Below, piece after piece: positions 1 to 64,000 of a stretch of 64,000 nucleotides of DNA. This DNA comes from Kribbella sp. NBC_01245 (lineage in GTDB: Bacteria; Actinomycetota; Actinomycetes; Propionibacteriales; Kribbellaceae). The position numbers and the translations under genes were made by a program. The stretch spans positions 3,720,001 through 3,784,000 of the forward strand of contig NZ_CP108487.1 in the NCBI RefSeq assembly GCF_036226525.1. Reading direction: 5' to 3'. The notes under the pieces are model-generated. The model was not told where the DNA came from. It did not search any database and was given only the letters and a program-made list of their open reading frames with translations. The stretch's first letter is position 1, and each line of letters begins with the position of its first letter.

Positions 1-705
1 GAGGTCGCGCAACTCGGCCCGGGTGTACGCCTGCGGTGACGTGATCTCGGGATACGCGAGGCTCTCGATCCGGAAGCCGTTCCAGTCCGACAGGTGCAGG
101 TGGAACGTGTTCAGCTTGTACCAGGCCATCTGCCGGATCTGCTGCTTCAAGTAGTCGACGCCGAAGTACTTCCGGCCGACATCGAGCATCTGCCCGCGCT
201 GCGCGTTGTCCGGCCAGTCGGTAGCCGTGCCCCGCGCCACCGACCGCGGCTGCGGCGACGACCTTAAGGCCTGGAGCAACGAACGGGTCCCATTGAAGAC
301 GCCACCCCGCGAGGTCGCCGTGATGGCGACCGACTCGCCGACCACCATCCGGTAACCCTGCGGCGATGGGGTCACCGGGCCGCCGACCAGGTCGAGCCGG
401 ATGTCGCCGGCCCTGGCCTGCCCGACGACGACTCGCGCGGACACGCCCTCCTGCAGCGCCAACTCCTCGACGACCCTCTGCCCTAGTTCTCCCAACTTCG
501 CCTGATCGCCGAGATCGACGACGATGCGAGCGCCCGGCACCAACCGCCAACTCCCGACGCCACCGGTCCACGACCGCAACGCCGGCACCGTCACCGGCGC
601 CGCGTTCCCCACCACCGCATCGGGCAGCGCCTCCGCGGCACTGGGCCCAATCAACGAAGTGACCATTGCCATCGCCGCAACTCCGGCCGCCAACTGTGCC
701 CGCAT
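1..705 (-). CDS. Beta-N-acetylhexosaminidase, GH20 (N-terminal part; runs off the window)
   Basis: The first 235 codons of a secreted GH20 exo-hexosaminidase, the family that removes terminal GlcNAc or GalNAc from chitin fragments and glycoproteins. The ATG at 703-705 opens a typical signal peptide (MRAQLAAGVAAMAMVTSLIG followed by an Ala-rich stretch). The family's N-terminal alpha/beta domain follows. The start of the barrel is visible as DVGRKYFGVDYLKQQIRQMA and NTFHLHLSDWNGFRIES. The catalytic Asp-Glu pair lies beyond position 1, so activity cannot be judged. A 20-bp palindrome at 731-750 sits just upstream. It lies near a second GH20 module at 1699-6051 on the same strand, so the area seems devoted to amino-sugar-containing glycans. 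Confidence 0.9.
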   Translation of the reverse strand, partial: MRAQLAAGVAAMAMVTSLIGPSAAEALPDAVVGNAAPVTVPALRSWTGGVGSWRLVPGARIVVDLGDQAKLGELGQRVVEELALQEGVSARVVVGQARAGDIRLDLVGGPVTPSPQGYRMVVGESVAITATSRGGVFNGTRSLLQALRSSPQPRSVARGTATDWPDNAQRGQMLDVGRKYFGVDYLKQQIRQMAWYKLNTFHLHLSDWNGFRIESLAYPEITSPQAYTRAELRDL

Positions 706-730
706 GCGCCCACCTCTTCCAGAAACCCAA

Positions 731-750
731 AGTGCTCTCTAGTGAGCACT
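731..750. promoter_or_regulatory. Palindromic operator candidate upstream of GH20
   Basis: AGTGCTC, a 6-base spacer TCTAGT, then GAGCACT: perfect 7-bp arms ending 26 bases before the GH20 start codon. The position suits a repressor site. The AGTG ends and central CTAG recall GntR/HutC-type sites used for amino-sugar control in actinobacteria (DasR-like), but the spacing differs from that consensus. The match to a specific regulator is inference. Confidence 0.4.
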
Positions 751-797
751 ACCCTCCCGAAGCAGACAACTTCGCGCAATAGGTGAGGCTTGCCGTC

Positions 798-1649
798 TCA
801 CTTGAGCTGGTGGCGGGTGAGTCTCCAGCCTGGGGTTCGGGTGGCGCGGATGGCGTCGGCGGTGGGGCGCACCTTGCGCGGGGTCATCCAGGACTGGGAG
901 GGCTTGTGCAGCATCCAGCCATCGCCCAGGGAAACGGCCGCGTGCTGTACGGCGTTGTCCACGGTCGAGCGCCAGACGTGCACAACACCCGGTACATCGT
1001 GCCGAGAGGTGCCGACTCGTCGGGTTGACGTGGCCAGCCAGTCTTCGAATGGCGCGCGCTGCATCCACTCCAGCTCGGCGCCCCGCACGCCGGCTGCTGC
1101 CATCACCGTGCCGAAGCAGTTCGGACCGCTGCCGCCCGGCCAGGTCCCGGCCAATTCCTGCGCTCTCGGCAACACGGAGACCGGCCAGTTCGTGAGCTCG
1201 GAATGGCAACTCGGCTCGAGGTCTTCGGTGATGACGGCCGGGATGATCGTCGCGTTGTGCTCCGCCAGCAGCGAGGGCCACCAGACGAAACGACGCCCAT
1301 CGGCCTGGTCGCGAACAGCCTTGCCGAGCAGGCTTCCCCACCGCGCGACCGTCGGTACGGCGCCGCGCTCGTGCCGCGCCTGGGCGCGCACCAATCCGGC
1401 CCGAGTCTGCCGCGGCAGCGCGTGGAATTCGGTTTCGCTCAGCCAGACCGGCCGCAATGCCTTATCGACGTTGTACACGAGGTACGTATCGCGGAGCTGC
1501 CGGTCAGTGACGTCATCACGTGCCGCGCCGGACAAACGCCAGCGCCGTACCTCATCGTCGGTAAGGAAGAACGGTTGCCGGTCCGGCGCGAGCCAACCCG
1601 CCCATTCCAGCAGGTGGGCTGGCTCGACCTCGATGTTCAGTACGCGCAT
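798..1649 (-). CDS. Hypothetical protein with possible NlpC/P60-like Cys-His core
   Basis: A 283-residue protein I do not firmly recognise. There is no signal peptide or membrane segment. The N-terminal 130 residues are rich in Trp and charged residues. The C-terminal half has GPNCFGTVMAAAG (Cys178) and AVQHAAVSLGDGWMLHKPS (His236), an order and spacing that resemble the Cys and His of NlpC/P60-type cysteine peptidases or amidases. It stands alone between two GH20 genes on the same strand with gaps of 92 and 49 bases, so co-transcription is possible but unproven. The function is left open; the Cys/His reading is a suggestion from pattern only. Confidence 0.6.
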   Translation of the reverse strand: MRVLNIEVEPAHLLEWAGWLAPDRQPFFLTDDEVRRWRLSGAARDDVTDRQLRDTYLVYNVDKALRPVWLSETEFHALPRQTRAGLVRAQARHERGAVPTVARWGSLLGKAVRDQADGRRFVWWPSLLAEHNATIIPAVITEDLEPSCHSELTNWPVSVLPRAQELAGTWPGGSGPNCFGTVMAAAGVRGAELEWMQRAPFEDWLATSTRRVGTSRHDVPGVVHVWRSTVDNAVQHAAVSLGDGWMLHKPSQSWMTPRKVRPTADAIRATRTPGWRLTRHQLK

Positions 1650-1698
1650 CGGGCCACCCTAAGGATGCGGCCAGACCACCGCATCCAGGTTTACGGGC

Positions 1699-4600
1699 TC
1701 AGCCGATGGGTTTGCCTCTCACCTCGACTTCGGCCAGGGAGAGGGGGTCGGTGGTCGACTCGAGTTGCACTCGGAGGTAGCGGCCCTGGGCGCCGTCCGG
1801 TAGATCGATCTGGGATGGCGTTGCGGCCGTCGCGGCGACTCGGACAGCCGTGACGCCGGGCGTCGATCGCGCCTCTTCCAGCGAGTCGGTGGTGAACGGT
1901 TGCTCGGACAACATGACCCAGTAGTTGCTCAACCGGCTGGCACAGCAGTCCGTCCGGTTGTAGATCTCCGCACGATCCACAGCGGCCGCTGTGCCCAGGT
2001 CCACCTGCCACCATGCTTGGTTCGACGGCTCTGCCGTGTGGGTCACGGAGTTCGCGCCGAAGTTCCCGTTGCGGTTGCCGTCAACCGCCCGCTCGGCCGC
2101 TCCACCCCAGGCCGTCGAGGACTGGCCGACTTGCTTGCCCAAGGCAAGGTTCGGCAGCTTGATGCTTACCGGCGTCCGCACCGTGGTCGAGATACCGCCG
2201 ACGGTTGTGGTGGCGGACAGCTCGTACGTCGCAGCTTGGACCTCAGGCGGAACACCTACCGTCACGGGAACCGTGTACGACTCTCCCGGCGCCAGTGCCG
2301 GGACCGCCTTGGCGCCCGGCTGCACAGACCAGCCGTTCGGCCCGGCGATCGTGACCGTACCGGCCGCCGACGCCTTGCCGGCCGGATTGGTAATGGTGAC
2401 GTCCCCGGCCACCGTCGCCCCCGCCGACACCTCCGACGGTACGGTGAGTTTCGTCCGCAGCAGTGGCCCAGCATTCGGTGTCTCGATCTTGAAGACGAAG
2501 GCGTGCTTGCTGATAGTGGATCCCTCCCCGGCAGCCGGCAGCTCGATCCGGACCCGGCCGTCCGTGGCGCGGCTCCAGGGCAGCGGCTTCCCGTCGGATC
2601 CGAGCAGCGTGACCTTCGTCCCCGATCCGAAAGGCAGATCCGCTCCCAGCGACAGCGACTCTCCCGGCCAACTCATTGCCGTGGCGTACAGCGCGCCATC
2701 CTTGGCGGTGTACCGGATCGGTACCGCTGAGCCCGGCTCCTCGGCCCGGTTGAAGTACGTCGTCCCGTAGATCGCCTCGCCGTTGATCTTCAGCCAGGCA
2801 CCGATGTCGCGCAGCCGTTGGGCCTGCAGTTCGGGGATGGTGCCGTCGCCCTTGGGACCGATGTTCAGCAGCAGGTTGCCGTTCTTCGACACGATGTCGA
2901 CCAGCGACTCCACCAGTTGGTCCGAGGTGAGATAGTCCTCGATCGGCTCGTTCTGGTTGAACCCGTACGAGTGGGCGATACCCCGGCTCGACTCCCACTT
3001 GTCGGCATCGATGTCCGGCTTGACGGTGTACTCCGGCGTCTGGAAGTCCAGCTCGGTCGAATCGAGATTGCCCGACTCGATCTTGCAGCGGTTCGCGACC
3101 GCGACCTCCTTCGGGTTCGGACGGTTCTTGGCCTTGTTGTAGTAGTCGGCGAGAACACCCGCTGTACGCCAGTACGACGCGGACTTCTCCCACTGACCGT
3201 CACACCACAAGATGTCCGGGTCGTACTGGTCGATCAGCTCCTGCATCTGCGGCAGCATGTACTGCCCGACGTAGTCGGAGACAACGGGCGCACCCGTGTA
3301 CGGAACGGTGGCGCCGGTGTAAGGATTCGTGACCGGCCGACCGGTGTACGACGGGTTGGACCACTCGTAGAGCGAGTAGTAGAACCCGGCCTTTAAGTCC
3401 GTGCGTTCGCGAGCGGAGTCGAACAACTGCCGGGCCAGGTCCTTCTTCGGACCGAGGTCGACGGTGTCGCGACCGCTGACCTTCGAGTCGTACAACGCCA
3501 CGCCCTCGTGGTGTTTGCTCGTCAGTACGAAGTACTTCGCGCCCGCCTCCTGGAAGAGGTCCACCCACTGGTCCGGGTCGAACTTGTCCGCCTGCCATTG
3601 GTCGATGAACCGGTCGTACGGGAATTCGGTTCCGTACGTGTTGCGGTGGTGGACGTTCGTCGGACTGCCAGGATTGTTGAGGTAGTTCCAGTACCACTCG
3701 GCGTAAGAACCTCGCGGTCCCCAAGCGGGCTGGGAGTAAGCGCCCCAATGGATGAAGATGCCGAACTTGTCATTGTTGAACCACTCGGGCGTCGGGTGGC
3801 TGTTCAACGACGCGACGGTCGGGAGGTAGTCCCAGGCCGGCCGATCGTAGGTGTCGAAGTGTCGCGTGACGGCCGCTGCGCTGAGCGGCTCGTCCCAGGT
3901 CACGAGTTCGTCCAGGTCGCCGCGCAGCGATACCGACGGGGTGCCGATGGAGCGCAGCGGGAGCGGGATCGACGCGGCGACCCGGCCGACGCGCCGCCCA
4001 TCGGCGTACAGAGTCGTCTCCCCCGGTACCGCGACCCAGGTGAGCTGCACCCACCGGCCCGCGGGCAAGGTGAAGTCGAACGAGTGGTCGGCGACGCCGT
4101 ACCGGGTGAAGCCGACCTTGCCGGTGCCGCTCTGCCGGAGTTTGAGTGCGCCGTCCTTCGAGCTGAGCAGCACCTGCTCGCCGGTGGTCTGGGACAGGTT
4201 CACCCAGGTCGATACGGTCCAGGGCTCGGCGACATCAACCCCGCCGAAGCCGACGCCGTCCCGGTTGTGGTCGAAACGGAATGCCTGTCCCTTCACGCCG
4301 CCGTCGACGACCGTCGGGTTGTTGATGATGTAGCTGGTGCCGGGAAGGTCGCCGGCCTGGTCATCGGCCATGATCGTATTGCCCGGACTCCCTGCCCAGG
4401 TCCAGCCCGACGGGTACTCCGCGGCGTCGAACGTCCAACGGTGGCTGGGCTTTTCATCATTCACACGAGGCGGGACAGCCTGGGCGCGTACGCCGACAGG
4501 GTCGCCCAGCGCCTCGAATCGCCGGGTGAAGTCGGTGATCGTGTCCGGCGTATCGCCGCCGTTCCAGGTCCGGTCCGCCAGCACCGCCCGACTCAGGGCG

Positions 4601-6051
4601 AGCTGCTCCTCGAAGTACTGGTCATCGGCCCAGAAGTTGTAGTCCGCCCAGCTCGGCATTCCCGAACCGAGCATGTCCGGCGCCGTGCTGACCGTCCAGG
4701 TGTCGTAGATCCAGCGGGGATCCGGGTACGTGTTGTGGTAGTTGTTCGGGGTCAGGTAGAACGGCCCGATCGCGATCTCGTCATGGTTCGGGATCGCCGG
4801 CTCGCTGCCGGTGCCCTCCCAGGTGAGGTGGACCACCGACCGGTTCAGGTCCTGCTTGGGCGAGCTCATGTGCTCGACACCGTTGAAAATGGCCGTGCGC
4901 CCGCCGTTCGCCGTCACCGCTTCGTCGATGGTGTTGATGTAGCGGGTCAGCAGGTCGCCTAGCGTGTCCAGGTCCGGATCGTCGGCAATGGCCTTTTGAA
5001 CCTTGGGGCAGTTCGCGAGTTGGCCCGGCAACTCGTCCGCGCCGATCGAGAACAAGGGCGCGTCGAACCAGGCGGAGAACTCGGAGACGAGCTCGGCGGT
5101 CTTCGCGACGGCCGCCTGGCTGGTCATGTCGATGATCCAGTCCGCGGTCAGGTGCGAGTGCGTGTGGGCAGCGCCGCAGGGGTTGGTTCCCGATCCCAGG
5201 CCGATGCCGAAGGTCTTACTGATCCGGGTGGCGTGGCCCGGAACGTCGACACCGCCCATCAGCTGGACGTGTTGCTTCGCTGCCAATGCCTTCAGTTCTT
5301 CGATATCCGCACGGCTATAGGAGTTTTCCGGATCGGCAAGCCCGGGGAACTTCTTGCTGTCGAGCCGGAAACCCTCCGACTCCGACAGGTGCAGGAAAAG
5401 CGTGTTCAGCCGCACCTGCCCCATTCGCCGGATCAGGTTCTTCAGGTAGTCCATCGACCAGTACTTCCGTCCGGCGTCCAACTGGACCATGCGGACTGCC
5501 TGCGTCGGTACGTCGGTGGCAGACGCCCGCGGAACCGAGCGGTGTTGGGGATCGGCGCCGAGCAGTTGCACCAGTGTTCGCGAGCCGTAGAACAATCCGT
5601 TGGTAGTGGCCGCCTCGATGACGATCGGCCCGTCGCTGTTCCAGCGGTAGCCCTCGGCCCCCAGCGCGGCATCATCGACCAGCCGCAGTACGACGTCACC
5701 GGCCCTCGCCTGCTGCACGTCACTGGAGATCCCGAGCTGCAGCCCGGTCACGGCAGCCAGTTCGGCGCGGAGCTCGGTGGCGAAGTCCTGGGTGATCTGC
5801 TTGACCGGGCCCGGAAATTCCGCCACACCACGCGGCCGCAGGCTGAGCTCGCGCGATGACGGATCGACCAACAGCCGTGATCCCGCGCCAAGCCTGACCG
5901 CCCCCTCACCGGCCTGCCACGAAGTCGGACGCGGCACCACGGCGTCGATCCCGCCCGACGTACCAGGATCGGCGCCGACGGCCGGAACAGGGTTAAGAGA
6001 TCCGATGACCAGTGCACCTACGACCAGCAGCGTGCGGAATCCATGCCTCAT
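1699..6051 (-). CDS. Secreted GH20 hexosaminidase - GH29 alpha-L-fucosidase fusion with LamG, NEW3 and F5/8 C domains
   Basis: A 1,450-residue multidomain glycosidase. The chosen ATG has GAGGAG nine bases upstream and opens a clean signal peptide (MRHGFRTLLVVGALVIGS); an upstream in-frame start would bury it. Domain order, with rough residues: GH20 N-domain and barrel (50-560) with the catalytic pair Asp339-Glu340 in FSIGADEL; a LamG/concanavalin-like domain (570-740); a GH29 fucosidase (745-1110) with HWGAYSQPAWG, SKHHEG and probable nucleophile Asp951 in ILWCDG; a C-terminal sandwich; a NEW3/NPCBM-associated domain (1190-1290); and an F5/8 type C (CBM32-like) domain (1300-1450). Both catalytic modules look intact, so one polypeptide should release HexNAc and L-fucose from the same glycan. 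The usual His in GH20 (HxGxDE) is Ser here. No overlap with neighbours; likely monocistronic. Confidence 0.93.
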   Translation of the reverse strand: MRHGFRTLLVVGALVIGSLNPVPAVGADPGTSGGIDAVVPRPTSWQAGEGAVRLGAGSRLLVDPSSRELSLRPRGVAEFPGPVKQITQDFATELRAELAAVTGLQLGISSDVQQARAGDVVLRLVDDAALGAEGYRWNSDGPIVIEAATTNGLFYGSRTLVQLLGADPQHRSVPRASATDVPTQAVRMVQLDAGRKYWSMDYLKNLIRRMGQVRLNTLFLHLSESEGFRLDSKKFPGLADPENSYSRADIEELKALAAKQHVQLMGGVDVPGHATRISKTFGIGLGSGTNPCGAAHTHSHLTADWIIDMTSQAAVAKTAELVSEFSAWFDAPLFSIGADELPGQLANCPKVQKAIADDPDLDTLGDLLTRYINTIDEAVTANGGRTAIFNGVEHMSSPKQDLNRSVVHLTWEGTGSEPAIPNHDEIAIGPFYLTPNNYHNTYPDPRWIYDTWTVSTAPDMLGSGMPSWADYNFWADDQYFEEQLALSRAVLADRTWNGGDTPDTITDFTRRFEALGDPVGVRAQAVPPRVNDEKPSHRWTFDAAEYPSGWTWAGSPGNTIMADDQAGDLPGTSYIINNPTVVDGGVKGQAFRFDHNRDGVGFGGVDVAEPWTVSTWVNLSQTTGEQVLLSSKDGALKLRQSGTGKVGFTRYGVADHSFDFTLPAGRWVQLTWVAVPGETTLYADGRRVGRVAASIPLPLRSIGTPSVSLRGDLDELVTWDEPLSAAAVTRHFDTYDRPAWDYLPTVASLNSHPTPEWFNNDKFGIFIHWGAYSQPAWGPRGSYAEWYWNYLNNPGSPTNVHHRNTYGTEFPYDRFIDQWQADKFDPDQWVDLFQEAGAKYFVLTSKHHEGVALYDSKVSGRDTVDLGPKKDLARQLFDSARERTDLKAGFYYSLYEWSNPSYTGRPVTNPYTGATVPYTGAPVVSDYVGQYMLPQMQELIDQYDPDILWCDGQWEKSASYWRTAGVLADYYNKAKNRPNPKEVAVANRCKIESGNLDSTELDFQTPEYTVKPDIDADKWESSRGIAHSYGFNQNEPIEDYLTSDQLVESLVDIVSKNGNLLLNIGPKGDGTIPELQAQRLRDIGAWLKINGEAIYGTTYFNRAEEPGSAVPIRYTAKDGALYATAMSWPGESLSLGADLPFGSGTKVTLLGSDGKPLPWSRATDGRVRIELPAAGEGSTISKHAFVFKIETPNAGPLLRTKLTVPSEVSAGATVAGDVTITNPAGKASAAGTVTIAGPNGWSVQPGAKAVPALAPGESYTVPVTVGVPPEVQAATYELSATTTVGGISTTVRTPVSIKLPNLALGKQVGQSSTAWGGAAERAVDGNRNGNFGANSVTHTAEPSNQAWWQVDLGTAAAVDRAEIYNRTDCCASRLSNYWVMLSEQPFTTDSLEEARSTPGVTAVRVAATAATPSQIDLPDGAQGRYLRVQLESTTDPLSLAEVEVRGKPIG

Positions 6052-6201
6052 GCCCCAGCTCCTCACCCTCGACAGATGGGATGAATGTAGGAGACCTACT
6101 CGGCAGAGGCAAGAGTCAATCTGCAAGAATCTGCACGAAATAGCCGATTACCGATCACGATCGCCCTCGACGGCTAACCTCCGCCGCGACGGACTGCCGT
6201 G

Positions 6202-6481
6202 CTATCGACGCGAGCGGTGTTCGCGCAGGGAGTCCAAGGTCTGTTCCAGCCGGCGCTGGCGCGTCTCCGGCTTCTTGGCCTGCTCGATCCATTCGGTGTA
6301 GCCGCGTTTCTGGCTCGCAGTCAGTCCCTCGAAGAATGCGCGCGCGTCCGGTTCGGCGGCGAGCGCGGCTTGTAGATCCTCGGGGACCGCGACTCGAGCG
6401 GGCGCTGTCGCCAACTCGATCTCGACGTCGAGCCGATCACCGGCTTCGATACCTGCTGCGCTCCGGGCCGTCGAACTTCAT
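6202..6481 (-). pseudogene. Broken YdeI/OmpD-associated (DUF1905-type) gene
   Basis: The ATG at 6479-6481 overlaps the TGA of the TetR gene (ATGA), as in a coupled operon, and reads MKFDGPERSRYRSR before a stop. In the next frame the C-terminal half of a YdeI/OmpD-associated protein continues: AGIEAGDRLDVEIELATAPA, then VPEDLQAALAAEPDARAFFE and EWIEQAKKPETRQRRL, ending at 6202. MKF is the normal start of the DUF1905 domain, and about 50 residues expected between MKF and the AGD motif are missing. This looks like an internal deletion that also shifted the frame. A residual 70-codon open frame (6202-6414) could still be translated from an internal start. Confidence 0.7.
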
Positions 6482-7086
6482 GGCGCACCTTTCTTCGATG
6501 GCGAGGCAGTGGCCTGGGCGTCCACAGCGTCGAGGATTTGTACGGCGAGGTCGCGGGCGGGCGTTGCCGGGTTGGTTTCGGGCCGGGTGGCGCCGACCGC
6601 GAGCGTGCCGTCGATGAGCAGGAGGAACTGGTCTGCGGCGTACGCCGGGCGCGGGTGGCCGAGTTCGGTGAGCTCCCGCTCGAGTAGCCCGTGCAAGTGC
6701 CGGCGGTACTCGCGGGTGATCTCGTGCGCCGGGTGGTCCGGATCGGACAGGGAGAGGTCCGCGGCCAGGTAGCGGCAACCGTGGAAGGCCGGTTCGGTGA
6801 TGACTTCGCCCAGCCAGTCGAAGATGGCCAGCAGCCGCTCGCGAGGATCGTTGCCCGCGGCCCCCATCACCCGCTCGTAGGCGGCCTGGTCCTCGGCGGT
6901 GCTTCGGCGCAGCACTTCGGCGATCAGGCCGTCCTTGCCACCGAAGTGCTCGTACAGCGATCGGCGGGCGACGTTCGCCTCTTTGAGCAGTGCGTCGATG
7001 CCGATGCCCGTGCCCTGGGTGTACGTCAGGCGCTGGGCGGCGTCCAGCAGTCGCTCGCGTGGCCCTGGCTTCGTACGAGTGCTCAC
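6478..7086 (-). CDS. TetR family transcriptional regulator
   Basis: A 202-residue TetR-type repressor. The GTG at 7084-7086 has AGGAAGG about nine bases upstream and starts VSTRTKPGPRERLLDAAQ; a longer form from 7137 would run through the operator region. The HTH is seen in GIGIDALLKEANVARRSLYE followed by HFGGKDGLIAEVL, and the ligand domain ends in the TetR_C pattern FLLLIDGTLAVGA. It is divergent from the SnoaL-like gene at 7174, with repeated half-sites between them (7113-7160), so it probably represses that gene and itself. Its stop overlaps the start of a broken YdeI-type gene. Confidence 0.9.
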   Translation of the reverse strand: MSTRTKPGPRERLLDAAQRLTYTQGTGIGIDALLKEANVARRSLYEHFGGKDGLIAEVLRRSTAEDQAAYERVMGAAGNDPRERLLAIFDWLGEVITEPAFHGCRYLAADLSLSDPDHPAHEITREYRRHLHGLLERELTELGHPRPAYAADQFLLLIDGTLAVGATRPETNPATPARDLAVQILDAVDAQATASPSKKGAP

Positions 7087-7112
7087 GAGTGCCGCCTTCC
7101 TATCGGTTGACA

Positions 7113-7160
7113 AGTAGATCAACCAGTCTATATACATAGGAGTAGACCAATCGTTCTACT
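7113..7160. promoter_or_regulatory. TetR operator candidate between divergent genes
   Basis: Two similar 11-mers, GTAGATCAACC (7114-7124) and GTAGACCAATC (7142-7152), each with an opposed TCTA half-site downstream. The second forms AGTAGA-8-TCTACT. The segment lies between the TetR start (7086) and the SnoaL-like start (7174), and the AT-rich bases at 7126-7137 may hold the -10 regions. The assignment to the adjacent TetR is inferred from position. Confidence 0.5.
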
Positions 7161-7173
7161 TTTGGGAGTGGAC

Positions 7174-7563
7174 ATGTCGTACCGCAGCACCACCGAGGTC
7201 ATCGACCGTTTCAACCGCGCGTTCGTCGAGGGCGACGCGAGCCTGCTCACCGATCTGATCGGCGCGGACTGCGTGATGGAATCCGTCCAGCCGGCCCCGA
7301 CCGGCGAGCGCGTCGAAGGCGCCGACGCCTGCCTGGCCTGGTGGAGCGTGCTCGTCAACGACACCACCAGCCAGTTCGAGCCGCAGGAAGTCGTGATCGC
7401 CGACGACCGGGCGACCATCCGCTGGCACTACCGCTTCGGCGAAGGCCCCAACGACTGGGTCAGCGGCGTCAACCTGATGCGGGTCCGCGACGGCCGGATC
7501 GTCGAGGCCCTCGGTTACAGCAAGACCGCCGGCGAGGTGCCGCTCGCGACCAGCACCGACTGA
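7174..7563 (+). CDS. SnoaL-like / nuclear transport factor 2 fold protein
   Basis: A 129-residue small alpha+beta barrel protein of the SnoaL/NTF2-like type: STTEVIDRFNRAFVEGDASL at the N-terminus, a conserved Trp in the middle (ACLAWWSVLV), then beta strands with TIRWHYRF and VNLMRVRDGRIVEALGY. The family covers cyclases, isomerases, hydrolases and simple binders, so the reaction cannot be deduced. The ATG at 7174 is preceded by GGGAG at 7164-7168. It is divergent from a TetR repressor and probably its main target. No signal peptide. Confidence 0.8.
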   Translation: MSYRSTTEVIDRFNRAFVEGDASLLTDLIGADCVMESVQPAPTGERVEGADACLAWWSVLVNDTTSQFEPQEVVIADDRATIRWHYRFGEGPNDWVSGVNLMRVRDGRIVEALGYSKTAGEVPLATSTD

Positions 7564-7705
7564 CTCCGCTCGCCTGGCGGCCCGGGTGTCCGCTATCGGC
7601 CACACAGAGTGCAGCGAAGTGGCTACTCACCGTTGACTTCAGCGAATGGCCAAGGCGAGACTCGCCGGCACGGAAAGCGGTTGCCCCCCGCCCTTGGAGA
7701 ATGCC

Positions 7706-8512
7706 ATGACGTTCGATCGACGGAGATTCCTGCTCGCCACCGGCGCCGCGATCGCTGGTGCCGGAGTCGTCGGAACCAGCCCCGCGCACGCCCGTCCGCA
7801 AGCCTGGGAAACGGTGATCGGCACGAACACCTTCGCCAGCTATTCGGCTCTGGAATCCACCTGGAACTACTTATATCCCTGGGGTTCCGACCACAACGGC
7901 ACGGCCCGGATGTACGCGAGCCCGACCGATCACAACCACGTCTACCTCGAATCGGGTGGCGTCCTAGTGCTCAAGGCGTCGCGGATCAGCTGGAACGAGG
8001 GCAACAGCAGCAAGGACCCCTACCTGCCGATCCGGTACCACTCCGGCGCGATCCACTCGAAACTTCGGCTCACGGTCAACGACCAGTTCCCGGACTGGGA
8101 GGTCAAGGGCGACTTCCAGGCGCCTTCCGCTCGCGGCACCTGGCCCGCATTCTGGGTGACCGGCGCCAACAGCTGGCCGCCCGAGAGCGACATCCTCGAG
8201 TACAAGGGCGACGCCCGGAACTGGTTCAACACCTACGACGGCGGCTGGGAGAACACCATCGTCTCCGTGTCGAACCCCGGCGCCTGGCACACGTACCGAG
8301 CGTGGATCACCAAGGTGAGCGCGACCGACGTCGACATCCACTACTACCTGGACGGCAACTGGGTCGGCCGCCACCGCGGCTCGAACTTCGTCGGCAAACC
8401 CATGCACATCATCCTCAACCTGCAAATGGAAGGTGCCTCCGGCTCCGGCCCCACCACCGACACCCACTACCGCGCCCGCAATATCTACGTAGGCCGCACC
8501 AACAACACCTAA
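7706..8512 (+). CDS. Tat-exported glycoside hydrolase family 16 enzyme
   Basis: A 268-residue secreted beta-glucanase-fold enzyme. The start at 7706 follows GGAGA by six bases and opens a Tat signal (FDRRRFLLATGAAIAGAGVV). The catalytic strand carries the GH16 pattern E-x-D-x-x-E as ESDILE: Glu160 nucleophile, Asp162, Glu165 acid/base. Trp-rich sugar-contact loops surround it (RGTWPAFWVTGANSWPP). The protein is a single domain with no added CBM. GH16 members cut beta-1,3/1,4-glucans, galactans or agar-type polymers; the substrate here cannot be fixed, though the nearby galactan genes make a beta-galactan possible. A long hairpin begins 29 bases after the stop. Confidence 0.88.
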   Translation: MTFDRRRFLLATGAAIAGAGVVGTSPAHARPQAWETVIGTNTFASYSALESTWNYLYPWGSDHNGTARMYASPTDHNHVYLESGGVLVLKASRISWNEGNSSKDPYLPIRYHSGAIHSKLRLTVNDQFPDWEVKGDFQAPSARGTWPAFWVTGANSWPPESDILEYKGDARNWFNTYDGGWENTIVSVSNPGAWHTYRAWITKVSATDVDIHYYLDGNWVGRHRGSNFVGKPMHIILNLQMEGASGSGPTTDTHYRARNIYVGRTNNT

Positions 8513-8541
8513 CCGCCACCCCGCACACCCCAACCCCAATC

Positions 8542-8611
8542 TGTGGAAACCCCTCCCGCGAGGTGCCTCCTTACCTCGCGCGCCAGGCACCTCGCGGAGG
8601 GGTTATCCACA
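8542..8611. terminator. Long imperfect hairpin after GH16
   Basis: Two arms of about 26 bases, TGTGGAAACCCCTCC... and ...GGAGGGGTTATCCACA, differ only by small indels and enclose a 16-base loop. It lies 29 bases past the GH16 stop. There is no U-tract, so it may end or stabilise transcripts rather than act as a classic intrinsic terminator. Confidence 0.5.
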
Positions 8612-8764
8612 AATCCGCCCGCAGGATTGGGGAATGGGGATGCAACATGTACGGCGTCCGGGCCGGCGCGAGGCGTTGGCGCTCGGCGTCCACTGGCCGG
8701 ATGGCGCCGAGGCGCTGCCGGGTCGGCGAGGCATACACCGGAACCTCGTCCCCCCTTCCTTTGT

Positions 8765-8951
8765 GCGCGAGTGGACGCGTCTGAACCTCCCGCGAGTGGA
8801 CGCGTTATTACGCGACCACTCGTGCCCAAAGATTTCTCGCGGGTGGTCGCGTTATGACCTGACCGCTCACGGGAGGTCATAGGCGTCCACTCGCGGGAAG
8901 TTCGGACGCGTCCACTCGCGGGAGGGTCAGACGCGCCCACTCGCGGGAGAC
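8765..8951. repeat. Cluster of about seven GAGTGGACGCG-type repeats in both orientations
   Basis: Roughly 25-base units with core CCCGCGAGTGGACGCGT appear several times on the plus strand and as inverted copies (ACGCGTCCACTCGCGGG) up to the GH127 stop codon; some units read GGTGGTCGCG. Related single units occur at about 31434-31476 and 53804-53835. The last inverted unit abuts the end of the GH127 gene. Confidence 0.75.
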
Positions 8952-8953
8952 CG

Positions 8954-10855
8954 CTAAGCGAGGGGGAGCCAGACGCGCATCGCGGCGGGGCCGCGGTTGG
9001 CCCAGGCGTGATACGGGATGGCTGTGACGGTGATGGGGGCGCCGGTCGCTGATGCCGGCTCGTAATGCTCGTACAAGGCGGACCCGAGTGGCCGGATCAC
9101 GGCGGACAACCGGAGTCGTACGGGCGTGATGTCGTCCGCCGCGTGCTCCTCGGTAATGCTCGCCGACGGGTCCAGGCGCAGCTGCTCGACCAAGACGCCG
9201 TCGGGCAGGTCGACCTGCTCCACGCAATACACGAGTGGGCCGCGTTCGACCGCCACACAGCCGCGTACGGCGTCGACGCGCTCGTCGGCGCGCACAAGGC
9301 GTGGCGTCATCGGCAGCGTGAGCCGCACCGTGGCGCCATCCTCGCAGGACACCCGCAGATACGAGCCGGGCGTCGGTTCTGCCAACACACGCGCACCGGC
9401 AACGTCGACGGTGGCGCCTTCGGCCCAAGCCGGAACACGTACGGCGAGTTCGCCCTGGCCGCTGACGGTCACCAGTACGTCGCCGTCCCACGGGTAGCCA
9501 GTCTCGACGACGACCTTCATACTCCCCGCGGTGAACGTCCCCGGGGTCAGGAGATGCAGCTGTACGCCGGAAGCGTCCGACGTCGCCGCGTAGCCGTGCA
9601 GGGATGCGAACAGGCGAGCGAGGTTCGGCGGGCAGCACGCGCAGTCGTACCAGGGCAGGCGCTCGCTGGGCGCGTCCTCGCTCGAACCGTCGTGACCATT
9701 GCGCAGCTGCAACGGGTTGGAATAGAAGAAGGCGGTCCCGGTGTGGGTCATCGACGCCGCGATCGCGTTGAGCAGCGCGCGTTCCATCTCCTCGGCGTAC
9801 CGGGCCCGCCCTGTCGCCAGGAGCATGCGCCAGCACCACTGCAGGGCGGCGATCGACGCGCAGGTCTCGGCATACGCGCGGTCCGGCGGCAGCTCGTACG
9901 GATCGCCGTACGCCTCGTCGCGGTGCCGGGAGCCGTGCCCGCCGGTGATGTACATCTTGGTGCCGAAGGCGCTTTCCCACAGCTGCTCCATCGCGTCGAG
10001 CAGCGTCTGGTCGCCGTTCTCCAGGTACAAGTCCGTGACGCCGGCGGCCAGATATAGCTGGCGAACCGAGTGCCCGATGGCCTCGGTCGCCTCGCGCACT
10101 GGGAGATGGTCCTGGAGGTACTGCGGGCCGAAACGCCCAGCTTCCAGGGAGCCATGCCCACGCCGTTCGACCTGAAGCTCGGCGGCGCGTAGGTAGGCCT
10201 CCTCCCCTGTCTCGCGGTAGAGCTCGATCAGCGCGGTCTCCACTTCGGGATGCCCGTCGATGATCGGCCGGCCGTCTTCGCCGAAGGAGCGGACCACCAG
10301 GTCCGCCATTCGCCGCGCGATCGTCAGGAAGCGCTCGTCGCCGCTGCCGCGATGAAGCGCGACAGCGGCCTGCATGAGGTGTCCGGCGCAGTAGAGCTCG
10401 TGCGTGAACTCGGGGCGGTCGAACGGCACCTCGCCCGGCGTCCCCTGCACATACGTGTTGAGGTAACCGTCCGGCAGTTGCACCCGTTCGAGCAGGCCGG
10501 CCACGTCGGTCAGCATCGCGGCCCACTGGTCGGTGCCGGTGCGCCCGATCTCCCAGCCGATCGCCTCGAGGGTCTTGTAGAGGTCGGAGTCCGCGAACCA
10601 GAACCCCCGGAACTTGCCTTCTGGTGTTTCCTGGCCGGCCTCGTCGAGGCGGCGGAAGTTCGCGATGACGCCCGTGCGCTCCACGTTCTGCACGCAATGC
10701 GGAATCGTGGCCGCGGCGTTGAGCTCCTGCCAGCCGCCGAGCAACGATGCGGGATCCAGCTGTACGGCGCTCAGCGGCAACGGCGTGAGATGCGCGAGTC
10801 GTCGCGGCACGGCCGGTCCAAGGGTGCGAGTCAGCGCGTCGATGTGAAGATTCAC
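8954..10855 (-). CDS. Beta-L-arabinofuranosidase, GH127 (DUF1680)
   Basis: A 633-residue cytoplasmic enzyme of the GH127 family, which cleaves beta-L-arabinofuranosides such as those on hydroxyproline-rich plant glycoproteins. The GTG at 10855 has AGAGG seven bases upstream. The zinc/nucleophile set of the family is present: Glu330 and Cys332 in AYAETCAS, then Cys407 and Cys408 in CACCPPN, matching the Glu-x-Cys ... Cys-Cys layout of HypBA1. The substrate-site stretch PDGYLNTYVQG is also present. No signal peptide, so it acts on imported oligosaccharides. It is divergent from a LacI regulator, with paired operator motifs between the genes, so regulation by that protein is likely. Confidence 0.93.
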   Translation of the reverse strand: MNLHIDALTRTLGPAVPRRLAHLTPLPLSAVQLDPASLLGGWQELNAAATIPHCVQNVERTGVIANFRRLDEAGQETPEGKFRGFWFADSDLYKTLEAIGWEIGRTGTDQWAAMLTDVAGLLERVQLPDGYLNTYVQGTPGEVPFDRPEFTHELYCAGHLMQAAVALHRGSGDERFLTIARRMADLVVRSFGEDGRPIIDGHPEVETALIELYRETGEEAYLRAAELQVERRGHGSLEAGRFGPQYLQDHLPVREATEAIGHSVRQLYLAAGVTDLYLENGDQTLLDAMEQLWESAFGTKMYITGGHGSRHRDEAYGDPYELPPDRAYAETCASIAALQWCWRMLLATGRARYAEEMERALLNAIAASMTHTGTAFFYSNPLQLRNGHDGSSEDAPSERLPWYDCACCPPNLARLFASLHGYAATSDASGVQLHLLTPGTFTAGSMKVVVETGYPWDGDVLVTVSGQGELAVRVPAWAEGATVDVAGARVLAEPTPGSYLRVSCEDGATVRLTLPMTPRLVRADERVDAVRGCVAVERGPLVYCVEQVDLPDGVLVEQLRLDPSASITEEHAADDITPVRLRLSAVIRPLGSALYEHYEPASATGAPITVTAIPYHAWANRGPAAMRVWLPLA

Positions 10856-10877
10856 CTGCTACCTCTCGGGGAGATTT

Positions 10878-11005
10878 GGGAAACTTTGGACAAACGTTTT
10901 CCCGTCCGTCAACATAGGGAATCTCCCCGGAACGGTCAAGACCTCACTCCAACCTCGTGTAGTCTTTGAGGAAAGTATTTCCCACTTTGAAGCCCAAAGT
11001 TTCCC
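10878..11005. promoter_or_regulatory. Divergent promoter with mirrored LacI-type motifs
   Basis: GGGAAACTTTGG (10878-10889) and its exact inverse CCAAAGTTTCCC (10994-11005) flank the intergenic space, 22 and 19 bases from the GH127 and LacI start codons. Between them are the palindrome-like GGACAAACGTTTTCCC (10888-10903, central AAACGTTT) and GGAAAGTATTTCC (10970-10982). The layout fits a LacI-family protein controlling both directions. Confidence 0.65.
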
Positions 11006-11024
11006 GCACAGACCAGGACCGCCG

Positions 11025-12041
11025 ATGACCGACGAACCAGCCCTCGGGGCCGCCGCCCGCCGCGTCGGCATCGCCGATGTGGCCGCCAAGGCCGGCGTTT
11101 CCCTGGGCACCGCCTCCAAGGCGCTTAACGGCCGCGGCCGGCTCCGCGACGAGACCCGCGCCCGCGTGCAAGCCGCCGCCGACGAGCTGGGCTTCGCCCC
11201 GAGCAACGTCGCGCGAAGCCTGCTCACCGGGCGCACCTTCACCGTCGGCATCATCACGACGGACAGCTACGGCCGCTTCGGTATCCCGGTGATGCGCGGC
11301 GCCGAGGACTCGCTGGCCGCCGGCGAGATGATCGCGTTCCTGTGCGACGGCCGCGACGACCCGATCCGCGAGCAGCACCACCTGCGCAAACTGCTCGAGC
11401 GCAGGGTCGACGGCATCATCGTCGCCGGACGCCGCACCGACCCACGCCGGCCGATCGGCGACGACCTACCCGTTCCGGTCGTGTACGCCTTCGCGCCCAG
11501 CAGCAGCCCGGCCGATTGCAGCGTCGTCAGCGACGAGCGTGGCGCCGCCCACCTCGCGGTCGAGCACTTGGTCAAGACCGGCCGCCGGCGCATCGCTCAC
11601 ATCACCGGCCCGCAATCACACGCCTCGGCCCGCGAGCGCGCCACCGGACTGACCGAGGCGCTTGCCGCCCACGGTCTGGAGCCTGTCGGCGAACCGTTCT
11701 TCGGTAGTTGGACCGAGGCCTGGGGGCGCTTCGCGGCAGTGCAACTGCTGCGCGCGAACGAAGACGTCGACGGCGTGTTCTGCGGCAGCGACGTACTGGC
11801 CCGCGGGGTCACCGACGGATTGCGCGAGGCCGGCATCTCGTTGCCAGGCCAGATCGGCGTCGTCGGCGTCGACAACTGGGGGCTCGTCGCCGAGGCGGCC
11901 CGGCCGCCCTTGACGACAGTGGATCTCGGGCTGGAGGAAATCGGCCGCCGCTCCGCCGAACTCTTGCTCGAAGCAATCAACGGCCACGCGCAACCGGGCA
12001 TTCACGTCGTACCGGGTCATCTGGTAGTCCGCGAATCGTAA
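11025..12041 (+). CDS. LacI family transcriptional regulator (GH127-linked)
   Basis: A 338-residue LacI/GalR repressor. The N-terminal HTH is VGIADVAAKAGVSLGTASKA with the hinge helix NVARSLLTGRT. A periplasmic-binding-like ligand domain follows, with RVDGIIVAGR, a Ser/Asp-rich sugar pocket region and the family signature GVVGVDNWGL. It is divergent from the GH127 arabinofuranosidase with mirrored motifs in the 169-base gap, so the likely inducer is an arabinose-containing oligosaccharide (inference). The recognition helix differs from the second LacI protein at 20431-21465, in line with different operator sequences (GGAAA/TTTCC type here, ATGTT-ACGT-AACAT type there). Confidence 0.92.
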   Translation: MTDEPALGAAARRVGIADVAAKAGVSLGTASKALNGRGRLRDETRARVQAAADELGFAPSNVARSLLTGRTFTVGIITTDSYGRFGIPVMRGAEDSLAAGEMIAFLCDGRDDPIREQHHLRKLLERRVDGIIVAGRRTDPRRPIGDDLPVPVVYAFAPSSSPADCSVVSDERGAAHLAVEHLVKTGRRRIAHITGPQSHASARERATGLTEALAAHGLEPVGEPFFGSWTEAWGRFAAVQLLRANEDVDGVFCGSDVLARGVTDGLREAGISLPGQIGVVGVDNWGLVAEAARPPLTTVDLGLEEIGRRSAELLLEAINGHAQPGIHVVPGHLVVRES

Positions 12042-12051
12042 GCCGGAGCCC

Positions 12052-12073
12052 CCGGCGGGCCGAATCCCGCCGG
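12052..12073. terminator. GC hairpin between convergent genes
   Basis: CCGGCGGG, a 6-base loop, then CCCGCCGG: perfect 8-bp arms 11 bases after the LacI stop and 17 bases after the GH43 stop on the other strand. There is no T-run. Probably a shared bidirectional terminator. Confidence 0.6.
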
Positions 12074-12089
12074 AGGCGCCGGAGACCGG

Positions 12090-14360
12090 TTAGTTGTCCT
12101 TGGCAACCATTAGCCAGCTGATCTGGATGTCCGGCGAGCGCGTCGGTGCAACGGTGACGGTGATCTTGCCGTCCGCTCCAACCACGATGCCGCCGTACGC
12201 CGCTGCCGCGTTGGTGCCGGTGAAGAGCCGTTCCTGATCGACGACTGCTCCGTTCACCATCACCTGAGCCGCGCGATTCGCCCACGGCCAGGGATCGAAG
12301 TACCCCGCGTGCACGGTGTACGTCCCAGGCTCCAAGCCCTCGAACGTGTAGACGAGCGACTCGTGGTTCTTGGCGTACCGCAGGGTGCTGTACAGATCGC
12401 CACTACCCGCCGGAGCACTCGAGCCCGTGTATCCCCAGGTCGTCCCGGTGACGGGATCCACGCCCAGCGCTTGCTCAGGCCCGGAGTTGAGCAGCGGGCC
12501 TTCGCCGGCAGCGACCTCCGTCAGACGTTTCCAGTCCGGAGTGGCCACCCCGCCCGCGTTGACGGCGTACCGCAGGCCATGCGGGACCACCACGACCGTC
12601 CGGGTGAACGTGCGCCCGTCCGAGAGTGTGCCGCGGAGACTCGCCGGCCCTGGCTTTGCGACCGTTGACGCGTCCCAGGTGACCGACAGCTGGGTCGATC
12701 CCTTTGCGGTCGTGACGCTGACCTGGTTCGGGAGATTGCTCGTATCGTCCAGCCACACGTGGTCCGGTAGCACCGTGCTGACGGTCCAGCGTTGATAGGG
12801 CTGGAGGTCGCCGAGCTTCCACTCCTGGTCCGGGCCGATCGACAGGCTGCCGCCCTCACCGAAGCGCATCGGCATCCAGACGTACGGCGCGTTGGCGAGG
12901 TCGTTGGGGGTCCACCGGTCGCCCATGTAGAGGTACTTCCCGGCCGCGCGGTCGTACGGAATCACGTTGGTGCTCTGCGATCGGAAGGTGTTCGCCGCGC
13001 CGTCCCCGCTGATCGGGTTGCCGCGGTCGGTCCATTGGCCGAGGATGCTTTGCGCGGTGGCATACCTGGCCGGGTTGGGATCCCAGCCGGTCGCGCCGGA
13101 CGTGACCAGGTAGTACGTGCCCTCGGACTTGAACATCGCCGGCGCCTCACGCTGGTTACACGGCAGCGTGCGAACGAAGTCCTTGCCCTGTACGGCGTCC
13201 TCGGGCTTGGCGGAAAGGTACGTGTAATCCCCTCTGAGCTTGGAGATGTACATCGTCCGGTTCTCCTCGGACGAGTAGATGATGTACCCACTGCCGTCGT
13301 CGTCGACGAAGAGCGTCATGTCCCGGGCCATGCCGCCGGCCGGGTCGAACGCCGACGACGTACCGCACCAAGGCACGGAGTCACTCGGCACCCGGTTCAG
13401 CCGGTATGAGTCGATCCAGCGGAACGGCCCCTTCGGCGAATCGGACACCGCCACACCCGCCTCGGCGCGCGCGTACGTCGACGTACTGGTCGGTGATGAC
13501 GGCCCGTCGGAGTGCACCCACATGACCCACTTGCCGGTCGACTTGTTGTAGATGACCTTCGGGCGCTCGAGGATCGACGGCCTCGCCCAGCCGTCCGTGC
13601 GCACGCTGTTCGTCGACAGGTCCCGCCAGACGATCTCCTTCTGCGCTGCGGTGTATCGCCCGTAGAGCTTGGCGAAATACTTGTCGGTCTCGAACTGGTC
13701 GGGAGAACTCAGAGCCCGCAGTGCGAGCCCTTCGTCCTTCCAGTTGTAGAGGTCGTACGACGCGTATACGTGGACGCCGGGGCTGTCGTAATACCCCTTG
13801 CTGCGGTCCTCGCCGTACCAGTACCAGATGCGTCGGCCGTAGTCGTCGGTCGCGGGAACGACCTGGCCACCGTGAGCCTGGATCACCTTCCCGTTCGTAT
13901 CCCGCCACTCCGCCCCCGGCCGGAACGACTCGTAGGCCGCGGCGGAAGCGGACTCGGCGGATGCCGGGCCCGCTCCCGCCGAGACGAGCACGGACAAGGT
14001 CAGAGCCGCGAGCGTGACGGCACCTGTGGCGAGGAGCTTTCTGAGGTTTTGACGTCCTCCACCCGCCTGAAGGCGAGGGATTCCAACCCGCCACCCGGAG
14101 GTAGCAGGCTGCGGTTCGCGGATCGTAGCCGTGCCCAACTGCGCAAGAAGGCTCACCGCGCTGCCACGGCCCGCCCGGCCGCAGTCACCACAAGGTCTAA
14201 CGATGGTGCAGGTGCCGGCCGCTTGGTTATCGCAGGCCAGCACTGCAAAACGTACCCGACGCCCCCGACAAAACCCTAAAAGGAGAGACCGGCGCTTCCT
14301 CCCCGCCATGACGGACGGGGTGCCCACGCCGGACGATCGATTAGAGCTGGGCGATTTCAT
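12090..14360 (-). CDS. GH43 enzyme (exo-beta-1,3-galactanase-like) with disrupted N-terminus
   Basis: A 756-residue open frame. Rough layout: residues 1-12 from the original start, 13-103 encoded by an IS200/IS605-type element, 104-135 a signal peptide core (NLRKLLATGAVTLAALTLSV then an Ala-rich end), a GH43 five-blade propeller at about 140-500, an Ig-like domain, and a C-terminal galactose-binding or malectin-like domain. The stretch IQAHGG followed by WYWYGEDRSKGYYDSPGVHV and YASYDLYNWKDEGLALR is typical of GH43 subfamilies 24/34, which include exo-beta-1,3-galactanases acting on arabinogalactan. The ATG at 14360 has GAGGA eight bases upstream and lies 24 bases after the GH5 stop, so the two form an operon. 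The insert keeps the frame but places about 100 residues before the signal peptide, so export may be lost unless an internal start is used. Confidence 0.85.
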   Translation of the reverse strand: MKSPSSNRSSGVGTPSVMAGRKRRSLLLGFCRGRRVRFAVLACDNQAAGTCTIVRPCGDCGRAGRGSAVSLLAQLGTATIREPQPATSGWRVGIPRLQAGGGRQNLRKLLATGAVTLAALTLSVLVSAGAGPASAESASAAAYESFRPGAEWRDTNGKVIQAHGGQVVPATDDYGRRIWYWYGEDRSKGYYDSPGVHVYASYDLYNWKDEGLALRALSSPDQFETDKYFAKLYGRYTAAQKEIVWRDLSTNSVRTDGWARPSILERPKVIYNKSTGKWVMWVHSDGPSSPTSTSTYARAEAGVAVSDSPKGPFRWIDSYRLNRVPSDSVPWCGTSSAFDPAGGMARDMTLFVDDDGSGYIIYSSEENRTMYISKLRGDYTYLSAKPEDAVQGKDFVRTLPCNQREAPAMFKSEGTYYLVTSGATGWDPNPARYATAQSILGQWTDRGNPISGDGAANTFRSQSTNVIPYDRAAGKYLYMGDRWTPNDLANAPYVWMPMRFGEGGSLSIGPDQEWKLGDLQPYQRWTVSTVLPDHVWLDDTSNLPNQVSVTTAKGSTQLSVTWDASTVAKPGPASLRGTLSDGRTFTRTVVVVPHGLRYAVNAGGVATPDWKRLTEVAAGEGPLLNSGPEQALGVDPVTGTTWGYTGSSAPAGSGDLYSTLRYAKNHESLVYTFEGLEPGTYTVHAGYFDPWPWANRAAQVMVNGAVVDQERLFTGTNAAAAYGGIVVGADGKITVTVAPTRSPDIQISWLMVAKDN
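14049..14325 (-). mobile_element. IS200/IS605-derived hairpin element (PATE-like remnant)
   Basis: Read on the minus strand, the segment begins near a hairpin CCCCGTCC...GGCGGGG (14301-14320) and ends with GGAATCCCTCGCCTTCAGGC and GGGTGGAGGACGTCAA (14049-14084), the hairpin and terminal pattern common at the right end of tnpB-type elements, where the omega-RNA scaffold ends. No transposase gene remains; a short Cys-containing stretch (CTIVRPCGDCGR) may be the decayed tnpB end. The element lies within the 5' part of the GH43 gene, in frame. The left boundary is approximate. Confidence 0.6.
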
Positions 14361-14384
14361 AGGATTGTCCTCACTCGCAATGGG

Positions 14385-15872
14385 CTAGGAACGGGTCCAG
14401 CGCTGGTTGCTTTCGTTGTTGCAGTGCCAGACGTCGATCGCCGTACCGTTGCCGGTCCCGGCACCAGCCGCGCTCAGGCAAAGACCCGGGTAGGCGATGC
14501 TCGTGATCGACAGGTCGGCGTTGAGCTCCCAACCCTGGTTGGCCGCTCCCGTGCAACTCGTGATGATGGCCGGGCTACCCGCACTGGCACCGTCGCCGCC
14601 GATCGTGAGGCACTTGTCGCCGTACACCGTCAGCTGCTTGGTAGCCGTCCAGTTCCACGACTGGTTGCCGCCGCCGTTGCAGTCCCACAGATCCAGCGCC
14701 GTGCCATTCGTCGTCGAGAAGCCCGGTACGTCGACGCAGCGACCACTGCCCTCTCCTCGCAACACCTCACCAGGCGGCGTCGGCGGCAGGTCGTTCGTCG
14801 GCTCCTCCGCGAGCAAGCCCCAGCCCCACTGCAACTGCGCCAGACCACTGGAGCTGTTGACCTCCAGATCGCCGTCGCCGACGAGCGTCGTCATCGAGTA
14901 CGCGTCGCCGTTCCGCAGACCCGGCCAGTAGACGATACCCATCCGCTGCGCCCGCGCCGTCTCGGTGAGCGCGCCCATGTACGACGTGTAGACGTTGCCC
15001 TCGTGGTTGCCGTAGTTCAGCCCGGCCGTCATCGGCGAACCGGCCTCGTCGATGATCGTGCGCCAGCCGTACGAGCCGATGCGCGGCCGCAGGTTCGCCA
15101 GCCACTCCGCCTCGGTCGTGTGGGAGGCCCAGAAGCCGTAGAAGTGCAGCGAGAGCAGCGTGCCCTTCAAGGCCGGCTCCGCGCCCACACCGGTGACGTT
15201 GTCGTTGTACCCGGTGCCCGAGATGACGACCCGCCCGCGGGGCACGCTCTTGTGCCGCGCCAGCCAGGACGACGTGAGCGTCACCCACTCGTCGAGCGAG
15301 TAGCCGAACGGCTCGTTCATCGGCTCGAAGTAAACCAGCGGATTGCCGCGATACCGGTTGACCACCCGGTCCCACATCGCGGCGTAGGCCGCGGGGTCGT
15401 CGACCCGGCCGTCCTTCGCGTTGTTCGCCTCCCAGTAGCTCAGGATCACCTTGAAGCCGTGGCGGGTGGAGGCGTCGATGGCGGCCTGGTACGACTTCCA
15501 CCAGTCGGTCCCGACGCTCGACGGGTTGATCGGCAGCCGGATCGTGTTGGCCTTCAGCTCGCGCCGGAACTCCAGCACGATGCCCGAGGACTTGCGGTAC
15601 GTCGTCGCGTAGTCGTCGGTGGTGCTCAGTCCGGACGGCACGACCGCGTCTGCCGCGTAGTTGTCCCGCGGATCCGCCCAGTTGACGCCACGGAACGCGC
15701 TCGTATCAGCGGGCCCGGTGCCGGCTGCCGCATCGGCTTCGGTGGCTTCCGTGGATGCGGTGGATTCCGTCGTTGACGCGGTGGGTGAAGCCGTGGCCGG
15801 CGCTGTGATGGCAGCCACCACGGCCGTCAGGGCGAGCGCTGCGCAAGCGATACGCCGAACAGTGGGTCTCAC
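14385..15872 (-). CDS. Secreted GH5 glycoside hydrolase with ricin-type CBM13
   Basis: A 495-residue secreted enzyme. Signal peptide MRPTVRRIACAALALTAVVA, then a Ser/Thr/Ala-rich linker (30-57), a GH5 clan-A barrel (58-360) with acid/base Glu187 in EPMNEP and nucleophile Glu276 in TIIDEAGSP, and a ricin B-like trefoil (365-495) with the Gln-x-Trp repeats NQSWNW, NQGWEL and NQRWTR. The N-terminal barrel pattern FRGVNWADPRDNYAADAVVP recalls the GH5_13-like actinobacterial group, for which furanosidase activity is known in some members; the subfamily is from memory and unverified. It is the first gene of an operon with GH43. Two LacI-type palindromes lie 57-107 bases before its start. Confidence 0.9.
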   Translation of the reverse strand: MRPTVRRIACAALALTAVVAAITAPATASPTASTTESTASTEATEADAAAGTGPADTSAFRGVNWADPRDNYAADAVVPSGLSTTDDYATTYRKSSGIVLEFRRELKANTIRLPINPSSVGTDWWKSYQAAIDASTRHGFKVILSYWEANNAKDGRVDDPAAYAAMWDRVVNRYRGNPLVYFEPMNEPFGYSLDEWVTLTSSWLARHKSVPRGRVVISGTGYNDNVTGVGAEPALKGTLLSLHFYGFWASHTTEAEWLANLRPRIGSYGWRTIIDEAGSPMTAGLNYGNHEGNVYTSYMGALTETARAQRMGIVYWPGLRNGDAYSMTTLVGDGDLEVNSSSGLAQLQWGWGLLAEEPTNDLPPTPPGEVLRGEGSGRCVDVPGFSTTNGTALDLWDCNGGGNQSWNWTATKQLTVYGDKCLTIGGDGASAGSPAIITSCTGAANQGWELNADLSITSIAYPGLCLSAAGAGTGNGTAIDVWHCNNESNQRWTRS

Positions 15873-15928
15873 GCGATCTCCTCTCGAGCGATGCCCGAAG
15901 GCCTCGCTTGATCCGGGTTGAGCGGCTC

Positions 15929-15979
15929 ATGTTTGCGTAAACATCGGCCTCGGTCTACAGCCAATGTTTGCGTTAACAT
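15929..15979. promoter_or_regulatory. Double LacI-type operator before the GH5-GH43 operon
   Basis: ATGTTTGCGTAAACAT (15929-15944) and ATGTTTGCGTTAACAT (15964-15979) are 16-bp palindromes with a central CG, 35 bp apart centre to centre. They match the pair at 21490-21539 before the LacI/ABC genes (ATGTTGACGTAAACAT), so the LacI protein at 20431-21465 is the probable binder of all four. Confidence 0.75.
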
Positions 15980-16030
15980 CAGTTGTGACGAGCGTCACAT
16001 CCGGCCCGAAGCGGAGTCCTCCACCGGATC

Positions 16031-17341
16031 TCAGCCGGCCGAGTCGATGTCCTTCTGCAGGTCATCGACGAAGGCCTTCGCCGCCTGCGCCGGCGTCTGC
16101 CGCCCGAACAGCACGTCCTCGCCGTGGCGCCGCAGAAGGTCCTCGACCCCGCTGGCACCGTTCGGCGTCACCCGCGGCGGATCGGCCACGGTGATGGCAT
16201 CGAGGTACGCCGCGGCCGCCTTGTCGGTGGCGTCCAGCTTCGGCGTGATCGCGCTGCGCACCTTCGGATTGGCGGGCACACCTCGATCGGTCAGCAGGAT
16301 CGCGCCCGCCTCCTCGCTGTTCGCCAGGAAGTCCAGGAACAACGCGGCCTCCGCCGGGTATTTGCTCCGCGACGAGATCGACCAGAACATCGACGGCTTG
16401 TAGTACGCGCCCGGCGACTTGGCCGCCGACTCCCCCGGCAGCTTCAACAGCGCGAGGTTGTCGCCACTCGCCTTCGTCAACGCGGTGAGCTGGGTGTTCC
16501 ACCAGAAGCCGAACGCCGACGTGTTGGTCGCCGTACCGGACTGGTCGAGCGATCCGCTAGCTCGTTCGACCGTCACCGCCGGAGTGGGCGTCACGCCGTC
16601 CTTGGACAACTGGGACATCTTCGCGAAGAGGTCCTCCACGGCCTTCGGCTCGACGACGACGTTGCCCGCGTCGTCGTACAGCGAGCCTCCCTGCTGGCGG
16701 GCCCAGATGTTCAGCCCGCCGACGTCCATCCCCCACGACTGCACGCCGGTGACCTTGCCGCCGCTGGCCTTCGAGATCCGCTGGCCCACGGCCCACAAGT
16801 CGTCCCAGGTCCACTTGCTGTCGTCCGGCATGGGGACGCCGTACTTCTTCAGCAGGTCCGTGTTGACGACGACCGAGTACGACGCCAGCCCGACCGGCAG
16901 GGCGTACTGCTTGCCGTCGACGGCACCGGTGGCCAAGGCCAACTGGTCGATGCCGTCCAGGCCGAGATGCGTTCCCTGCGTCTTGAGGTCGAGTAGCGCA
17001 CCACGATCGGCGTACGACGAGAGGTACAACTCGTCCATCTGGATCACGTCGGGTGCGTCATTGGCCGCCACTGTCGTCGCGAGGCTGTCCCAATAGCCGT
17101 TCCAGTCCTTGAACTCACCCTTGATGGTGATGTTCGGGTGCTTGCTATGGAACAAGTCCATCACCTGCTGCGTGCGCTGATGCCGGGCGTCGGACCCCCA
17201 CCACGTGAACCGCAGGGTCACAGGTTCGTCAGACAGCTCTGTCGAGCCACTCGAACCGCCGGAACATGCGGACGCAACGAGAACCATCGACAGAAGAAGC
17301 CCAATCAGCTGCAACCATTGGCGTTTTGTCTTTGCATTCAT
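16031..17341 (-). CDS. Sugar ABC transporter substrate-binding lipoprotein (orphan)
   Basis: A 436-residue extracellular sugar-binding protein (SBP_bac_1 type). The chosen start at 17341 gives MNAKTKRQWLQLIGLLLSMV and a lipobox ending LVASAC; longer in-frame starts would put 38 residues before the signal. Family features include VTLRFTWWGSDARH, VIQMDELYLSSYADRGAL and IWARQQGGSLYDD. No permease or ATPase genes adjoin it; the nearest permeases (21576-23359) already have their own binding protein at 23389. The start codon and first codons lie inside one arm of a 35-base inverted repeat (17326-17429), which could mask initiation. It follows the beta-helix gene at 17468 on the same strand, 126 bases away. 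Confidence 0.9.
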   Translation of the reverse strand: MNAKTKRQWLQLIGLLLSMVLVASACSGGSSGSTELSDEPVTLRFTWWGSDARHQRTQQVMDLFHSKHPNITIKGEFKDWNGYWDSLATTVAANDAPDVIQMDELYLSSYADRGALLDLKTQGTHLGLDGIDQLALATGAVDGKQYALPVGLASYSVVVNTDLLKKYGVPMPDDSKWTWDDLWAVGQRISKASGGKVTGVQSWGMDVGGLNIWARQQGGSLYDDAGNVVVEPKAVEDLFAKMSQLSKDGVTPTPAVTVERASGSLDQSGTATNTSAFGFWWNTQLTALTKASGDNLALLKLPGESAAKSPGAYYKPSMFWSISSRSKYPAEAALFLDFLANSEEAGAILLTDRGVPANPKVRSAITPKLDATDKAAAAYLDAITVADPPRVTPNGASGVEDLLRRHGEDVLFGRQTPAQAAKAFVDDLQKDIDSAG

Positions 17342-17429
17342 TCGTCGGAATCCGCCCTCTGCCCGCCGCTGACCTGTGCTGCTTCGCGGCGCTGAGAGGG
17401 CGGATTCCGACGAATGAATGCAAAGACAA
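17326..17429. repeat. Perfect 35-base inverted repeat over the SBP start codon
   Basis: Arm 17326-17360 is the exact inverse of 17395-17429, with a 34-base spacer that itself has short GCCGC/GCGGC complementarity. One arm contains the ATG and first five codons of the binding-protein gene; the other carries an inverted copy of them. In RNA the stem would cover the translation start. It may be an inverted duplication, an attenuator, or both. Confidence 0.85.
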
Positions 17430-17467
17430 GGCAGGCCGTCGTGTGCAAGTGGCATCGGGGGGTCCTT

Positions 17468-20242
17468 TCAGAGGCCGTGGGCGATGCGGACACAATCGAC
17501 GTACGCATTGCCGTAGTTGGAACTGTTGGCGTAGAACGCGATTCCGCCGATGGCCGGCATGGCAGTGCGGAACTGCTGGTCGTTACTGACCAGGGCGCCG
17601 TCGAGGTACAGGTCGTACCGCTGGTTCACGGTGTCGACGACCAGCCGTACGTCGTACCAACGGTCGAGCTCGTACGTCGCAACCGTGCGCGAGGTGGCGC
17701 CCTCGGAGGCGATGACGTTTCCCTTGTCGAAGGCGAGACTGATCCCCGCGACACCGCTCTCGTTGTAGAGGTAGGGCAGGCCGAACCAGTTGCTGCCGGA
17801 GACGTACGGCTGGTCGCGCATCACGCGGGCCTCTACCGTCACCAGGCCGCGCAGCGGAGTGGCCAGCGTCTGCGAGATACCAGTGCCCGCAGTACCTCCG
17901 GTGTTCGCCAAGCGGGTGAGCCGGACGCTGTGGTCAGCGGCCGACGGGACTTCCACAACGTCAACGGCGTTGCCAGTGGCGCTCACCGTCCAGCCGCCAC
18001 TCCCGTCCGGCAACGCGCCCGCAGGCCTGTCGTCGAAGTCGTGAACCTGTACGTCTTCGCCGACCGGCTTCGGCAGTAGGAACGCGCCCGCGTCCGCGAC
18101 ACCCGCTGGCGGCACAGTGAGGCCGGCCCGCTCGACGGTCTGCCGACCTTCAAGGCTTGCCACGACGGAGTAGCCCGGCCCCATCGGCATAGCGGGCACC
18201 GCGAAGCCGCCGTCCACACCGGACTGGACTGTTGCGACTTGCTGGCCGTCACGGCTGATGGAGACGACAGCTCCGGCTAGAGGCGCTGCCCGCTCGTCTA
18301 GTACGCGGCCGCCGATTGAACCGTCCGTGTTCCGCAGTACGACGGTGAGGTCGCTGCGGGTGGTGTTGCCATGGCGAACGCTGACCGTCGACCTAGCCGC
18401 GTCGTACCCGTCCTTGACCGCCGTGACGACAGCTTCGCCGAACGGCACCTGCGCGATCCGGTAGAACCCGTCGGCCTGCGTAGTGCCTCGGTAAGTTCGG
18501 CCGCGCGTCGTGACGGCAACACTCGCGCCTTCGACCGGATGGCCGAACTGGTTGCGCACAAAGCCGTTGACCGACTCCCAGACCTGCCCAATTGGCGTTC
18601 GGTACTCGAAGGCGCCTACGTCCGGCAACCCGTTGTAGAGCGTCGTACTCGCGTAGTCGCGTCCACCGTTGTCTGCGATCGCTAGACCGGTCCCGACCGC
18701 CGGTGAGCCCGAACCCGATCGCAACGCGAGTGCGCGGTGTAGCTGCGGCCCGGTGGTCTCAGTGCCGTACGGACCAGCCAGGACTCCTGCGAACAAGGGA
18801 TCGCCACTGAGCGCACGAGTGTCTGACGCCGGTACGGCGAGCTGCGCCCCGGCGTACAAGTTGTTGCCATAGGTGATGGTCGGACTCGTCGTCAGGGACG
18901 CGCCTGCTCGCGTGGAGTAGAAGACGTTGTTGCGAAGGTCGTAGCGCGCCAGCAGGGAACTGCCGTATCCGTAGACCAGGTGATCGCTACGGTCGCTGTA
19001 GATCGTGTTGTTGTAGATCTGCGCGTTCGCCGCCCGGTCGGAGTGCAGGTAGATCTGGTAGCGCGTATTGGCGGCAATGGCGTTGTAGCGCACTACTACG
19101 TCACCGAACGAGAACTGGCAGATCAGGATGCCGTCGCCGTTGTGGTGGACGAAGTTGTACTGCACGACGACCCGCGTGGTGGCCTTGTCCGGGTCGATCG
19201 CGTTGGAGTCGGCACCGCCCGCCTTTTGCTGGGTCTCGTAGACCTCGTTGTACTGGATCACGACGTCGTCGGCGTAGTACGCCTCGATCCCCGACGTCCC
19301 GGCCCGGTAGACGACGTTGCGCTCGATGAGTGCACCCCGTACGTCGGTGAGGTACATGCCGTTGCAGGCGTAGTCGCTGCCGTCCTGCTGGACGAAGTTG
19401 TTCCGGATGACCACGTTGGTGTGCGGGGTGAACCGGGTGTCGCCCGCGTTGGCACGCTCGCCCCAGCCGGTGGGGACGGCGCCCGGCGTGGAACCCGTGT
19501 GCTGCTTGACGATGATGCCGGCGAACGAGGTTCGTTTGATGGTGGAGTTCTCGATCACGATGTCGTTCAGCACGGTCGCGGCGCCGGGGGCCGTTTCGTC
19601 GGCGACGGTGCCGCGGAAGACGATCCCGCCGGTGTTCTTCGAGCGGTCCCAGCCGGTCTTGAAGGTGACGCCGGGTGCGTTACCGGCCGGGTCACCGCCG
19701 ATCCAGTTCACCTCGCCGGTCACGTCGTGGACGTAGACGCCGTCGATCCTGAAGTGGTCCAGCCGGCCGCCTTGATCACCGCTGACTTGGATTCCTCGCA
19801 GGTCGCGAAGGTTCGTACCCGGCTCACCCGCGAGCGGGCGGGTGTTGGTGACCTCGAGGTTCCGGATCTCCCAGTGCTGCTGGTTGAACAGGCGAACCGT
19901 CTCAGCCACCTCGCCGGCACCGTGCACGGCCGGTTTGGCGCCGGGACCGTACCGATCAACGACGATCGGGAGGCCGGCTGATCCCGAGCCCTTGGGCCAT
20001 AGCTGTCCCGTCCAACTCTGACCGGCCCGGAGCAGAATCCGATCGCCGGGCTCGAACGTCGTCGCATTCACCTTCGCCAACGTCCGCCAAGGCTGCAACG
20101 GCGACGTCCCCGCCGCCGCATCGGACCCACGCACGGCATCGACGTAATAGCTCGCGCCATCATTCGAATCGGCGGTCGCCATCCCGGGCGATACGAGAAG
20201 CAACGCAAGCGTCAGCGCAATGAGTCGGGCCTTGATCCGCAT
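17468..20242 (-). CDS. Secreted parallel beta-helix protein with two carboxypeptidase-regulatory-like domains and a LamG-like tail
   Basis: A 924-residue secreted protein. Start at 20242, after an AAGGGG Shine-Dalgarno, opens MRIKARLIALTLALLLVSPG. Residues about 30-550 form a right-handed beta-helix: many repeats with N-x-I/V patterns such as VVIRNNFVQQDGS, VVIQYNEVYETQ and VVVQYNFVHHNGDGI, as in polysaccharide lyases and GH28/GH49-type folds. Next come two CarboxypepD_reg-like domains (GHPVEGASVAV and GGRVLDERAAPLAGAVVSIS) and a C-terminal concanavalin-like domain (YELDRWYDVRLVVDTVNQRY). The catalytic family is not certain; a role on plant pectin or arabinogalactan side chains fits the locus. 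A LacI-type palindrome (20254-20269) overlaps its ribosome-binding site. Confidence 0.8.
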   Translation of the reverse strand: MRIKARLIALTLALLLVSPGMATADSNDGASYYVDAVRGSDAAAGTSPLQPWRTLAKVNATTFEPGDRILLRAGQSWTGQLWPKGSGSAGLPIVVDRYGPGAKPAVHGAGEVAETVRLFNQQHWEIRNLEVTNTRPLAGEPGTNLRDLRGIQVSGDQGGRLDHFRIDGVYVHDVTGEVNWIGGDPAGNAPGVTFKTGWDRSKNTGGIVFRGTVADETAPGAATVLNDIVIENSTIKRTSFAGIIVKQHTGSTPGAVPTGWGERANAGDTRFTPHTNVVIRNNFVQQDGSDYACNGMYLTDVRGALIERNVVYRAGTSGIEAYYADDVVIQYNEVYETQQKAGGADSNAIDPDKATTRVVVQYNFVHHNGDGILICQFSFGDVVVRYNAIAANTRYQIYLHSDRAANAQIYNNTIYSDRSDHLVYGYGSSLLARYDLRNNVFYSTRAGASLTTSPTITYGNNLYAGAQLAVPASDTRALSGDPLFAGVLAGPYGTETTGPQLHRALALRSGSGSPAVGTGLAIADNGGRDYASTTLYNGLPDVGAFEYRTPIGQVWESVNGFVRNQFGHPVEGASVAVTTRGRTYRGTTQADGFYRIAQVPFGEAVVTAVKDGYDAARSTVSVRHGNTTRSDLTVVLRNTDGSIGGRVLDERAAPLAGAVVSISRDGQQVATVQSGVDGGFAVPAMPMGPGYSVVASLEGRQTVERAGLTVPPAGVADAGAFLLPKPVGEDVQVHDFDDRPAGALPDGSGGWTVSATGNAVDVVEVPSAADHSVRLTRLANTGGTAGTGISQTLATPLRGLVTVEARVMRDQPYVSGSNWFGLPYLYNESGVAGISLAFDKGNVIASEGATSRTVATYELDRWYDVRLVVDTVNQRYDLYLDGALVSNDQQFRTAMPAIGGIAFYANSSNYGNAYVDCVRIAHGL

Positions 20243-20253
20243 TCGCCACCCCT

Positions 20254-20269
20254 TGGAAAGCCTTTTCCA
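20254..20269. promoter_or_regulatory. Palindromic operator overlapping the beta-helix gene RBS
   Basis: TGGAAA, four bases, then TTTCCA, ending 12 bases before the ATG at 20242 and touching the CCAAGGGG ribosome-binding sequence. The GGAAA/TTTCC arms resemble the sites near GH127 (10970-10982) rather than the ATGTT type, so the LacI protein at 11025 may act here (inference). Confidence 0.45.
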
Positions 20270-20346
20270 GTCGCAGCGATCCTGCAACCACGCCAGCCCG
20301 ATAGCAATGGGTAGCCAAGAGGTGACCGAATCCGGCCAGCCCTCCC

Positions 20347-20421
20347 TTTCTTTGCGACGACCCGGCGCAAAGAAAGTGGCGCGCCGTCGCAAAGAAGGGG
20401 GCCGCGTCGTCGCAAAGAAGG
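20347..20421. repeat. Hairpin plus tandem CGCAAAGAAGG repeats
   Basis: TTTCTTTGCG (20347-20356) pairs with CGCAAAGAAA (20366-20375). GTCGCAAAGAAGG then occurs at 20386-20398 and again at 20409-20421, ten bases before the LacI stop codon. The block separates the LacI gene from the beta-helix gene on the same strand and could act as a terminator of the former. Confidence 0.6.
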
Positions 20422-20430
20422 TGGCGCGGG

Positions 20431-21465
20431 TTAGGTGCGGGGTGGTGCGGTGCTGGTGCGGATGATTAGTTCTGTGCCGACGCTGACTGGTTGGTGGTGG
20501 TGTTCGCCGGCCTGGATCTCGCCGATCAGCGAGTCGACGCTAAGCCGGCCAACCTCGGCGAACTGCTGCCGGATAGTGGTGAGCGGCGGCCAGAAGTGCG
20601 CGGCCTCCTCGACATCGTCGAAACCGACCACGCTGACGTCACCCGGCACCGCCCGCCCCGCCTCATGCAGAGCACGCAAAAGCCCCAACGCCATCTGGTC
20701 ATTGGCTGCGAACACGGCCGTGACGTCCGCATCGGCCGCCAACTTCCGCCCGGCCTCATACCCGGAACCCGCCGACCAGTCCCCGACCAACACCGTCGGC
20801 ACCACGCAACCGCGATCCGTCAACGTCTGCTGCCACGACCGCCGCCGCCTGGTCGCGGCAAACGAGTACGGCGGCCCACCGAGGTGCCACACCGTCGTAT
20901 GCCCGAGATCCAGCAGATGCTCCGTGGCTAGACGCGCGCCCTGCGCCTGGTCGGTGTCGACAACGGGATAGTCGTACAGCGCGCTCGAATCGACCACGAC
21001 AACGGGCAACCCCTCAGGCAGCAACACCTCGGCCTCGTCGAGTTTGTACGCCTCGATCAGGATGATCACACCATCCACCGCCTGCTGCCCCAGCCGGGTG
21101 AACGCGTTCGAGACCGCGCCCTGGGTGGCGTCCAGCACGGGCAGCAGGTTGACCGCATAACCCCGGATCGTGGCCGCCGCGGCGATGGCGTCGAGCGTGC
21201 GGGTGGTGCCGATACTGGAGAGCTCGAAGACGATCACGCCGATGCTCCGGGACTGGCCGCTGCGCAACGCCCGCGCGGCACTGTTCGGCCGGTAGCCGAC
21301 CTTCCGCATCGCCGCCAGCACCCGGTCCCGGGTGGCCGCGTCCACGTTCGACCGATCGTTCGCGACCCGCGACACCGTCTGTCCGGACACCCCGGCCAGG
21401 CGGGCGACATCGGCCATCGACGGCCCGCGCCGCCGTACCGGGCTCGGTGTTTCGTCCCCCGCCAT
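20431..21465 (-). CDS. LacI family transcriptional regulator (transporter-linked)
   Basis: A 344-residue LacI/GalR repressor. The ATG at 21465 has AAAGGAG six bases upstream, and the HTH begins 15 residues later: PSMADVARLAGVSGQTVSRV, with hinge NSAARALRSGQSRSIG. The ligand domain shows QAVDGVIILIEAY and GDVSVVGFDDVEEAAHFWPP. It is divergent from the sugar ABC permease gene at 21576. Two ATGTTGACGTAAACA(T/C) palindromes lie between them, and near-identical palindromes precede the GH5-GH43 operon, so it probably represses importer, enzymes and itself until an oligosaccharide binds. Confidence 0.93.
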   Translation of the reverse strand: MAGDETPSPVRRRGPSMADVARLAGVSGQTVSRVANDRSNVDAATRDRVLAAMRKVGYRPNSAARALRSGQSRSIGVIVFELSSIGTTRTLDAIAAAATIRGYAVNLLPVLDATQGAVSNAFTRLGQQAVDGVIILIEAYKLDEAEVLLPEGLPVVVVDSSALYDYPVVDTDQAQGARLATEHLLDLGHTTVWHLGGPPYSFAATRRRRSWQQTLTDRGCVVPTVLVGDWSAGSGYEAGRKLAADADVTAVFAANDQMALGLLRALHEAGRAVPGDVSVVGFDDVEEAAHFWPPLTTIRQQFAEVGRLSVDSLIGEIQAGEHHHQPVSVGTELIIRTSTAPPRT

Positions 21466-21489
21466 CGGAGCTCCTTTCGGACTGTGGAC

Positions 21490-21539
21490 ATGTTGACGTA
21501 AACACGCTACCGTCCCCCGGGTGATGTTGACGTAAACAT
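21490..21539. promoter_or_regulatory. Double LacI-type operator between LacI and ABC genes
   Basis: ATGTTGACGTAAACAC (21490-21505) and ATGTTGACGTAAACAT (21524-21539), 34 bp apart centre to centre. The second is a near-perfect palindrome about the central CG. Same sequence class and nearly the same spacing as 15929-15979. Confidence 0.78.
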
Positions 21540-21575
21540 CGACGCGTCGGGCGAAATCAGAAGGAGGTCGACCGC

Positions 21576-22481
21576 ATGGCCGGGCCCATCGCACTGCGGC
21601 AGCGGCGCAGGTGGTTCAGCACCGAGAGCAAGGGGTGGATCTTCGTCGGTCCCTTCCTCGCCGTCTTCGCGCTCACCTTCCTCGCGCCGATCGCCTACGC
21701 GATCTATCTCAGCCTCTTCCGCGAGCAGGCCTTCTTCGGCGGCAACGTGTTCGTCGGCCTGGACAACTACGTCGACGTGATCGGTGACGCGAAGTTCTGG
21801 GAGTCGTTCCTGCGGGTGCTGCTGTTCCTCGTCGTCCAGGTGCCGATCATGTTGGTGCTGGCACTGGTCGCCGCACTTGCGATCGACAGCGCCCGCCTGC
21901 ACGGGGCGAGCTTCTTCCGGATCGTGATCTTCCTGCCGTACGCCGTTCCCGGCGTAGTCGCCGTACTGATGTGGGGCTTCATCTACGGCAACAACTTCGG
22001 TCTCGCGGCAGACCTCAACGAACTGCTCGGCACCACGTCGATCCAGCCGCTGAGCAAAGGCTGGATGCTGCCCTCGATCGCGAACATCGTGACCTGGGAG
22101 TTCGTCGGCTACAACATGCTGATCTTCTACTCTGCGCTGCGAACCGTGCCCGAGGAGCTGTACGAGTCGGCCGCGATCGATGGCGCGGGCACGTTCCGGA
22201 TCATCCGGGCGGTCAAACTCCCGGCGCTGCGCGGCGCGATCGTGATCGCCACCATCTTCTCGATCATCGGCAGTTTCCAGCTGTTCAACGAGCCCAACAT
22301 CCTGCGCACGCTGGCGCCGAACGTGATCACGACCTACTACACGCCGAACATGTACGCCTACAACCTCTCCTTCGCCGGGCAGCAGTTCAACTACTCGGCC
22401 ACCGTCGCCATCGTGATGGGCATCATCACGGCCGTGATCGCCTACGTCGTGCAGCTGCGCGGCTCGAGGGAGGCATTGTGA
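21576..22481 (+). CDS. Sugar ABC transporter permease (MalF type)
   Basis: A 301-residue inner-membrane permease with six predicted helices, the first at about residues 21-42 (WIFVGPFLAVFALTFLAPIA). The EAA loop that docks the ATPase is ELYESAAIDGAGTFRIIRAV. The ATG is preceded by AGAAGGAGG. It is the first gene of the importer operon, and its stop overlaps the GTG of the next permease. No ATPase gene follows; in related actinobacteria a shared MsiK-type ATPase encoded elsewhere serves such importers (known for the group, inferred here). Likely cargo is a galactose/arabinose-containing oligosaccharide, judging from the adjacent GH35. Confidence 0.93.
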   Translation: MAGPIALRQRRRWFSTESKGWIFVGPFLAVFALTFLAPIAYAIYLSLFREQAFFGGNVFVGLDNYVDVIGDAKFWESFLRVLLFLVVQVPIMLVLALVAALAIDSARLHGASFFRIVIFLPYAVPGVVAVLMWGFIYGNNFGLAADLNELLGTTSIQPLSKGWMLPSIANIVTWEFVGYNMLIFYSALRTVPEELYESAAIDGAGTFRIIRAVKLPALRGAIVIATIFSIIGSFQLFNEPNILRTLAPNVITTYYTPNMYAYNLSFAGQQFNYSATVAIVMGIITAVIAYVVQLRGSREAL

Positions 22482-23359
22482 GCACCAGGCCCTCTGTGAG
22501 CAACTCCTCGCCGCTCCGGCCGCGCCGGTCGCCCTTGCTGACCGGGATCATGGTCCTCTACCTCGTCTACACATTGGTGCCGCTGATCTGGTTGTTGCTC
22601 AGCGCAACCAAGTCGCAGGACGACCTGTTCTCCAGCCCCGGCCTTTGGTTCGGCGAGGGGTTCGCGTTGTTCAGCAACATTCGCGACACCCTGACGTACG
22701 ACGGCGGCATCTTCCTGCGCTGGCTCGGAAACACCTTGCTGTACGTCGTTGTGGGCGCGGGCGGGGCCACCCTGCTCGCCACGGCCGCGGGGTACGGACT
22801 GGCCAAGTACAAGTTCGCCGGCCGCCGAGCCGTCTTCGCCGTACTGCTGGGCGCGGTCGCGATTCCCGGCACGGCGCTCGCGGTGCCGACGTTCCTGATG
22901 TTCTCGAACCTGGGCCTGACGAACACCGTGTGGGCCATCATCATTCCGTCGCTGATCAGCCCGTTCGGCCTCTACCTGATGTGGGTCTACGCCCAGGACG
23001 CCGTACCGCCGGACCTGCTCGAGGCGGCTCGGCTCGATGGCGCCGGCGAGATCCGGATCTTCTTCACCGTCGCCTTGCGATTGCTTGCCCCCGGCATCGT
23101 TACGGTGCTGCTCTTCGCGGTGGTGTCGACCTGGAACAACTACTTCCTGCCGCTGATCATGCTCAGCAAGCCGAGCCTCTACCCGCTCACGGTCGGCCTT
23201 ACCCAGTGGAGCAATCAGGCCACCGGCGTCGGCGCCCGTCCCATCTACAACCTGGTGATCACGGGGTCCTTGCTGACCATCGTCCCGCTGGTCATCGCCT
23301 TCCTTCTCTTACAGCGGTTCTGGCAGTCGGGCCTGACCGCCGGCAGCGTCAAACAGTAG
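22478..23359 (+). CDS. Sugar ABC transporter permease (MalG type)
   Basis: A 293-residue permease. The GTG at 22478 overlaps the previous stop (GTGA) and has GGGAGG five bases upstream; the open frame extends further 5' only as a shadow inside the first permease. It has six helices and the EAA loop DLLEAARLDGAGEIRIFFTV, with the MalG-type C-terminal helix VPLVIAFLLLQRFWQSGLTAG. It pairs with the MalF-type protein to form the channel of the importer. Confidence 0.93.
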   Translation: MSTRPSVSNSSPLRPRRSPLLTGIMVLYLVYTLVPLIWLLLSATKSQDDLFSSPGLWFGEGFALFSNIRDTLTYDGGIFLRWLGNTLLYVVVGAGGATLLATAAGYGLAKYKFAGRRAVFAVLLGAVAIPGTALAVPTFLMFSNLGLTNTVWAIIIPSLISPFGLYLMWVYAQDAVPPDLLEAARLDGAGEIRIFFTVALRLLAPGIVTVLLFAVVSTWNNYFLPLIMLSKPSLYPLTVGLTQWSNQATGVGARPIYNLVITGSLLTIVPLVIAFLLLQRFWQSGLTAGSVKQ

Positions 23360-23388
23360 GTGTCATTTCAATGAAGGGGAACAACGCC

Positions 23389-24741
23389 ATGAAGACCAAC
23401 CATCGGCGCGGCATCCGGCGTCTAGTCGCTGCCGCTGCCGTCATCACGGCCTCCTCGCTCGTACTGGCCGCGTGCGGCTCGGGCGACGACGCCGGTGCCG
23501 GCGACCAGCCGCAGGGCTCTCCGGACGCGGTCAACGCCGCGCTCGAGGCGGGCGGCACGATCACCTACTGGAGCTGGACCCCGTCCGCGGAGGCCCAGGT
23601 GAAGGCGTTCCAGAAGGAGTACCCGAAGGTCAAGGTGAACTACGTCAACGCCGGTACCGGCAATGACCACTACACCAAGCTGCAGAACGTCATCAAGGCC
23701 GGCTCGGGTGCTCCGGACGTCGCGCAGATCGAGTACCAGGCGCTGCCGCAGTTCGCGCTGCCCGGTTCGCTGGTCGACCTGCGCCAGTACGGCTTCGACA
23801 GCTTCGAGTCCGCCTACACCCCGTCGACCTGGAACGCCGTACACGCCGGCGAGGGTCTCTACGGACTGCCGCAGGACTCGGGACCCATGGCGATGTTCTA
23901 CAACAAGGACGTCTTCGACAAGTACGGCCTGACCGTGCCGAAGACCTGGGACGAGTACGTTGCCGCCGGCAAGAAGCTGCACACGGCGGACCCCAAGAAG
24001 TTCATCACCAATGACACCGGTGACGCCGGCTTCGCGACCAGCATGATCTGGCAGGCGGGCGGTAAGCCGTTCAAGACCGACGGAAAGAACATCACCGTCG
24101 ACCTGGCGGACGCCGGCACGCAGAAGTGGACCGGGGTCTGGAACCAGCTGGTCACGGGCGGCCTGGTGGCGAGCATTCCCGGCTGGTCGGACGAGTGGTT
24201 CAAGGCGCTGGGCGACGGCACCATCGCCACCCTGCCCACCGGCGCCTGGATGCCCGGCGTGATGGAGGCCTCGGTCAAGCCCGGCGCCGGCAAGTGGCGT
24301 GTCGCGCCGATGCCGACGTACGACGGAACGCCGGCGACGGCCGAGAACGGCGGCAGCACGCAGTCGGTCCTCAAGCAGAGCGCGAACCCCGCGCTGGCGG
24401 CCGCGTTCGTGCGCTGGCTGAACCACGACGGCGGCGTCAAGCCTTTCCTCGAGAGCGGCGGCTTCCCGGCGACCACCAAGGACCTCAAGGACCCGACGTT
24501 CGTCGACAAGAAGAGCGCGTACTTCGGTGGCCAGCAGATCAACCAGGTCCTCACCGCGGCGGCCGGCGAGGTCGTCAAGGACTGGAGCTACCTGCCGTTC
24601 CAGCTGTACGCCAACAACATCTTCGGCGACAGCGTCGGGAAGTCGTACCAGACCAAGTCGGACCTGAACACCGGGCTCAAGGCCTGGCAGGACGCGTTGG
24701 TTGCCTACGGCAATCAGCAGGGTTTCCAGGTCAACGGCTAA
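23389..24741 (+). CDS. Sugar ABC transporter substrate-binding lipoprotein
   Basis: A 450-residue lipoprotein. The ATG at 23389, with AAGGGGA upstream, gives MKTNHRRGIRRLVAAAAVIT and a lipobox LVLAAC; a second ATG at 23371 would only add six residues. SBP_bac_1 features: ITYWSWTPSAEAQVKAFQKE, AQIEYQALPQFALPGSLVDL and FATSMIWQAGGKPF. It is the cognate binding protein of the two permeases just upstream (30-base gap) and the GH35 gene follows 39 bases later in the same operon. Controlled through the double operator at 21490-21539, most likely. Confidence 0.94.
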   Translation: MKTNHRRGIRRLVAAAAVITASSLVLAACGSGDDAGAGDQPQGSPDAVNAALEAGGTITYWSWTPSAEAQVKAFQKEYPKVKVNYVNAGTGNDHYTKLQNVIKAGSGAPDVAQIEYQALPQFALPGSLVDLRQYGFDSFESAYTPSTWNAVHAGEGLYGLPQDSGPMAMFYNKDVFDKYGLTVPKTWDEYVAAGKKLHTADPKKFITNDTGDAGFATSMIWQAGGKPFKTDGKNITVDLADAGTQKWTGVWNQLVTGGLVASIPGWSDEWFKALGDGTIATLPTGAWMPGVMEASVKPGAGKWRVAPMPTYDGTPATAENGGSTQSVLKQSANPALAAAFVRWLNHDGGVKPFLESGGFPATTKDLKDPTFVDKKSAYFGGQQINQVLTAAAGEVVKDWSYLPFQLYANNIFGDSVGKSYQTKSDLNTGLKAWQDALVAYGNQQGFQVNG

Positions 24742-24780
24742 CCCGCTTCACCCAGTAGAGAGAGCAGCAGAAAGAGACCC

Positions 24781-26517
24781 ATGGCCGACTTCGCGATCGG
24801 TGCGTCCGATTTCCTTCTCGATGGCAAGCCGTTCCGGATCCTGTCCGGGGCCCTGCACTACTTCAGAGTGCACCCGGGGTCTTGGGCGGACCGGATCGAG
24901 AAGGCGCGGCTGATGGGCCTCAACACCATCGAGACGTACGTGCCGTGGAACGCGCACAGCCCCCGCCGGGGTGTGTTCGACACCGAGGGCATGCTCGATC
25001 TCGCGGCCTTTCTGCGACAGGTGTCCGAGGCCGGGCTGTACGCCATCGTGCGGCCCGGCCCGTACATCTGTGCCGAGTGGGACAACGGCGGCCTGCCGGC
25101 CTGGCTGTTCCGGCAGCCCGGCGTCGGCGTCCGGCGGTACGAGCCTCAGTTCATGGCAGAGGTCGAGGAATACCTCCAGCAGGTCTTGCGCATCGTGCGG
25201 CCGCTCCAGGTCGACCAGGGCGGGCCGGTTCTGCTCGTCCAGGTCGAGAACGAGTACGGCGCGTTCGGCGATGACCAGGTTTACCTGAAGTCGGTGGCCG
25301 AGATCATCCGGCGTTCGGGCATCACCGTGCCGCTGGTGACGGTGGACCAGCCGGTCGACGCCATGCTCACCGCCGGCGGCCTGGACGGCGTACTGCGGAC
25401 GGCCTCGTTCGGATCGCGCAGCGCCGAGCGGCTCGAGACGCTGCGCGCTCACCAGCCGTCCGGACCGCTGATGTGCATGGAGTTCTGGGACGGCTGGTTC
25501 GACCACTGGGGCGGGCCGCACCACACCACCAGCGTCGACGAGGCGGCCGCCGAACTCGAGGCGCTGCTCGCCGCCGGCGCTTCGGTCAACATCTACATGT
25601 TCCACGGCGGCACGAACTTCGGATTGACCAGTGGTGCCAACGACAAGGGCGTCTACCGTCCGACGATCACGTCGTACGACTACGACGCGCCGTTGGACGA
25701 GGCCGGCAACCCGACGCCGAAGTACGACGCGTTCCGGGAGGTCATCTCGCGGTACGCGCCGGTCCCGGCCGAAACGCCTTCGCGCGGCGCCTCGGTGCCG
25801 TCGTACACCGTGCCGCTGGGCGATCCCGTTCGCCTGCTGGCGAATCCCGGCCGGTGGGGCGCCTGGAGCGACCACGGTTCGATGCCATCGCTCGATGAAC
25901 TCGATGCCCGGCTGGCCCTTTTCCGGACCGACATCAACGTCGAAGGTCCGGCGTTGCTGGCCGTCGACGAGGTGCGGGATCGCGCGACGGTGTTCCTGGA
26001 CGGGGATCCGGTCGGCGTGCTCGATCGCGAACGCCATGACCAGGCGATCATGCTGCCGCGCGGAACCGGCCGGCTCGAGATCGTCGTCGAGGACCAGGGC
26101 GGGGTGAACTACGGAACCCGGATCGGCGAGGCGAAGGGCCTGATCGGGCCGGTACGCCTCGGCTCGGAGGTGCTGTCGAACTGGTCCGCCTGCGCGATCG
26201 ACCTGGATGCCGTGCCGCGTCTATCCCTGGAGAGCGACCTCCCGGGCGTTGGACCGACGGCCTGGCGGGCGTCGTTCGAGGTGGGGCAGACCACCGACCT
26301 CTTCCTCCACACCGAGACGTGGGGCAAGGGAATGGCCTGGCTCAACGGCTTTTGCCTCGGCCGCTACTGGCGAAGAGGTCCGCAGCACACGCTCTTCGTG
26401 CCCGAACCGGTCGTACGCTCCGGCCGCAACGAGCTTGTCGTACTGGAACTCGACGTCATGCCCGATCCGACTGCCCGCTTCGGCCCCGCAGCGTCTTTGG
26501 GGCCTTTGGAACTGTGA
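24781..26517 (+). CDS. Beta-galactosidase, GH35
   Basis: A 578-residue intracellular GH35 exo-beta-galactosidase with no signal peptide. The family opening FLLDGKPFRILSGALHYFRV is near the N-terminus; the acid/base is Glu158 in QVENEYG and the nucleophile Glu234 in MCMEFWDGW, with the typical HGGTNFG after it. The C-terminal half holds jelly-roll domains (GKGMAWLNGFCLGRYW). The start at 24781 follows AGAAAGAGA. It is the fourth gene of the importer operon, so imported galacto-oligosaccharides are probably cleaved by it to galactose in the cytoplasm. Confidence 0.95.
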   Translation: MADFAIGASDFLLDGKPFRILSGALHYFRVHPGSWADRIEKARLMGLNTIETYVPWNAHSPRRGVFDTEGMLDLAAFLRQVSEAGLYAIVRPGPYICAEWDNGGLPAWLFRQPGVGVRRYEPQFMAEVEEYLQQVLRIVRPLQVDQGGPVLLVQVENEYGAFGDDQVYLKSVAEIIRRSGITVPLVTVDQPVDAMLTAGGLDGVLRTASFGSRSAERLETLRAHQPSGPLMCMEFWDGWFDHWGGPHHTTSVDEAAAELEALLAAGASVNIYMFHGGTNFGLTSGANDKGVYRPTITSYDYDAPLDEAGNPTPKYDAFREVISRYAPVPAETPSRGASVPSYTVPLGDPVRLLANPGRWGAWSDHGSMPSLDELDARLALFRTDINVEGPALLAVDEVRDRATVFLDGDPVGVLDRERHDQAIMLPRGTGRLEIVVEDQGGVNYGTRIGEAKGLIGPVRLGSEVLSNWSACAIDLDAVPRLSLESDLPGVGPTAWRASFEVGQTTDLFLHTETWGKGMAWLNGFCLGRYWRRGPQHTLFVPEPVVRSGRNELVVLELDVMPDPTARFGPAASLGPLEL

Positions 26518-26678
26518 GCCGGTCGGTTCCGATCGACTCTGATCGTTTCTGTTCGGCTCGTTGACCGGCACTACGCCATGCACTGAAGTGGTCTTCCGTC
26601 ACTCAACCAGGGGACGGCTATGACGCTGCGTGCGCAACCGCCCGGCGCGCGCGTCACCTTTCAATGAGGAGAAGCGCC

Positions 26679-28154
26679 ATGGACTCACCCGTAAAGATCA
26701 ACCGCCGAACCCTGCTCGCCGCAACCGGCGGCGCGGTCGCGGCCGGAACCCTCGGCACCGGCGTGGCGTGGGCCGACGCCACCGTGGGTGTCGACCCCGC
26801 CGCCGACCAGGGCGCGTGGGAAGGCTGGGGCACCTCCCTCGCGTGGTGGGCCAACGTGTTCGGCGATCGGGACGACTTCGCCGACCTGTTCTTCACCACC
26901 AAGACGGTGAGCTACAACGGCGCCTCGCTGCCCGGTCTCGGCATGAACATCGCCCGCTACAACCTTGGCGCCTGCAGCTGGAACGACGTCGGCGGCGAGC
27001 GCATGGTCGCCTCGCCCAACATCCCGCGGTTCAAGCAGATCGAGGGCTTCTGGCAGGACTGGCGCAACGAGGACCCGGCGTCCTCGGCGTGGAACTGGAA
27101 CGCCGACGCCAAGCAGCGCGCGATGCTGGTCAAGGCGACCCAGCGCGGCGCGATCAGCGAGCTGTTCGCCAACTCGCCGATGTGGTGGATGTGCTCGAAC
27201 CACAACCCGTCGGGCTCGGCAAGCGGCGGCAACAACCTCCAGTCGTGGAACCACCGCCAGCACGCGCTGCACCTGGCCGTCACCGCGCGCCGCGCCCGTG
27301 ACCAGTGGGGCGTGAACTTCCGGACGGTGGACCCGTTCAACGAGCCGTCGTCGAACTGGTGGAAGGCCGATGGCGGGCAGGAGGGCTGCCACATCGACGC
27401 CACGACCCAGCGCAGCGTTATCGCCAATATGCGCACCGAGCTGGACCGGTTGGGCTTGAGCGGCGTGGCGATCTCGGCGTCCGACGAGACGAACTACGAC
27501 CTCGCCCGCACGACGTGGAACAGCTTCGACTCGACCACCAAGGGCCGAGTGAAGCAGGTCAACGTGCACGGCTACCAGGGCCTGAGCGGTCGTCGCGATC
27601 TACTGAGCAACGACGTACGCGCGTCGGGCAAGATCCTGTGGAACTCCGAGCACGGCGACTCCGACGGCAGCGGCATGATGACGGCCCGCTGCCTGCTGAT
27701 GGACTTCCGCTGGCTCAAGCCGACGGCGTGGTGCTACTGGCAGGTGATGGACCCGACGGCCGGCTGGGGCGCGATCCGGTACGACGGCAACTCGGGGACG
27801 GCCGGCGCCATAGAGACGAAGTTGTACGTGCTCGCCCAGTTCACCCGGCACATCCGGCCAGGGATGCGGATCATCAACGCAGGGGTGGATTACGCGGTGG
27901 CGGCGCACGACTCGGCCGCGAGCCGACTGGTGATCGTTGCCGCGAACAACGGTGCGGCGCAGACGTTGACGTTCGACCTGTCGCGGTTCGGCACGGTCCC
28001 GAACGGCACGGCCACCCGCTGGTCGACGCTGACGTCGGGATCCGGCGACCGGTACACGCGGCGGCAGGACCTCACGGTGAGCGGGAAGGTCGTGCGCGTG
28101 CCGTTCGCGGCGGGCGCCGTGCAGACGATCCAGGTGGACGGCGTGGTCCGATGA
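26679..28154 (+). CDS. Tat-exported endo-beta-1,6-galactanase-like GH30 enzyme
   Basis: A 491-residue exported glycosidase. The ATG at 26679 has GAGGAG upstream and opens a Tat signal (INRRTLLAATGGAVAAGTLG). The clan-A barrel carries acid/base Glu222 in DPFNEPSSNWW and nucleophile Glu324 in LWNSEHGDSDG; Trp-rich motifs WGTSLAWWANVFG and ELFANSPMWWMCSNHNPSG are characteristic of GH30 subfamily 5 endo-beta-1,6-galactanases, which cut the side chains of type II arabinogalactan. A C-terminal beta domain follows (from about 400). Its stop overlaps the start of the BNR_4 gene (ATGA), so the two are coupled. A 161-base gap separates it from GH35, where a separate promoter could lie. Confidence 0.9.
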   Translation: MDSPVKINRRTLLAATGGAVAAGTLGTGVAWADATVGVDPAADQGAWEGWGTSLAWWANVFGDRDDFADLFFTTKTVSYNGASLPGLGMNIARYNLGACSWNDVGGERMVASPNIPRFKQIEGFWQDWRNEDPASSAWNWNADAKQRAMLVKATQRGAISELFANSPMWWMCSNHNPSGSASGGNNLQSWNHRQHALHLAVTARRARDQWGVNFRTVDPFNEPSSNWWKADGGQEGCHIDATTQRSVIANMRTELDRLGLSGVAISASDETNYDLARTTWNSFDSTTKGRVKQVNVHGYQGLSGRRDLLSNDVRASGKILWNSEHGDSDGSGMMTARCLLMDFRWLKPTAWCYWQVMDPTAGWGAIRYDGNSGTAGAIETKLYVLAQFTRHIRPGMRIINAGVDYAVAAHDSAASRLVIVAANNGAAQTLTFDLSRFGTVPNGTATRWSTLTSGSGDRYTRRQDLTVSGKVVRVPFAAGAVQTIQVDGVVR

Positions 28155-29545
28155 GGACGTTCGTGGCGGCCGCCGTACTCGCCGCTTCCCTGGTCCAGCC
28201 CGGTGTCGCGCACGCCGCACCGGGCGTCACCCTGTTGTCGGACTCCGTGCTGGACCAGTCCGCGCTGTACTTCGTGTCGTACGACGGGTTGGTCAACAAC
28301 AACGCGTTCCAGGATGCGCTGATCACGTACAACGGGCACCAGTACGCGGCGTGGTACACGTCCAGCCGCAACGCCGTGGTCGCGCGGCGTGCGCTGGGCG
28401 GCAGTTGGGAGAAGGTCGTGCTGCCGCACCGGCTGAGCGTCAACGACTCGCACAACGTGATCTCGCTCGGGATCTCGCCGCAGGACGGGACGCTGCACGT
28501 CGCGATGGACACGCACAACACCCGGCTGTACTACTCGAAGTCGGTGGCGGGGCTCGCCACGCAGCCCGGTTCGCACCAGTGGTCGTCGTCGGTTTTCGGT
28601 GCGGTGCAACGGACTTTGGGTGGCGCCGAGCTGGGGAACATGACGTACCCGCAGTTCGTCGTGGCGCCCGGGGGTGCGTTGCAGTTCAGCTACCGGACTG
28701 GTGGGTCGGGCAACGGCGTGAACGAGTTGTCCGAGTACACCGGCGGCACGTGGCGAAAGCTTGGCGGGTGGTCGTCCGCGAGTGGGAACTACACCGGGCC
28801 GAACGGTGTGGTGTCCACGACGCGGAACATGTACCTGCACGGCCTCACCTACGACCGGCGAGGGCGGCTGCACGCGGCATTCACCTGGCGTGAGGGCAAT
28901 GCCCGGGTGCTGTGCAACTCGGGCGGCATCACCAACCACGACACCGGTTATGTCTATAGCGACGATCGGGGCCGGACCTGGCGCAACGGCGCGGGCTCGG
29001 TCGTCGGGACCACTGGCGGCACGCGCGTCTCGATCAGCTCGCCGGGCCTGATCGCGGACCGCCTGGACCCGAACCACGGTCTGATGAACCAGGAGGGGCA
29101 GGGCGCGGACTCCGCCGGCACACCGCATGTCGTGATCAGCTACGTACCGGGGCGGTTCACGCAGTGCGTCTCGAACTATGCGCAGCAACGCACGCAGTAC
29201 GGCCGCACCTTCCACGTGGTGCGCAACTCGAATGGCACGTGGACCAAACGCGAGGTCCCGGTCGCGCCGGGGAGCACGCAACGCACGAAGCTGGTCTTCG
29301 ATCGCAACGACAACGCCTACCTGGTGATGCCGCGTGGCCGGATCGTCTCGGCGAGCAGGGCTAGTGGCTGGACCGACTGGGCCCTGGTCTTCGATCGGCC
29401 GTCGATGAACGCGTTCGGCGAGGTCAACGTCGACACGTCCAGAGTGGCGGTGGACGGCGTCCTGTCGTTCCAGTACCAGCAACGCTCCACCGGCACGACA
29501 CCGTCGGCGATCCGGGTGGTCGACGTCCGCCTCGGCCTCGGCTGA
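28151..29545 (+). CDS. Secreted BNR_4 beta-propeller protein (possible rhamnose-cap-removing enzyme)
   Basis: A 464-residue exported protein with signal MRTFVAAAVLAASLVQPGVA. The body is a BNR_4-type propeller: ITYNGHQYAAWYTSSRNAVV, HNVISLGISPQDGTLHVAMD, YLHGLTYDRRGRLHAAFTWR and PHVVISYVPGRF mark successive blades. This superfamily includes the GH145 and PL42 enzymes that release L-rhamnose from Rha-alpha-1,4-GlcA caps of arabinogalactan; assignment to either is inference. The ATG overlaps the stop of the endo-1,6-galactanase gene, a pairing that makes sense if the cap must be removed as the side chain is cut. Candidate catalytic residues were not identified with confidence. Confidence 0.85.
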   Translation: MRTFVAAAVLAASLVQPGVAHAAPGVTLLSDSVLDQSALYFVSYDGLVNNNAFQDALITYNGHQYAAWYTSSRNAVVARRALGGSWEKVVLPHRLSVNDSHNVISLGISPQDGTLHVAMDTHNTRLYYSKSVAGLATQPGSHQWSSSVFGAVQRTLGGAELGNMTYPQFVVAPGGALQFSYRTGGSGNGVNELSEYTGGTWRKLGGWSSASGNYTGPNGVVSTTRNMYLHGLTYDRRGRLHAAFTWREGNARVLCNSGGITNHDTGYVYSDDRGRTWRNGAGSVVGTTGGTRVSISSPGLIADRLDPNHGLMNQEGQGADSAGTPHVVISYVPGRFTQCVSNYAQQRTQYGRTFHVVRNSNGTWTKREVPVAPGSTQRTKLVFDRNDNAYLVMPRGRIVSASRASGWTDWALVFDRPSMNAFGEVNVDTSRVAVDGVLSFQYQQRSTGTTPSAIRVVDVRLGLG

Positions 29546-29633
29546 CCGGGTTTGATCGGGATAGGTCCGCAGCAGCGGTCAGCTCCCTAGCGTGGTGGCT
29601 CCGAGGGGGCCGCCATTGTTAGGGAGTGCGCTG

Positions 29634-30461
29634 ATGAGAGTTCGACCGGGCCGGGTTGTGGCGATCGTGTTAGCTGTGGGCGCAGCGTTGAGCACGTTGC
29701 TGACCGCACCGGCGACCGCGGTGGTTGCGGAGCCGTACACGTTTTTGAATCTGAGCTTCAACGTCTGTGGCAACAAGTGCAACAACGGCACGCTCGGGGT
29801 GGCGGACCACGTCGCGAACTCGATCCTGGACCGCCCGACCAGACCCAGGACGGCAACCCTGCAAGAGATCTGCGCCGGCCAGGCCGACCGGATCCGCAAC
29901 CGGCTGGCCGCTGCCGACTACCGGGTGATCCACGTGCCGACCGCGCACCACTGCGACGACGGCTCGGCGTACGGCATCGCACTGGTCCATCGCGGCGATC
30001 GCGACTGGTACAAGGTGCACGACCTGCCGAACCCGGGTAACCACGAACCCCGGAAGATGGTCTGCGCGATGCTGTCGAACCAGCGGTTCATCGCTTGCTC
30101 GACCCACATCGACTTCCACGGCGATGGCACTCGCGGCGCGCAGGTGAGGCGAGTCGCGGCGATCATGGGCGACTACGCCACCGCGGGCCATCCGGCGTTC
30201 GTGGCCGGTGATTTCAACGCCGAGCCGACCGACGACGCGATGGACGACATGTACCGCCCGGCCTACGGTGGCGGCGCGACCGGCATTCACACCGAGGGCA
30301 ACGGCTGCTGCCAACGCTCAGGCCCCGCGACCGCCGATGGTGGCCGCACGATCGACTTCACCTTCATGCGCGCCGCCTCGTTCACCGCGAACTGGTCGGA
30401 CGTCGCACCGACCACCGTCTCCGACCACCACAAACTCTGGGCCAGCATGACCTTGAGCTGA
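29634..30461 (+). CDS. Secreted endonuclease/exonuclease/phosphatase family protein
   Basis: A 275-residue secreted protein with signal MRVRPGRVVAIVLAVGAALS. AGGGAG lies seven bases before the ATG. The DNase I-like fold is shown by LNLSFNVCGN, ATLQEICAGQADRI, HIDFHGDG, FVAGDFNAEPTDD and the closing TVSDHHKLW: the metal Glu, the Asp-Asn pair and the Asp-His pair are all present. Members hydrolyse phosphodiesters or phosphomonoesters; the substrate (nucleic acid, lipid head group) is unknown. Five or more Cys residues suggest disulfides outside the cell. Not clearly part of the glycan operon. Confidence 0.85.
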   Translation: MRVRPGRVVAIVLAVGAALSTLLTAPATAVVAEPYTFLNLSFNVCGNKCNNGTLGVADHVANSILDRPTRPRTATLQEICAGQADRIRNRLAAADYRVIHVPTAHHCDDGSAYGIALVHRGDRDWYKVHDLPNPGNHEPRKMVCAMLSNQRFIACSTHIDFHGDGTRGAQVRRVAAIMGDYATAGHPAFVAGDFNAEPTDDAMDDMYRPAYGGGATGIHTEGNGCCQRSGPATADGGRTIDFTFMRAASFTANWSDVAPTTVSDHHKLWASMTLS

Positions 30462-30467
30462 CGCGGG

Positions 30468-30881
30468 TCATTCCGGGGCGGGTTGGTCGCAGTGTTCGCG
30501 CACTGCCGCCAACTCGCCCTCGACCACGGCCATCTGCGCCGCGATCGCGTCGTCAGGCGTGCCGGGCGGGAAGAACAGCGTGAACTGGTATTCGCTGCCG
30601 TCCCCGTTGGGCAGCACACGAGTGAACGCGCCGAGGCGCGGGTCATCGGCGGACAAGAGGTCGACCGTGCCGTGCTCACGAGACACCCGTACGGCGATCC
30701 GCGTCTCCGCCTCGCCGTTGTCGAGGATCCAGTGATCGCCATCGGGACGGACCGCGCGCGCCACACCAGGAGCCCAGCGGGGAAGCGAGCGCGGATCCGC
30801 CACGAAGTCGAAGACGGTCTGCGGATCGGCCTGGATCGAGGTTGATCGGGTCTCGGAGTGGAGAAACGAAATAGTAGGCAT
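30468..30881 (-). CDS. SRPBCC (polyketide cyclase/START-like) protein
   Basis: A 137-residue single-domain SRPBCC protein, a fold that encloses hydrophobic ligands: SFLHSETRSTSIQADPQTVF at the start, FDFVADPRSLPRWAP and the long C-terminal helix AIAAQMAVVEGELAAVREH. The ligand is unknown. It is divergent from a MarR regulator across 51 bases that contain AGAT-ATCT symmetry around CATATG, so it is probably that regulator's target. Its stop is 6 bases from the end of the convergent nuclease-like gene. Confidence 0.82.
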   Translation of the reverse strand: MPTISFLHSETRSTSIQADPQTVFDFVADPRSLPRWAPGVARAVRPDGDHWILDNGEAETRIAVRVSREHGTVDLLSADDPRLGAFTRVLPNGDGSEYQFTLFFPPGTPDDAIAAQMAVVEGELAAVREHCDQPAPE

Positions 30882-30932
30882 GTGTAGATCATATGCATCT
30901 GCTTACGATCGGACAACTCCTACGATGCAGAC

Positions 30933-31346
30933 ATGGAACGCGAAGAACTCGGCGCGCTGTTCGGGCGCATCGTGCGCAGGCTGATCGCCGCCGAGGGACC
31001 AGTGCTGGACGAACACGGCCTTTCGATGTGGGGCTACACCGTGCTGTCGGACCTCGCGCATCGGCCGGCGGGTACGCAACTAGCGCTCGCCAAGGCCATC
31101 GGGTACGACAAATCGCGCCTGATCCCCTTGCTCGACCAGTTGGAGCGCGACGGGCTGATCGTTCGCGAGCCGGATCCCGCGGATCGCCGCGCCCACACCG
31201 TTCGCCTCACCGAGGCCGGCCAGGCGCTACAGGCCGCTGCGCAGGCAGACATCCGCGCCATGGAGAACGACTTCCTCAGCAACTTCAGCCCCGCCGACCA
31301 GCGAGCCCTGTTCCGCATGCTCTCCAACCTGGCCCACGAAGACTGA
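30933..31346 (+). CDS. MarR family transcriptional regulator
   Basis: A 137-residue winged-helix repressor: dimer helices at both ends, HTH TQLALAKAIGYDKSRLIPLL and wing REPDPADRRAHTVRLTEAG. It is divergent from the SRPBCC gene at 30881, which it probably controls; the effector is unknown. The family normally binds short palindromes in such gaps. Confidence 0.9.
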   Translation: MEREELGALFGRIVRRLIAAEGPVLDEHGLSMWGYTVLSDLAHRPAGTQLALAKAIGYDKSRLIPLLDQLERDGLIVREPDPADRRAHTVRLTEAGQALQAAAQADIRAMENDFLSNFSPADQRALFRMLSNLAHED

Positions 31347-31923
31347 CCACAGGCTGCCGTTCTCGGCGTCAGCCAGGGCGGTACTTCGCCCTTCCTACCC
31401 TCTCTCTGCCGCGAATGGTCACCTCTGATCCTCCCGCGAGTGGACGCGTCATGACCTGACCACTCACGGCAGGACGGGACATGGACGGCCGTCGTTCGAG
31501 CCGTACCTCGCGCAGTTCGCTTCCGACCGTGGCCAGGGTCGGTGTTGCGGACGCGCAGGTCCACACGGTGGCCGATTTCGTCCCGATTGGGCGTGTTTCG
31601 CGCCATCGTGTGAACCTGGCGGTCCGCCAATACCCACGGAACGACAGACACGCTGGTCACCTCGTGCGCATGGCTGTCGCGCGGAGGGGTTCGTTTCGCT
31701 GGATTGTGCCGATCCGGTGGTCCTTGGGGCGTGCGGGCTGCTGCGTTCCGCCGTCTCCAGAGATGACGAGCCCAACCACGTGGCACTAGGGGCGCAAGAC
31801 GCGTCCAATCGCCGCCGTGCAGTGGTGCCACCTTCATCATGATCCGCCCTTTGGTGCCTAGGCGGTGCCGTGATCGGCGCTGTCGGGTGCCTGATCGCGG
31901 TTGTGGTGGTTACAGTCAGGTCT
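31347..31923. other. Gene-poor gap with one dispersed repeat; no recognisable gene
   Basis: 577 bases between the MarR and hemerythrin genes. One copy of the GAGTGGACGCG repeat lies near 31434-31476. Open frames of up to about 160 codons exist on both strands, but none shows a family motif or a convincing ribosome-binding site. The stretch at about 31670-31850 has coding-like composition in one plus frame (EGFVSLDCADPVVLGACGLL) without a start, so a decayed gene is possible. Confidence 0.5.
31434..31476 (+). repeat. Single dispersed GAGTGGACGCG repeat
   Basis: CCCGCGAGTGGACGCGTC followed by ATGACCTGACCACTCACGG: the same core and tail found in the cluster at 8765-8951 (there CGTTATGACCTGACCGCTCACGG). 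Confidence 0.7.
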
Positions 31924-32556
31924 ATGGCTGAGATGAGTATGAACAAGGCTATTCACGGGGCGTTTCGGCGGGATTTGGATCGGTTTGTGGCAGCGCTCGC
32001 GGCGTTTCCCGCCGGGGACAAGAAGCGGGCTGAGCAGTTGGGGTTGGCTTGGGACAACTTCGACGATCAGTTGATGCACCATCACACCAGTGAGCACGCG
32101 ATCGCGTGGCCGGCGCTGGAGGCGATGGGCGTGAGCCGTGGCCTGATCACCGAGATGGACGCCGAACACGACACCATGGCGACTGCCCTGGGCACCACGC
32201 GTTCGGCGATGAGCGCGCTGCGGGCGAGCGCGAGTGCCGAGGACGCCGTGGCGGCGCATTCCGCCATGCTCGAACTGCGGCGAGTCACCGTCGTGCATCT
32301 CGACCACGAGGAAGACGAGATCGAGTCGGTGTACCTGGCGAATGAGGGCACGGACGAGATGAAAGCGATGGGCCGCAAGTTCAGCAAGGTCAGCCCGGCC
32401 CGCGGCGGCCGCTTCTTCGCCTGGGTCCTGGACGGCGCCACGCCGGCCGAGACGGCCGCCGTCACCGGCACCATCCCGGGCCCGGTCCTGCTGATCATCA
32501 ACGGCATCTTCGGCGCCTCCTACCGCCGCACCGTCGCCCCCACCTGGCGCTCCTGA
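31924..32556 (+). CDS. Hemerythrin HHE domain protein
   Basis: A 210-residue protein whose first 150 residues form a four-helix hemerythrin domain: His in KAIHGAFRRDLDRF, HHHTSEHAIAWPAL, MDAEHDTMA and VVHLDHEEDEIES supply the diiron ligands. The C-terminal 60 residues include a hydrophobic helix ([19 protein letters not shown]). Such proteins bind O2, NO or iron. The ATG at 31924 was preferred to the upstream in-frame start because it begins just before the first helix; 31933 is possible. Its 3' end overlaps the end of convergent ureD by 37 bases. Confidence 0.88.
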   Translation: MAEMSMNKAIHGAFRRDLDRFVAALAAFPAGDKKRAEQLGLAWDNFDDQLMHHHTSEHAIAWPALEAMGVSRGLITEMDAEHDTMATALGTTRSAMSALRASASAEDAVAAHSAMLELRRVTVVHLDHEEDEIESVYLANEGTDEMKAMGRKFSKVSPARGGRFFAWVLDGATPAETAAVTGTIPGPVLLIINGIFGASYRRTVAPTWRS

Positions 32557-33230
32557 CCTGCGAGCGCTGTTCCCCAGACCTCGGCGAGGCCGCTGAGGTG
32601 CTGGGCCGCGGTCAAACTACGGGCGATCGAAGCCGGGCCCTCCAGTTGGAGGGTGTCCGGCTGGTCGGGGAGGCGGGTGCCCAAGGTGGTGATGGTGTCG
32701 AGGCAGCGGGCGTTCCCGAGCACGGCCCAGCCATCGTCGGGACACAAGTCCTCGGCCAGGAGAATCTCGGCGCCGAGCCAGACGCGCGTAGTCGTTCGCA
32801 GGCTGCCGCCCGACTCCCCGTGGCGGCCGAGGACAAGCGACTCCCGCAACATTGCCGTGCAGCCCGGCTCGAGGCGCGCGTGCATCGAGCGGGTGACGTC
32901 GGCGCCTTCGGAGACGACGAAGGGCTCGCCGTGCCAGGTTAGGCTCGCGCCTTCGGTCAGGGTGATGTCGACGTCCCATCGGCTGGACGCGCCACGCATC
33001 GCGTACGCGACGGTTCCAGCGGTCTCGACGATCTCCAGCCGTACGGCGCCGCGCACGACCACCTCGATCCGCACGTGGTCCCCCGCCAGCAACAACGCCG
33101 ACGCGGCAACCAACGCGACCCGTACGACGCCCTCTCCAGCGGGTAGTCGTCGCGGCGATAACAGACCAGTGGTCAGCACACAGCGAGGTCTGACCGGGTC
33201 TGCCGCCACCTCAATGCGTGTGTGTGACAA
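32520..33230 (-). CDS. ureD: Urease accessory protein UreD
   Basis: A 236-residue UreD, the scaffold that binds apo-urease with UreF and UreG for nickel insertion. It is a beta-helical protein with typical motifs [20 protein letters not shown] and [20 protein letters not shown] followed by GES. It is last in the operon; its start lies 20 bases inside the end of ureG, and its 3' end overlaps the convergent hemerythrin gene. Slightly shorter than enteric UreD, in line with actinobacterial forms. Confidence 0.9.
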
Positions 33231-33912
33231 GTACGCCGTCCTCCCCCAGATGCGAATGCGGCGCCATCGGCCCCGGATCCACCGGCGTATGCGTGCCGCT
33301 GCTCACTGCTGACGCCATGGCCAACACCCACGCCTTCAACCGTGCCACCGACTCCGGGTCCGTCCGGGACAGCGCGAGCACCGGCTTGCCGTCGCGAGCG
33401 GCCTCCGCGTCGCGGACCATCTGCGCCACGTCCACCCCGACGTACGGCGCGAGGTCCGTCTTGTTCACCACCAGCAGATCCGCTCGGGCGATCCCGGGTC
33501 CACCCTTGCGGGCCACGTCACCACCGCCCGCGACGTCCAGTACGAACACCTGAGCGTCAACCAGCGCAGGGGAAAACGTGGCCGTGAGGTTGTCCCCGCC
33601 GGACTCGACGAGTACGACGTCCAGCGGCGCGAAGTCCCGTTCGAGGTCCTCTACCGCGATCAGGTTCGGCGTGACGTCGTCGCGGATCGCCGTATGCGGG
33701 CAAGCACCAGTCTCGACCGCCCGGATCCGCTCCGGCTCGAGCACGCCCGCGGAACGCAACAGGCGCGCGTCTTCGTCGGTGTAGATGTCGTTGGTGATCA
33801 CACCGAGGCGTAGTTCGCTGGAGAGTTCCCTGCAGATCAACGCGATCAACGAGCTCTTGCCGGTACCTACCGGTCCAGCGACCCCTAGGCGAAAGGAACG
33901 ATTCTCAGGCAT
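33211..33912 (-). CDS. ureG: Urease accessory GTPase UreG
   Basis: A 233-residue SIMIBI GTPase that delivers nickel during urease maturation. The P-loop is GPVGTGKSS (13-21). The conserved [10 protein letters not shown], the metal-binding CPHT in [31 protein letters not shown] and [13 protein letters not shown] are all present. The C-terminus carries a His-containing tail ([16 protein letters not shown]), which could help hold nickel, as no ureE gene is present in the operon (inference). It overlaps ureF by eight bases and ureD by 20. Confidence 0.96.
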
Positions 33913-34555
33913 GGAACAACCTCATTCTCTCGGTGACGTGGGCCTGGGCGAACGTGTCGATCAGTGGAGCGCCACAGGCGGGTATGTCTTCAGGGACGGC
34001 TAGTGACGCCGCAACCGCGACAAGCCGCTCGATGTCGCCGTACAGGGAGACGAGCCAACCAGCGGCCTCAGCCGGGTCTACCGGCAACAGCTTGAGGGAC
34101 GCGGCCACAACCGTCTGCGCGTCTTCGTACCCGACAAGCCTCGCCGTCTGGTCGGCAGACAGACCAGCACAAGCTGCGACGGCTCCAACCACCACAGGCC
34201 TCGGTACCTCACTGTCCGGCCGTAGGTGCTGCAGAACCTCAGGCCAAAGCCTCGTGGCCAGACGCAGGTACGCCCGGCCCTGACGACGTGACGCGGCCCG
34301 AAGCGCCTGACTCGGCGTACGGGCGTTCCAAGCGGTCTCTACCGGCTCTAGCGACTTCCCGGCCAAGGCGAACGCTCTAGCGACTACTGCCGTACCAGCC
34401 TCGACCAGAGCGACCGTACGCAGGCGATCCCGGGCATAGCCGGCCACGTCCGTCACACCCGCGCGAACGGCCGGCTCCAGCCCACCCGACTGCGTATGCC
34501 CGCCAGTAGGCAAACGCCCATCGGCCAGCATCATCGCAACGAGTTCAGCGGTCAT
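33905..34555 (-). CDS. ureF: Urease accessory protein UreF
   Basis: A 216-residue all-helical UreF, which acts in the UreD-UreF-UreG activation complex. Motifs: [20 protein letters not shown] near the N-terminus, the Arg/Ala-rich middle, and a C-terminus ending in [20 protein letters not shown] then FHA. Its ATG overlaps the ureC stop by one base (TGATG), which points to coupled translation. Confidence 0.92.
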
Positions 34556-36246
34556 CAGAACATCGAATACAGCTGCGCCATCGGCAGGACCGAAGCCGGA
34601 GCGGGCTCCACCTGCTCACCATCAACGCTGATGGCGAACGTCTCCGGGTCGATATCGATACTCGGCAGGGCGTCGTTGTTCTTCATCTGCGCCTTGCCGA
34701 CCTCGCGCGTCGGGCGTACGCCGAGCAGTTGCCGCCGCAGCTCGAGTCGATCCGCGAGGCCGTCGTCCAAAGCCGCGGGCGATACGAACGAAACCGCGAG
34801 GTTGTCGCCGAAAGCCGGTCGCATCAGCACGGGTTGCGGCGTCGGGATGGACGCGTTCGGGTCCCCTAACCCGGCCCACGCGATCGACCCGCCCTTGATC
34901 ACCAGTAACGGCCGGACTCCGAAGAACGCCGGATCCCAGAGCACCAGATCCGCCATCCGGCCCTCCTCGACCGAACCGACGACGTGATCGATGCCGTGGG
35001 CAACGGCCGGGTTGATCGTGTACTTCGCGACGTACCGCCGGGCGCGCTCGTTGTCGGCCGGCAGGCTGGAACCGAGTGAACCGCGACGAGCCTTCATCAC
35101 GTGCGCGACCTGCCAGGTCCGCGTGATGACCTCACCGATCCGGCCCATCGCCTGGGCATCGGACGAGGTGACCGACAACGCGCCGAGGTCGTGCAGAATG
35201 TCCTCGGCCGCGATCGTGGTGGCCCGGATCCGGGACTCTGCGAAGGCCAGGTCCTCGGGTACGTCGGGGCTCAGGTGGTGGCAGACCATCAGCATGTCGA
35301 GGTGTTCGGCGACGGTGTTCACGGTGTGCGGCAAGGTCGGATTCGTCGAACCGGGAATGACGTACGGCTCGGCCGCGATCGACAGGATGTCCGGCGCATG
35401 CCCACCGCCCGCGCCCTCCACGTGGAAGGCGTGGATCGACCGCCCGCCGATCGCCGCGAGGGTCGACTCGACGTACCCCGCCTCGTTCAGGCTGTCCGCG
35501 TGCAACGCGACTTGCAGACCCCAGTCGTCGGCCGCGCGCAGGGCCGCATCGATCGCGGCGGGCGTCGACCCCCAATCCTCGTGGACCTTATACCCAGCGG
35601 CGCCCGCAAGCGCCTGCTCGGCCAATGCCGGAGCGCTGACCGTATTTCCCTTGCCTAGAAGGAGAAAGTTCATCGGCACGGCGTCCAGCGCGCGATGCAT
35701 GCGCGCCAAATGCCAGGCACCTGGCGTGACGGTAGTTGCCTTTGACCCCTCACTCGGCCCAGTGCCACCACCGACGACCGTGGTGATGCCGGTCGCGAGC
35801 GCCTCGTGCAATTGCGACGGCGACAGCAGATGCACGTGCGAGTCGATTGCGCCCGCGGTCAGGATCCGACCCTCCCCCGCGATCACGTCGGTGGAAGGCC
35901 CGATCCGCAACCGCGGATGGATGCCGTCGGCAACATCGGGATTACCCGCCTTGCCCAGGGCAACGATCAGGCCGTCGCGAATGCCGACGTCGGCCCGCAC
36001 GATGCCCCACCAGTCGAGCACCAGCACGTTGGTGATGACCGTGTCCGGCGCCCCCTCCGCCCTGGTCGTCGTACCTTGTGCCATCGATTCCCGGATCGAC
36101 TTGCCACCGCCGAAGACGGCCTCTTCACCCCCGACCGTGAGGTCTTGTTCGACCTCGATCCAGAGGTCTGTGTCGGCAAGCCTGACCTGGTCGCCAACGG
36201 TAGGCCCGTACAACGCGGCGTACGCCGTACGCGAGATCTCAACCAT
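34555..36246 (-). CDS. ureC: Urease alpha subunit
   Basis: The 563-residue catalytic subunit that hydrolyses urea to ammonia and carbamate. All nickel-site residues are visible: His137 and His139 (SHVHLL), Lys220 to be carbamylated (GYKVHEDWG), His222, His249 (ALHAD), His275 and the late Asp. The mobile flap carries Cys322-His323 in MVCHHLSPD. The family usually has THVHFI and GFKIHEDWG; the small changes here ([15 protein letters not shown]) place it in a divergent actinobacterial clade. It overlaps ureB by eight bases and ureF by one. Confidence 0.97.
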
Positions 36247-36559
36247 CGTGGTCCTTCAGTTGGATGCCGGGCACACGTCGATTTCCCCGCAGCGCGACGG
36301 CCGCGACCTCGCGGGATGCGCCGGGCTCGAAGCGCTGCGACGTTCCCGCCGGTACGTCCAGGCGGAAGCCGAACGCGGCGACCCGGTCGAACTCCAGCGC
36401 GGAGTTCGCGTCCGGCAAGTGCAAGTGCGACCCGATCTGGATCGGCCGATCGCCGGTATTGACCACCACCAAGGTGATTCGCTCAGCGCCGGCGTTCAAC
36501 TCGATCGTCCCCGGCTGGACCCGTACGGCGCCCGGGCCGCTCGTCCTGAGGCCGGCCAT
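36239..36559 (-). CDS. ureB: Urease beta subunit
   Basis: A 106-residue structural subunit: [40 protein letters not shown] and [20 protein letters not shown] are standard UreB blocks. The ATG overlaps the ureA stop by a single base, and the stop is within the start of ureC. Confidence 0.96.
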
Positions 36560-36861
36560 CAGAGGATCGGCTCGTGGATCGTGACCAGCTTGCGGCCATC
36601 CGGGAACGTCGCCTCGACCTGGACATCGCGCAACAACTCGGCCACGCCGTCCATCACCTCATCCCGGCTCAGCACCGTCCGGCCGCGTTCCATCAAGTCG
36701 GCCACCAGCGCACCTTCGCGGGCTCGTTCGATCACCCAGGTGCTCAGCAACGCGACCGCCTCGGGATGGTTGAGCCGCACACCCCTGGCCAACCGATCCC
36801 GCGCGACCATGCCGGCCACGGAGAGCAGGAGCTTCTCGGTTTCGGCAGGCGTGAGGTTCAT
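36559..36861 (-). CDS. ureA: Urease gamma subunit
   Basis: A 100-residue UreA. The ATG at 36861 gives the family start [20 protein letters not shown] and overlaps the transporter stop (ATGA); a longer open frame reaching 36984 lies within the transporter gene and is not used. The block [20 protein letters not shown] and the end LVTIHEPI are typical. Confidence 0.96.
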
Positions 36862-38507
36862 GACGCCGGCAATACGTGGTCGGCAACCTTGTCCGTGCTG
36901 AGGCACAACGAGCACACGTAGGCCTCGTGAGTCGCACACGCGGCCATGTCGGGCCGCTCGTAGTCCTGACGACAGACGTGACAAGTCAGTACGTCGCCCG
37001 AGGGGTTCCCGTGCTCGTCGTACATCGGCAGGTCGATGCCGTCGTCGGTCCGGCGCAGGTAGTACCGGCCCTTGGTGGCAATGGCGATCACCGGCGGCAG
37101 GACGGCCGCGAGCACGATCGCGACGAGCGGGGAGTACGGCTTGATGGCGTCACCGAGTCCGCCGAAGAAGACGAGGATCGAGACGCCCGCGGCGACGAGC
37201 ATCGAGACGAACCCGACCGGGTTGATGTCGTACAACATGCCGCGACGGAATTCCGGCGCCTTCGGGGACAGGCCGAGCAGGTATTTGTTGATGGAGATAT
37301 CCGACGCCACCACCACGATCCAGGCGATACCGCAGTTCGCGTAGAACCCGAGAATGGTGTTGAGGAAGTCGAACATGTTCGCCTCCATCAGGACCAGCGC
37401 GATCACCAGGTTGAGCCCGAGGAAGACCAGTCGTCCCGGGTAGTGTTTCGTCAACCTGGTATAGGAATTCGTCCACGCCAGCGAGCCCGAATACGCGTTG
37501 GTGACGTTGATCTTGATCTGGCTGATCACCACCAGCACCACCGCCAGGGCCATCGCGAACCAACCCGGCAGGAAGCCCTGGTAGATCTCGAGGAATTGGT
37601 GCACCGGCTCATTCGCGACACCCGCGCCATCGGCAACGTTCGCGATCAGGTAGACGGCGAGGAACAGACCGACCACCTGCTTGATCGCGCCGAACACGAC
37701 CCAGCCCGGACCGGCCAGCAGCACGGCGGACCACCAGCGGCGCGAGTTCTCCGGGGTCTTCGGCGGCATGAACCGCAGGTAGTCGATCTGCTCCGCGATC
37801 TGCGCGATCAGCGAAAGGCAAACGCCCGCCGCGAGCAACATCGACCCGAAGTCCGTGCCGGTGTTGTCCTCACCGCGATAGGCGAAGAACGTCGACACCG
37901 AATCCGGATGCGAGACGACCAGGTAGACGAACGGCAGCACCATCAGCACAAGCCATAGCGGCGTCGTCCAGACCTGCAACGTCGAGAGCACCTTCATGCC
38001 GTAGATGACCAGCGGGAAGATGACCAAGGTGGAGACGGCATAACCCAACCAGAGTGGGATATTCAGGCCCAGCTCGAGTCCTTGGGCCATGATCGAACCC
38101 TCGAGCGCGAAGAAGATGAAGGTGAACGTCGCGAAGATGACGTTCGTGACCACCGAGCCGTAGTACCCGAAGCCGCTGCCGCGGGTGATCAGGTCGAGGT
38201 CGATGTTGTACCGCGCGGCGTAGTAGGCCAGCGGCAGACCGGTCAGAAAGATGACGACCGCGAAGATGCCGATCCCCCAGAGCGCGTTCGTCGTACCGTA
38301 GGAGATGCCGATATTCGCGCCGATCGCGAAGTCGGCCAGATACGCGATACCACCCAGCGCCGAGGTGGCGACGACCCCGGTGGACCATTTCCGGTAACTG
38401 CGCGGCGCGAACCGCAGGGTGTAATCCTCGAGCGTCTCGCGGGTCGCCGGATCGACGTCCAGCACACCGTGGCGGTCTTGCCGATCGAGCGTGGGTTCTA
38501 CGGTCAC
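36858..38507 (-). CDS. NCS1 family transporter with C-terminal zinc-ribbon-like tail
   Basis: A 549-residue membrane transporter with about 12 helices. The N-terminal signature [20 protein letters not shown] and [16 protein letters not shown] mark the NCS1 purine/allantoin/hydantoin group. After the last helix, residues 500-549 hold Cys509, Cys512, Cys524, His527, Cys532 and Cys535 (CHVC, CATH, CSLC), which looks like a treble-clef or zinc-ribbon metal site; this is unusual for NCS1 proteins. It is first in the urease operon and its stop overlaps ureA, so its cargo is probably urea or a compound that yields urea (allantoin, creatinine-like, or a ureide). GTG start with GGGGAG six bases upstream. 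Confidence 0.88.
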
Positions 38508-38600
38508 GTCACTCCCCAGTCACTCCCACTGCTCCGGAGCTGGATGCATCCGGATGGAAGGAACCTAGGAGCGGCCTGTTTCCGCGAGATTTCGCAACGA

Positions 38601-38978
38601 CTACGTTCGTGTATTTCCATCTGGAAGTAAGTCGCCGAGCAGCACAGCCTCGATCTGCCGCTCCTCGGTGCGGACCCGCTCGGCGACGGCTATACCGACC
38701 GGCGAGAGCGCGGTGACGATGCGGCGGCGGTCGTCGGGGTGGATCCGCCGTACGACCAGACCGCGCTCGACCAGTTTGTCGACGTGCCTGGTCAGACTCG
38801 CCGCGGGCAAGGCGGCCGCCTCGGCGAGGGTCGACATCGGCTGACCGGGGTCGGCGAGCAGCACCGACAGGACGCGCCAGTGCTCGATGGTGAGCTCGAG
38901 CTCGGCAAGCGTGGGCAGCAGGCCCTGCTCGATCCGGCGCTCGAACTGCCGCAGCACCAGCAACAGGCTGGAAGTCAT
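38601..38978 (-). CDS. MarR family transcriptional regulator (urease-linked)
   Basis: A 125-residue MarR protein: HTH MSTLAEAAALPAASLTRHVD and wing RRIHPDDRRRIVTALSPVG. The ATG at 38978 has GGAGG eight bases upstream, preferred to an earlier in-frame start at 39011. It lies 93 bases upstream of the transporter-urease operon on the same strand and is divergent from the AmiC-like gene, with a 6-bp-arm palindrome between. It may control both; the effector is unknown. Confidence 0.9.
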   Translation of the reverse strand: MTSSLLLVLRQFERRIEQGLLPTLAELELTIEHWRVLSVLLADPGQPMSTLAEAAALPAASLTRHVDKLVERGLVVRRIHPDDRRRIVTALSPVGIAVAERVRTEERQIEAVLLGDLLPDGNTRT

Positions 38979-39004
38979 CAGTGGACCTCCTCCACATCGG
39001 TCAG

Positions 39005-39025
39005 CGACCATAGCCTAAGTGGTCG
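39005..39025. promoter_or_regulatory. MarR operator candidate
   Basis: CGACCA, nine bases, TGGTCG, in the 71-base gap between the MarR gene and the AmiC-like gene. Position and symmetry suit the adjacent MarR; binding is inferred. Confidence 0.45.
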
Positions 39026-39049
39026 ACTGCCCCGGGAGGTCAACATTGC

Positions 39050-40120
39050 GTGACGCCGATGCGTGACGTGTTGTCGATCGCCTTCGTGGTGCCGATGGGC
39101 GGGCCGACCGGGATCTACGGTCCGTCCTGCCTGGCCTGCGGTCAACTCGCGGTCGAGCAGCTGAACGCGCGCGACGGGATCGCCGGCCGCCAGGTCGAAC
39201 TCGTTCACGTCGACGCGGGCCGCGCGCCCTCCGTGGTCGCGGCTGAAGTCGGCCGCCTGGTCGATAGCGGCCGGGTGGATGCCGTTGCCGGCTGGCACAT
39301 CTCCGCGGTACGGGTCGCGCTGACCCAGCGGATCGGCGGCCGGGTGATCTACGCGTTCGCCGCGATGCACGAGGGCAGCGACGACACCCCTGGCGTGTTC
39401 ATGCTCGGCGAACGCCCGGTCAATCAACTGCTGCCCGCGACCCGGTGGATGCGTTCGGAGCTCGGCGCGGATCGATGGGTGGTGGTGGGCAACGATTACG
39501 TCTATCCCCGCGTCACCGGCGGCACCGCCCGGCGCGCGCTGACCGGGACGGGCTCCAGCATCGTGGACGAGGCCTATGTGCCGCTGGGTACGTCGGACTT
39601 CCGCGGCGTACTCGCGGATCTCGACCGGTCCGCGATCGACGGCGTGATCATGCTGCTGATGGGGCAGGACGCGGTCCACTTCAACCGCCAGTTCGCCCGC
39701 GCCGGTCTCAGCGATCGGCTATTGCGGTTGAGCCCTGCCATCGAGGAGAACACGCTGCTCGGTGCGGGCGCCGATGCCAACAACGGCCTGTACGCCGCGG
39801 CCGCGTACTTCGACGCCCTCGGCACGGTCGAGAGCGGCGAGTTCGCCCGCGAGTACAACGCCCGCTTCGGCCCCTGGGCACCAGCCCTGAACGCCGTCGG
39901 CGAATCCTGTTACGAGGCGATCCACTTCCTCGCCCGCGTCGGCCGCGTCACCGGCTCCATCGACGTAAGCGCCGCCGCCGCAATGACCTCAGGCCACTTC
40001 TACGACAGCCCGCGCGGCCTTCTCCGCCTAGCCGGCAACCTCGTCGACCAAGACGTCTACCTAGCCGCCGCGCACGGCCTCGACTTCCAAATCCAAGCCC
40101 AAATAGCCCACACCACCTGA
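39050..40120 (+). CDS. Signal-less AmiC/UrtA-like ligand-binding protein
   Basis: A 356-residue protein with the branched-chain amino acid/urea/amide binding fold: LSIAFVVPMGGPTGIYGPSC, AVEQLNARDGIAGRQVELVH and VDAVAGWHISAVRVALTQRI. No signal peptide or lipobox, so it should stay in the cytoplasm, like the amide sensor AmiC of Pseudomonas, which holds a regulator in check. No ABC permease or AmiR-type ANTAR gene adjoins it. The GTG at 39050 has GGGAGG ten bases upstream; an ATG at 39059 is possible. Its place next to a MarR gene and the urease operon suggests sensing of an amide or urea, which is inference. Confidence 0.8.
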   Translation: MTPMRDVLSIAFVVPMGGPTGIYGPSCLACGQLAVEQLNARDGIAGRQVELVHVDAGRAPSVVAAEVGRLVDSGRVDAVAGWHISAVRVALTQRIGGRVIYAFAAMHEGSDDTPGVFMLGERPVNQLLPATRWMRSELGADRWVVVGNDYVYPRVTGGTARRALTGTGSSIVDEAYVPLGTSDFRGVLADLDRSAIDGVIMLLMGQDAVHFNRQFARAGLSDRLLRLSPAIEENTLLGAGADANNGLYAAAAYFDALGTVESGEFAREYNARFGPWAPALNAVGESCYEAIHFLARVGRVTGSIDVSAAAAMTSGHFYDSPRGLLRLAGNLVDQDVYLAAAHGLDFQIQAQIAHTT

Positions 40121-40132
40121 CAGAATCCGGGC

Positions 40133-40807
40133 ATGCTGCGTGCCGTGCTCTTCGACCTCGACGACACCCTTGTCGACCAGCACTCCGCTGCCGTTGAAGC
40201 CGTTCTGGCTTGGGCCGCCGAGCGCGGCATCACGGAGCCGGACGTCAGCGAGAGATGGGCACGCGTATCCGAAACCCACTACACCCGATACCAACTGCGC
40301 GAGTTGACGTTCGAGGAGCAACGACGCGAGCGGGTTCGCGAGTTCCTGGACCTCAGCGTCAGCGACGACGAGGCGGACGCGATCTATTCCGGCTACCTGA
40401 CCCGCTATGAGGCGGCCTGGCGACTGTTCGACGACGCGATCCCTGCCCTTCGCCGAGCACGTGCGGCCGGCCTGACGGTCGGCGTGCTCACCAACGGCGA
40501 CGAGACCCACCAACGGTTCAAGCTCAACCTGCTCGGCCTCGCCGACGAGGTCGACCTCCTGATCGCGTCCTCCACCCTGCCGGCCGGCAAGCCCGCCCCC
40601 GCCGCCTTCCACCACGCCATCAACCGCATCCAGACGCCCGCGCCCGAAACGCTAATGGTCGGAAACTCCCTCGAGAACGACGTCCTCGGCGCCCAATCCG
40701 CCGGCCTACCCGCCGTCCTGCTAGACCGCCACAACGCCCACCCCCAGGCCGCCGTACCCCGCATCCAGTCCCTCAACGACCTCGACTTCAACCTTCCACC
40801 TCGCTGA
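40133..40807 (+). CDS. HAD family hydrolase
   Basis: A 224-residue HAD phosphatase: motif I FDLDDTL (Asp8, Asp10), motif II VLTNGD, Lys in PAGKPAPAAF, and motif IV GNSLENDVLGAQSAG. A four-helix cap sits between motifs I and II, as in subfamily I enzymes such as phosphoglycolate or YjjG-type nucleotidases. The substrate is not predictable. It follows the AmiC-like gene by 12 bases, so the two are probably co-transcribed. Confidence 0.88.
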   Translation: MLRAVLFDLDDTLVDQHSAAVEAVLAWAAERGITEPDVSERWARVSETHYTRYQLRELTFEEQRRERVREFLDLSVSDDEADAIYSGYLTRYEAAWRLFDDAIPALRRARAAGLTVGVLTNGDETHQRFKLNLLGLADEVDLLIASSTLPAGKPAPAAFHHAINRIQTPAPETLMVGNSLENDVLGAQSAGLPAVLLDRHNAHPQAAVPRIQSLNDLDFNLPPR

Positions 40808-40859
40808 CCAATCGTCGGCAAACGCCCGGTTCGACGACGGTAGAGGTCTGCTTTGGTGA

Positions 40860-41834
40860 TCAGGTTTCGTCGGTGTCGGGACGGGATCGGCCCGGACGGC
40901 GGCCTGGTCGCGGGGAGTTGCGTGCGGGTGGGGCGAGGTTCTGGGTACGACGACTCGCGGCTAGTCGGCGGCCGCCGTGGCCGGTCTCGGAACCGGTGCT
41001 CACGGGTCGCGGCTCGACCGGGTAGATGTCGCGCGCGATCGCCGACCGCTTGGGTGGCTCGGTGGCCGGATCGCTTGCCTCACGAGATGAGATCGCCCGC
41101 CAGCGAGTGGCACCGAGGACGGCGACTGTCGCCTCTTCCTCGACAACGGCCACCGATTGCGGTCGGCGCGAGGCCTTCTTCCCGGGCGTCGCCTTCTTCG
41201 CAGGCGTCGGCGCCAGCGCTTCCTTTTCGCGCGCGGTCATCTCGCGCGAGGGTTTCGCCGGACTCTTCGGCGCGCGATGGGTCTTGGGTGCGGGGAGTTT
41301 GGTGCGGAGGACGAGGCCGAGGCTGTGGGCGAGTTCGCGGACGACCGCGAGGTTGAGGGCGATCACCGGCAGGCTGACGGCACTCATCAGCACCGCCTGA
41401 CCGCCGACGGCCCAGTCCTCCGGACCGGTTCGCCACATTGCCCCGAACATCACCACCAGGCAGATATTGGTCAGACCGCCCGCGAGCGTGGTGGCGACCG
41501 TCCAGCGCAACACCGGGCCGCTCAGCTCGAGATCGTCGGCCGCCGCGATCAGGCAGCCGATCAACCCGGCCAGCAGCGGCACCGTGTAAAGCGCCGCCAG
41601 GCCGAGACCGGTCCCGCCCAGCACGTAGAGCGCGTCGAACACGAGCGCCGTACCGGCCAGCGCCCCGGCGAAACAAACCACCATCGGGTGGAACGCCCGG
41701 ATCAGACTCAGGGCATCCGCACCGAGATTCCCGAGCGCCCGAACGATATTGCTGAGCAAAAGACCCTTCCCCGCGAGTCGAAACGAAACCGCTGCCTTGA
41801 TTCTGCCTTCTTTCGCCGGTTCCTGCTTCAGCAC
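40860..41834 (-). CDS. Hypothetical membrane protein with basic cytoplasmic tail
   Basis: A 324-residue protein not matched to a family. The first 180 residues hold about four hydrophobic helices (ALAGTALVFDALYVLGGTGL, ALYTVPLLAGLIGCLIAAAD and others); the last 140 are Lys/Arg/Pro/Ala-rich (KTHRAPKSPAKPSREMTARE, TPAKKATPGKKASRRPQ), with histone-tail-like composition, and probably disordered. It is divergent from the AurF-like gene across a palindrome. Confidence 0.65.
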   Translation of the reverse strand: MLKQEPAKEGRIKAAVSFRLAGKGLLLSNIVRALGNLGADALSLIRAFHPMVVCFAGALAGTALVFDALYVLGGTGLGLAALYTVPLLAGLIGCLIAAADDLELSGPVLRWTVATTLAGGLTNICLVVMFGAMWRTGPEDWAVGGQAVLMSAVSLPVIALNLAVVRELAHSLGLVLRTKLPAPKTHRAPKSPAKPSREMTAREKEALAPTPAKKATPGKKASRRPQSVAVVEEEATVAVLGATRWRAISSREASDPATEPPKRSAIARDIYPVEPRPVSTGSETGHGGRRLAASRRTQNLAPPARNSPRPGRRPGRSRPDTDET

Positions 41835-41838
41835 CGTA

Positions 41839-41859
41839 TGTTACATTTTCGATGTCACA
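41839..41859. promoter_or_regulatory. Palindromic operator candidate before the AurF-like gene
   Basis: TGTTACAT, five bases, ATGTCACA: 8-bp arms with one mismatch between the divergent genes, 37 bases before the AurF-like start. The style is that of TetR/FadR-type sites, but no regulator gene of that kind adjoins it. Confidence 0.5.
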
Positions 41860-41895
41860 TGAGGAGTGGCGGATATCCGGTCAAAGGAGGCAGGT

Positions 41896-42777
41896 ATGTC
41901 CAGCACTGATCACGCGGTGGCCCGGCGGTTGCTCGACTCGGCCGCGCAGTTGTCGTACGACCCGGCCGTCGAGGTCGATTGGGACACTCCCGTCGATCCG
42001 GACCACTACGGCATGAGCCCGGAGTGGAGCACGCTCTACGGCACGGCGCTTTGGGCTGAGCTGACGCCTGCTCTGCAGCGCGAGTTGACCCGGCACGAGT
42101 CGGCATCCGTCGCCAGCACGGGGATCTGGTTCGAGATGATCCTGCAGCAGATGATGTTGCGCGACATCTATCGCACTCCGCCGGCCGATGCCGAATTCCA
42201 GTGGACGCTGACCGAGATCGCGGACGAGTGCCGCCACTCGATCATGTTCGCCCGGACCTGCGCGAAACTCGGCACCCCGCCGTACCGGCCGACGCGCACC
42301 GTGCTCGAACTCGGTCGCGCCTTCAAGACCTTGGCGTACGGCGAATCGGCGTACGCGGCGATTCTCGTCGCCGAGGAAGTGCTCGACGTGATGCAGCGCG
42401 ACTGGATGCGCGACGACCGGGTGGCGCCGTTCATCCGTACGGTCAACAACATCCACGTGGTGGAGGAATCCCGGCACATGAAGTTCGCCCGGGACGAGGC
42501 GCGCGAGCGGTTGCGAGGCGCCAGCCCGGCGAGGCGTCGTACGAGCGCGTTCGTGGTGGCCGCGGCGGCGTACTTCATCGTGACGAGCATGGTCAGCGAC
42601 GACGTCTACGCTAACGTCGGACTGGACCCGCGGCGCGCTCTTCGCGAGGCACGGGCGAACGAGCATCACAAGTCGCTGATGCGATCGAGTTGTGCCGGCC
42701 TGATGGACTTCCTCGGCTCGGTCGGGCTGCTCACGCGGCCGGCGATCCGGATCTACCAGCGCGCCAACCTGATTTGA
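41896..42777 (+). CDS. AurF-type diiron oxygenase
   Basis: A 293-residue helical protein of the p-aminobenzoate N-oxygenase (AurF) family. The ATG has AAAGGAGG ideally spaced. Diiron ligand motifs are visible as EMILQQMMLRDIYR, EIADECRHSIMFAR, AILVAEEVLDVMQR, VVEESRHMKFARDE and ANEHHKSLM. Characterised members oxidise aryl amines or hydroxylate carbons using O2 and need electrons from a partner. The gene for an FprB-like ferredoxin reductase starts two bases after its stop and is the obvious partner. There are no biosynthetic genes around, so the substrate is open. Confidence 0.88.
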   Translation: MSSTDHAVARRLLDSAAQLSYDPAVEVDWDTPVDPDHYGMSPEWSTLYGTALWAELTPALQRELTRHESASVASTGIWFEMILQQMMLRDIYRTPPADAEFQWTLTEIADECRHSIMFARTCAKLGTPPYRPTRTVLELGRAFKTLAYGESAYAAILVAEEVLDVMQRDWMRDDRVAPFIRTVNNIHVVEESRHMKFARDEARERLRGASPARRRTSAFVVAAAAYFIVTSMVSDDVYANVGLDPRRALREARANEHHKSLMRSSCAGLMDFLGSVGLLTRPAIRIYQRANLI

Positions 42778-42778
42778 G

Positions 42779-44320
42779 ATGGCGTTCGCGATCACCCAGA
42801 CCTGCTGCAGCGACGCCACCTGCGTTTCGGTCTGCCCGGTCAACTGCATCCACCCGACGCCCGACGACCCGGACTTCGGCAAGACAGAGATGCTGTACGT
42901 CGATCCGCAGACGTGTATCGACTGTGGAGCTTGCGCCGACGCTTGTCCGGTAGACGCGATCTTCCCGGTTGACGAGCTTCCTGCGGCTCAGGCGTCGTAT
43001 GCCGGTCTTAACGCGTCGTACTACGCGGACAAGCCGTTGGCGCCTGTGGTCGCTGGGCCTACGTTTCACGCTTGGGGGCCGCCGTCGTTCCACCGGAGCT
43101 TGCCGGCCGACTTCGCGCCTCTGCGGGTTGCGGTTGTTGGTACTGGGCCTGCGGGGATGTACGCGGCTGAGGATCTACTGCTGAATACGAACGCGCAGGT
43201 GACGTTTGTGGACCGTTTGCCGCTTGCTGGCGGGTTGATCCGGTATGGCGTGGCGCCGGATCACCTGTCTACTAAGAAGATCGGTGAGACGTTTGAGAGG
43301 TTGTACCGGCATCCGCGGGCTCGGTTGAGGCTTGGCGCTGAGGTTGGTCATGGGGAGTTGGCGGCCTCGTATGATGCGGTGATCTATGCCGTTGGGGCTA
43401 CGGACGATCGGCGGTTGGGGATTCCGGGTGAGGATCTGCCGGGCAGCGTCGGGGCTGGTGCGGTCGTTGCCTGGTACAACGATCATCCCGAGGCGGTGCG
43501 GATCGCGTGTGACAGCGAGCGGGTAGTGGTGGTGGGGACGGGCAATGTCGCGTTGGACATCGCGCGGATCCTGCTCAGCGATCCGGCAGCACTTGCCGCG
43601 ACCGGGATGCCGTCCGACGTCTTAGCGTCCCTTGGGAAGGTGCGCGAGGTGGTCTTGCTTGGGCGACGCGGGCCCGCCGAAGCGGCGTACACCGGCTCTG
43701 AGTTCCTAGCGATGCGGTCGCTACCTGGCGTTGAGGTCGTCGTGGACTCCGCGGGCTGCGCCCCCGATCCTGGTGTCGGGCAGACCGGACTACTGGCTGG
43801 GATGCGCGCCAACGATCCTGATGTCGGGCAGACCGGACTGCTGGCTGGGGTGCGCGCCAACGATTCTGGGGGCGGGAAGGCCGGGCTGTTGGCTGGGGTG
43901 AAGGTCGAGAAGGTCGACTGGGCTCGGCCGCCTGGGGTTGGGCGTCGGTTGGTACTGCGGTTCGGTTCGGTGCCGTCGCGGGTGTTGGGTTCCGCCGCCG
44001 TTCGGGGGTTGGCGTTGGCTGATGGCACCGAGATTCCGGCGGGATTGGTAGTGCGGGCGATCGGCTTCCGCGGGCGGCCGATCCCGGGCCTGCCCTTCGA
44101 CGAGACCACTGGGACCGTGCCTCATTCGGCCGGCCGAGTGGACGGCGTGCCTTTCACCTACGTCGTCGGCTGGATCAAACGCGGCCCATCCGGCGGTATC
44201 GGCACCAACCGCCCCTGCGCCCGCGAAACCGTCTCCACCCTCCTCGCCGACACCCTCGCCACCCGCCGGCCCCACCAACCCACTCCGCCCTCCCCCATTC
44301 GCAAGAGCCGCCCGCTCTAG
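42779..44320 (+). CDS. FprB-type ferredoxin-NADP reductase with fused 7Fe ferredoxin domain
   Basis: A 513-residue electron-transfer flavoprotein. Residues 1-60 hold ferredoxin clusters (TCVSVCPVNC, CIDCGACADACPVD). The rest is an adrenodoxin-reductase-like module with FAD site VVGTGPAGMYAAE, NADP site VVVGTGNVALDIAR and the late GWIKRGPSGGIGTN. It should pass electrons from NADPH to the adjacent diiron oxygenase. An insert at about residues 330-377 consists of three 16-residue repeats (GQTGLLAG core, 48 bp each), and the C-terminal tail (PTPPSPIRKSRPL) reads into a tandem-repeat array that follows the gene. Both look like recent local duplications. Confidence 0.93.
   Translation: MAFAITQTCCSDATCVSVCPVNCIHPTPDDPDFGKTEMLYVDPQTCIDCGACADACPVDAIFPVDELPAAQASYAGLNASYYADKPLAPVVAGPTFHAWGPPSFHRSLPADFAPLRVAVVGTGPAGMYAAEDLLLNTNAQVTFVDRLPLAGGLIRYGVAPDHLSTKKIGETFERLYRHPRARLRLGAEVGHGELAASYDAVIYAVGATDDRRLGIPGEDLPGSVGAGAVVAWYNDHPEAVRIACDSERVVVVGTGNVALDIARILLSDPAALAATGMPSDVLASLGKVREVVLLGRRGPAEAAYTGSEFLAMRSLPGVEVVVDSAGCAPDPGVGQTGLLAGMRANDPDVGQTGLLAGVRANDSGGGKAGLLAGVKVEKVDWARPPGVGRRLVLRFGSVPSRVLGSAAVRGLALADGTEIPAGLVVRAIGFRGRPIPGLPFDETTGTVPHSAGRVDGVPFTYVVGWIKRGPSGGIGTNRPCARETVSTLLADTLATRRPHQPTPPSPIRKSRPL
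43766..43909 (+). repeat. Three in-frame 48-bp tandem repeats inside the FprB-type gene
   Basis: Units start at 43766, 43814 and 43862 (GATCCTGGTGTCGGGCAGAC in unit 1). Units 1 and 2 are almost identical; unit 3 has drifted. They add 16 residues each without breaking the frame. Confidence 0.9.
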
Positions 44321-44514
44321 CTCGCCCCGCCCTCCCATTTCCGAGGACGGCCCGCTCCAGCTCGCTCAGCGCCCCCCCACCCGCGAGGCGGCCCGATCTA
44401 GCTCGTTCAGCGCCCCCCACCCGCGAGGCGGCTCGTTCTAGCCCATTCAGCGCGCTCCCCATCTCCGAGGCGACCCGTCCTAGCCCGTTCAACAGCCCCA
44501 ATTCCGAGCGTCGA
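44311..44514 (+). repeat. Five tandem repeats of about 41 bp
   Basis: Units start near 44311, 44351, 44392, 44432 and 44474, with consensus CCCGnTCTAGCTCGTTCAGC followed by GCCCCCCACCCGCGAGGCGG. The first unit contains the end of the FprB-type gene including its stop codon. The function is unknown; the units are GC-rich and slightly diverged. Confidence 0.75.
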
Positions 44515-44649
44515 CCCTCGGAATAGGGGGTGGGACTCGCCAAACTTGGGGGGTCGACTCCCCATTCCGAGGGTCGACCCGCGGAATAGGAGCGACCGGG
44601 TCGGGCCCGATCGCGTCGGAGTCGCGGCACGGATGGCGGGGGTTTGGGG
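44321..44649. other. Gene-free gap filled by repeats
   Basis: The 329 bases between convergent FprB-type and MarR genes consist of the 41-bp repeats, then the two 24-bp palindromes, then about 60 bases of plain sequence. No gene seen. Confidence 0.7.
44501..44587. repeat. Two 24-bp palindromes centred on GTCGAC
   Basis: ATTCCGAG-CGTCGACC-CTCGGAAT at 44501-44524 and ATTCCGAG-GGTCGACC-CGCGGAAT at 44564-44587, each with two mismatched bases. They could fold as hairpins between the convergent genes, or serve as protein sites. Confidence 0.7.
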
Positions 44650-45138
44650 TCAGGCGTCGGTGGCTAGGACTAGGCGGCGGAGGAGGTTGTTCAGGAGGTC
44701 CTGGTCCTTGGCGGGGAGGTGGCGGATGAGGTCTTGTTCGACCTTTTGCTGGTCCTCGATCGTGCGTTCCCAGATCTTGTGGCCTTCGCGGGTGAGCGTG
44801 ACGAGGACGCGGCGGCGGTCGTCGCGGTCGTGGTCGCGTCGCAGGTAACCCGCTCGCTCCATCGCGTCGAGGCGGCTGGTCAGCGTGGCCGGGGACAGGC
44901 TGAGGTGTTTGGCGAGCTCGCCCGGCGTGGCCCGGTACGGCGCTCCGCCGCGGCGCAGCATGTGCAGGGTTTTGAAGCCCCAGTGCGGGAGGTTGTGGGC
45001 CGAGAGCGCGGCCTCACGCTGGCGGTCGAGATGCCGGACCAGCACCTGCATCCGGACGGCGATGCCCTCGACTCGCGCGTCGATACCTTCCTGCTCGTCG
45101 CGCCAGAGTTCGATGTGGGCATCCACGAAGTCCTTCAT
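44650..45138 (-). CDS. MarR family transcriptional regulator
   Basis: A 162-residue MarR protein: long N-terminal dimer helix, HTH ATPGELAKHLSLSPATLTSR and wing RRDHDRDDRRRVLVTLTREG. The palindrome-like CAAAC...GTTTG lies just upstream (45143-45168), suggesting autoregulation. The divergent gene at 45290 may also be under its control. Confidence 0.9.
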   Translation of the reverse strand: MKDFVDAHIELWRDEQEGIDARVEGIAVRMQVLVRHLDRQREAALSAHNLPHWGFKTLHMLRRGGAPYRATPGELAKHLSLSPATLTSRLDAMERAGYLRRDHDRDDRRRVLVTLTREGHKIWERTIEDQQKVEQDLIRHLPAKDQDLLNNLLRRLVLATDA

Positions 45139-45142
45139 AGTC

Positions 45143-45168
45143 CAAACTTTTTACCAGCTAAAGGTTTG
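45143..45168. promoter_or_regulatory. MarR operator candidate
   Basis: CAAACTTT and AAAGGTTTG arms (one extra base) five bases before the MarR start codon, in an AT-rich patch that stands out from its surroundings. Likely an autoregulatory site. Confidence 0.5.
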
Positions 45169-45289
45169 TTGTCCAAAATTTCGACATCGAAACACTCTGG
45201 CGGCAGGTTCGACCAGTCGGCGGGTTCGACCAGTGGGCACGACGGGGTTGGACCTCCTGATGAAACCTCTAGCTGGAAGTGGGGCCGGG

Positions 45290-46111
45290 ATGGCACAGAT
45301 CGGGATGGACGTCATTGCGTCAGCAGGAGCCGCGTTGTTGCGCAGCGGGCAGTGGGAGGCGGCTCGCGATCTTCTTACGGCTGGTACGCCGGCGGACGCC
45401 TCCGAGCGGCTAGCGCTCGCGATGGCCGAGGCAGAGGTTGCTGTGGACCAGGACTTCGCTCAAGGTACCGACACGGCGCCGGCCAAGCTCGACGTACTTG
45501 CAGGGCTTGTAGAAACCACTGAGGCCCAGTGGGACTTGGAGATGCTGCGACTCCGGTACGCCTACTTGAGCGCGCTGTTCCGCCCAGCGCAGCCCGAGAC
45601 GACCAGGGCCGCCGCGACGGCTGGTGCCGACGTGCCGGCTGGTGCCGACCTGTTGGCGGAGAGGGCGGCCGGGTTGCGGGAGACGGCGCCGGATGATCGG
45701 CGGGCCGGTTCGGTGGCGTTCTACTCCGGGTTGATCGAGGACAACCTGCGGAGTGACTCACCGAAGGCCTTTCCCTTCTTCAGCGAGGCTTTGACGCTCG
45801 CGGACAAATGCGGGGACGGGCTGTTGGCGGCGTTGGCGCTTCGGCATCTTGGGGATCACGCGCATACGGCAGGGGACCTGCAACTCGCTCGGGCTCAGTG
45901 GGAACGGTCGACCGAGTTGCGGCAGACGGCCGGCCACGTGCTCGGCGTACTGGCTCAGCAGATGTTGCTGGCCCAGCTGATGCGGGATGAAGGCGATCCA
46001 GGTGCGGCTCGTGGGCTGGCTTTGGAGGTACGGCGCTGGGCCGGTTCGCTGGAGATCGGCTGGATCGCCGGCGAGGCCGATTCGCTGCTGGCGTCCGTCC
46101 CGCCCCATTGA
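45290..46111 (+). CDS. TPR-like hypothetical protein
   Basis: A 273-residue all-helical protein with TPR-like pairs: AALLRSGQWEAARDLLTAGT, SVAFYSGLIEDNLRSDSPKA, LAALALRHLGDHAHTAGDLQ and LARAQWERSTELRQTAGHVL. The last two are good TPR units. No enzyme domain was seen. The start is uncertain: 45290 (with GGAAGTGGGG upstream) was preferred, but 45260 and 45305 are in frame. Two copies of GGTTCGACCAGT (45206-45217, 45223-45234) lie upstream. Confidence 0.7.
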   Translation: MAQIGMDVIASAGAALLRSGQWEAARDLLTAGTPADASERLALAMAEAEVAVDQDFAQGTDTAPAKLDVLAGLVETTEAQWDLEMLRLRYAYLSALFRPAQPETTRAAATAGADVPAGADLLAERAAGLRETAPDDRRAGSVAFYSGLIEDNLRSDSPKAFPFFSEALTLADKCGDGLLAALALRHLGDHAHTAGDLQLARAQWERSTELRQTAGHVLGVLAQQMLLAQLMRDEGDPGAARGLALEVRRWAGSLEIGWIAGEADSLLASVPPH

Positions 46112-46182
46112 GCTGTCGTCACATCCTGGGGGTGGGATCCGTCATCATTACGGATGCCACCCGAATTCCGGAGGAGAACAGC

Positions 46183-46644
46183 ATGACCGTGCCACCGCCC
46201 CGCGCCCTGAAACAGCGTGTGCAGGACAGCCTCGAGCGCTTCGAGCAGGACGTGGACGCCTGGGTGGCAACGGCCTCCGCCGATGACGACGTGCCGTACC
46301 TGATCCCGCTCTCCTTCCTCTGGACCGACGGCACGCTCCTGCTCGCCACGGCGGCGTCGGCCCCGGCCGGGCGGAACCTGCTCGCCGGCGGCAAGGTCCG
46401 CCTCGGCATCGGGCAGACCCGGGACGTCGTCCTGGTCGAAGGGCTCGCGGAGTCCATCCCAGCCGCCGAGTTGGACGACGCGACCGGTGATGCCTTCGCG
46501 GTGAAGACCGGGTTCGACCCGCGCACGCTGAGTACGCCGTACTTCTACTTCCGGGTCCGGCCCCAGCGCGTACTGGCCTGGCGCGAGGAGAACGAACTGC
46601 GCGATCGGGTCATCATGCGCGACGGCCAATGGCGTACGGACTGA
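46183..46644 (+). CDS. Pyridoxamine 5'-phosphate oxidase-like flavin-binding protein
   Basis: A 153-residue split-barrel protein: VATASADDDVPYLIPLSFLW, TLLLATAASAPAGRNLLAGG and VRLGIGQTRDVVLVEGLAES form the FMN/F420-binding barrel. GGAGGAG precedes the ATG at 46183; an earlier in-frame start at 46108 is less likely. Members reduce or bind flavin/F420 or heme. The reaction is unknown. Confidence 0.85.
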   Translation: MTVPPPRALKQRVQDSLERFEQDVDAWVATASADDDVPYLIPLSFLWTDGTLLLATAASAPAGRNLLAGGKVRLGIGQTRDVVLVEGLAESIPAAELDDATGDAFAVKTGFDPRTLSTPYFYFRVRPQRVLAWREENELRDRVIMRDGQWRTD

Positions 46645-46675
46645 AAGTGTCGGTGGCTGGTTCTAGGGTCGGTTC

Positions 46676-47443
46676 ATGACTCTTGACCGGGATGGTTACG
46701 AGCTGGAGTTCGAGGACCAGTTCGACCAGGCCGAGCTTGATGGGCGCTGGTTGCGGTTCTACGCGCCGCATTGGAGTTCGCGCGCTGCCACGGCGACGCG
46801 GTTCACCACGGGCGACGGGCGATTGCGGCTGCGGATCGACGAGGACCAGCAGCCGTGGTGTCCGGAGTTCGACGGGCCGATCAAGTGCTCGGCGTTGCAG
46901 ACCGGGCAGTTCTCCGGGCCGGTCGGCAGCGAGATCGGGCAGTACCGCTTCCAACCGGGCCTGGTGGTTCGGGAGGAGCAGGAGAACGTCCGGCTGCACA
47001 CCCCGCAGTACGGCCTGTTCGAGATCCGCTGTCGCGCGCTGGACGATCCGGCCGCCATGGTCGGGCTCTGGATGATCGGTTACGAAGAGGAGGCGCCCGA
47101 GCAATCCGGGGAGATCCTCATCTGCGAGATCTTCGGCAAGAACGTCGGCGCCGGGCGGGCCGCGGTCGGCATGGGCATCCGCCCGTTCGGCGATCCGGGT
47201 CTGACCGACGAGTTCGAGGAGGTCGAGCTGGCCATCGACGCCCGCGACTTCCACGTGTACGGCGCGGAGTGGACGCCCGACCTGGTCCGGTTCTTCGTCG
47301 ACGGCGAACAGGTGAAGATCAGCCACCAATCGCCGGACTACCCGATGCAGTTCATGCTCGCCCTGTACGAATTCCCCGGCGAGCAGACCACTCATCCAAA
47401 AGAGTTCGAGATCGACTGGTTCCGCTCCTACCGTCGGGCGTGA
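46676..47443 (+). CDS. GH16-like cytoplasmic protein with altered catalytic motif
   Basis: A 255-residue concanavalin-fold protein with the GH16 layout (LEFEDQFDQAELDGRWLRFY, YGLFEIRCRA, IDWFRSYR at the end). There is no signal peptide, unlike most GH16 enzymes. The catalytic strand reads SGEILICEIFG: Glu146 and Glu151 are kept, but the central Asp of E-x-D-x-x-E is Leu148, with Cys150 next to the acid/base. Such a change should weaken or alter catalysis, so it may be a binding protein or have a different mechanism. The gene stands alone, 31 bases after the PNPOx-like gene. Confidence 0.78.
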   Translation: MTLDRDGYELEFEDQFDQAELDGRWLRFYAPHWSSRAATATRFTTGDGRLRLRIDEDQQPWCPEFDGPIKCSALQTGQFSGPVGSEIGQYRFQPGLVVREEQENVRLHTPQYGLFEIRCRALDDPAAMVGLWMIGYEEEAPEQSGEILICEIFGKNVGAGRAAVGMGIRPFGDPGLTDEFEEVELAIDARDFHVYGAEWTPDLVRFFVDGEQVKISHQSPDYPMQFMLALYEFPGEQTTHPKEFEIDWFRSYRRA

Positions 47444-47565
47444 AGTTTTTCTGCCGAAGCGAGAAGGATCCGAGCGACTGCGGGCAAGTGGTGATCGATC
47501 CGTCCGGTAGCGAACGCTGCCGCGGGACCCATCGGGTATCCGTCGACGGCTGACGTAGGAGTTCG

Positions 47566-48183
47566 ATGACCACCCTGATCCATGATCCGCCGGCGCAGCG
47601 GATGACGGACTCGGTCAGTGCCGAGGACGCCGCTGCCGATGCCGAGGCGATCGCGGCGTCGGTGCGCGATCCCGACCGGTTCACGCCGATCTTCGACCGG
47701 CACTTCGCGGCCATTCACGCGTACGTCGTACGGCGCCTGGGGGTCGAGGCGGCCGACGACATCGCGGCTGAGACGTTCCTGATCGCGTTCAACCGGCGGA
47801 ACCGGTTCGACCGGCGTAACGGGATCGCCCGCGGCTGGCTATTCGGTATCGCCACCAACCTCATCCGCCGGCACCAGCGCGACCAGCTCCGCGGCCGCCG
47901 CGCCGTCGCCAAAGCCGGCCCACCGCCGGTCGACGGGGCCCACGACGATCCGGTCGGCACCGGCGTCACCGCCCGCCTGACCAGCGAGCCGTTGGCCAAT
48001 GCCCTTGCCCAGGTCAACGCCAAGGACCTCGAAGTCCTGCTGCTGGTCGCGTTCGCCGAGCTGACGTACGACGAGACCGCGGCCGCCCTCGGCATCGCGT
48101 ACGGCACCGTCTGCTCCCGGCTCGCCCGCGCCCGCCGCGTGATCCGAACCTCTCTCGACTCTTCCCCGAAGGACCTCCGATGA
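47566..48183 (+). CDS. ECF-type RNA polymerase sigma factor
   Basis: A 205-residue sigma-70 factor with region 2 (FTPIFDRHFAAIHAYVVRRL, DIAAETFLIAFNRR, WLFGIATNLIRRHQRDQ) and region 4 (VLLLVAFAELTYDETAAALG, IAYGTVCSRLARARRVIR). The N-terminal 30 residues are an extra Ala/Asp-rich segment. Its stop overlaps the next gene (ATGA), the CU044_5270-type protein that often partners this sigma group. The stimulus is unknown. Confidence 0.93.
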   Translation: MTTLIHDPPAQRMTDSVSAEDAAADAEAIAASVRDPDRFTPIFDRHFAAIHAYVVRRLGVEAADDIAAETFLIAFNRRNRFDRRNGIARGWLFGIATNLIRRHQRDQLRGRRAVAKAGPPPVDGAHDDPVGTGVTARLTSEPLANALAQVNAKDLEVLLLVAFAELTYDETAAALGIAYGTVCSRLARARRVIRTSLDSSPKDLR

Positions 48184-49283
48184 CCGAACTCGACGACCTG
48201 CTCGCCGCCTCCCCCACCCCGCGCCCGGCCGCGGCGGACGTGATGCGCAACGCCCGCGGCGATCTGCACGACCTGGTCCGCCAGGCCCGGAAGACCCCAC
48301 GCCGTTCCTGGCTGATGATGCACCGGCGCCACCTGGTCACCGCGGGCGTCGCCACGCTCGCGATCGGCGGTCTCGGTGGGCCGCTACTGCTCTCCGCTGC
48401 GAGCCCGGCCGATTCTGGCCCGCCCTCGCAGGCTGGACCGGCACCGGTGGCGACGACGCCCGCCGAGCGACCGGTGACCAGTGATCAATTGCTGCTGTCG
48501 GCCGCGTCGTACGCCGAGTTGCAGGCGACCACCGGCAAGTACTTCCGGAATCGCCAGTTGAGCATCCACAGGTCCCAGCGGATCGGGACAGGCGCCGCGT
48601 CGTACCGGCTGGAACAGCGCACGATGATCGAGAACTGGACCGGTGCGCCCGGGCAGAAGTCGTACTATTCGAGCCGCCATCTCAGCGCCAAGCCCGCGAC
48701 GGCCTCCGATCGGGAGAAGTGGCTCGCGGACGGCGCCCCGAAGCAGTGGAACCTGGGCCCGGCCGACAGCGCCGAAGCCCGCGACGTGATCATCACGATG
48801 GGCCCGGGCAAAGCGCGATTCGGTGAGGCGACCGACTCCGACCGGTACTACCTGCTCGGTGACAAGAGCCAGACGGCGGCCGAGATCGCCAAGCTGCCGA
48901 CCGATCCGGCCGCTCTGCGCGCGCTCTTCCTCAAGGACAAGGCGGCCGACGTCGCCGAGGCGCGCTGGCTGCTGGGCAAGACGCACAACCTGCTCTTCTG
49001 GACTCCGGCACCGCCCGCCGTCCGCGCGGCCGCGTTCCGGATGCTCGCCGGAACGCCCGGCCTGAAGGTCGAGCCCGGTATCCGCGACGGCCTCGGCCGT
49101 ACCGGCACCGGCATCACCGCCACCGGCAACGGCGACACCCACCAGCTGGTCATCGACCCGAACACCGGCCGCCTACTCTCCGGCCGCTACAACAGCCAGA
49201 ACATCAAGATCGGCGAAAACCTCGCCCTCGAATCCGGCTGGACCAACGCCACCCCCAAGCCCCTCCCCGCCACAGCCAAGTAG
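48180..49283 (+). CDS. CU044_5270-type membrane-anchored protein, putative sigma partner
   Basis: A 367-residue protein. Residues 1-50 are cytoplasmic (MTELDDLLAASPTPRPAAAD), residues 51-72 a single membrane helix (LVTAGVATLAIGGLGGPLLL), and the rest is extracytoplasmic, with YAELQATTGKYFRNRQLSIH and LGKTHNLLFWTPAPPAVRAA. This matches the CU044_5270 group found next to ECF sigma genes. It may act as an anti-sigma factor, though no ZAS zinc motif is present. Translation is coupled to the sigma gene. Confidence 0.85.
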   Translation: MTELDDLLAASPTPRPAAADVMRNARGDLHDLVRQARKTPRRSWLMMHRRHLVTAGVATLAIGGLGGPLLLSAASPADSGPPSQAGPAPVATTPAERPVTSDQLLLSAASYAELQATTGKYFRNRQLSIHRSQRIGTGAASYRLEQRTMIENWTGAPGQKSYYSSRHLSAKPATASDREKWLADGAPKQWNLGPADSAEARDVIITMGPGKARFGEATDSDRYYLLGDKSQTAAEIAKLPTDPAALRALFLKDKAADVAEARWLLGKTHNLLFWTPAPPAVRAAAFRMLAGTPGLKVEPGIRDGLGRTGTGITATGNGDTHQLVIDPNTGRLLSGRYNSQNIKIGENLALESGWTNATPKPLPATAK

Positions 49284-49300
49284 CTGTCTCAATCCGCTGA

Positions 49301-49588
49301 TCAAGCTGGGAGGTCGGTTCGCTCCGGACGTTGAGGGCGTTCGGGGCGGCCGCGGCGGCGGCCGTTGAGGAAGCGTTCGCCGGCGGCGGTGCCGGTGAAG
49401 CCGGTTGCGCGGGCCCACTCGCGGCATTGGTCGAGGACCGGGCACCCGGTCAGGCAGACCTCGCGGGCCTTGCGCTGCTGCCAGGCGCTGGCGGTCTCGT
49501 CGTACGCGGGGGCTTGGCCGATACACGCCGCCTTGGACATCCAACGGTCGGCGGGGTCGGCGATCACGGTCAAGGTTGGCCTCACCAC
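49301..49588 (-). CDS. WhiB-like iron-sulfur regulator (variant)
   Basis: A 95-residue Wbl protein. The four cluster Cys are 22, 45, 49 and 55 (KAAC, CLTGCPVLDQC); the central spacing is C-x3-C instead of the usual C-x2-C. The GVWGG turn before the basic tail is replaced by GFTGTAAGERF, and the tail RRRGRPERPQRPER could bind DNA. Two GTG codons (49588, 49585) are possible starts, with a -10-like TATCTA about three bases before, so the mRNA may be leaderless. Target unknown. Confidence 0.85.
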   Translation of the reverse strand: MVRPTLTVIADPADRWMSKAACIGQAPAYDETASAWQQRKAREVCLTGCPVLDQCREWARATGFTGTAAGERFLNGRRRGRPERPQRPERTDLPA

Positions 49589-49776
49589 TAGATAATCTCA
49601 ACCAAATTACTGTACTTTGCGGCCGTCTCACGCTGCGGGACGGCCCAGCAAGGGTCCACGCGGTGGAATCAGGATGAGCGGCAAACGGTTCCACCCTGCT
49701 GTCCGGCTCACTTGGGCCGGACAGCAGACTGGTGTCCGCATGGTTCGTCGTTCAGCCCTCACCCGCAGGAGACTTG

Positions 49777-51222
49777 ATGAGCTCAGCAGCTCAAGCCCAG
49801 ATCGCCGTCACCGGACTGGCGACGATGGGTCGCAACCTCGCCCGGAACCTGGCCCGCAACGGATTCCGCGTGGCCGTGCACAACCGCAGCAAGGCGAAGA
49901 CCGACGCCCTGATCGCCGAGTTCTCCGACGAGGGCGAGTTCACCCCGGCCGACGATCTGCCCGCACTGGTCGCCGCTCTGGAGACGCCGCGCAAGGTCAT
50001 CATCATGGTCAAGGCCGGTGCGCCGACCGACGCCGTCATCGAAGAGCTGGTGCCGCTGCTGGACCAGGGCGACATCGTCATCGACGCCGGTAACGCGCAC
50101 TTCGCCGACACCCGCCGCCGGGAGAACGCGCTGCGCGAGAAGGGCCTGCACTTCGTCGGCGCCGGGGTCTCCGGTGGCGAGGAGGGTGCGCTGCTCGGGC
50201 CGAGCATCATGCCGGGCGGTTCGCCCGAGGCGTATGCCGCGCTCGAGCCGATGCTGACCAAGATCGCCGCCCACGTCGGCGACGAGGCCTGCTGCTCGCA
50301 CGTCGGCCCGGATGGCGCCGGCCACTTCGTGAAGATGCTGCACAACGGCATCGAGTACGCCGACATGCAGCTGATCGCCGAGGCGTACGACCTGATGCGC
50401 CGCGTCCTCGGTCTGAAGCCGGCCGAGCTCGCCGAGGTCTTCCGCACCTGGAACTCGGGCGACCTGGAGTCGTTCCTGATCGAGATCACCGCCGAGGTGC
50501 TGGACCAGGTCGACGAGTCGAGCGGCGGCCCGTTCGTCGACGTCGTGCTGGACCAGGCCGAGCAGAAGGGCACCGGTCGCTGGACGGTGCAGAGCGCCCT
50601 CGACCTCGGCATCCCCGTCAGCGGTATGGCCGAGGCCGTGTTCGCCCGCTCGCTTTCGGGCGACGTTCAGCGCCGTACGGCGGCCAGCGGCGTACTACCC
50701 GGCCCCGAGGACATCCCGGCCGACGTCGACCGGGACAAGTTCATCGACGACGTACGGCACGCGCTGTACGCCTCGAAGCTGGTGGCGTATGCCCAGGGCT
50801 TCGACGCGATCCGCGCGGCCAGTGACGAGTACGACTGGAACATCGACCTCGGCGAGGTGTCGAAGCTCTGGCGCGCGGGCTGCATCATTCGCGCGAGCTT
50901 CCTCGACCGCATCAAGGAGGCGTACGACCGGGACGCGGATCTGCCGTCGCTGCTGGTCGACGACTACTTCAAGAACGCCGTCGGCGAGGCGCAGGACTCG
51001 TGGCGCCGGGTGGTCGCGACCGCGGCCACGGTCGGCGTACCGGCGCCGGGCTTTTCGGCCGCGCTGTCGTACTACGACGGGCTTCGCGCCGAGCGGCTGC
51101 CGGCGTCGTTGATCCAGGGATTGCGCGACCTCTTCGGTGCGCACACCTACCGGCGGACCGATCGCGACGGCAGCTTCCACCTCGAGTGGGCCGGCGATCG
51201 CAAGGAGCACCAGACGGACTGA
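49777..51222 (+). CDS. gnd: 6-phosphogluconate dehydrogenase, decarboxylating
   Basis: A 481-residue enzyme of the oxidative pentose phosphate pathway that converts 6-phosphogluconate to ribulose 5-phosphate with NADP+ reduction. NADP site AVTGLATMGRNLARNLARNG; substrate motif FVGAGVSGGEEGALLGPSIM with PGG, then GHFVKMLHNGIEYADMQLIA. C-terminal RTDRDGSFHLEW is typical of the long homodimeric form. CAGGAGA lies six bases before the ATG. Single gene, no operon partner. Confidence 0.97.
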   Translation: MSSAAQAQIAVTGLATMGRNLARNLARNGFRVAVHNRSKAKTDALIAEFSDEGEFTPADDLPALVAALETPRKVIIMVKAGAPTDAVIEELVPLLDQGDIVIDAGNAHFADTRRRENALREKGLHFVGAGVSGGEEGALLGPSIMPGGSPEAYAALEPMLTKIAAHVGDEACCSHVGPDGAGHFVKMLHNGIEYADMQLIAEAYDLMRRVLGLKPAELAEVFRTWNSGDLESFLIEITAEVLDQVDESSGGPFVDVVLDQAEQKGTGRWTVQSALDLGIPVSGMAEAVFARSLSGDVQRRTAASGVLPGPEDIPADVDRDKFIDDVRHALYASKLVAYAQGFDAIRAASDEYDWNIDLGEVSKLWRAGCIIRASFLDRIKEAYDRDADLPSLLVDDYFKNAVGEAQDSWRRVVATAATVGVPAPGFSAALSYYDGLRAERLPASLIQGLRDLFGAHTYRRTDRDGSFHLEWAGDRKEHQTD

Positions 51223-51339
51223 GGTTTGCCCAGGGCGGCGGAGGCGATTTCGCTTTTAGTCGAACGTGTGTTCTACTGTGAGCACAGCGCCTTCGTCGCT
51301 CCGGTGCGGCGAAGCAGGTATGAGGAGTTCGCCGCAACC

Positions 51340-51768
51340 ATGACTGTAGACACTCTCACCGCAGAGGCCGGTATCACCGACAGCGACACGCAGGTCACTC
51401 CGGAGTCCCCGGAGAGCGCGCCTGTGGCCGAGGCACCCGAAGCACCTGTTGCCGAGGCAGTGGAGAAGCCGAAGAAACGCGCGACCGCGGGCAAGAAGAC
51501 CAAAACGATGGAGCTCACGCTCACCGTCACGGGCACCGCCGATGGCGAATGGACGGCCGAGCTGAAGCAGGGCAGCAGCTACCTGGCTCGCGGCCTCGCC
51601 GTTGCCGCCGCGGCTGTTTCGCGTGCGGCCAAGGAGCTGCACGAGGACCTGTCCGGCCCGATCGACGAGGTCATCGACGCCGCCCGCGAGCAGCAGGCCG
51701 CCCGCGTCGCCGCCCTCGAGGCCGAGCTGGAGGCCGCCCGCAGGACCCTGGCCGATCTGGCCGAGTAG
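51340..51768 (+). CDS. DUF6319-like protein with Ala/Pro/Lys linker
   Basis: A 142-residue protein: acidic Pro/Ala-rich N-terminus (ESAPVAEAPEAPVAEAVEKP), Lys patch KKRATAGKKTKT, a small beta domain (MELTLTVTGTADGEWTAELK) and a C-terminal coiled coil (QQAARVAALEAELEAARRTL). The pattern matches the actinobacterial DUF6319 group, whose function is unknown. The ATG at 51340 has GAGGAG 12 bases upstream. Confidence 0.72.
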   Translation: MTVDTLTAEAGITDSDTQVTPESPESAPVAEAPEAPVAEAVEKPKKRATAGKKTKTMELTLTVTGTADGEWTAELKQGSSYLARGLAVAAAAVSRAAKELHEDLSGPIDEVIDAAREQQAARVAALEAELEAARRTLADLAE

Positions 51769-51906
51769 TAGCGCGAGCAGCAGCTGGGTCGAGTAGACGT
51801 GCAGGGCTTCTCGCCCGGTGATCTCGTGACGACACTCACAGTCATCGGGCGAGCCGCTCCCGCTCGGCGTACGGTGTTTTTCCCGGGCGGATCGCGGAGG
51901 CAGCAC

Positions 51907-52470
51907 ATGACCACTGTCGAAGACCTTGACGGCCTACTCCAAGTGCGCGGTGCCGATGACCTCGAGCACGCCGGCGGCACTTTGTTCGTGCACCTGCACC
52001 GAGTCGCGCGACGACTGTCCGGCCTCGGCGCCTCGCAGGACCTCGTCCTTGCCGCGCTGGCCCACGCGGCGTACGGCACGGACGGTTTCCCGTCGAGCCT
52101 GTTCGATTGGCAGACCGAGCGCGGTGTGCTCAGATCCGTCATCGGCCCGGACTCGGAGCGACTCGTCTACCAGTACGGCTGCTGTGCCCGCGAGGCCAGT
52201 TGGCCCGGGCTGGCCGAGCACCAGACCGTGCAGGACCGGTTCACCGGCGCCAGCTACGAGCTGACCGCCGGCGAGCTTCGGGATTTCGCCGATCTGAGCA
52301 TCGTGAACGAGCTGGACGTGCTCGACCACGCGCCGGACCTTGAGCCGCAGCTACGCGAATACCTGTCCGACCTCGTGCCGCGCTGGACCGACATCCTGTC
52401 GCCGGCCGTTCGCGACCACGCCCAGGAGCGACTCGGCATCCCGGCCGGCCGCACGCCAGAACCTTCCTGA
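51907..52470 (+). CDS. HD-like hypothetical protein (DUF6817 type)
   Basis: A 187-residue helical protein with FVHLHRVARRLSGLGASQDL and VLAALAHAAYGTDGFPSSLF, a His-spaced pattern like the HD-domain-related DUF6817 group. GGAGG precedes the ATG. No partner gene; function unknown. Confidence 0.68.
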   Translation: MTTVEDLDGLLQVRGADDLEHAGGTLFVHLHRVARRLSGLGASQDLVLAALAHAAYGTDGFPSSLFDWQTERGVLRSVIGPDSERLVYQYGCCAREASWPGLAEHQTVQDRFTGASYELTAGELRDFADLSIVNELDVLDHAPDLEPQLREYLSDLVPRWTDILSPAVRDHAQERLGIPAGRTPEPS

Positions 52471-52518
52471 TCCCACCGACAACACCGGCAGCCAGCGCGG
52501 CTGCCAGTGCCCTGCGCC

Positions 52519-52938
52519 CTAGGCGTCTCGGGGTACGTCGAGTTCGGCGCGGAGGTGGGGTGGATTCGGCAGCGGGTTGCGGGGTTCGCGATCGCCTGCG
52601 GTGCCGGGCTCGCCCGGATCGGCAGGGTTGACCCAGGAGCGGACGAGGGTTGGGCATTTCCCGCGAGCGAGGCGGTGCACGTCGATCTGACGGACCTGGC
52701 TCGCGGGAATGCCGAGCACGGCGAGGGTCCGGTGGGTCAGCTCGTTGGCACGGTCGGGGTTGCGGGAGCTGAATTTGCGGTGCAGCACAATGGCGATCTC
52801 GCCGTCGGGCCGTGGTTCGACGCGCTCGAAGCGCATGCCCTCGGACAGACCGCGGCCCTTCAGGGTGAGGTCGATGGCGTCGGTCCGGCACAACTGCCGT
52901 CCAACCTGTGCGCGGGCGATCACTTCGTAACGGGCCAT
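52519..52938 (-). CDS. Hypothetical protein, MARY-type paralogue 1
   Basis: A 139-residue protein of unknown family. The N-terminal 95 residues (MARYEVIARAQVGRQLCRTD, EIAIVLHRKFSSRNPDRANE) share start, length and the end block V(R)QIDVHR with the protein at 53425 (MARYDVIVRLRTG, RRVEIYR), so the two are probably paralogues separated by a membrane-protein gene. The C-terminal 40 residues are Pro/Arg-rich. No domain assigned. Confidence 0.6.
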   Translation of the reverse strand: MARYEVIARAQVGRQLCRTDAIDLTLKGRGLSEGMRFERVEPRPDGEIAIVLHRKFSSRNPDRANELTHRTLAVLGIPASQVRQIDVHRLARGKCPTLVRSWVNPADPGEPGTAGDREPRNPLPNPPHLRAELDVPRDA

Positions 52939-53037
52939 GTACCGATCATCTGTCGGTGATCGGCCCTTTTCCAGGGATTCACAATGTACCTGCCAAACTC
53001 ATTGCTGACAGACCAGGTTCACCGAGGGGAAGCGCTC

Positions 53038-53385
53038 GTGGCGCACGTGGATGCTGGGGACATGGCGTGGGAGCCACCGTGGTGGTTACTCGTCTTCGGC
53101 CCGCTGATGTGGCTGTTGCTGTCCGCGCTGGCGTATGACCGTCGCGGCTGGACGATCGCCGCAGTGGTCGCCGTACTGCTGGCGCCGTTGGGAGCTCCGG
53201 TGTCGGCGCTACTGCGTTGGGCGCACCAGCATCCGCAGCTGGGCGCGATCTACTGCGGACCAGTGGCCTTCGCGCTACCGATCGTGGCCACGCCATTGCC
53301 GATCTGGGTCTGCGCGGCCGTCGGCTTCGGCGGTGCGCTGATCGCCCTCATGCTCGGCGCGATGCGCGGCTTCGCCCACAGCTGA
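53038..53385 (+). CDS. Small membrane protein, unknown function
   Basis: A 115-residue protein with three to four helices: WWLLVFGPLMWLLLSALAYD, WTIAAVVAVLLAPLGAPVSA, FALPIVATPLPIWVCAAVGF. The GTG at 53038 has GAGGGGA seven bases upstream; an ATG at 52984 is in frame but lacks such a site. It lies between two paralogous MARY-type genes. No family recognised. Confidence 0.65.
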   Translation: MAHVDAGDMAWEPPWWLLVFGPLMWLLLSALAYDRRGWTIAAVVAVLLAPLGAPVSALLRWAHQHPQLGAIYCGPVAFALPIVATPLPIWVCAAVGFGGALIALMLGAMRGFAHS

Positions 53386-53424
53386 CCTCTGGACCTCGAC
53401 CGGGTGGCGTCGGATCATCAAAAG

Positions 53425-53787
53425 ATGGCCCGGTACGACGTGATCGTGCGGCTCCGCACCGGCTGGCCCGTCTCCGCCTCCGGCCTGGTCCACCTGCGCC
53501 AGGTCGGCCGTCAACTGCCGGGCCGTTGCCGACTGCGCGGGATCCTGGTCTTCACCGAGGGCTACATCGAACTGACCATCCGGATGCAGAGCCCCGGCCA
53601 TCTCGAAGCCATCGACCAAGCCCGCCTGCTCCTCCCCCGATTCGGCTTCCCCCGCCACGCCCTCCGCCGCGTCGAGATCTACCGCCCGCACCCCCTCCCC
53701 AGCCACCGCGCCCTACTCGCCTGCTGGCACCCCCGCACCAACCCCACCAAACCAGTCCCTCCCTCCGGCACCCGCGCCGCCGCCTGA
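53425..53787 (+). CDS. Hypothetical protein, MARY-type paralogue 2
   Basis: A 120-residue protein paralogous to 52519-52938. The start was set at 53425 so that both begin MARY(D/E)VI; an in-frame GTG lies at 53404. It has a beta-alpha pattern (FTEGYIELTIRMQSPGHLEA) and a Pro-rich tail. Function unknown. A dispersed repeat follows the stop. Confidence 0.6.
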   Translation: MARYDVIVRLRTGWPVSASGLVHLRQVGRQLPGRCRLRGILVFTEGYIELTIRMQSPGHLEAIDQARLLLPRFGFPRHALRRVEIYRPHPLPSHRALLACWHPRTNPTKPVPPSGTRAAA

Positions 53788-53803
53788 CCCCCGATCCGCC
53801 CTT

Positions 53804-53835
53804 CGCCGCGAGCGGTCAGACGCGACCACTCGCGG
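53804..53835. repeat. Dispersed GAGTGGACGCG-type repeat between convergent genes
   Basis: CCGCGAGCGGTCAGACGCGA followed by CCACTCGCGG: an inward-facing pair of half-units related to 8765-8951, then an AGGAAGGACGG purine-rich tract up to the PIG-L stop. Confidence 0.6.
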
Positions 53836-53871
53836 ACAAGGAAGGACGGAAGGAAGGACGGGAGGAAGGGG

Positions 53872-54618
53872 CTAGGACCAGCCGAGGTTGTAGACCTCGA
53901 AGGGGGCGGCGAAGGTGGTGCCGAGGCGGGTGCCGGTCTGGCGGGAGAGGCCTTCGAGGAATTCGGCCGGGTCGAAGTGTTCCCAGCCGAGGCCGTCGAT
54001 GTAGGCCTTGTGCGCCTTGAGGGATTCGACGCCGGACTGGAAGGTGTCGGTGGTGTCGGCCGCGTGCCGGGCGAGGGGTGAGCCGGCGGCCCAGACCTGA
54101 CGTACGCCGCCCCACGGTTCGCCGCCTTCGCCGGGGAAGATCCAGCGGTTGCCTGCATCGCGGACCGCGTCGAGTACGGCGCGGCCGGTCGCGATGTGGT
54201 CGGCCTGGTTGAGGAAGCCGCCCGGGAAGGTGTCGCGGAAGTTGCCGGTGATGACGATCTCCGGGCGATACCGCCGGACCACCCCGGCGATCACCAGGCG
54301 CAGCTCGACGCCGTACTCGATGATGCCGTCGGGCAACCCGAGGAACTCGACCGAGTCAACGCCGACGATGCGCGCCGATTCGATCTGCTCGGCCTCACGC
54401 ACCGCGCGGCACTGCTCGGGCGCGAGTCCGTCGATCCCGGCCTCGCCCGAGGTGACCATGCAATAGCCGATCTCCTTGCCCTGACCGGTCCACCGGGCCA
54501 CGGCAGCGGCCGCGCCGAACTCCATGTCATCGGGATGCGCGACGATCGCGAGGGCGCGCTGCCAGTCTTCGGCGAGCGGTTCCAGCGGTTCGAGCGGTTC
54601 AAGCGGCTCTGGTGTCAT
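53872..54618 (-). CDS. PIG-L family deacetylase
   Basis: A 248-residue zinc-dependent N-acetyl-sugar deacetylase (LmbE/PIG-L). The zinc/active-site motif AHPDDMEF gives His28, Asp30 and Asp31; the later zinc His is in NQADHIATGRAV. In actinobacteria these enzymes deacetylate GlcNAc-inositol (MshB), mycothiol conjugates (Mca) or antibiotic precursors; which applies is unclear. The N-terminus is a short EPL repeat (EPLEPLEPLEPL) from a 9-bp DNA repeat, which may vary between strains. It starts 9 bases after the lactone oxidase stop on the same strand. Confidence 0.9.
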   Translation of the reverse strand: MTPEPLEPLEPLEPLAEDWQRALAIVAHPDDMEFGAAAAVARWTGQGKEIGYCMVTSGEAGIDGLAPEQCRAVREAEQIESARIVGVDSVEFLGLPDGIIEYGVELRLVIAGVVRRYRPEIVITGNFRDTFPGGFLNQADHIATGRAVLDAVRDAGNRWIFPGEGGEPWGGVRQVWAAGSPLARHAADTTDTFQSGVESLKAHKAYIDGLGWEHFDPAEFLEGLSRQTGTRLGTTFAAPFEVYNLGWS

Positions 54619-54627
54619 GCCCCGAGG

Positions 54628-55929
54628 CTAATCCCCGAAGACCTGCCGGGTGTAGGTATTTGCGAACACCCGATCCGGGTCCACCCGATCGCGCACGGCC
54701 AGGAAGTCGTCGAAACGGGGATAGCGTTCCCGAAGATCCTCAGCGCCGAGCGTGTGCAGCTTGCCCCAATGCGGACGTCCGCCGGCGGCCTTGGCGATCT
54801 GCTCGAAGGCGGCGAAGTACCGCTCGTGCGGCAGCCGGTGGTACTGGTGGATCGCGACGTACGCCGTCTCACGGCCGTAGGCGGTCGACAGCCAGACGTC
54901 ATCCGCCGCGGCAACCCGCACCTCGATCGGGAACGGGATGTGCTCGCCGGAGGCGTCGATCCAGGCCCGTAGTTCGCGGACGACGGCGGCCACCTCCGAG
55001 CGCGGTACGGCGTACTCGGACTCCTTGAAGCGGACGTTCCGTTCGGTGCAGAAGACCCGGTCCGACGCGTCGACGTACTCACGAGCCGTCAGCGCCCGAG
55101 ACGCGAAAGCGTTGATCCGCGGTACGACGCTGGGGCGGCGTGCGCCGAGGCGGTTCGTCCACTCGAAGACGCGGTTCGACAGGAGGTCGTCGTCGAGCCA
55201 ACCGCGGAACCGGCCGATCGGGCGCGGGCCGACCTCCGGACCGACCCGGTTGTTCCGTTTCGTCAACGCCACCGACGTATGCGGGAACCAGTAGAACTCG
55301 AAGTGATCGTTGCCGTCGGCAAGTACGTCGAACGAATCCAGCACCTCGTCCACCGGCATCGGGCCCTCCTGCGCGTGCAGCAGGAAGGCCGGCACGCACT
55401 GCAACGTGAGCGAGGCCAGTACGCCGAGAGCGCCGACCGAGACCCGGGCGGCATGGAAGAGCTCCGGATCCCGGTCAGCCGTACAAGAATGCACTGCGCC
55501 GTCAGCCGTGACCAGGTCCAGACCGATGACCTGGGTCGCGAGACCACCGAGGCGAGCGCCCGTGCCGTGCGTACCGGTTGAGATCGCACCCGCGAGCGTC
55601 TGCTTGTCGATGTCGCCAAGGTTGGCCATCGCGAGATCGAACGCGGCCAACCCCTGGTTGAGGCGATGCAGGTCCGTCCCCGCTCCGACGACGACCTCGC
55701 CGGTCGAGCGATCAGCGCGTTCGATCGACGCGAGACCGTCGAGCCGGACCATCACCTCGGCCGGTACGGCGCACCCGGTGAAGGAATGCCCGGAGCCGAC
55801 GGCCTTCACCTTCTTCCGAGCGGCGGCAGCTGTGCCGACGGCCGAGGCGAGCGCATCAACCGAGGGCGGCGTGAGCACCTCGGCCGGGGTGGCGGACTCG
55901 GTCCCGGACCAGTTACTCCACCGCGTCAC
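54628..55929 (-). CDS. FAD-dependent sugar-1,4-lactone oxidase (ALO/gulonolactone oxidase type)
   Basis: A 433-residue flavoprotein. The VAO-type FAD domain is at residues 15-190 (VKAVGSGHSFTGC, AISTGTHGTGARLGGLATQV), the ALO C-domain at 200-433 with the closing HWGKLHTL block. Related enzymes oxidise D-arabinono-, L-gulono- or similar lactones, producing H2O2. The start is a GTG whose last base overlaps the aldolase-like gene stop (GTGA), so the two are translated together; PIG-L follows. The physiological substrate is unknown. Confidence 0.9.
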   Translation of the reverse strand: MTRWSNWSGTESATPAEVLTPPSVDALASAVGTAAAARKKVKAVGSGHSFTGCAVPAEVMVRLDGLASIERADRSTGEVVVGAGTDLHRLNQGLAAFDLAMANLGDIDKQTLAGAISTGTHGTGARLGGLATQVIGLDLVTADGAVHSCTADRDPELFHAARVSVGALGVLASLTLQCVPAFLLHAQEGPMPVDEVLDSFDVLADGNDHFEFYWFPHTSVALTKRNNRVGPEVGPRPIGRFRGWLDDDLLSNRVFEWTNRLGARRPSVVPRINAFASRALTAREYVDASDRVFCTERNVRFKESEYAVPRSEVAAVVRELRAWIDASGEHIPFPIEVRVAAADDVWLSTAYGRETAYVAIHQYHRLPHERYFAAFEQIAKAAGGRPHWGKLHTLGAEDLRERYPRFDDFLAVRDRVDPDRVFANTYTRQVFGD

Positions 55930-57080
55930 CCGAAGTTCTTCCCTTCACCCCGGTACGTCGGCAGCGGGGTGAGCTGGTCACCGTCGATCGCGTACAACGT
56001 GTTGAACCGCTCGCACATCTCGCCCGCCTTGGCATGCCGCATCCAGACCCGATCACCGATGCGCAGGCCGTCGGCGGTATCGCCCCGGACCGGAGTCTGC
56101 ACCTCGCCCGCGCCCTCGGTGCCGATCAACTTCAAGCCGAACGGCCAAGCCGGCTTGGGCAACCGGGACTTGCCGGCGCCACCGCTGGCGATGTACCCAC
56201 CGCCGAACAACGTCGCGAACCCGCGCCCGGGTCGACGTACGACGCTGAGGGCGAAAGCGACGGCCGGCTCGGGCTGGAAGACGTCGTACCGGTCGAAGAG
56301 GGTCGGACCGAACAGGCCGGAACCGGCGGTGACCTCGGTGACGACCGGGTCCGCGCTACTGATCTCGAGGCTGCCGGTGCCGCCACTGTTGACCAAGTTC
56401 ACCGAGCCGACCTGCTTGACCGCGTCCACCACGGCCCCACGACGATCGGCAAGCTCTGCCGCGGAACGGCGCTTCACCCAGCGAACGGCCGGCGAGCTGT
56501 CGGGCATACCCGCGATCTGGGCCTCGTAGAACATCACCCCGACGAGCTCGAACCGGTTGTCGTCGGCAACGATCCGGGCGAGGGCCTGCACCTGCGCGGG
56601 CGTGCGCAACGGCGAGCGCCGGACGCCGAGGTGCTGCCCGAGCAATCGCAGCGAGGCGTCCACGTCGAGGCACACCCGGATCCGCGCGCCGTCGGGAGCG
56701 ACCGACCGGATCAGGTCGAGCTGGTCTTGGTCATCGATCATCAGCGTGATCCGGGCCGCGGCCTCGGCGTCGGCCGCCAGTTCGCGCAGCGCCGCCCGGT
56801 GCACGGTCGGATAGCCCATCAGGATGTCGTCGAACCCGTTTCGCGCCAGCCAAATCGCCTCCGGCAGCGCATACGCCATCACGCCTTGGAAGCCCGGCCG
56901 GGCCAGCGCCTCGGTCAGCAGCGACCGGCAGCGCACGGACTTGGCCGCCACCCGGATCGGCGTACCGCCGGCTCTTCGGACGAGGTCATCCGCGTTCCGC
57001 CGGAAAGCGGCGAGATCGACCACGGCGAAGGGCGGATCAAGCTCGCTGGTGATTGGCGAGTAGCTACTGAAATCGGCCAT
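55926..57080 (-). CDS. PLP-dependent amino acid deaminase/aldolase (D-threonine aldolase-like)
   Basis: A 384-residue fold-type III PLP enzyme. The Ala-racemase N-domain holds the PLP Lys in PIRVAAKSVRCRSLL; a C-terminal domain typical of the DSD1/D-threonine aldolase group follows (LKLIGTEGAGEVQTPV, GDRVWMRHAKAGEMCERFNT). Such enzymes split D-beta-hydroxy amino acids or deaminate D-serine. The ATG at 57080 was preferred over 57164 for alignment with the family start, though the ribosome-binding site is weak. Stop overlaps the lactone oxidase start. Confidence 0.88.
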   Translation of the reverse strand: MADFSSYSPITSELDPPFAVVDLAAFRRNADDLVRRAGGTPIRVAAKSVRCRSLLTEALARPGFQGVMAYALPEAIWLARNGFDDILMGYPTVHRAALRELAADAEAAARITLMIDDQDQLDLIRSVAPDGARIRVCLDVDASLRLLGQHLGVRRSPLRTPAQVQALARIVADDNRFELVGVMFYEAQIAGMPDSSPAVRWVKRRSAAELADRRGAVVDAVKQVGSVNLVNSGGTGSLEISSADPVVTEVTAGSGLFGPTLFDRYDVFQPEPAVAFALSVVRRPGRGFATLFGGGYIASGGAGKSRLPKPAWPFGLKLIGTEGAGEVQTPVRGDTADGLRIGDRVWMRHAKAGEMCERFNTLYAIDGDQLTPLPTYRGEGKNFG

Positions 57081-57115
57081 GCTGGCAGTGTAGGCAGCAG
57101 AAACTGAAACCTTCG

Positions 57116-57853
57116 CTACTTTTCCATCACGGCAGCCAACTCCTGTGCGGCTTTGCGGCTCCACGCGAGGTCGGCCGCGGGCTCACCGGCCGCGCTCGCC
57201 AGTAGACCCACCGACTTGCCCTTGAGCGCTGAGACCTCGATGAAGGACTCACCGGCCTCATACCGCCGGATGACCGCTGCAGCAGCCGGCTCGTTCCACT
57301 GGGGCTCAACCGTCAAGGCGCCTCGACCGCAGGCCCGCATCCGCAGGTTGTAGCCCTGGTAATAGGCGGCGGCCTGGTCGGGCTTGTCGAACCGCAGGAT
57401 CAGTGCAGTGGCAGGAGCACCTCGGGCGTTGCGGTAGGCGCCCTGCAAGGCATGAGTCGGCACAGGCATCGCCGTGTCCGGTAACGGCTGTGAGCACCCG
57501 ACAGGCAACGCCTCGAACGCTGCCTGGTGTGGATCGCGTCGCCTGGTCCAAGTCTTGTTGCCCTGGAAACCGTGCTCGGCGCCCCCCGGGTCGTTGTACG
57601 TCTTCCAGCCACTTCCAAGCGCCGTGGGCTTCGGGAGATTCTCCGCATTCACCGGACCGGCAGAGGCGGGCGGAGGCGCCGTAGCTAACTCCGGCTTCTC
57701 GGGAGGCGTCGCAGCGTTAGTGCCGACCGTCGGCGTCGCTGTCGTCGTCGGCGTTGGAGGCGTTGGAGAAGACGCCGGCGGCCCAGACGTGTCAGCGGAA
57801 CAACCAGCGGCCACAACCACCAGCAGTACTACGAGACCGCGTACGCCGTTCAT
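57116..57853 (-). CDS. Hypothetical lipoprotein
   Basis: A 245-residue lipoprotein: signal MNGVRGLVVLLVVVAAGC with lipobox VAAGC, then a Ser/Thr/Pro linker and a domain with LRFDKPDQAAAYYQGYNLRM and KSVGLLASAAGEPAADLAWS. No family was recognised. The ATG overlaps the stop of the M15 peptidase gene (ATGA), so a shared role at the cell surface is likely. Confidence 0.8.
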   Translation of the reverse strand: MNGVRGLVVLLVVVAAGCSADTSGPPASSPTPPTPTTTATPTVGTNAATPPEKPELATAPPPASAGPVNAENLPKPTALGSGWKTYNDPGGAEHGFQGNKTWTRRRDPHQAAFEALPVGCSQPLPDTAMPVPTHALQGAYRNARGAPATALILRFDKPDQAAAYYQGYNLRMRACGRGALTVEPQWNEPAAAAVIRRYEAGESFIEVSALKGKSVGLLASAAGEPAADLAWSRKAAQELAAVMEK

Positions 57854-59181
57854 CGCGGCTGGAAGTGCTGGTAGTCGGGATTACGCCACAGGGCTCCCCA
57901 GATGTACGCCTGCGCCAGGAGCGCCTTGGTCGGCGTACTGCCCTTGAAAAGCATGCCCGGACGAGCCCAACTGCGATTGCGGTACGACAGGCCGTTGCTC
58001 GGGTACCAGACGCCGTTGGCCGCGAGGTACGGGTTCTCGACGGTGTTGATGTCGATCGCGTAGCCGTAGCTGTGCGGGGACAACGCATACGGGTTGCCAG
58101 TCACCTGGCGGCAGTTGAAGGCGGACGTGTTGTCGGCCTCCATCGCCTTGATGTCGCTACCGCCGAACACGTCGACCCGCTGCATCCGGCGAATCGGGAA
58201 ACGGGCGATCACGGCTGCGTTCCATACGCTGATCATCTTCGATACGGCCGCGTCGCGCACGATCAACTCGCCACGATGCAGGCGCGCGTCGAAACCCCAA
58301 TGCGTCAGCACGAGCCGCCGCAACTTGGACGGTCCGACCGGACAGCCGCTGCGGTACGTCGACGGGATGTCCGACGCGGTGACGGTGTAGACGCGCGGAT
58401 TCAGGTAGGCGTGCACGGTGAAAGTGGCGGCGGACGTGTACTCCGCGGCGGGCTCGACGGTCCGGGCGCGAACGGTCCAGCGAGTGGGAAAGTTGTCCGG
58501 CACGGCGGCACGGAAGTTGCCCTGGGCATCTATCCCGACGGTTCGCAGGCCGCGCCAGGTCCCGCCGGAGAGATAGTCGAGCACGACCTGGCGACCAGGC
58601 TCGGCCGGGGTGACCTTGCCGCTGACCGAGACACCGGTGAGGGCGACGTACGCCGAGGCGGGTTTGACCAGGACGATCGAGCGATTGCTGATCGTGCCGT
58701 ACCGGATGGGCGAGCGGCCGAGCTTGCCGGAATACGAGCCACCGATGACGGCCTGCAGAGTCGGATGGCCAGGGGCCGACCAGGTGTGGGTGATGCGGTA
58801 CGCGCCGCCGGTCGTCGTCCGGGTGGTGCCGCGCAGAACCCAACCGGAGCTGGTGTTCTGCCACAGCGAGATGAACCAGCCGGACGCGCCCGTCGAGAGT
58901 CGGCCGCCCAGCACGACCGGGCGATCCTCCCACTGCGGCGCGGGCTGGTCCAACGTGAGACCCAGCGCGGACGTCGTCGGCTCGACCGGCGACGGAGTGG
59001 GCTCAACAGGATCAGCCGGCGTGGGATCAACAGGCGTCGGGGTAGCTGTAGGCGTCGGCGAGACAGGCACCGAAGGCGTCACAGACGGAGTCGGCGAAGG
59101 CGATTCAGACACCGAAGGCGAAGGTGAGCCGCTAAGTATCACCGTGATCGCCGAAACGACGCTGACCATCGTTCTGAGCAT
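57850..59181 (-). CDS. Secreted M15-type D-Ala-D-Ala carboxypeptidase-like protein
   Basis: A 443-residue secreted protein. Signal peptide from ATG 59181 (MLRTMVSVVSAITVILSG; GAGAGGGG upstream), a Ser/Pro/Thr-rich linker, beta-sandwich domains (about 75-270), and a C-terminal VanY/M15_4 domain: NTSAFNCRQVTG, the zinc motif SPHSYGYAIDINTVENPY, and the second His in DYQHFQP. It probably trims peptidoglycan stem peptides or phage-like endolysin substrates. Coupled to the lipoprotein gene downstream. Confidence 0.87.
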   Translation of the reverse strand: MLRTMVSVVSAITVILSGSPSPSVSESPSPTPSVTPSVPVSPTPTATPTPVDPTPADPVEPTPSPVEPTTSALGLTLDQPAPQWEDRPVVLGGRLSTGASGWFISLWQNTSSGWVLRGTTRTTTGGAYRITHTWSAPGHPTLQAVIGGSYSGKLGRSPIRYGTISNRSIVLVKPASAYVALTGVSVSGKVTPAEPGRQVVLDYLSGGTWRGLRTVGIDAQGNFRAAVPDNFPTRWTVRARTVEPAAEYTSAATFTVHAYLNPRVYTVTASDIPSTYRSGCPVGPSKLRRLVLTHWGFDARLHRGELIVRDAAVSKMISVWNAAVIARFPIRRMQRVDVFGGSDIKAMEADNTSAFNCRQVTGNPYALSPHSYGYAIDINTVENPYLAANGVWYPSNGLSYRNRSWARPGMLFKGSTPTKALLAQAYIWGALWRNPDYQHFQPR

Positions 59182-59310
59182 GCCAAGCCCCTCTCCCCCG
59201 GAGCCCCACGGCTCCACGCCTGTACTACACAGACGTCCCCAGCTCCCGAAATGTCACACCTCGAAAGCCCGTCTATCTATCAAGACGCACTCCGGGACCG
59301 GAAGGTTGGA

Positions 59311-60417
59311 TCAACCGGCCAACCGTTTTGCGGCCGCGTCCACCCGCTCATCGGCACCGGTCAGCGCCACCCGCACATGCCGCTCCCCTGCCGCCCCATA
59401 GAACGATCCAGGCGCCACCAAGATTCCGAGCTCGGCCAGCGCCGCGACGGACCCATAGGCGTCGTACGACGGATGCGTCGCCCACAGGTACAACCCTCCC
59501 TCCGACAGGCTGATCTCCCAACCGGCCGCCGTGAGCGCCTCCCGCAACACCGCGCGCCGCCGGACGTACCGCGCGCGCTGCTCCTCGACATGCTCGTCAT
59601 CGGCAAAAGCAACCGCCATCGCAGCCTGGATCGGCGCCGGCACCATCAACCCCGCATGCTTGCGAACGGCCAGCAGCTCGGCGACTACCTCCTCGTCACC
59701 GGTCACGAAGCCCGCGCGATACCCGGCCAGGTTCGACCGCTTCGACAGGGAGTGCACCGCCAGCAGGTTCGCGTGGCTGCCGCCGCACACGTCCGGGTGC
59801 AAGACCGACTCGGGCTTCGAGTCCCACCCGAACTCGGCGTAGCACTCGTCACTCACCAGCAGTACGTCGTTCGCCCGGGCCCACTCGACGGCCTGGCGCA
59901 ACTCGTCGGCCGAGGTGATCTCGCCACTCGGGTTGCGCGGGGAATTGAGGTACGCGATCCGCACCGGCCCAGCGTCGTACCCGATCGGCGAGACCACGGG
60001 CAAGCTCGTCGCCCGGGCGAGCGCGGCGCCGGCCTCGTACGTCGGGTAGGCCAGATCCGGGATCAGGACGGTATCGCCCGCGCCAACACCGAGCAGCGTC
60101 GGCAGCAGCATGATCAGCTCTTTGGTCCCGATGACCGGCAATACGCCGCGCTGCGGGTCAATCCCGGCCACGCCGAGGCGCCGGTCCATCCAGTCGACCG
60201 CCGCCTGCCGGGCCGCCGACGTACCCAAAGTGGTCGGGTACGCCGGGGCGTCGGCCGCCTCGGCGAGCGCCGTCCGGATCAGCTGCGGAACCGGGTCCAC
60301 CGGACTGCCGATCGAGAGGTCGACGATGCCGTCGGGATGAGCGGCCGCCTTCTCCTTGTAGGGGACGAGTTTGTCCCACGGGAAGTCGGGCAGCCGGCTG
60401 GAGGTCTTTTCCGTCAC
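59311..60417 (-). CDS. dapC: N-succinyl-diaminopimelate aminotransferase (DapC)
   Basis: A 368-residue fold-type I aminotransferase of lysine/DAP synthesis (L-2-amino-6-oxopimelate step). PLP Lys226 lies in SLSKRSNLAGYRAGF; the family start LPDFPWDKLVPYKEKAAAHP and DGIVDLSIGSPVDPVP is diagnostic for actinobacterial DapC. GTG start at 60417 overlapping the hydrolase stop (GTGA). In many relatives ferredoxin fdxA sits beside dapC; here it does not. Confidence 0.93.
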   Translation of the reverse strand: MTEKTSSRLPDFPWDKLVPYKEKAAAHPDGIVDLSIGSPVDPVPQLIRTALAEAADAPAYPTTLGTSAARQAAVDWMDRRLGVAGIDPQRGVLPVIGTKELIMLLPTLLGVGAGDTVLIPDLAYPTYEAGAALARATSLPVVSPIGYDAGPVRIAYLNSPRNPSGEITSADELRQAVEWARANDVLLVSDECYAEFGWDSKPESVLHPDVCGGSHANLLAVHSLSKRSNLAGYRAGFVTGDEEVVAELLAVRKHAGLMVPAPIQAAMAVAFADDEHVEEQRARYVRRRAVLREALTAAGWEISLSEGGLYLWATHPSYDAYGSVAALAELGILVAPGSFYGAAGERHVRVALTGADERVDAAAKRLAG

Positions 60418-61340
60418 CCGTGCATTGTCTCCCGGACCTGCCGCACGTCGTCGCTCACCACCTGATCCGTGGACAGGAAGTCGGTCACCGACAGCACCAC
60501 CAACGGGTCCCGCAGGATCCGGTTATGCCCCAGGCCGTCGGTCAGCTCGAGCCGAGCATCCGGCCAAATCCGGGCGATCTTCTCGGAACCGGTGTACGGC
60601 GTTTCGGCGTCACCGCGGTCGTGGATCGCCAGCAGCGCGGGCAGATCCCGCTCCTCCACCAGCTCGTCGATAATCCGAACCGCCTCGAAATCCGCCAGCG
60701 GCCGCCCGATCCGCCGGATGAAGCGCGCCTGGAACCGCGCCACGATCCGCGGCCCGAACCCGAAGACCCGCTGGTATCCCGCGAGCGCGTCCGCGAAGTC
60801 GGTCGCGGCCGACAGGTAGACCACCCGCCGCGCGCTCAGTCCCTCCGCCAGCGCCAGGGTGGTCGCCGCCGCGCCGAAAGAGTGCGCCACCACGCCGTAC
60901 GCCGGACCGTGTGCGGCGATCATCGCCTGCAAGGCATCGGCGAATTCCGGCATGGTCGACGTGCCGGGTCCGTGCCGGCTGGGGTCGGACGCGCCATGAC
61001 TCGGTACGTCGAACGCGATGACGCGGAATCCCGAATCGGTGAGCGGAGTGATGAAAGCGGCCAGCTGCAAGGCCCAACCACCCCAGCCGTGGAAGAGGTA
61101 GACCGTCGGCCCCGAACCCCACGCCGTACCGCGAATGGTCCCGCCGTCCAGCGGGGCCTCGATCGGCGTACCCGCGGGCAGTTCGACACGGAGGCGCTTG
61201 GCCCGATCCGGCACCACGGGCAGCCGGAACCAGATCCGGTCCAGGATTCGCGCGCCCACGCCGGGAGCGACGTACTCCGTGATGCGGAAGGCTGATCGCA
61301 GCAGAATAAACCGACCGTTCGTGCTTTTCTTTGAACTCAT
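60414..61340 (-). CDS. Alpha/beta hydrolase
   Basis: A 308-residue hydrolase: oxyanion HGWGG (84-88), nucleophile Ser154 in VVAHSFGAA, late Asp in LLAIHDRGDAETP and His in DGLGHNRIL. The substrate is unknown. GAGGAG precedes the ATG. It is translationally coupled to dapC downstream and follows the TetR gene by 35 bases, so it may be controlled by that TetR. Confidence 0.88.
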   Translation of the reverse strand: MSSKKSTNGRFILLRSAFRITEYVAPGVGARILDRIWFRLPVVPDRAKRLRVELPAGTPIEAPLDGGTIRGTAWGSGPTVYLFHGWGGWALQLAAFITPLTDSGFRVIAFDVPSHGASDPSRHGPGTSTMPEFADALQAMIAAHGPAYGVVAHSFGAAATTLALAEGLSARRVVYLSAATDFADALAGYQRVFGFGPRIVARFQARFIRRIGRPLADFEAVRIIDELVEERDLPALLAIHDRGDAETPYTGSEKIARIWPDARLELTDGLGHNRILRDPLVVLSVTDFLSTDQVVSDDVRQVRETMHG

Positions 61341-61375
61341 GTCCGCACTCCTCGAAAATTCAGGAAATCAGGGGA

Positions 61376-61972
61376 TCAGGTCCGGGCGGCCCGGAGCAGC
61401 GCCTCGAACGAGGTGCGGGCCCGGTCCTCGGCCTTGGGATCGGCCAGCAACCGGCAGGCCTGGTGATAGGCGAGCAGCACGCCCTTCAGATCGAAGGCGA
61501 ACTGCTCGGGATCTGCGTCGGCGGAGAAATGGCCTTCGGTGATGCCGGTGCGGAAGACCGTCGCCAGGGTGTCGATGTAGTCGCGCTCGATGCCGACCAG
61601 CCGATCCCGGACCGGGCCGGGCGTCTCGTCGTCGAGCTCGGCCGAGATGGTCATGAACAGACAGCCGCCGGGCAGCGCGAGATCGCCGTTGTCCCAGCGC
61701 AGCAGGCGATCGAACAGCGCCCGCAGCCGAGGCTCACCCCGCGGCGCCTTGATCGCCGGCCGGACCACGACCTCGGCGAAATGGTCGGCCCCGGTGTTCA
61801 TCACGGCGACCTGGAGTTGCTCCTTGGAGCGGAAGTGCGCGAACAGGCCACTCTTGGACATCCCGGTCCGGTCCGCGAGCGAACCGATGGTCAGCCCACG
61901 GAAACCGACGCTGCTGGCCATCGCCATGGCCTCGTGCAGCACCGTCGCCCGGGTGTCCTCACCTTTGCTCAC
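61376..61972 (-). CDS. TetR family transcriptional regulator
   Basis: A 198-residue TetR with HTH LTIGSLADRTGMSKSGLFAH and FRSKEQL. GTG start. The gene lies between a MarR gene and an alpha/beta hydrolase on the same strand. The C-terminal domain has the Cys-containing stretch ALPGGCLFMTISAELDD found in a TetR_C group. Ligand unknown. Confidence 0.9.
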   Translation of the reverse strand: MSKGEDTRATVLHEAMAMASSVGFRGLTIGSLADRTGMSKSGLFAHFRSKEQLQVAVMNTGADHFAEVVVRPAIKAPRGEPRLRALFDRLLRWDNGDLALPGGCLFMTISAELDDETPGPVRDRLVGIERDYIDTLATVFRTGITEGHFSADADPEQFAFDLKGVLLAYHQACRLLADPKAEDRARTSFEALLRAART

Positions 61973-61997
61973 CAGACCATAAAAGCACGATCGGTCG

Positions 61998-62513
61998 TCA
62001 GTGACCAGCCTTTTGTGCGGTTGGGCAGTTACTGGCGGGGTCGACCTTGGTCAGGATGACCTCGCCGATCTCGCGCAGCTGGTCGATCTGCTCCGGGGTG
62101 AGTACGTCGATCACGTACTGCCGGGCGGCCTCGACGTGACCCGGCGCGGTCACCACGAGCTTGGCGAACCCCTCGTCGGTCAGCTCGGCGACGGTGATCC
62201 GGCCATCCTCGGCCGACGGCTTGCGCCGGATCCAGCCGCGCGACTCCAGCCGCTTCACCACGTGGGAAAGCCGCGAGAGCGAGCCGTTCGCGAATTCGGC
62301 CAGCCGGCTCATCGGCAACATCCGGCCGGGCGCGTCGGACAGGCCGGCCAGCACCAGGTACTCGAAATGACTCAGGCCCGCGTCGCGCTGGAGCTGGACG
62401 TCGAGCACGGCGGGCAGCTTGATCAGCACGGCCGTCAGCGTCATCCACGCGCTCAACTCGTCCGGCGACAGCCAGCGTGGAGCGGCGATCGGCGCGGTGA
62501 TCTCTTCGGACAT
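61998..62513 (-). CDS. MarR family transcriptional regulator
   Basis: A 171-residue MarR: HTH MLPMSRLAEFANGSLSRLSH and wing RRKPSAEDGRITVAELTDEG. It is divergent from a DoxX gene. The gap carries a perfect 14-bp inverted repeat (62538-62584), so it should control DoxX and itself. Confidence 0.9.
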   Translation of the reverse strand: MSEEITAPIAAPRWLSPDELSAWMTLTAVLIKLPAVLDVQLQRDAGLSHFEYLVLAGLSDAPGRMLPMSRLAEFANGSLSRLSHVVKRLESRGWIRRKPSAEDGRITVAELTDEGFAKLVVTAPGHVEAARQYVIDVLTPEQIDQLREIGEVILTKVDPASNCPTAQKAGH

Positions 62514-62537
62514 AGAGACATCATAACTGTGATGGTT

Positions 62538-62584
62538 GACGCTTCAAGTCATTTGGAGCTACCTTGTCACTTGAAGCGTCAATT
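62538..62584. promoter_or_regulatory. MarR operator: perfect 14-bp inverted repeat
   Basis: TTGACGCTTCAAGT (62538-62551) and ACTTGAAGCGTCAA (62571-62584) with a 19-base spacer, 25 bases from each start codon. Each arm also contains CTTCAAG or CTTGAAG, a common MarR half-site. Confidence 0.75.
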
Positions 62585-62609
62585 AATTCTATCGGAGAGC
62601 TGAAGCCCC

Positions 62610-62987
62610 ATGAATGTCGTGCTCTGGATCATCGCCGGTCTGCTCGCCCTGCTGTTCCTCACCGCCGGGCTGATGAAGTCGACCCAGCCGAAGGAAAAGC
62701 TGCTCGCCAACCCGAGCATGGGCTGGACCAAGGACTTCTCCCCGGCTCAGCTGAGGGCGATCGGCATCATCGAACTGCTCGCCGCGATCGGCCTGATCCT
62801 GCCCGCCCTCGTCGACATCGCGCCGATCCTGGTACCGCTGGCCGCGGCCGGCCTGGTGATCGTGATGATCGGCGCGATCGTGGTGCACCTGCGCCGCAAG
62901 GAGACCCAGCCGGCCGGCTTCAACGCGGTGCTGCTGGTACTGGCCGCCGTACTGGCGATCTTCCGCTTCGGCCCCAACGCCTTCTAA
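62610..62987 (+). CDS. DoxX family membrane protein
   Basis: A 125-residue four-helix DoxX protein: WIIAGLLALLFLTAGLMKST, GIIELLAAIGLILPALVDIA and FNAVLLVLAAVLAIF. DoxX-like proteins take part in quinone or redox-linked stress responses. Divergent from the MarR regulator that probably controls it. Confidence 0.9.
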   Translation: MNVVLWIIAGLLALLFLTAGLMKSTQPKEKLLANPSMGWTKDFSPAQLRAIGIIELLAAIGLILPALVDIAPILVPLAAAGLVIVMIGAIVVHLRRKETQPAGFNAVLLVLAAVLAIFRFGPNAF

Positions 62988-63009
62988 GCGTTCCGAGGCT
63001 TTAGAGGCT

Positions 63010-63351
63010 TTAGAGGTAAAGGCCGGTCTGCCCGTCTTCGAGCCGGCCGGCCGCCACCGCGTGCAGGTCGCGCTCGCGCAGCAACACGTAGTCGTCGCCA
63101 CGGACCTCGACCTCGGCCCGGTCCTCCGGGTCGAACAGCACCCGGTCGTCGACCTCGACGGTGCGCACGTTCTGCCCGACCGCGACGACCTTGGCCCAGG
63201 CCAGCCGGCGGCCCATCTGGGCGGTGGCCGGGATCAGGATGCCGGCCGACGACCGCCGCTCGCCTTCCTCGCGGTCGAGCGCGACCAGGACCCGGTCGTG
63301 CAGCATCCGGATCGGCAGTTTGTCGTCGGCGGCGCGTTTACGGCTCGTCAC
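63010..63351 (-). CDS. GroES-like co-chaperonin (Cpn10) protein
   Basis: A 113-residue protein with the GroES fold: RMLHDRVLVALDREEGERRS, SAGILIPATAQMGRRLAWAK and VEVDDRVLFDPEDRAEVEVR. The mobile-loop region is changed from the GroES norm, and no groEL follows, so it may not act with GroEL. The GTG start overlaps the DUF3618 stop (GTGA); the pair is common in actinobacteria. Confidence 0.85.
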   Translation of the reverse strand: MTSRKRAADDKLPIRMLHDRVLVALDREEGERRSSAGILIPATAQMGRRLAWAKVVAVGQNVRTVEVDDRVLFDPEDRAEVEVRGDDYVLLRERDLHAVAAGRLEDGQTGLYL

Positions 63352-63623
63352 CGGCGGCCCACCAACTTGCGGAGCAGCAGTAGGAGACCGATGACGCCCA
63401 CGGCCGCACCGCCGACCGCGATCAGCTTCTGGGTCCGGAGCCGGCCGTCGACGTCGAAGACCTGCGCCCGGGCCGACTCGACCTGGCGCCTCGCGACGTT
63501 CTTCGGGTGGGCCTTGTCGACCAGCTCGTCCACGGTGGCGGCCAGCCGGGCGCGGGTGGCCGCGATGTCCGCCTCGATCTGCTCAGTGCTCCGAGGCGCG
63601 GTAGCTCTCGTATCGCTGCTCAT
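63348..63623 (-). CDS. DUF3618 domain protein
   Basis: A 91-residue protein: N-terminal helix STEQIEADIAATRARLAATV with DELVDK, typical of DUF3618, and a C-terminal membrane helix LIAVGGAAVGVIGLLLLLRK. Function unknown. Coupled to the GroES-like gene. Confidence 0.9.
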   Translation of the reverse strand: MSSDTRATAPRSTEQIEADIAATRARLAATVDELVDKAHPKNVARRQVESARAQVFDVDGRLRTQKLIAVGGAAVGVIGLLLLLRKLVGRR

Positions 63624-63656
63624 ACCGCCATCCTCGCAGGTCGGTCCGGCACAAGC

Positions 63657-64000
63657 TCACGCGAGCCGGGTCATGTCGACCGTGACTTCGATCGCGCTCG
63701 CGGCGCCACCCGAGTAGATGCCCTTCAGCGGCGACACATCCGCGTAGTCCCGCCCGGTCGCGACCCACACATGCCGATGGCCGATCGGGATGTCGTTGGT
63801 CGGGTCGAACCCCCACCACGCGCCGGTCCAAGCCTCGATCCAGGCATGGCTCTCCCCCACCACCGTCTCGCCGACCGACGCCTCCGGTTTGGTGTGGAGA
63901 TAGCCCGAGACATAGCGGGCGGGTACGTCGACCGCGCGCAACATGGCGAGCGTGAGATGCGCGTAGTCCTGGCAGACGCCTTCACCGGCTTGCCACGCGT
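63657..64000 (-). CDS. Transglutaminase-like protein (C-terminal part; runs off the window)
   Basis: The last roughly 114 codons of a transglutaminase-fold protein. The catalytic Cys is in GVCQDYAHL near the window edge, the His in ESHAWIEAW and the Asp in GFDPTND, so the triad is complete. The ending (GRDYADVSPLKGIYSGGAAS) is typical of the bacterial transglutaminase group linked to circularly permuted ATP-grasp and alpha-E genes; its function is proteolysis or peptide ligation, uncertain. The start is beyond 64000. Confidence 0.88.
   Translation of the reverse strand, partial: AWQAGEGVCQDYAHLTLAMLRAVDVPARYVSGYLHTKPEASVGETVVGESHAWIEAWTGAWWGFDPTNDIPIGHRHVWVATGRDYADVSPLKGIYSGGAASAIEVTVDMTRLA

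Follow-up and report, generated by a model that had tools for sequence, protein, structure and literature searches.

PATEs are usually regarded as bare transposon ends. As published, they have palindromes near their termini, no terminal inverted repeats and no target duplication, are too short to encode a transposase and have ends related to those of IS605 elements (PMC3119063). A PATE-like sequence of Halanaerobium retains the last 58 nt of tnpB (PMC3119063, PMC7290912). In ISDra2, TnpB is directed to the vacated donor site, adjacent to a target motif, by right-end RNA that carries about 16 nt of flank, and cutting there has been proposed to restore the element (PMC8612924). Both PATEs and TnpB omega-RNAs are already known; a literature search of incomplete coverage found no PATE family in which a TnpB scaffold is maintained by selection. 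The element described here lies in a GH43 gene of Kribbella and belongs to a family that appears to be of this kind.

The window (the whole stretch of Kribbella DNA analyzed, 64,000 nucleotides) contains on the minus strand an ORF of 756 codons, 12090-14360, which runs from its ATG through the element into a signal peptide and a GH43 domain. The features of the host gene are as follows:

14358-14360, minus strand: start codon ATG of the GH43 gene (sequence, ORF list)
14368-14372, minus strand: Shine-Dalgarno-like GAGGA of the host gene (sequence)
13956-14048, minus strand: signal peptide, NLRKLLATGAVTLAALTLSVLVSAGAGPASA (hydropathy, orthologues)
13014-13781, minus strand: GH43 domain, residues 194-449 (PF04616, E 2e-16)

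The element is inserted seven codons past the start codon and ahead of the normal signal peptide; the 21 nt that precede it (ATG AAA TCG CCC AGC TCT AAT) are host sequence. By hydropathy, the hydrophobic signal peptide occupies residues 105-135 of the ORF. When the flanks were joined without the element, they gave an ordinary signal peptide, MKSPSSNNLRKLLATGAVTLAALTLSVLVSAGAGPASA, in frame. Another 22 Kribbella genomes have the GH43 gene. In most of them a start codon directly precedes the signal peptide, and the extra segment is missing from every N-terminus read in the correct frame, which leaves out a few of the genes. The ORF, the joined flanks and the orthologues, which do not share the long N-terminus, thus bear out a sequence-only reading that had placed a mobile element in frame between the start codon and the signal peptide. 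The interval given there, 14049-14360, was correct at 14049 and too long at the other end, where the first 21 nt belong to the host and the element stops at 14339. Pairwise dN/dS of the GH43 gene was 0.164 against its orthologues and 0.189 among the orthologues themselves; since the former is not above the latter, the gene shows no visible decay or relaxed selection.

The limits of the element were set by aligning, with their flanks, 12 full-length copies from the same genome. Its features, and those of the sequence adjoining it, are:

14049-14339, minus strand: whole tnpA- and tnpB-less IS200/IS605-type element (PATE), 291 bp or 97 codons (alignment of 12 full-length copies and flanks, own-genome search)
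14340-14343, minus strand: insertion motif of the left flank, TAAT at this copy; the remaining full-length copies and almost every tnpB element have TCAT
14262-14339, minus strand: left end, common to the resident tnpB elements (sequence comparison)
14301-14320, minus strand: left-end hairpin, CCCCGTCC..GGCGGGG, conserved among copies (sequence)
14269-14276, minus strand: GGGTTTTG, site of an extra base (copy alignment, frame test on the consensus)
14212-14243, minus strand: 5' hairpin with conserved loop GATAACCAA, absent from the resident tnpB elements (copy comparison)
14081-14184, minus strand: predicted omega-RNA scaffold of hairpin A, helix B, hairpin C and stem D (match to model R1, 119.9 bits; structure counts)
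14059-14079, minus strand: right-end terminal hairpin (sequence, copy alignment)
14049-14059, minus strand: right-end tip GAGGACGTCAA, the element terminus (copy alignment, comparison with tnpB elements)
14033-14048, minus strand: host flank as would-be guide, AACCTCAGAAAGCTCC (position, analogy with ISDra2, PMC8612924)

A DNA search of the genome with this segment identified 14 copies of the family, 12 full-length and 2 truncated at the left. The 11 other near-full-length copies had identities of 83-90% (best E 2e-111), far above chance. In the copy alignment the element begins CGATTGTCCGG immediately after TCAT and terminates GACGTCAA; the left flank is TAAT at the GH43 copy, in contrast to TCAT at the other full-length copies. 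The 11-bp GAGGACGTCAA, searched by itself with one mismatch permitted, was not significant. The same search returned several loci with only the ends in common; these proved to be tnpB-only elements (PF07282, PF01385, PF12323; NCBIfam guided_TnpB). About ten such resident elements have the same ends, the TCAT motif and the GACGTCAA terminus, which upholds the earlier proposal of a tnpB-less element with IS200/IS605-type hairpin ends. Palindromes are located near both ends without terminal inverted repeats, the termini CGATTGTCC and GACGTCAA not being inverted repeats of each other. No target duplication was seen in the flanks of the copies, or at the empty site that a relative offers for a related copy. 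With 14 copies, a length of 291 bp that is too short for a transposase, and ends related to IS605-type tnpB elements, it fits the published description, and it is on that ground that we assign it to the PATEs (PMC3119063). It contains neither tnpA nor tnpB, and with no Y1 transposase of its own inside the 291 bp it is not an autonomous IS200/IS605 element. Related standalone elements were found in five other Kribbella genomes. Against plasmids, the search returned nothing beyond weak partial matches, many of them at the right end, and no Rfam family was matched above its threshold by the window stretch or by three related loci.

The left-end TCAT, when read on the opposite strand (ATGA), is in most cases where the neighbouring gene has its start codon. 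An ORF begins at this TCAT in 9 of 11 copies of the same genome (L002-L012), in 8 of the 9 tnpB elements whose left end was located (L035-L040, L042 and L043 among them) and in all 4 copies from other species (L072, L073, L078, L079); these are raw counts without a formal background. In stem D and at the left end the own-genome copies are close to the resident tnpB elements, and in their core to the standalone copies of other species (L072-type); they look as if their ends had been exchanged.

The full-length copies range from 287 to 291 bp, and the GH43 copy is the only one of 291 bp and the only one with a length divisible by three. The family consensus, at 290 bp, is not a multiple of three and has stops in the GH43 frame. 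When one base was added to the consensus at GGTTTTG, as found in the GH43 copy, the whole frame became open; the GH43 copy thus owes both its length and its open frame to one extra base. A 290-bp copy of the family type would have broken the GH43 frame, and the base added at 14269-14276 would have restored it. The simplest account of these sequences is that the element inserted first and that a change of one base later brought translation back. Alternatively, the source copy may already have carried the extra base. A suitable length is expected by chance in one copy of three. The GH43 protein is probably now made with a 97-residue arginine-rich extension ahead of its signal peptide (16 Arg/Lys, 3 Asp/Glu and 5 Cys, as translated). 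It is possible, and we think unlikely, that this extension is never made because translation begins inside the element, the open frame being fortuitous. In-frame GTG and TTG codons do occur within the element, and copy L005 likewise has one open forward frame. These codons are weak, however, with no clear ribosome-binding site ahead of them, the ATG and GAGGA of the host are intact, and among the lengths of the copies that of the GH43 copy is the only one to keep the frame. The suggestion that the element supplies a new start thus gains little from the sequence. The GGAGG at the right end was considered as a Shine-Dalgarno sequence and rejected, no ATG, GTG or TTG being found at suitable spacing downstream. 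The extension may abolish export of the enzyme.

In the tnpB elements the parts 3' to the Zn-ribbon domain are, in order: hairpin A (GCGGCC..GGCCGU), helix B (CACGC/GCGUG), a variable hairpin C, GAACC, stem D, the terminal hairpin and GAGGACGUCAA. This order recurs in the tnpB-less copies, whose helix B is CGCGG/CCGCG. A covariance model, R1, built from 20 standalone (tnpB-less) cores only, found full-length matches in 30 of the 38 Kribbella genomes searched. All 23 matches of at least 97 bits were standalone copies, and many weaker ones adjoin a PF07282 domain where PF07282 was searched. R1 matches these tnpB-linked regions end to end, the terminus of the element coinciding with the end of the scaffold, as in an omega-RNA (reRNA); the earlier suggestion that such a scaffold would end in the right-end sequence agrees with this. 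Pairing was found in 97.9% of cells as opposed to 35-48% in slid versions. Two pairs were changed on both sides, and the one-sided changes were of the G-U type on the sense strand. These counts support the structure and are not proof of it, because related sequences can exceed shuffles without any structure; single-sequence folding energy was not significant, so the structure rests on comparison. Judged in this way, the tnpB-less element carries a TnpB omega-RNA scaffold. Upstream of the scaffold, all standalone copies have a 5' hairpin with the loop GATA(A/G)CCAA, in which pairing is consistent yet not above shuffles (399/2000).

No part of the element is better conserved than the scaffold core. 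Among the 12 full-length copies, 13 of 75 columns vary in the core versus 99 of 214 elsewhere (Fisher p=8e-6), and singletons number 10 versus 78 (p=0.0014); both values are optimistic because the core limits were picked after the alignment had been viewed. When all 75-column windows were scanned, 0 of 20,000 shuffles were as low. Gene conversion could likewise keep the core uniform within one genome. The two copies that lack the left end have no private changes in the core (0/75 each) and 4 and 5 of 140 elsewhere. Three loci, L074, L075 and L076, in three of the five other genomes with standalone elements, represent one old standalone copy, which lacks its left end and occupies one site common to these three Kribbella species. 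It lies within a decayed transporter gene and has kept the core, with its right-end tip changed or lost; in a fourth genome the intact transporter gene reads TTCAT|CAAAACATTCGAGTACAAC (TTCAT|CAAAAC) at the insertion point, which is the empty site and checks the limits of the element independently. This copy adjoins a conserved promoter region and the N-terminal fragment of the transporter. In two of the three loci the first 19 nt past the right end are identical, and similarity then ends. By eye, variable sites of the core were not enriched at third codon positions, and a protein reading of it was set aside.

In these few species, the core pattern fits selection on an RNA rather than on transposition. 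An ordinary PATE, mobilized in trans by TnpA and with a core that is no more than a remnant of the 3' end of tnpB without RNA function, would account for the ends that the family has in common with tnpB elements, and PATEs with the last part of tnpB are already known (PMC7290912, PMC3119063). We nevertheless regard this as doubtful, since the core is less variable than the ends required for transposition, is retained in immobile copies and pairs with G-U changes on the sense strand. The retention of the core in left-end-less copies, and the position of one of them in three species beside a promoter region and a transporter fragment, would also suit a scaffold RNA co-opted by the host for regulation, either by TldR-like guided repression or in a guide-independent role. 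This we consider improbable. In the genomes of the two species that have the 19-nt guide in common, no second exact match to it was found, and the contig of the G024 copy has no match to a TnpB domain. A search for a second target of the TldR type, run with up to 2 mismatches on the guide of this one immobile copy, gave no further exact match.

The whole genome yielded one partial match to a Y1 transposase and no intact one; such a transposase would have moved the element in trans and has since apparently been lost. RuvC D-E-D motifs are kept in five resident TnpBs (L035, L036, L037, L041, L043), which by motif appear to be catalytically intact. It should be noted that helix B and hairpin C of the resident tnpB scaffolds are unlike those of the standalone core, and for this reason the resident TnpBs may not bind the standalone scaffold. 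An order-wide search for a parental tnpB with a standalone-type core gave as its closest matches two tnpB elements of another genus, at 74% identity over 74 nt; these have a helix B of standalone type beside tnpB. At C1:3895994-3896089 of the own genome there is a match to the tnpB-type scaffold with no TnpB Zn-ribbon match adjoining.

By analogy with ISDra2, an RNA that continues past the right end into the adjoining flank would load resident TnpBs in trans. Loaded in this way, they would cut empty copies of each site, and the element would be retained or copied again, a form of homing by an element that owns no nuclease, with transcription, loading and cutting all inferred. At the GH43 copy, where the element would have entered a TAAT/TCAT site, the guide would be AACCUCAGAAAGCUCC. 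The target motif adjoins the other full-length copies and is replaced by TAAT here, and stem D, next to the guide, has several changes; on these grounds the GH43 copy is a poor candidate for the guide-like RNA once suggested for it, and probably a weak guide. The case for a guide-type RNA is stronger in the other copies of the family and in other genomes. We judge it probable that a non-autonomous PATE entered the GH43 gene, had its frame restored by one base, and belongs to a family whose scaffold is kept for use by resident TnpBs in trans. More tentatively, a mobile family with no protein and the scaffold alone could be a parasite of an RNA-guided nuclease that homes by means of host TnpBs in trans, in which selection on the guide RNA is separable from selection on transposition.

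Selection seems to keep the guide-RNA scaffold and not the ends, which makes the exploitation of TnpB in trans by non-autonomous elements directly testable, and at GH43 a PATE has turned protein-coding, apparently through a single frame-restoring base. Standalone omega-RNAs, guide scaffolds with no adjoining nuclease gene, have reportedly been seen for IscB; the Kribbella scaffold differs from these in two ways, as it is of the TnpB type and belongs to a mobile PATE. The TldR RNA-guided repressors (family in PMC13418256) are similar in having a guide-type RNA that possibly acts outside transposition, but neither a nuclease-dead TnpB beside the Kribbella copies nor a second target was found. 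ISDra2-type TnpB and its reRNA (PMC8612924) share with the Kribbella family a right-end scaffold that ends at the terminus, a guide from the flank and a target motif at the left end; the Kribbella element lacks tnpB and would need TnpB in trans. The PATEs of Haloquadratum and the PATE-like sequence of Halanaerobium are similar in their IS605-derived ends, near-terminal palindromes, multiple copies, lack of a transposase and lack of target duplication (PMC3119063, PMC7290912). What we did not find described in either paper, and what distinguishes the Kribbella element, is that a whole omega-RNA scaffold is kept as its most conserved part (PMC3119063, PMC7290912).

Follow-up and report, generated by a model that had tools for sequence, protein, structure and literature searches.

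The long inverted repeat that covers the start codon of a solute-binding lipoprotein gene is one of about 170 copies of a dispersed element of about 96 bp, hereafter family A, and is not specific to this locus. We consider it probable that a non-autonomous palindromic element, REPIN/MITE-like in kind, inserted here, the copies of which, with those of further families built alike, fill gene ends of this Kribbella genome. As the sequence-only reading had described it, the two arms in the window (the whole 64-kb stretch of DNA analysed) are reverse complements at 35/35 bases around a spacer of 34 nt (Table 1). The repeat is the top-scoring palindrome of the window (score 35, runner-up 19), while mono-shuffled sequence (400 kb of the same genome) yielded none with a score of at least 18. 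Its folding as RNA, which had been proposed as a check, gave a very stable hairpin (-98.1 kcal/mol, z -11.2), equalled by 0 of 200 shuffles.

Table 1. Positions of the family A copy, the neighbouring genes and further palindromes in the window
Feature	Position	Strand	Remarks
Family A element core, 96 bp (CTTTGCATTC...GAATGCAAAG)	17330..17425		Covariance-model match C1:3737330-3737425, 110.8 bits; ends set from 83-copy alignment
Left arm, 35 nt	17326..17360		Outermost TTGT (4 bases) is pairing, copy-specific flank
Spacer, 34 nt	17361..17394		Varies among family A copies; mean pairwise identity 0.60
Right arm, 35 nt	17395..17429		Reverse complement of the left arm
Extracellular solute-binding lipoprotein, 436 aa + stop	16031..17341	-	PF13416, PF01547; counted from the left-arm ATG
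Alternative 5' part of the lipoprotein gene, same frame	17342..17455	-	ATG at 17455 after AAAGGA; 38 codons through the hairpin
Upstream gene, beta-helix and carbohydrate-type domains	17468..20239	-	Stop faces the element, 42 nt from the element edge
Similar-looking palindrome TTCTTTGCGACGACCCGGC, loop 34	20348..20419		Between two genes
Imperfect palindrome, arm 35, loop 23	8785..8877		Directly after the stop of ORF 7609-8784

A dispersed palindrome restricted to one genome

Allowing up to 3 mismatches, the arm pattern was found 166 times in forward and 175 times in reverse orientation in the own genome (8.68 Mb, one contig), and its control 0 times in either, from which a number of about 170 palindromes is extrapolated. 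Searching this genome with the stretch itself pointed to about 40 places, mostly 87-93% identical, with 40 of the 190 candidates scored. A covariance model, with 110 candidates scored per genome, matched all 110 of those from the own genome but none of those from the 37 other Kribbella genomes, in 0/37 of which the arm was found at 2 mismatches (38 genomes of the genus were examined). In a 400-kb part of this genome the model has 12 strong matches, five with perfect arms and seven with imperfect ones; extrapolation from them gives a number of about 260 per genome. Exact arm matches were absent from the genome_contigs collection, which possibly excludes the own genome; no plasmid or phage match to the element was found, and the open-licence literature searched names no such Kribbella repeat in the text available.

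Each element consists of a variable spacer of ~36 nt framed by two arms of ~30 nt, one arm being an inverted copy of the other. The 85 copies read are a non-random set (taken from about 170 as exact matches to the arm or as top BLAST hits) with the ends CTTTGCATTC...GAATGCAAAG, and they fall into the end subfamilies GCATTC (53), GCGTTC (27), GCACTC (2), TCATTC (2) and CCATTC (1). Omitting two copies with cores of 62 and 56 nt from arm and spacer counts, the arms are identical within 77/83 copies and show 0.8 mismatches per 26 between copies, whereas spacers are about 60% alike; 42 copies lie in one orientation and 41 in the other. The only internal stem in the arm consensus GAGGGCGGATTCCGACGAATGAATGC is, by inspection, a 3-bp CGG/CCG, and the stem is preceded by T and followed by A. 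Direct repeats of at least 3 bp, sought as target-site duplications at eight assumed ends, occurred in 0-2 of the 85 copies (expected 0-1.4).

Other long palindromes accompany family A. Scanning 400 kb of the own genome revealed 29, belonging to many arm families and 18 of them with a loop of 25-60 nt; the relatives yielded 5 in 400 kb of G010, none with such a loop, one in 220 kb of G029 (loop 7) and two in 180 kb of G018 (loops 7 and 59). Family B, with the arms GCGTTGATTCGTCCGAATCCGCCCGC and GCGTTGATTCGTCTGCATCCGCTCGC, has 91 + 90 matches in the own genome (~90 copies) and a single 3-mismatch match outside of it, in G018. All 16 family B copies read combine the two unlike arms, and none of the 16 has a flank extension; in some copies (L256-L284) the outer bases of both arms change together, as at C1:2881402/2881464, whereas the arms continue to differ at three inner bases. 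A second dispersed palindrome of the own genome, GTCACAAGGGNCCGATGA with the outer arms TTCATCGGTCCCTTGTGAC..., gave 128 + 140 arm matches and is seen at L077 (1375-1635), L029, L107 (308-431), L109 and L113, its loop often enclosing a family A copy, many of them of the GCATTC subfamily. Related palindromes with other arms (CCGACTCATCATCGGTCCCTTGTGTCCCTCC) occur as 9 arm pairs in SID13031, labelled Streptomyces sp. and placed in the genus Kribbella among the genomes compared, and as 1 pair in K. catacumbae; in both (L099-L106) the same 22 bases form both arms of each pair around a loop of about 31-47 nt. Elsewhere in the window, a palindrome ATTCCGAGCGTCGACCCTCGGAATAGGG at 44501-44587 resembles own-genome palindromes at L172 (10516) and L169 (2767/15812), and an imperfect one, TGTGGAAACCCCTCCCGCGAGGTGCCT, at 8542-8611 resembles another at L168 (17207). 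The 17-bp copies ATGTTTGCGTAAACATC and ATGTTTGCGTTAACATC, 35 bp apart at 15929-15980 and upstream of a GH5 gene, look like putative LacI-type operators.

Arms, flanks and the spread of the element

In the reading we prefer, an enzyme acting in trans would recognise both arms and multiply the copies by transposition, so that those with intact arms would go on being copied as their spacers drift. For REPINs, conserved ends together with a drifting spacer have been argued, in the available text of PMC3116915, to be the outcome of copying only those copies whose ends are intact. A search of the own genome for an intact RAYT found none; PF01797 gave one partial match of 27.7 bits (profile positions 44-111) adjoining a TnpB-like ORF, although a very divergent RAYT could escape such a search. 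Neither was a transposase found that recognises the element ends. As to an autonomous insertion sequence, the forward and reverse arm counts are near equal (166/175), and one unpaired arm was met among the subset of loci read.

Movement is inferred from one strain of the species, and loci of relatives without the element are consistent with it. At L096, the element sits between two convergent stops and is absent from the counterparts in G005 and G029, and at L073 it is absent from those in G003, G005, G029, G025 and G010. Identity to the relatives reaches only 75-82% at the loci compared, and these empty sites therefore rest on gene-end anchors and not on base-exact alignment; in flank queries of eight loci against six relatives, both flanks were close enough for one of the eight (L073). 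A loss of SbcCD as a permissive cause was considered and set aside, as SbcD-like matches, none over the cut-off, occur in all 38 genomes including the own one, so that no difference is seen. Matches to Rfam families stayed below threshold, were mostly to microRNA hairpin models, and are put down to a long hairpin resembling them by chance.

What ordinary transposition leaves unexplained is the palindromic spill-over into the flanks. Beyond the arms, pairing continues for at least 8 bp into flank bases that differ copy by copy in 25/80 copies, where ~1.4 are expected. Tested within subfamilies, with the five copies of rare end types omitted from the 85, at least 8 extra pairs were present in 11/53 GCATTC copies (0.50 expected; some of these are nested in the larger second repeat, which may blur their flanks) and in 14/27 GCGTTC copies (0.92 expected), and 0/5000 permutations reached the mean of either subfamily. 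In the GCATTC subfamily, most extensions are peculiar to their copy; the flank AAAAGAAG, however, is common to several GCGTTC copies, and part of the extension is therefore inherited there. In the window copy, pairing extends 8 nt past GC...GC (AAAGACAA), an extension that recurs in 0 other arms of its subfamily. A pre-existing palindromic target is disfavoured as its source, since the extension directly adjoins the arm and the relatives at L096 and L073, as far as gene-end anchors allow, show none.

One explanation, which we regard as possible though doubtful, is template switching, in which a replicating polymerase copies one arm of the hairpin onto the other, sometimes running into the flank, and thereby keeps the arms identical. 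Such a mechanism for hairpins is described in the available part of PMC8794818 and suggested in that of PMC6649704. It accords with the spill-over into unique flanks in both subfamilies and with the arm changes, of which 37 are symmetric vs five one-sided in 83 copies, 14/30 alignment pairs being changed on both sides vs 3.3 in shuffles. However, it leaves the copy number unexplained, and the two unlike arms that family B of the same genome keeps, with no flank extension in the 16 copies read, speak against simple copying of one arm onto the other; switching over short tracts may still occur where the arms end.

About equally tentative is the proposal that insertion itself creates the symmetry of the flanks: the element would cap a broken end as a hairpin, the opening of which, a few bases inside the flank, would leave an inverted copy of the flank at the opposite side. 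P nucleotides may serve as a parallel for such off-centre hairpin opening. Hairpin capping would account for the spill-over in one step, and it agrees with extensions that are mostly copy-specific in GCATTC, contiguous with the arm and free of an unpaired loop, and with the lack of a matching palindrome in the relatives at L096 and L073. Against it stand the AAAAGAAG flank, common to part of the GCGTTC subfamily and thus in part inherited, as well as the lack of an enzyme found and of a base-exact ancestor. Taken further, and rather improbably, family A might represent a new class of mobile palindromes, which cap broken gene-end DNA as a hairpin, are opened off-centre, leave an inverted flank copy instead of a direct target duplication, and exist as several families at hundreds of copies in one host lineage.

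Gene ends and the start of the lipoprotein gene

None of the 85 copies lies inside a gene call, the calls being made by a codon-usage script and not taken from an annotation. In terms of gene context, 43 copies are codirectional, 26 convergent, 11 divergent and 5 at locus edges; leaving out these five, the convergent share is 26/80 vs 16-17% expected from the intergenic regions of a 400-kb part of this genome (about twofold, p < 0.001). Facing stops lie within 30 bp of the copy in 50/98 cases, facing starts in 2/67, so that covering a start, as in the window, is untypical for family A. Relative to genes, the orientation of the copies is unbiased (13, 11, 9 and 7 in the codirectional classes), which speaks against a function of one RNA strand.

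This preference for stops and convergent pairs is strong, and together with arms that are conserved where spacers are not, and with double changes that keep the pairing, it would suit structures under selection at gene ends, either bidirectional terminators or protectors of mRNA 3' ends. We nevertheless judge this unlikely: the element is absent from 37 congeners, the compared gene pairs of two congeners do without it, no T-run follows the stem (T stands before, A after), and orientation is unbiased. A scan of 17200-17600 for intrinsic terminators (GC hairpin plus T run) likewise found 0.

In the window, the insertion lies between the beta-helix and the solute-binding gene and would now supply the first codons of the latter, either with a donated ATG at 17341 or, if the ATG at 17455 is the start, with an N-terminal extension in frame. 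The ATG and first codons had been placed within one arm by the sequence-only reading, correctly so: on the minus strand of the left arm, the ATG at 17341-17339 opens MNAKTKRQW... of the solute-binding protein. The frame upstream of 17341 is, however, open across the entire repeat up to the ATG at 17455, 38 codons upstream and outside the hairpin, and the arm ATG is therefore not the sole candidate start. The codon score of this 5' part is -0.53 per codon vs +0.32 for the gene body; translation from 17455 is thus possible, while codon use gives no support to it. The best orthologue (G005, 74% identity) begins with MRRWIAL, which aligns by eye with TKRQWLQL of the window protein, and the first residues of the latter therefore derive from the element.

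It had further been supposed that the hairpin hides initiation, as a regulatory switch, a silencing mutation or the scar of an inverted duplication. The hairpin is indeed very stable and holds the arm ATG, but a Shine-Dalgarno-led, in-frame ATG lies upstream and outside of it, so that initiation need not be hidden and silencing is not implied. With ~170 copies, and identical arms in 77/83 of those compared, a switch, a mutation or a scar private to this gene is not supported as the main explanation, and a hairpin dedicated to regulating or silencing the lipoprotein gene is very improbable. A switch by spacer inversion found no sign either, the two orientations of family A being balanced and unrelated to gene strand. 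In the comparison with relatives, the family was absent from 37 congeners; a base-exact empty site for the window copy was not obtainable, the upstream region being different in G005, which holds the only close orthologue. A promoter scan of the window copy, confined to sigma-70-like sites, found none. An assembly artefact or palindrome from chimeric reads, which had been named as an alternative, has nothing in its favour and is of negligible probability, because the genome is a single contig and the sequence belongs to a family of ~170 homologous copies with differing spacers and flanks.

Relation to known palindromic repeats

What appeared as a curiosity of a single gene becomes genome-wide, one Kribbella species carrying several families of long gene-end palindromes. 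Symmetric spill-over into the flanks, together with a same-arm and a two-arm family side by side in one genome, makes two things testable: how palindromic repeats with no known transposase spread, and whether copying or recognition keeps the arms identical.

Palindromic elements of Rickettsia are palindromes of ~100-150 bp whose sequence can form part of a gene's reading frame. The window copy is similar in that it, too, can be read in frame; it differs in being at most an N-terminal extension, and 0/85 family A copies lie inside a gene call. These elements are mentioned in the available part of PMC10969869, against whose account bacterial MITEs can also be compared: like them, family A is small, non-coding and dispersed, with terminal inverted repeats and high copy number, but it lacks a target-site duplication, and no parent insertion sequence with its ends was found.

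The CGTC-tagged REPs carry, according to the available text of Di Nocera (2013, PMC3733652), a CGTC tag followed by a stem of 8-9 bp with a loop of 4-5 nt, and the hosts named there are Proteobacteria, Chlorobi, Bacteroidetes, Spirochaetes and Thermotogae, not Actinobacteria. With dimers of these REPs family A shares CGTC in the arm, the lack of a known dedicated transposase, a position after coding regions in codirectional and convergent pairs, and the existence of homodimer and heterodimer families. Family A arms, however, contain no internal stem of 8-9 bp with a loop of 4-5 nt, and both arms and total length are longer.

Also among the closest systems are the REPINs (Bertels and Rainey 2011), as far as PMC3116915 was available, with two invariant inverted ends, a variable spacer, an extragenic position, hundreds of copies per genome and a predicted hairpin. 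Family A shows conserved inverted ends with a variable spacer, forms hairpins, is mostly extragenic and reaches high copy number. Unlike REPINs, its arms measure ~30 nt and contain no 16-bp REP that has an imperfect palindrome as its core, no intact RAYT was found, and the palindrome runs into the flanks. Since it departs from the REPINs, the CGTC REP dimers and the MITEs in at least one tested defining feature each, we file family A as a palindromic interspersed repeat outside all three.

What the first reader, a model, noticed from the sequence alone, without database searches (positions are those of the whole stretch)
28151..29545. BNR_4 propeller coupled to endo-1,6-galactanase: possible new rhamnose-cap enzyme
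Overlapping ATGA with the galactanase gene and membership of the superfamily containing GH145/PL42 suggest removal of Rha-GlcA caps of arabinogalactan, not commonly assigned in actinobacteria.
Basis: inference. Interest (0 to 1): 0.5.

Follow-up and report, generated by a model that had tools for sequence, protein, structure and literature searches.

The report
Bacterial rhamnose-cap removing lyase (PL42)
A bacterium's apparently secreted protein, encoded beside a plant-gum-digesting enzyme, is very probably a known type of enzyme that clips rhamnose caps off plant arabinogalactan, and many of its relatives sit beside the genes for using rhamnose.

Summary
The gene is real: 28151-29545 (+), 464 aa, with an apparent secretion signal, overlapping by ATGA a GH30-type endo-beta-1,6-galactanase. 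The protein is a full-length BNR_4 propeller whose closest solved relative, by sequence and by predicted fold, is the fungal L-rhamnose-alpha-1,4-D-glucuronate lyase FoRham1 of PL42, the family that absorbed GH145. The catalytic residues of FoRham1 that I mapped, and four of its five rhamnose-binding residues, are identical here and invariant in 82 clade proteins; the 'posterior' hydrolase histidine of BT3686 is Tyr here, as in FoRham1. Context: 32 of 82 loci carry L-rhamnose utilisation genes within 10 kb; in a 150-genome sample of one genus 47 of 54 copies lie within 9.2 kb of rhaI. The window also carries an exo-beta-1,3-galactanase-like GH43 and a GH35. Activity, linkage and elimination chemistry are inferred, not shown.

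The parts
28151..29545 (+). PL42-type Rha-alpha-1,4-GlcA lyase (BNR_4 propeller), 464 aa; signal peptide about residues 1-22 (by eye); D99, H101, H122, Y166, R182, Y228, R247, N313, Q314, R378, E424
28151..28154 (+). ATGA start/stop overlap with the galactanase gene
26679..28154 (+). endo-beta-1,6-galactanase, GH30 type, with a TAT-like leader (weak Pfam hit below its cut-off)
   Evidence: PDB 24td, E=6.6e-217
24781..26517 (+). GH35 beta-galactosidase, no signal peptide seen (by eye), probably cytoplasmic
23371..24741 (+). extracellular solute-binding protein of the ABC importer (start approximate)
   Evidence: SBP_bac_1, E=1.4e-37
22478..23359 (+). ABC sugar permease (start approximate)
21576..22481 (+). 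ABC sugar permease
20431..21594 (-). LacI-family regulator, divergent from the operon (start approximate)
12090..14360 (-). GH43 protein closest to exo-beta-1,3-galactanases (backbone of type II arabinogalactan)
8954..10855 (-). GH127 beta-L-arabinofuranosidase-like protein, possible further arabinogalactan enzyme

Best explanation
The protein is a secreted exo-acting L-rhamnose-alpha-1,4-D-glucuronate lyase of family PL42. In the front ('anterior') pocket of a seven-bladed propeller, R182, with H122 and Y166, neutralises the GlcA carboxylate. H101 (held by D99) takes the C5 proton and returns it to the glycosidic oxygen, so L-rhamnose leaves and the chain end becomes 4,5-unsaturated GlcA. R378, E424, N313 and Q314 hold the rhamnose. 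The galactanase encoded just upstream cuts the beta-1,6-galactan side chains. The products would be imported by the adjacent ABC transporter and trimmed by the GH35 beta-galactosidase. Shown here: gene, fold class, residues, context. Inferred: activity, elimination chemistry, secretion, import and co-transcription.
For: PL42 FoRham1 is the top hit by sequence (1.8e-27; profile 3.3e-46 over nearly the full length, against 9e-27 for the next group, the former-GH145 type, over the first ~280 positions). It is also top by predicted fold: Z 44.1, rmsd 2.3, 393 aligned, against at most 39.5 for the GH145 type, 32.2 for PL24, 30.6 for PL25, about 25 for lectins (model pLDDT 88.3). FoRham1 residues D83, H85, H105, Y150, R166, Y202, R220, N275, Q276, R331 and E381 are identical in the window protein and in 82 of 82 clade proteins; S170 in 81 of 82. 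Roles are from PMC8377490 and PMC10951650 (passages read). Rha genes lie within 10 kb in 32 of 82 loci. In one genus 51 of 53 PL42-bearing genomes also have rhaI, against 46 of 97 without PL42, and 47 of 54 PL42 places are within 9.2 kb of it. Galactanase pairing recurs in 7 of 81 other loci. Exo-beta-1,3-galactanase-like GH43 in the window.
Against: No activity data. FoRham1 Tyr26, which bonds rhamnose O3, is Phe53 here (Phe in 75 of 82, Tyr in 7). Bacteroides relatives release rhamnose from red-wine AGP but not from gum arabic by the lyase site (PMC8406133 passages), so the exact substrate may differ. The catalytic core is also present in all seven outlying BNR_4 proteins aligned, one of them in an apparently sulfated-glycan context, so only the rhamnose-site residues and the context speak for the rhamnose cap. 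No relative of the genome's own two GH88/GH105 proteins was found near any of 82 loci, so removal of the unsaturated GlcA is not seen to be co-encoded; those two lie elsewhere in the genome. In 14 of 82 loci a PL11 rhamnogalacturonan lyase is near, which would also fit a pectin-linked substrate. The window's own rhaI lies 1.7 Mb away. A close galactanase is absent from 74 of 82 loci as far as these reach.
Confidence: 0.85

Rival explanations
1. It is a PL42-type lyase but on another Rha-GlcA-bearing glycan, such as sulfated or methylated AGP or side chains attached to rhamnogalacturonan, not gum-arabic-type caps.
For: Tyr26 to Phe53; clade insertion after R247, next to residues that touch GlcA at subsite +1 in FoRham1, with Cys255 and Cys339 each in 80 of 82; PL11 near 14 of 82 loci; Bacteroides relatives are selective for wine AGP.
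Against: The galactanase partner and the GH43 point to ordinary type II arabinogalactan.
Confidence: 0.09
2. It is a retaining alpha-L-rhamnosidase (hydrolase) acting from the posterior face, like BT3686 of the former GH145.
For: Same superfamily; NCBIfam AlphRhmnaseBT3686 hit at 5.6e-31; rhamnose-gene context fits a hydrolase equally; 18 of 82 clade members have His at the BT3686 His48 position.
Against: The window protein has Tyr60 there, as FoRham1 has Tyr34; the position is Tyr 61, His 18, Phe 2, Glu 1 of 82, while the mapped anterior set is invariant; the NCBIfam score of 107.5 is far below its cut-off of 700.
Confidence: 0.04
3. It is an ulvan-lyase-like endo enzyme (PL24/PL25 type).
For: Shared catalytic core and fold: PL24 Z 31-32, PL25 Z 30.6.
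Against: Lower scores than PL42 by sequence and fold; keeps the Q276, R331 and E381 equivalents that the Alteromonas BNR_4 beside a sulfatase gene lacks; no sulfatase among the 16 window proteins scanned.
Confidence: 0.01
4. It is a non-catalytic sugar-binding propeller (lectin-like).
For: Fold similarity to PLL/PHL lectins, Z about 25.
Against: Conserved catalytic set in 82 of 82 and a much higher match to lyases.
Confidence: 0.01

Closest known systems
FoRham1, L-rhamnose-alpha-1,4-D-glucuronate lyase of Fusarium oxysporum (PL42; PDB 7esk/7esl/7esn)
   Same: Fold (Z 44.1), full-length sequence homology, Asp-His-His triad, Tyr150, Arg166, Rha-site N/Q/R/E, Tyr at the posterior position
   Different: 25-30% identical; Tyr26 is Phe53; an insertion after R247 and another around residues 332-346, with conserved Cys255 and Cys339; bacterial, encoded beside a galactanase
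BT3686, BACINT_00347, BACCELL_00856 (former GH145, now PL42)
   Same: Fold (Z 36-39.4), anterior lyase residues by the literature, Phe at the Tyr26 position in the aligned BT3686
   Different: BT3686 has posterior His48, Tyr60 here; lower similarity; the B. plebeius locus encodes a GH105 with it (passages), whereas no relative of the genome's own GH88/GH105 was found beside this clade
PL24/PL25 ulvan lyases
   Same: Propeller fold; His-His-Asp motif shared with PL42 according to PMC10951650
   Different: Z 30.5-32.2; weak or no sequence match; described as endo-acting on ulvan
PL27 rhamnose-GlcA lyases such as BT0263
   Same: Also release rhamnose from gum arabic by beta-elimination (PMC8377490 passage)
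   Different: Domain structure with an N-terminal beta-sandwich; no listed row or 61 is labelled PL27

Membership tests
PL42 | Sequence homology across the whole propeller to a characterised member | tested here: met
   FoRham1 3.3e-46 over profile positions 33-447 of 448; CAZy's own PL42 model was not available here
PL42 | Seven-bladed beta-propeller like FoRham1 | tested here: met
   AlphaFold2 model pLDDT 88.3; Z 44.1, rmsd 2.3, 393 aligned to 7esl
PL42 | Asp83-His85-His105, Tyr150, Arg166, Tyr202, Arg220 in the anterior pocket | tested here: met
   D99, H101, H122, Y166, R182, Y228, R247; 82 of 82 clade proteins
PL42 (Rha-GlcA specific) | Rhamnose-binding set Tyr26, Asn275, Gln276, Arg331, Glu381 | tested here: inconclusive
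   4 of 5 identical (N313, Q314, R378, E424); Tyr26 is Phe53; Phe also in the aligned BT3686
PL42 | Release of L-rhamnose with 4,5-unsaturated GlcA (absorbance at 235 nm) | not testable with these tools
   needs an enzyme assay
former GH145 hydrolase activity (BT3686) | Posterior catalytic His48 | tested here: not met
   Tyr60; NCBIfam BT3686 equivalog 107.5 bits against a cut-off of 700
PL24/PL25 ulvan lyase | Closest sequence relationship to ulvan lyases | tested here: not met
   ulvan lyases at 5e-11 or weaker against 3e-46 for FoRham1

The most novel reading that the evidence does not exclude
The actinobacterial clade is a separate, biochemically unstudied PL42 subfamily that forms the secreted front end of the L-rhamnose regulon in many actinobacteria. 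It scavenges rhamnose from arabinogalactan caps, with its own possibly disulfide-braced insertion at the +1/+2 side that reads the galactan chain carrying the GlcA. Members with posterior His (18 of 82) may carry a second, hydrolytic site as BT3686 does, so the clade would show gain or loss of a second active site in one scaffold.
Probability: 0.3. Interest if true: 0.55.

Novelty: new member of a known kind. Interest (0 to 1): 0.38.

Why it matters
In the passages I read, the characterised PL42 enzymes are from one fungus and from Bacteroidota. An actinobacterial clade with the mapped active site, often beside L-rhamnose genes and here coupled by start/stop overlap to an arabinogalactan side-chain galactanase, gives a direct functional hypothesis for proteins annotated only as 'BNR repeat-containing', a supply of candidate enzymes for gum arabic analysis, and a natural series (Tyr/His/Phe/Glu at the posterior position) for testing how the second active site of this scaffold arose.

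Tried and rejected
Rejected: posterior-site rhamnosidase (Tyr60), ulvan lyase, lectin. A reading that the gene is always tied to a galactanase was rejected: a close galactanase (63-91% identity, or the window's own) lies beside it in 8 of 82 loci including the window, and a distant GH30-type relative (30-32% identity) in 13 more. The reverse also holds: four congeners carry the galactanase at 88-91% identity without any PL42 match, and their DNA similarity to the window stops at 28150-28155.

Led nowhere: a search for unsaturated-glucuronyl hydrolases near the clade (two queries, 0 of 82 loci at 1e-15; the queries were the genome's own two GH88-family proteins, so other subfamilies could be missed). 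Paper searches: Bifidobacterium with gum arabic, rhamnose and glucuronate lyase gave 1 paper, not opened; Saccharothrix with gum arabic 0; PL42 with Streptomyces 3, two opened as passages, one not opened; BNR_4 with arabinogalactan and Actinobacteria 0; galactanase with Kribbella 1, not opened; Streptomyces with gum arabic, rhamnose, lyase and arabinogalactan 3, of which 2 were listed and none opened. None of these listings shows a characterised actinobacterial PL42. The whole-word PL42 search held 45 papers, 40 listed, many unrelated. Papers opened: PMC8377490 (outline, abstract and passages), PMC10951650, PMC8406133, PMC9120177 and PMC11475409 (passages). PMC13169297 was seen only in listings with the start of its abstract. 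No model coordinates were available in the Python box, so the active-site geometry was not superposed by hand. No family tree was built. The second structure prediction was not used.

Rows dropped and cautions: L007 (a Streptomyces plasmid copy in three pieces) was left out of the residue count. L002, L003, L008, L009 and L010 were reported apart from the 82; L004 and L005 were added only. In one search the Alteromonas L009 reads S/H/V/G at the rhamnose site, N/V/V/G: the alignment is uncertain there, but the Q276, R331 and E381 equivalents are missing in both. Of the 32 loci with rha genes, L022 has only a RhaS-like protein (56%, 6.4 kb away). The top-80 list is biased towards close relatives. 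The Fisher test (1.2e-10) treats genomes as independent and is not corrected for relatedness. At least three of the 54 PL42 places (G473, G486, G494) are partial matches. Some loci are cut by contig ends, so neighbour counts are lower bounds. The five phylum-sample loci belong to the genus searched and are among its 53, so they are not an independent lineage.

Full report
Observation. The ORF 28151-29545 (+) encodes 464 aa beginning with what looks by eye like a secretion signal of about 22 residues. Its ATG overlaps the TGA of the preceding gene. That gene, 26679-28154, has a TAT-like leader (Pfam hit below its cut-off) and matches PDB 24td 'Secreted endo-beta-1,6-galactanase' at 6.6e-217 over almost its full length.

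What it is. Pfam gives BNR_4 at 1e-86. Against solved structures the single sequence finds FoRham1 first (1.8e-27), then the former-GH145 type (3e-22 to 1e-19), then short ulvan lyases (2e-5 and weaker). A profile from 56 clade members widens the gap: FoRham1 3.3e-46 over nearly the full length, GH145 type 9e-27 and weaker over the first ~280 positions, ulvan lyases 5e-11 and weaker. An AlphaFold2 model (mean pLDDT 88.3, pTM 0.90) gives the same order by fold: FoRham1 Z 42-44 (7esl: 44.1, rmsd 2.3, 393 aligned), GH145 type 36-39.5, PL24-type ulvan lyases 31-32, PL25 30.6, lectins about 25.

Active site. The FoRham1 papers (passages read) name His85 as base and acid, His105 and Asp83 as its supports, Tyr150, Arg166 as neutraliser, Tyr202, Arg220, and Tyr26, Asn275, Gln276, Arg331 and Glu381 around the rhamnose. 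In the alignment these fall on H101, H122, D99, Y166, R182, Y228, R247, F53, N313, Q314, R378 and E424. All but Tyr26 are identical. Across the window protein plus 81 actinobacterial relatives (L006 and L011-L090) those eleven are invariant, 82 of 82; Ser170 is kept in 81 of 82. The catalytic core is also present in all seven other BNR_4 proteins aligned (L002-L005, L008-L010), so the rhamnose-site residues carry the specificity argument. The Gln276, Arg331 and Glu381 equivalents are kept in the clade, in two 38-39% relatives (L002, L003) and in a Bacteroides finegoldii protein (L010). They are lost in an Alteromonas protein (L009) whose gene lies beside a sulfatase gene with a GH88 gene one further along, and altered in part in L004, L005 and the haloarchaeal L008. 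The posterior histidine of BT3686 corresponds to Tyr60, as FoRham1 has Tyr34; in the clade the position is Tyr 61, His 18, Phe 2, Glu 1 of 82. So the lyase site is constrained and the hydrolase position is not.

Context in the window. Upstream on the same strand are two ABC permeases, a solute-binding protein and a GH35 beta-galactosidase without a visible signal peptide, with a divergent LacI regulator. On the other strand are a GH43 protein closest to exo-beta-1,3-galactanases (6eug 1e-71; 3vsf, 7bys, 5flw), a GH5 protein with a ricin-B domain and a GH127 protein. From the family names this is an arabinogalactan-degrading neighbourhood with backbone, side-chain and cap enzymes (inference).

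Context elsewhere. One genome-contig scan found 196 relatives; the best 80 were kept. Within 10 kb, 32 of 82 loci carry at least one L-rhamnose gene: RhaS 32, RhaM 31, RhaI 26, RhaD 18, RhaB 15 (the reference proteins were named by NCBIfam, RhaI, RhaS and RhaD over their curated cut-offs, RhaB and RhaM below theirs). One of the 32, L022, has only a RhaS-like protein 6.4 kb away. In many of the Streptomyces loci (L071-L090) the order is rhaS, rhaM, PL42 on one strand with gaps of tens to hundreds of bases. To lessen the bias of a top-80 list I searched 150 genomes of the genus of G119 (an unnamed handle). There 53 have the clade, 97 have RhaI, 51 have both, 2 have PL42 without RhaI (G471, G472), 46 RhaI without PL42, 51 neither. 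Of 54 PL42 places 47 lie within 9.2 kb of rhaI and the other 7 have no rhaI on the same contig. A phylum-wide sample found 6 of 296 genomes positive, the window's own among them; the other five, all of that same genus and counted among its 53, lie in the same rhamnose cluster. This is strong evidence that the clade yields rhamnose, though it does not by itself tell lyase from hydrolase. Other recurrent neighbours are close galactanases (7 of the 81 other loci), distant GH30-type enzymes (13 of 82) and PL11 rhamnogalacturonan lyases (14 of 82).

Origin of the pair. In the window's genus the PL42 gene is rare: 2 of 38 genomes have any match, the other at 38% identity. The galactanase is commoner: 8 of 38, with 88-91% identity in four congeners that lack a PL42 match; DNA similarity to them ends at the galactanase stop. 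Four Saccharothrix and two Streptomyces loci carry both genes at 79-92% identity (L013, L014, L017-L019, L043), while other Saccharothrix loci show PL42 without the galactanase. Either the pair moved between genera or PL42 was lost in most congeners; I did not test which.

Gaps and contrary points. Nothing has been assayed. Phe replaces Tyr26 in 75 of 82. No relative of the genome's own two GH88/GH105 proteins sits near any of 82 loci; those two lie elsewhere in the genome, one of them near a GH28 pectinase-like gene. The window's own rhaI is 1.7 Mb away, so in this organism the link is to the galactanase, not to the rhamnose genes.

Known or new. PL42 was already listed for Lentzea (as secreted) and for Streptomyces in genome papers (passages). 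I found no characterised actinobacterial member in the searches named under Tried and rejected. The linkage to rhamnose genes and the variable posterior residue in this clade were not in the passages I read, and I ran no search for them specifically.

Noticed in passing
L006 and L011-L090, position equivalent to window residue 60: The posterior hydrolase residue alternates Tyr 61, His 18, Phe 2, Glu 1 of 82 (window included) within one clade, sometimes between close relatives.
   Followed up: partly
L118-L122 and many of L006, L027-L090: PL42 genes lie just behind rhaS and rhaM; the mutarotase beside it would fit release of alpha-L-rhamnose (the last point is inference).
   Followed up: yes
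window protein residues 248-260 and about 332-346 (within 28151-29545): Two clade insertions relative to FoRham1, with Cys255 and Cys339 each conserved in 80 of 82; possible disulfide near the +1 side.
   Followed up: partly
window 26523-28155 against L112-L115: Galactanase DNA 85-87% identical in four congeners that lack a PL42 match; similarity stops at the galactanase end.
   Followed up: partly
L007:10001-11279: A PL42 copy on a linear Streptomyces plasmid of 1 Mb is split into three pieces in the search and gives no open frame of 300 aa; broken or a sequencing error.
   Followed up: no
L002, L003 (G053, G019): A second, 38-39% identical PL42-like group beside ABC sugar permease-like genes, with the mapped catalytic and N/Q/R/E residues but Leu at the posterior position (permeases judged by eye).
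   Followed up: partly
window 1699-6126 (-): One protein of 1475 aa combining GH20-type and alpha-L-fucosidase domains.
   Followed up: no
window 29634-30458 (+): Endonuclease/exonuclease/phosphatase-family protein with an apparent signal (by eye), immediately downstream; no link to the lyase seen.
   Followed up: no
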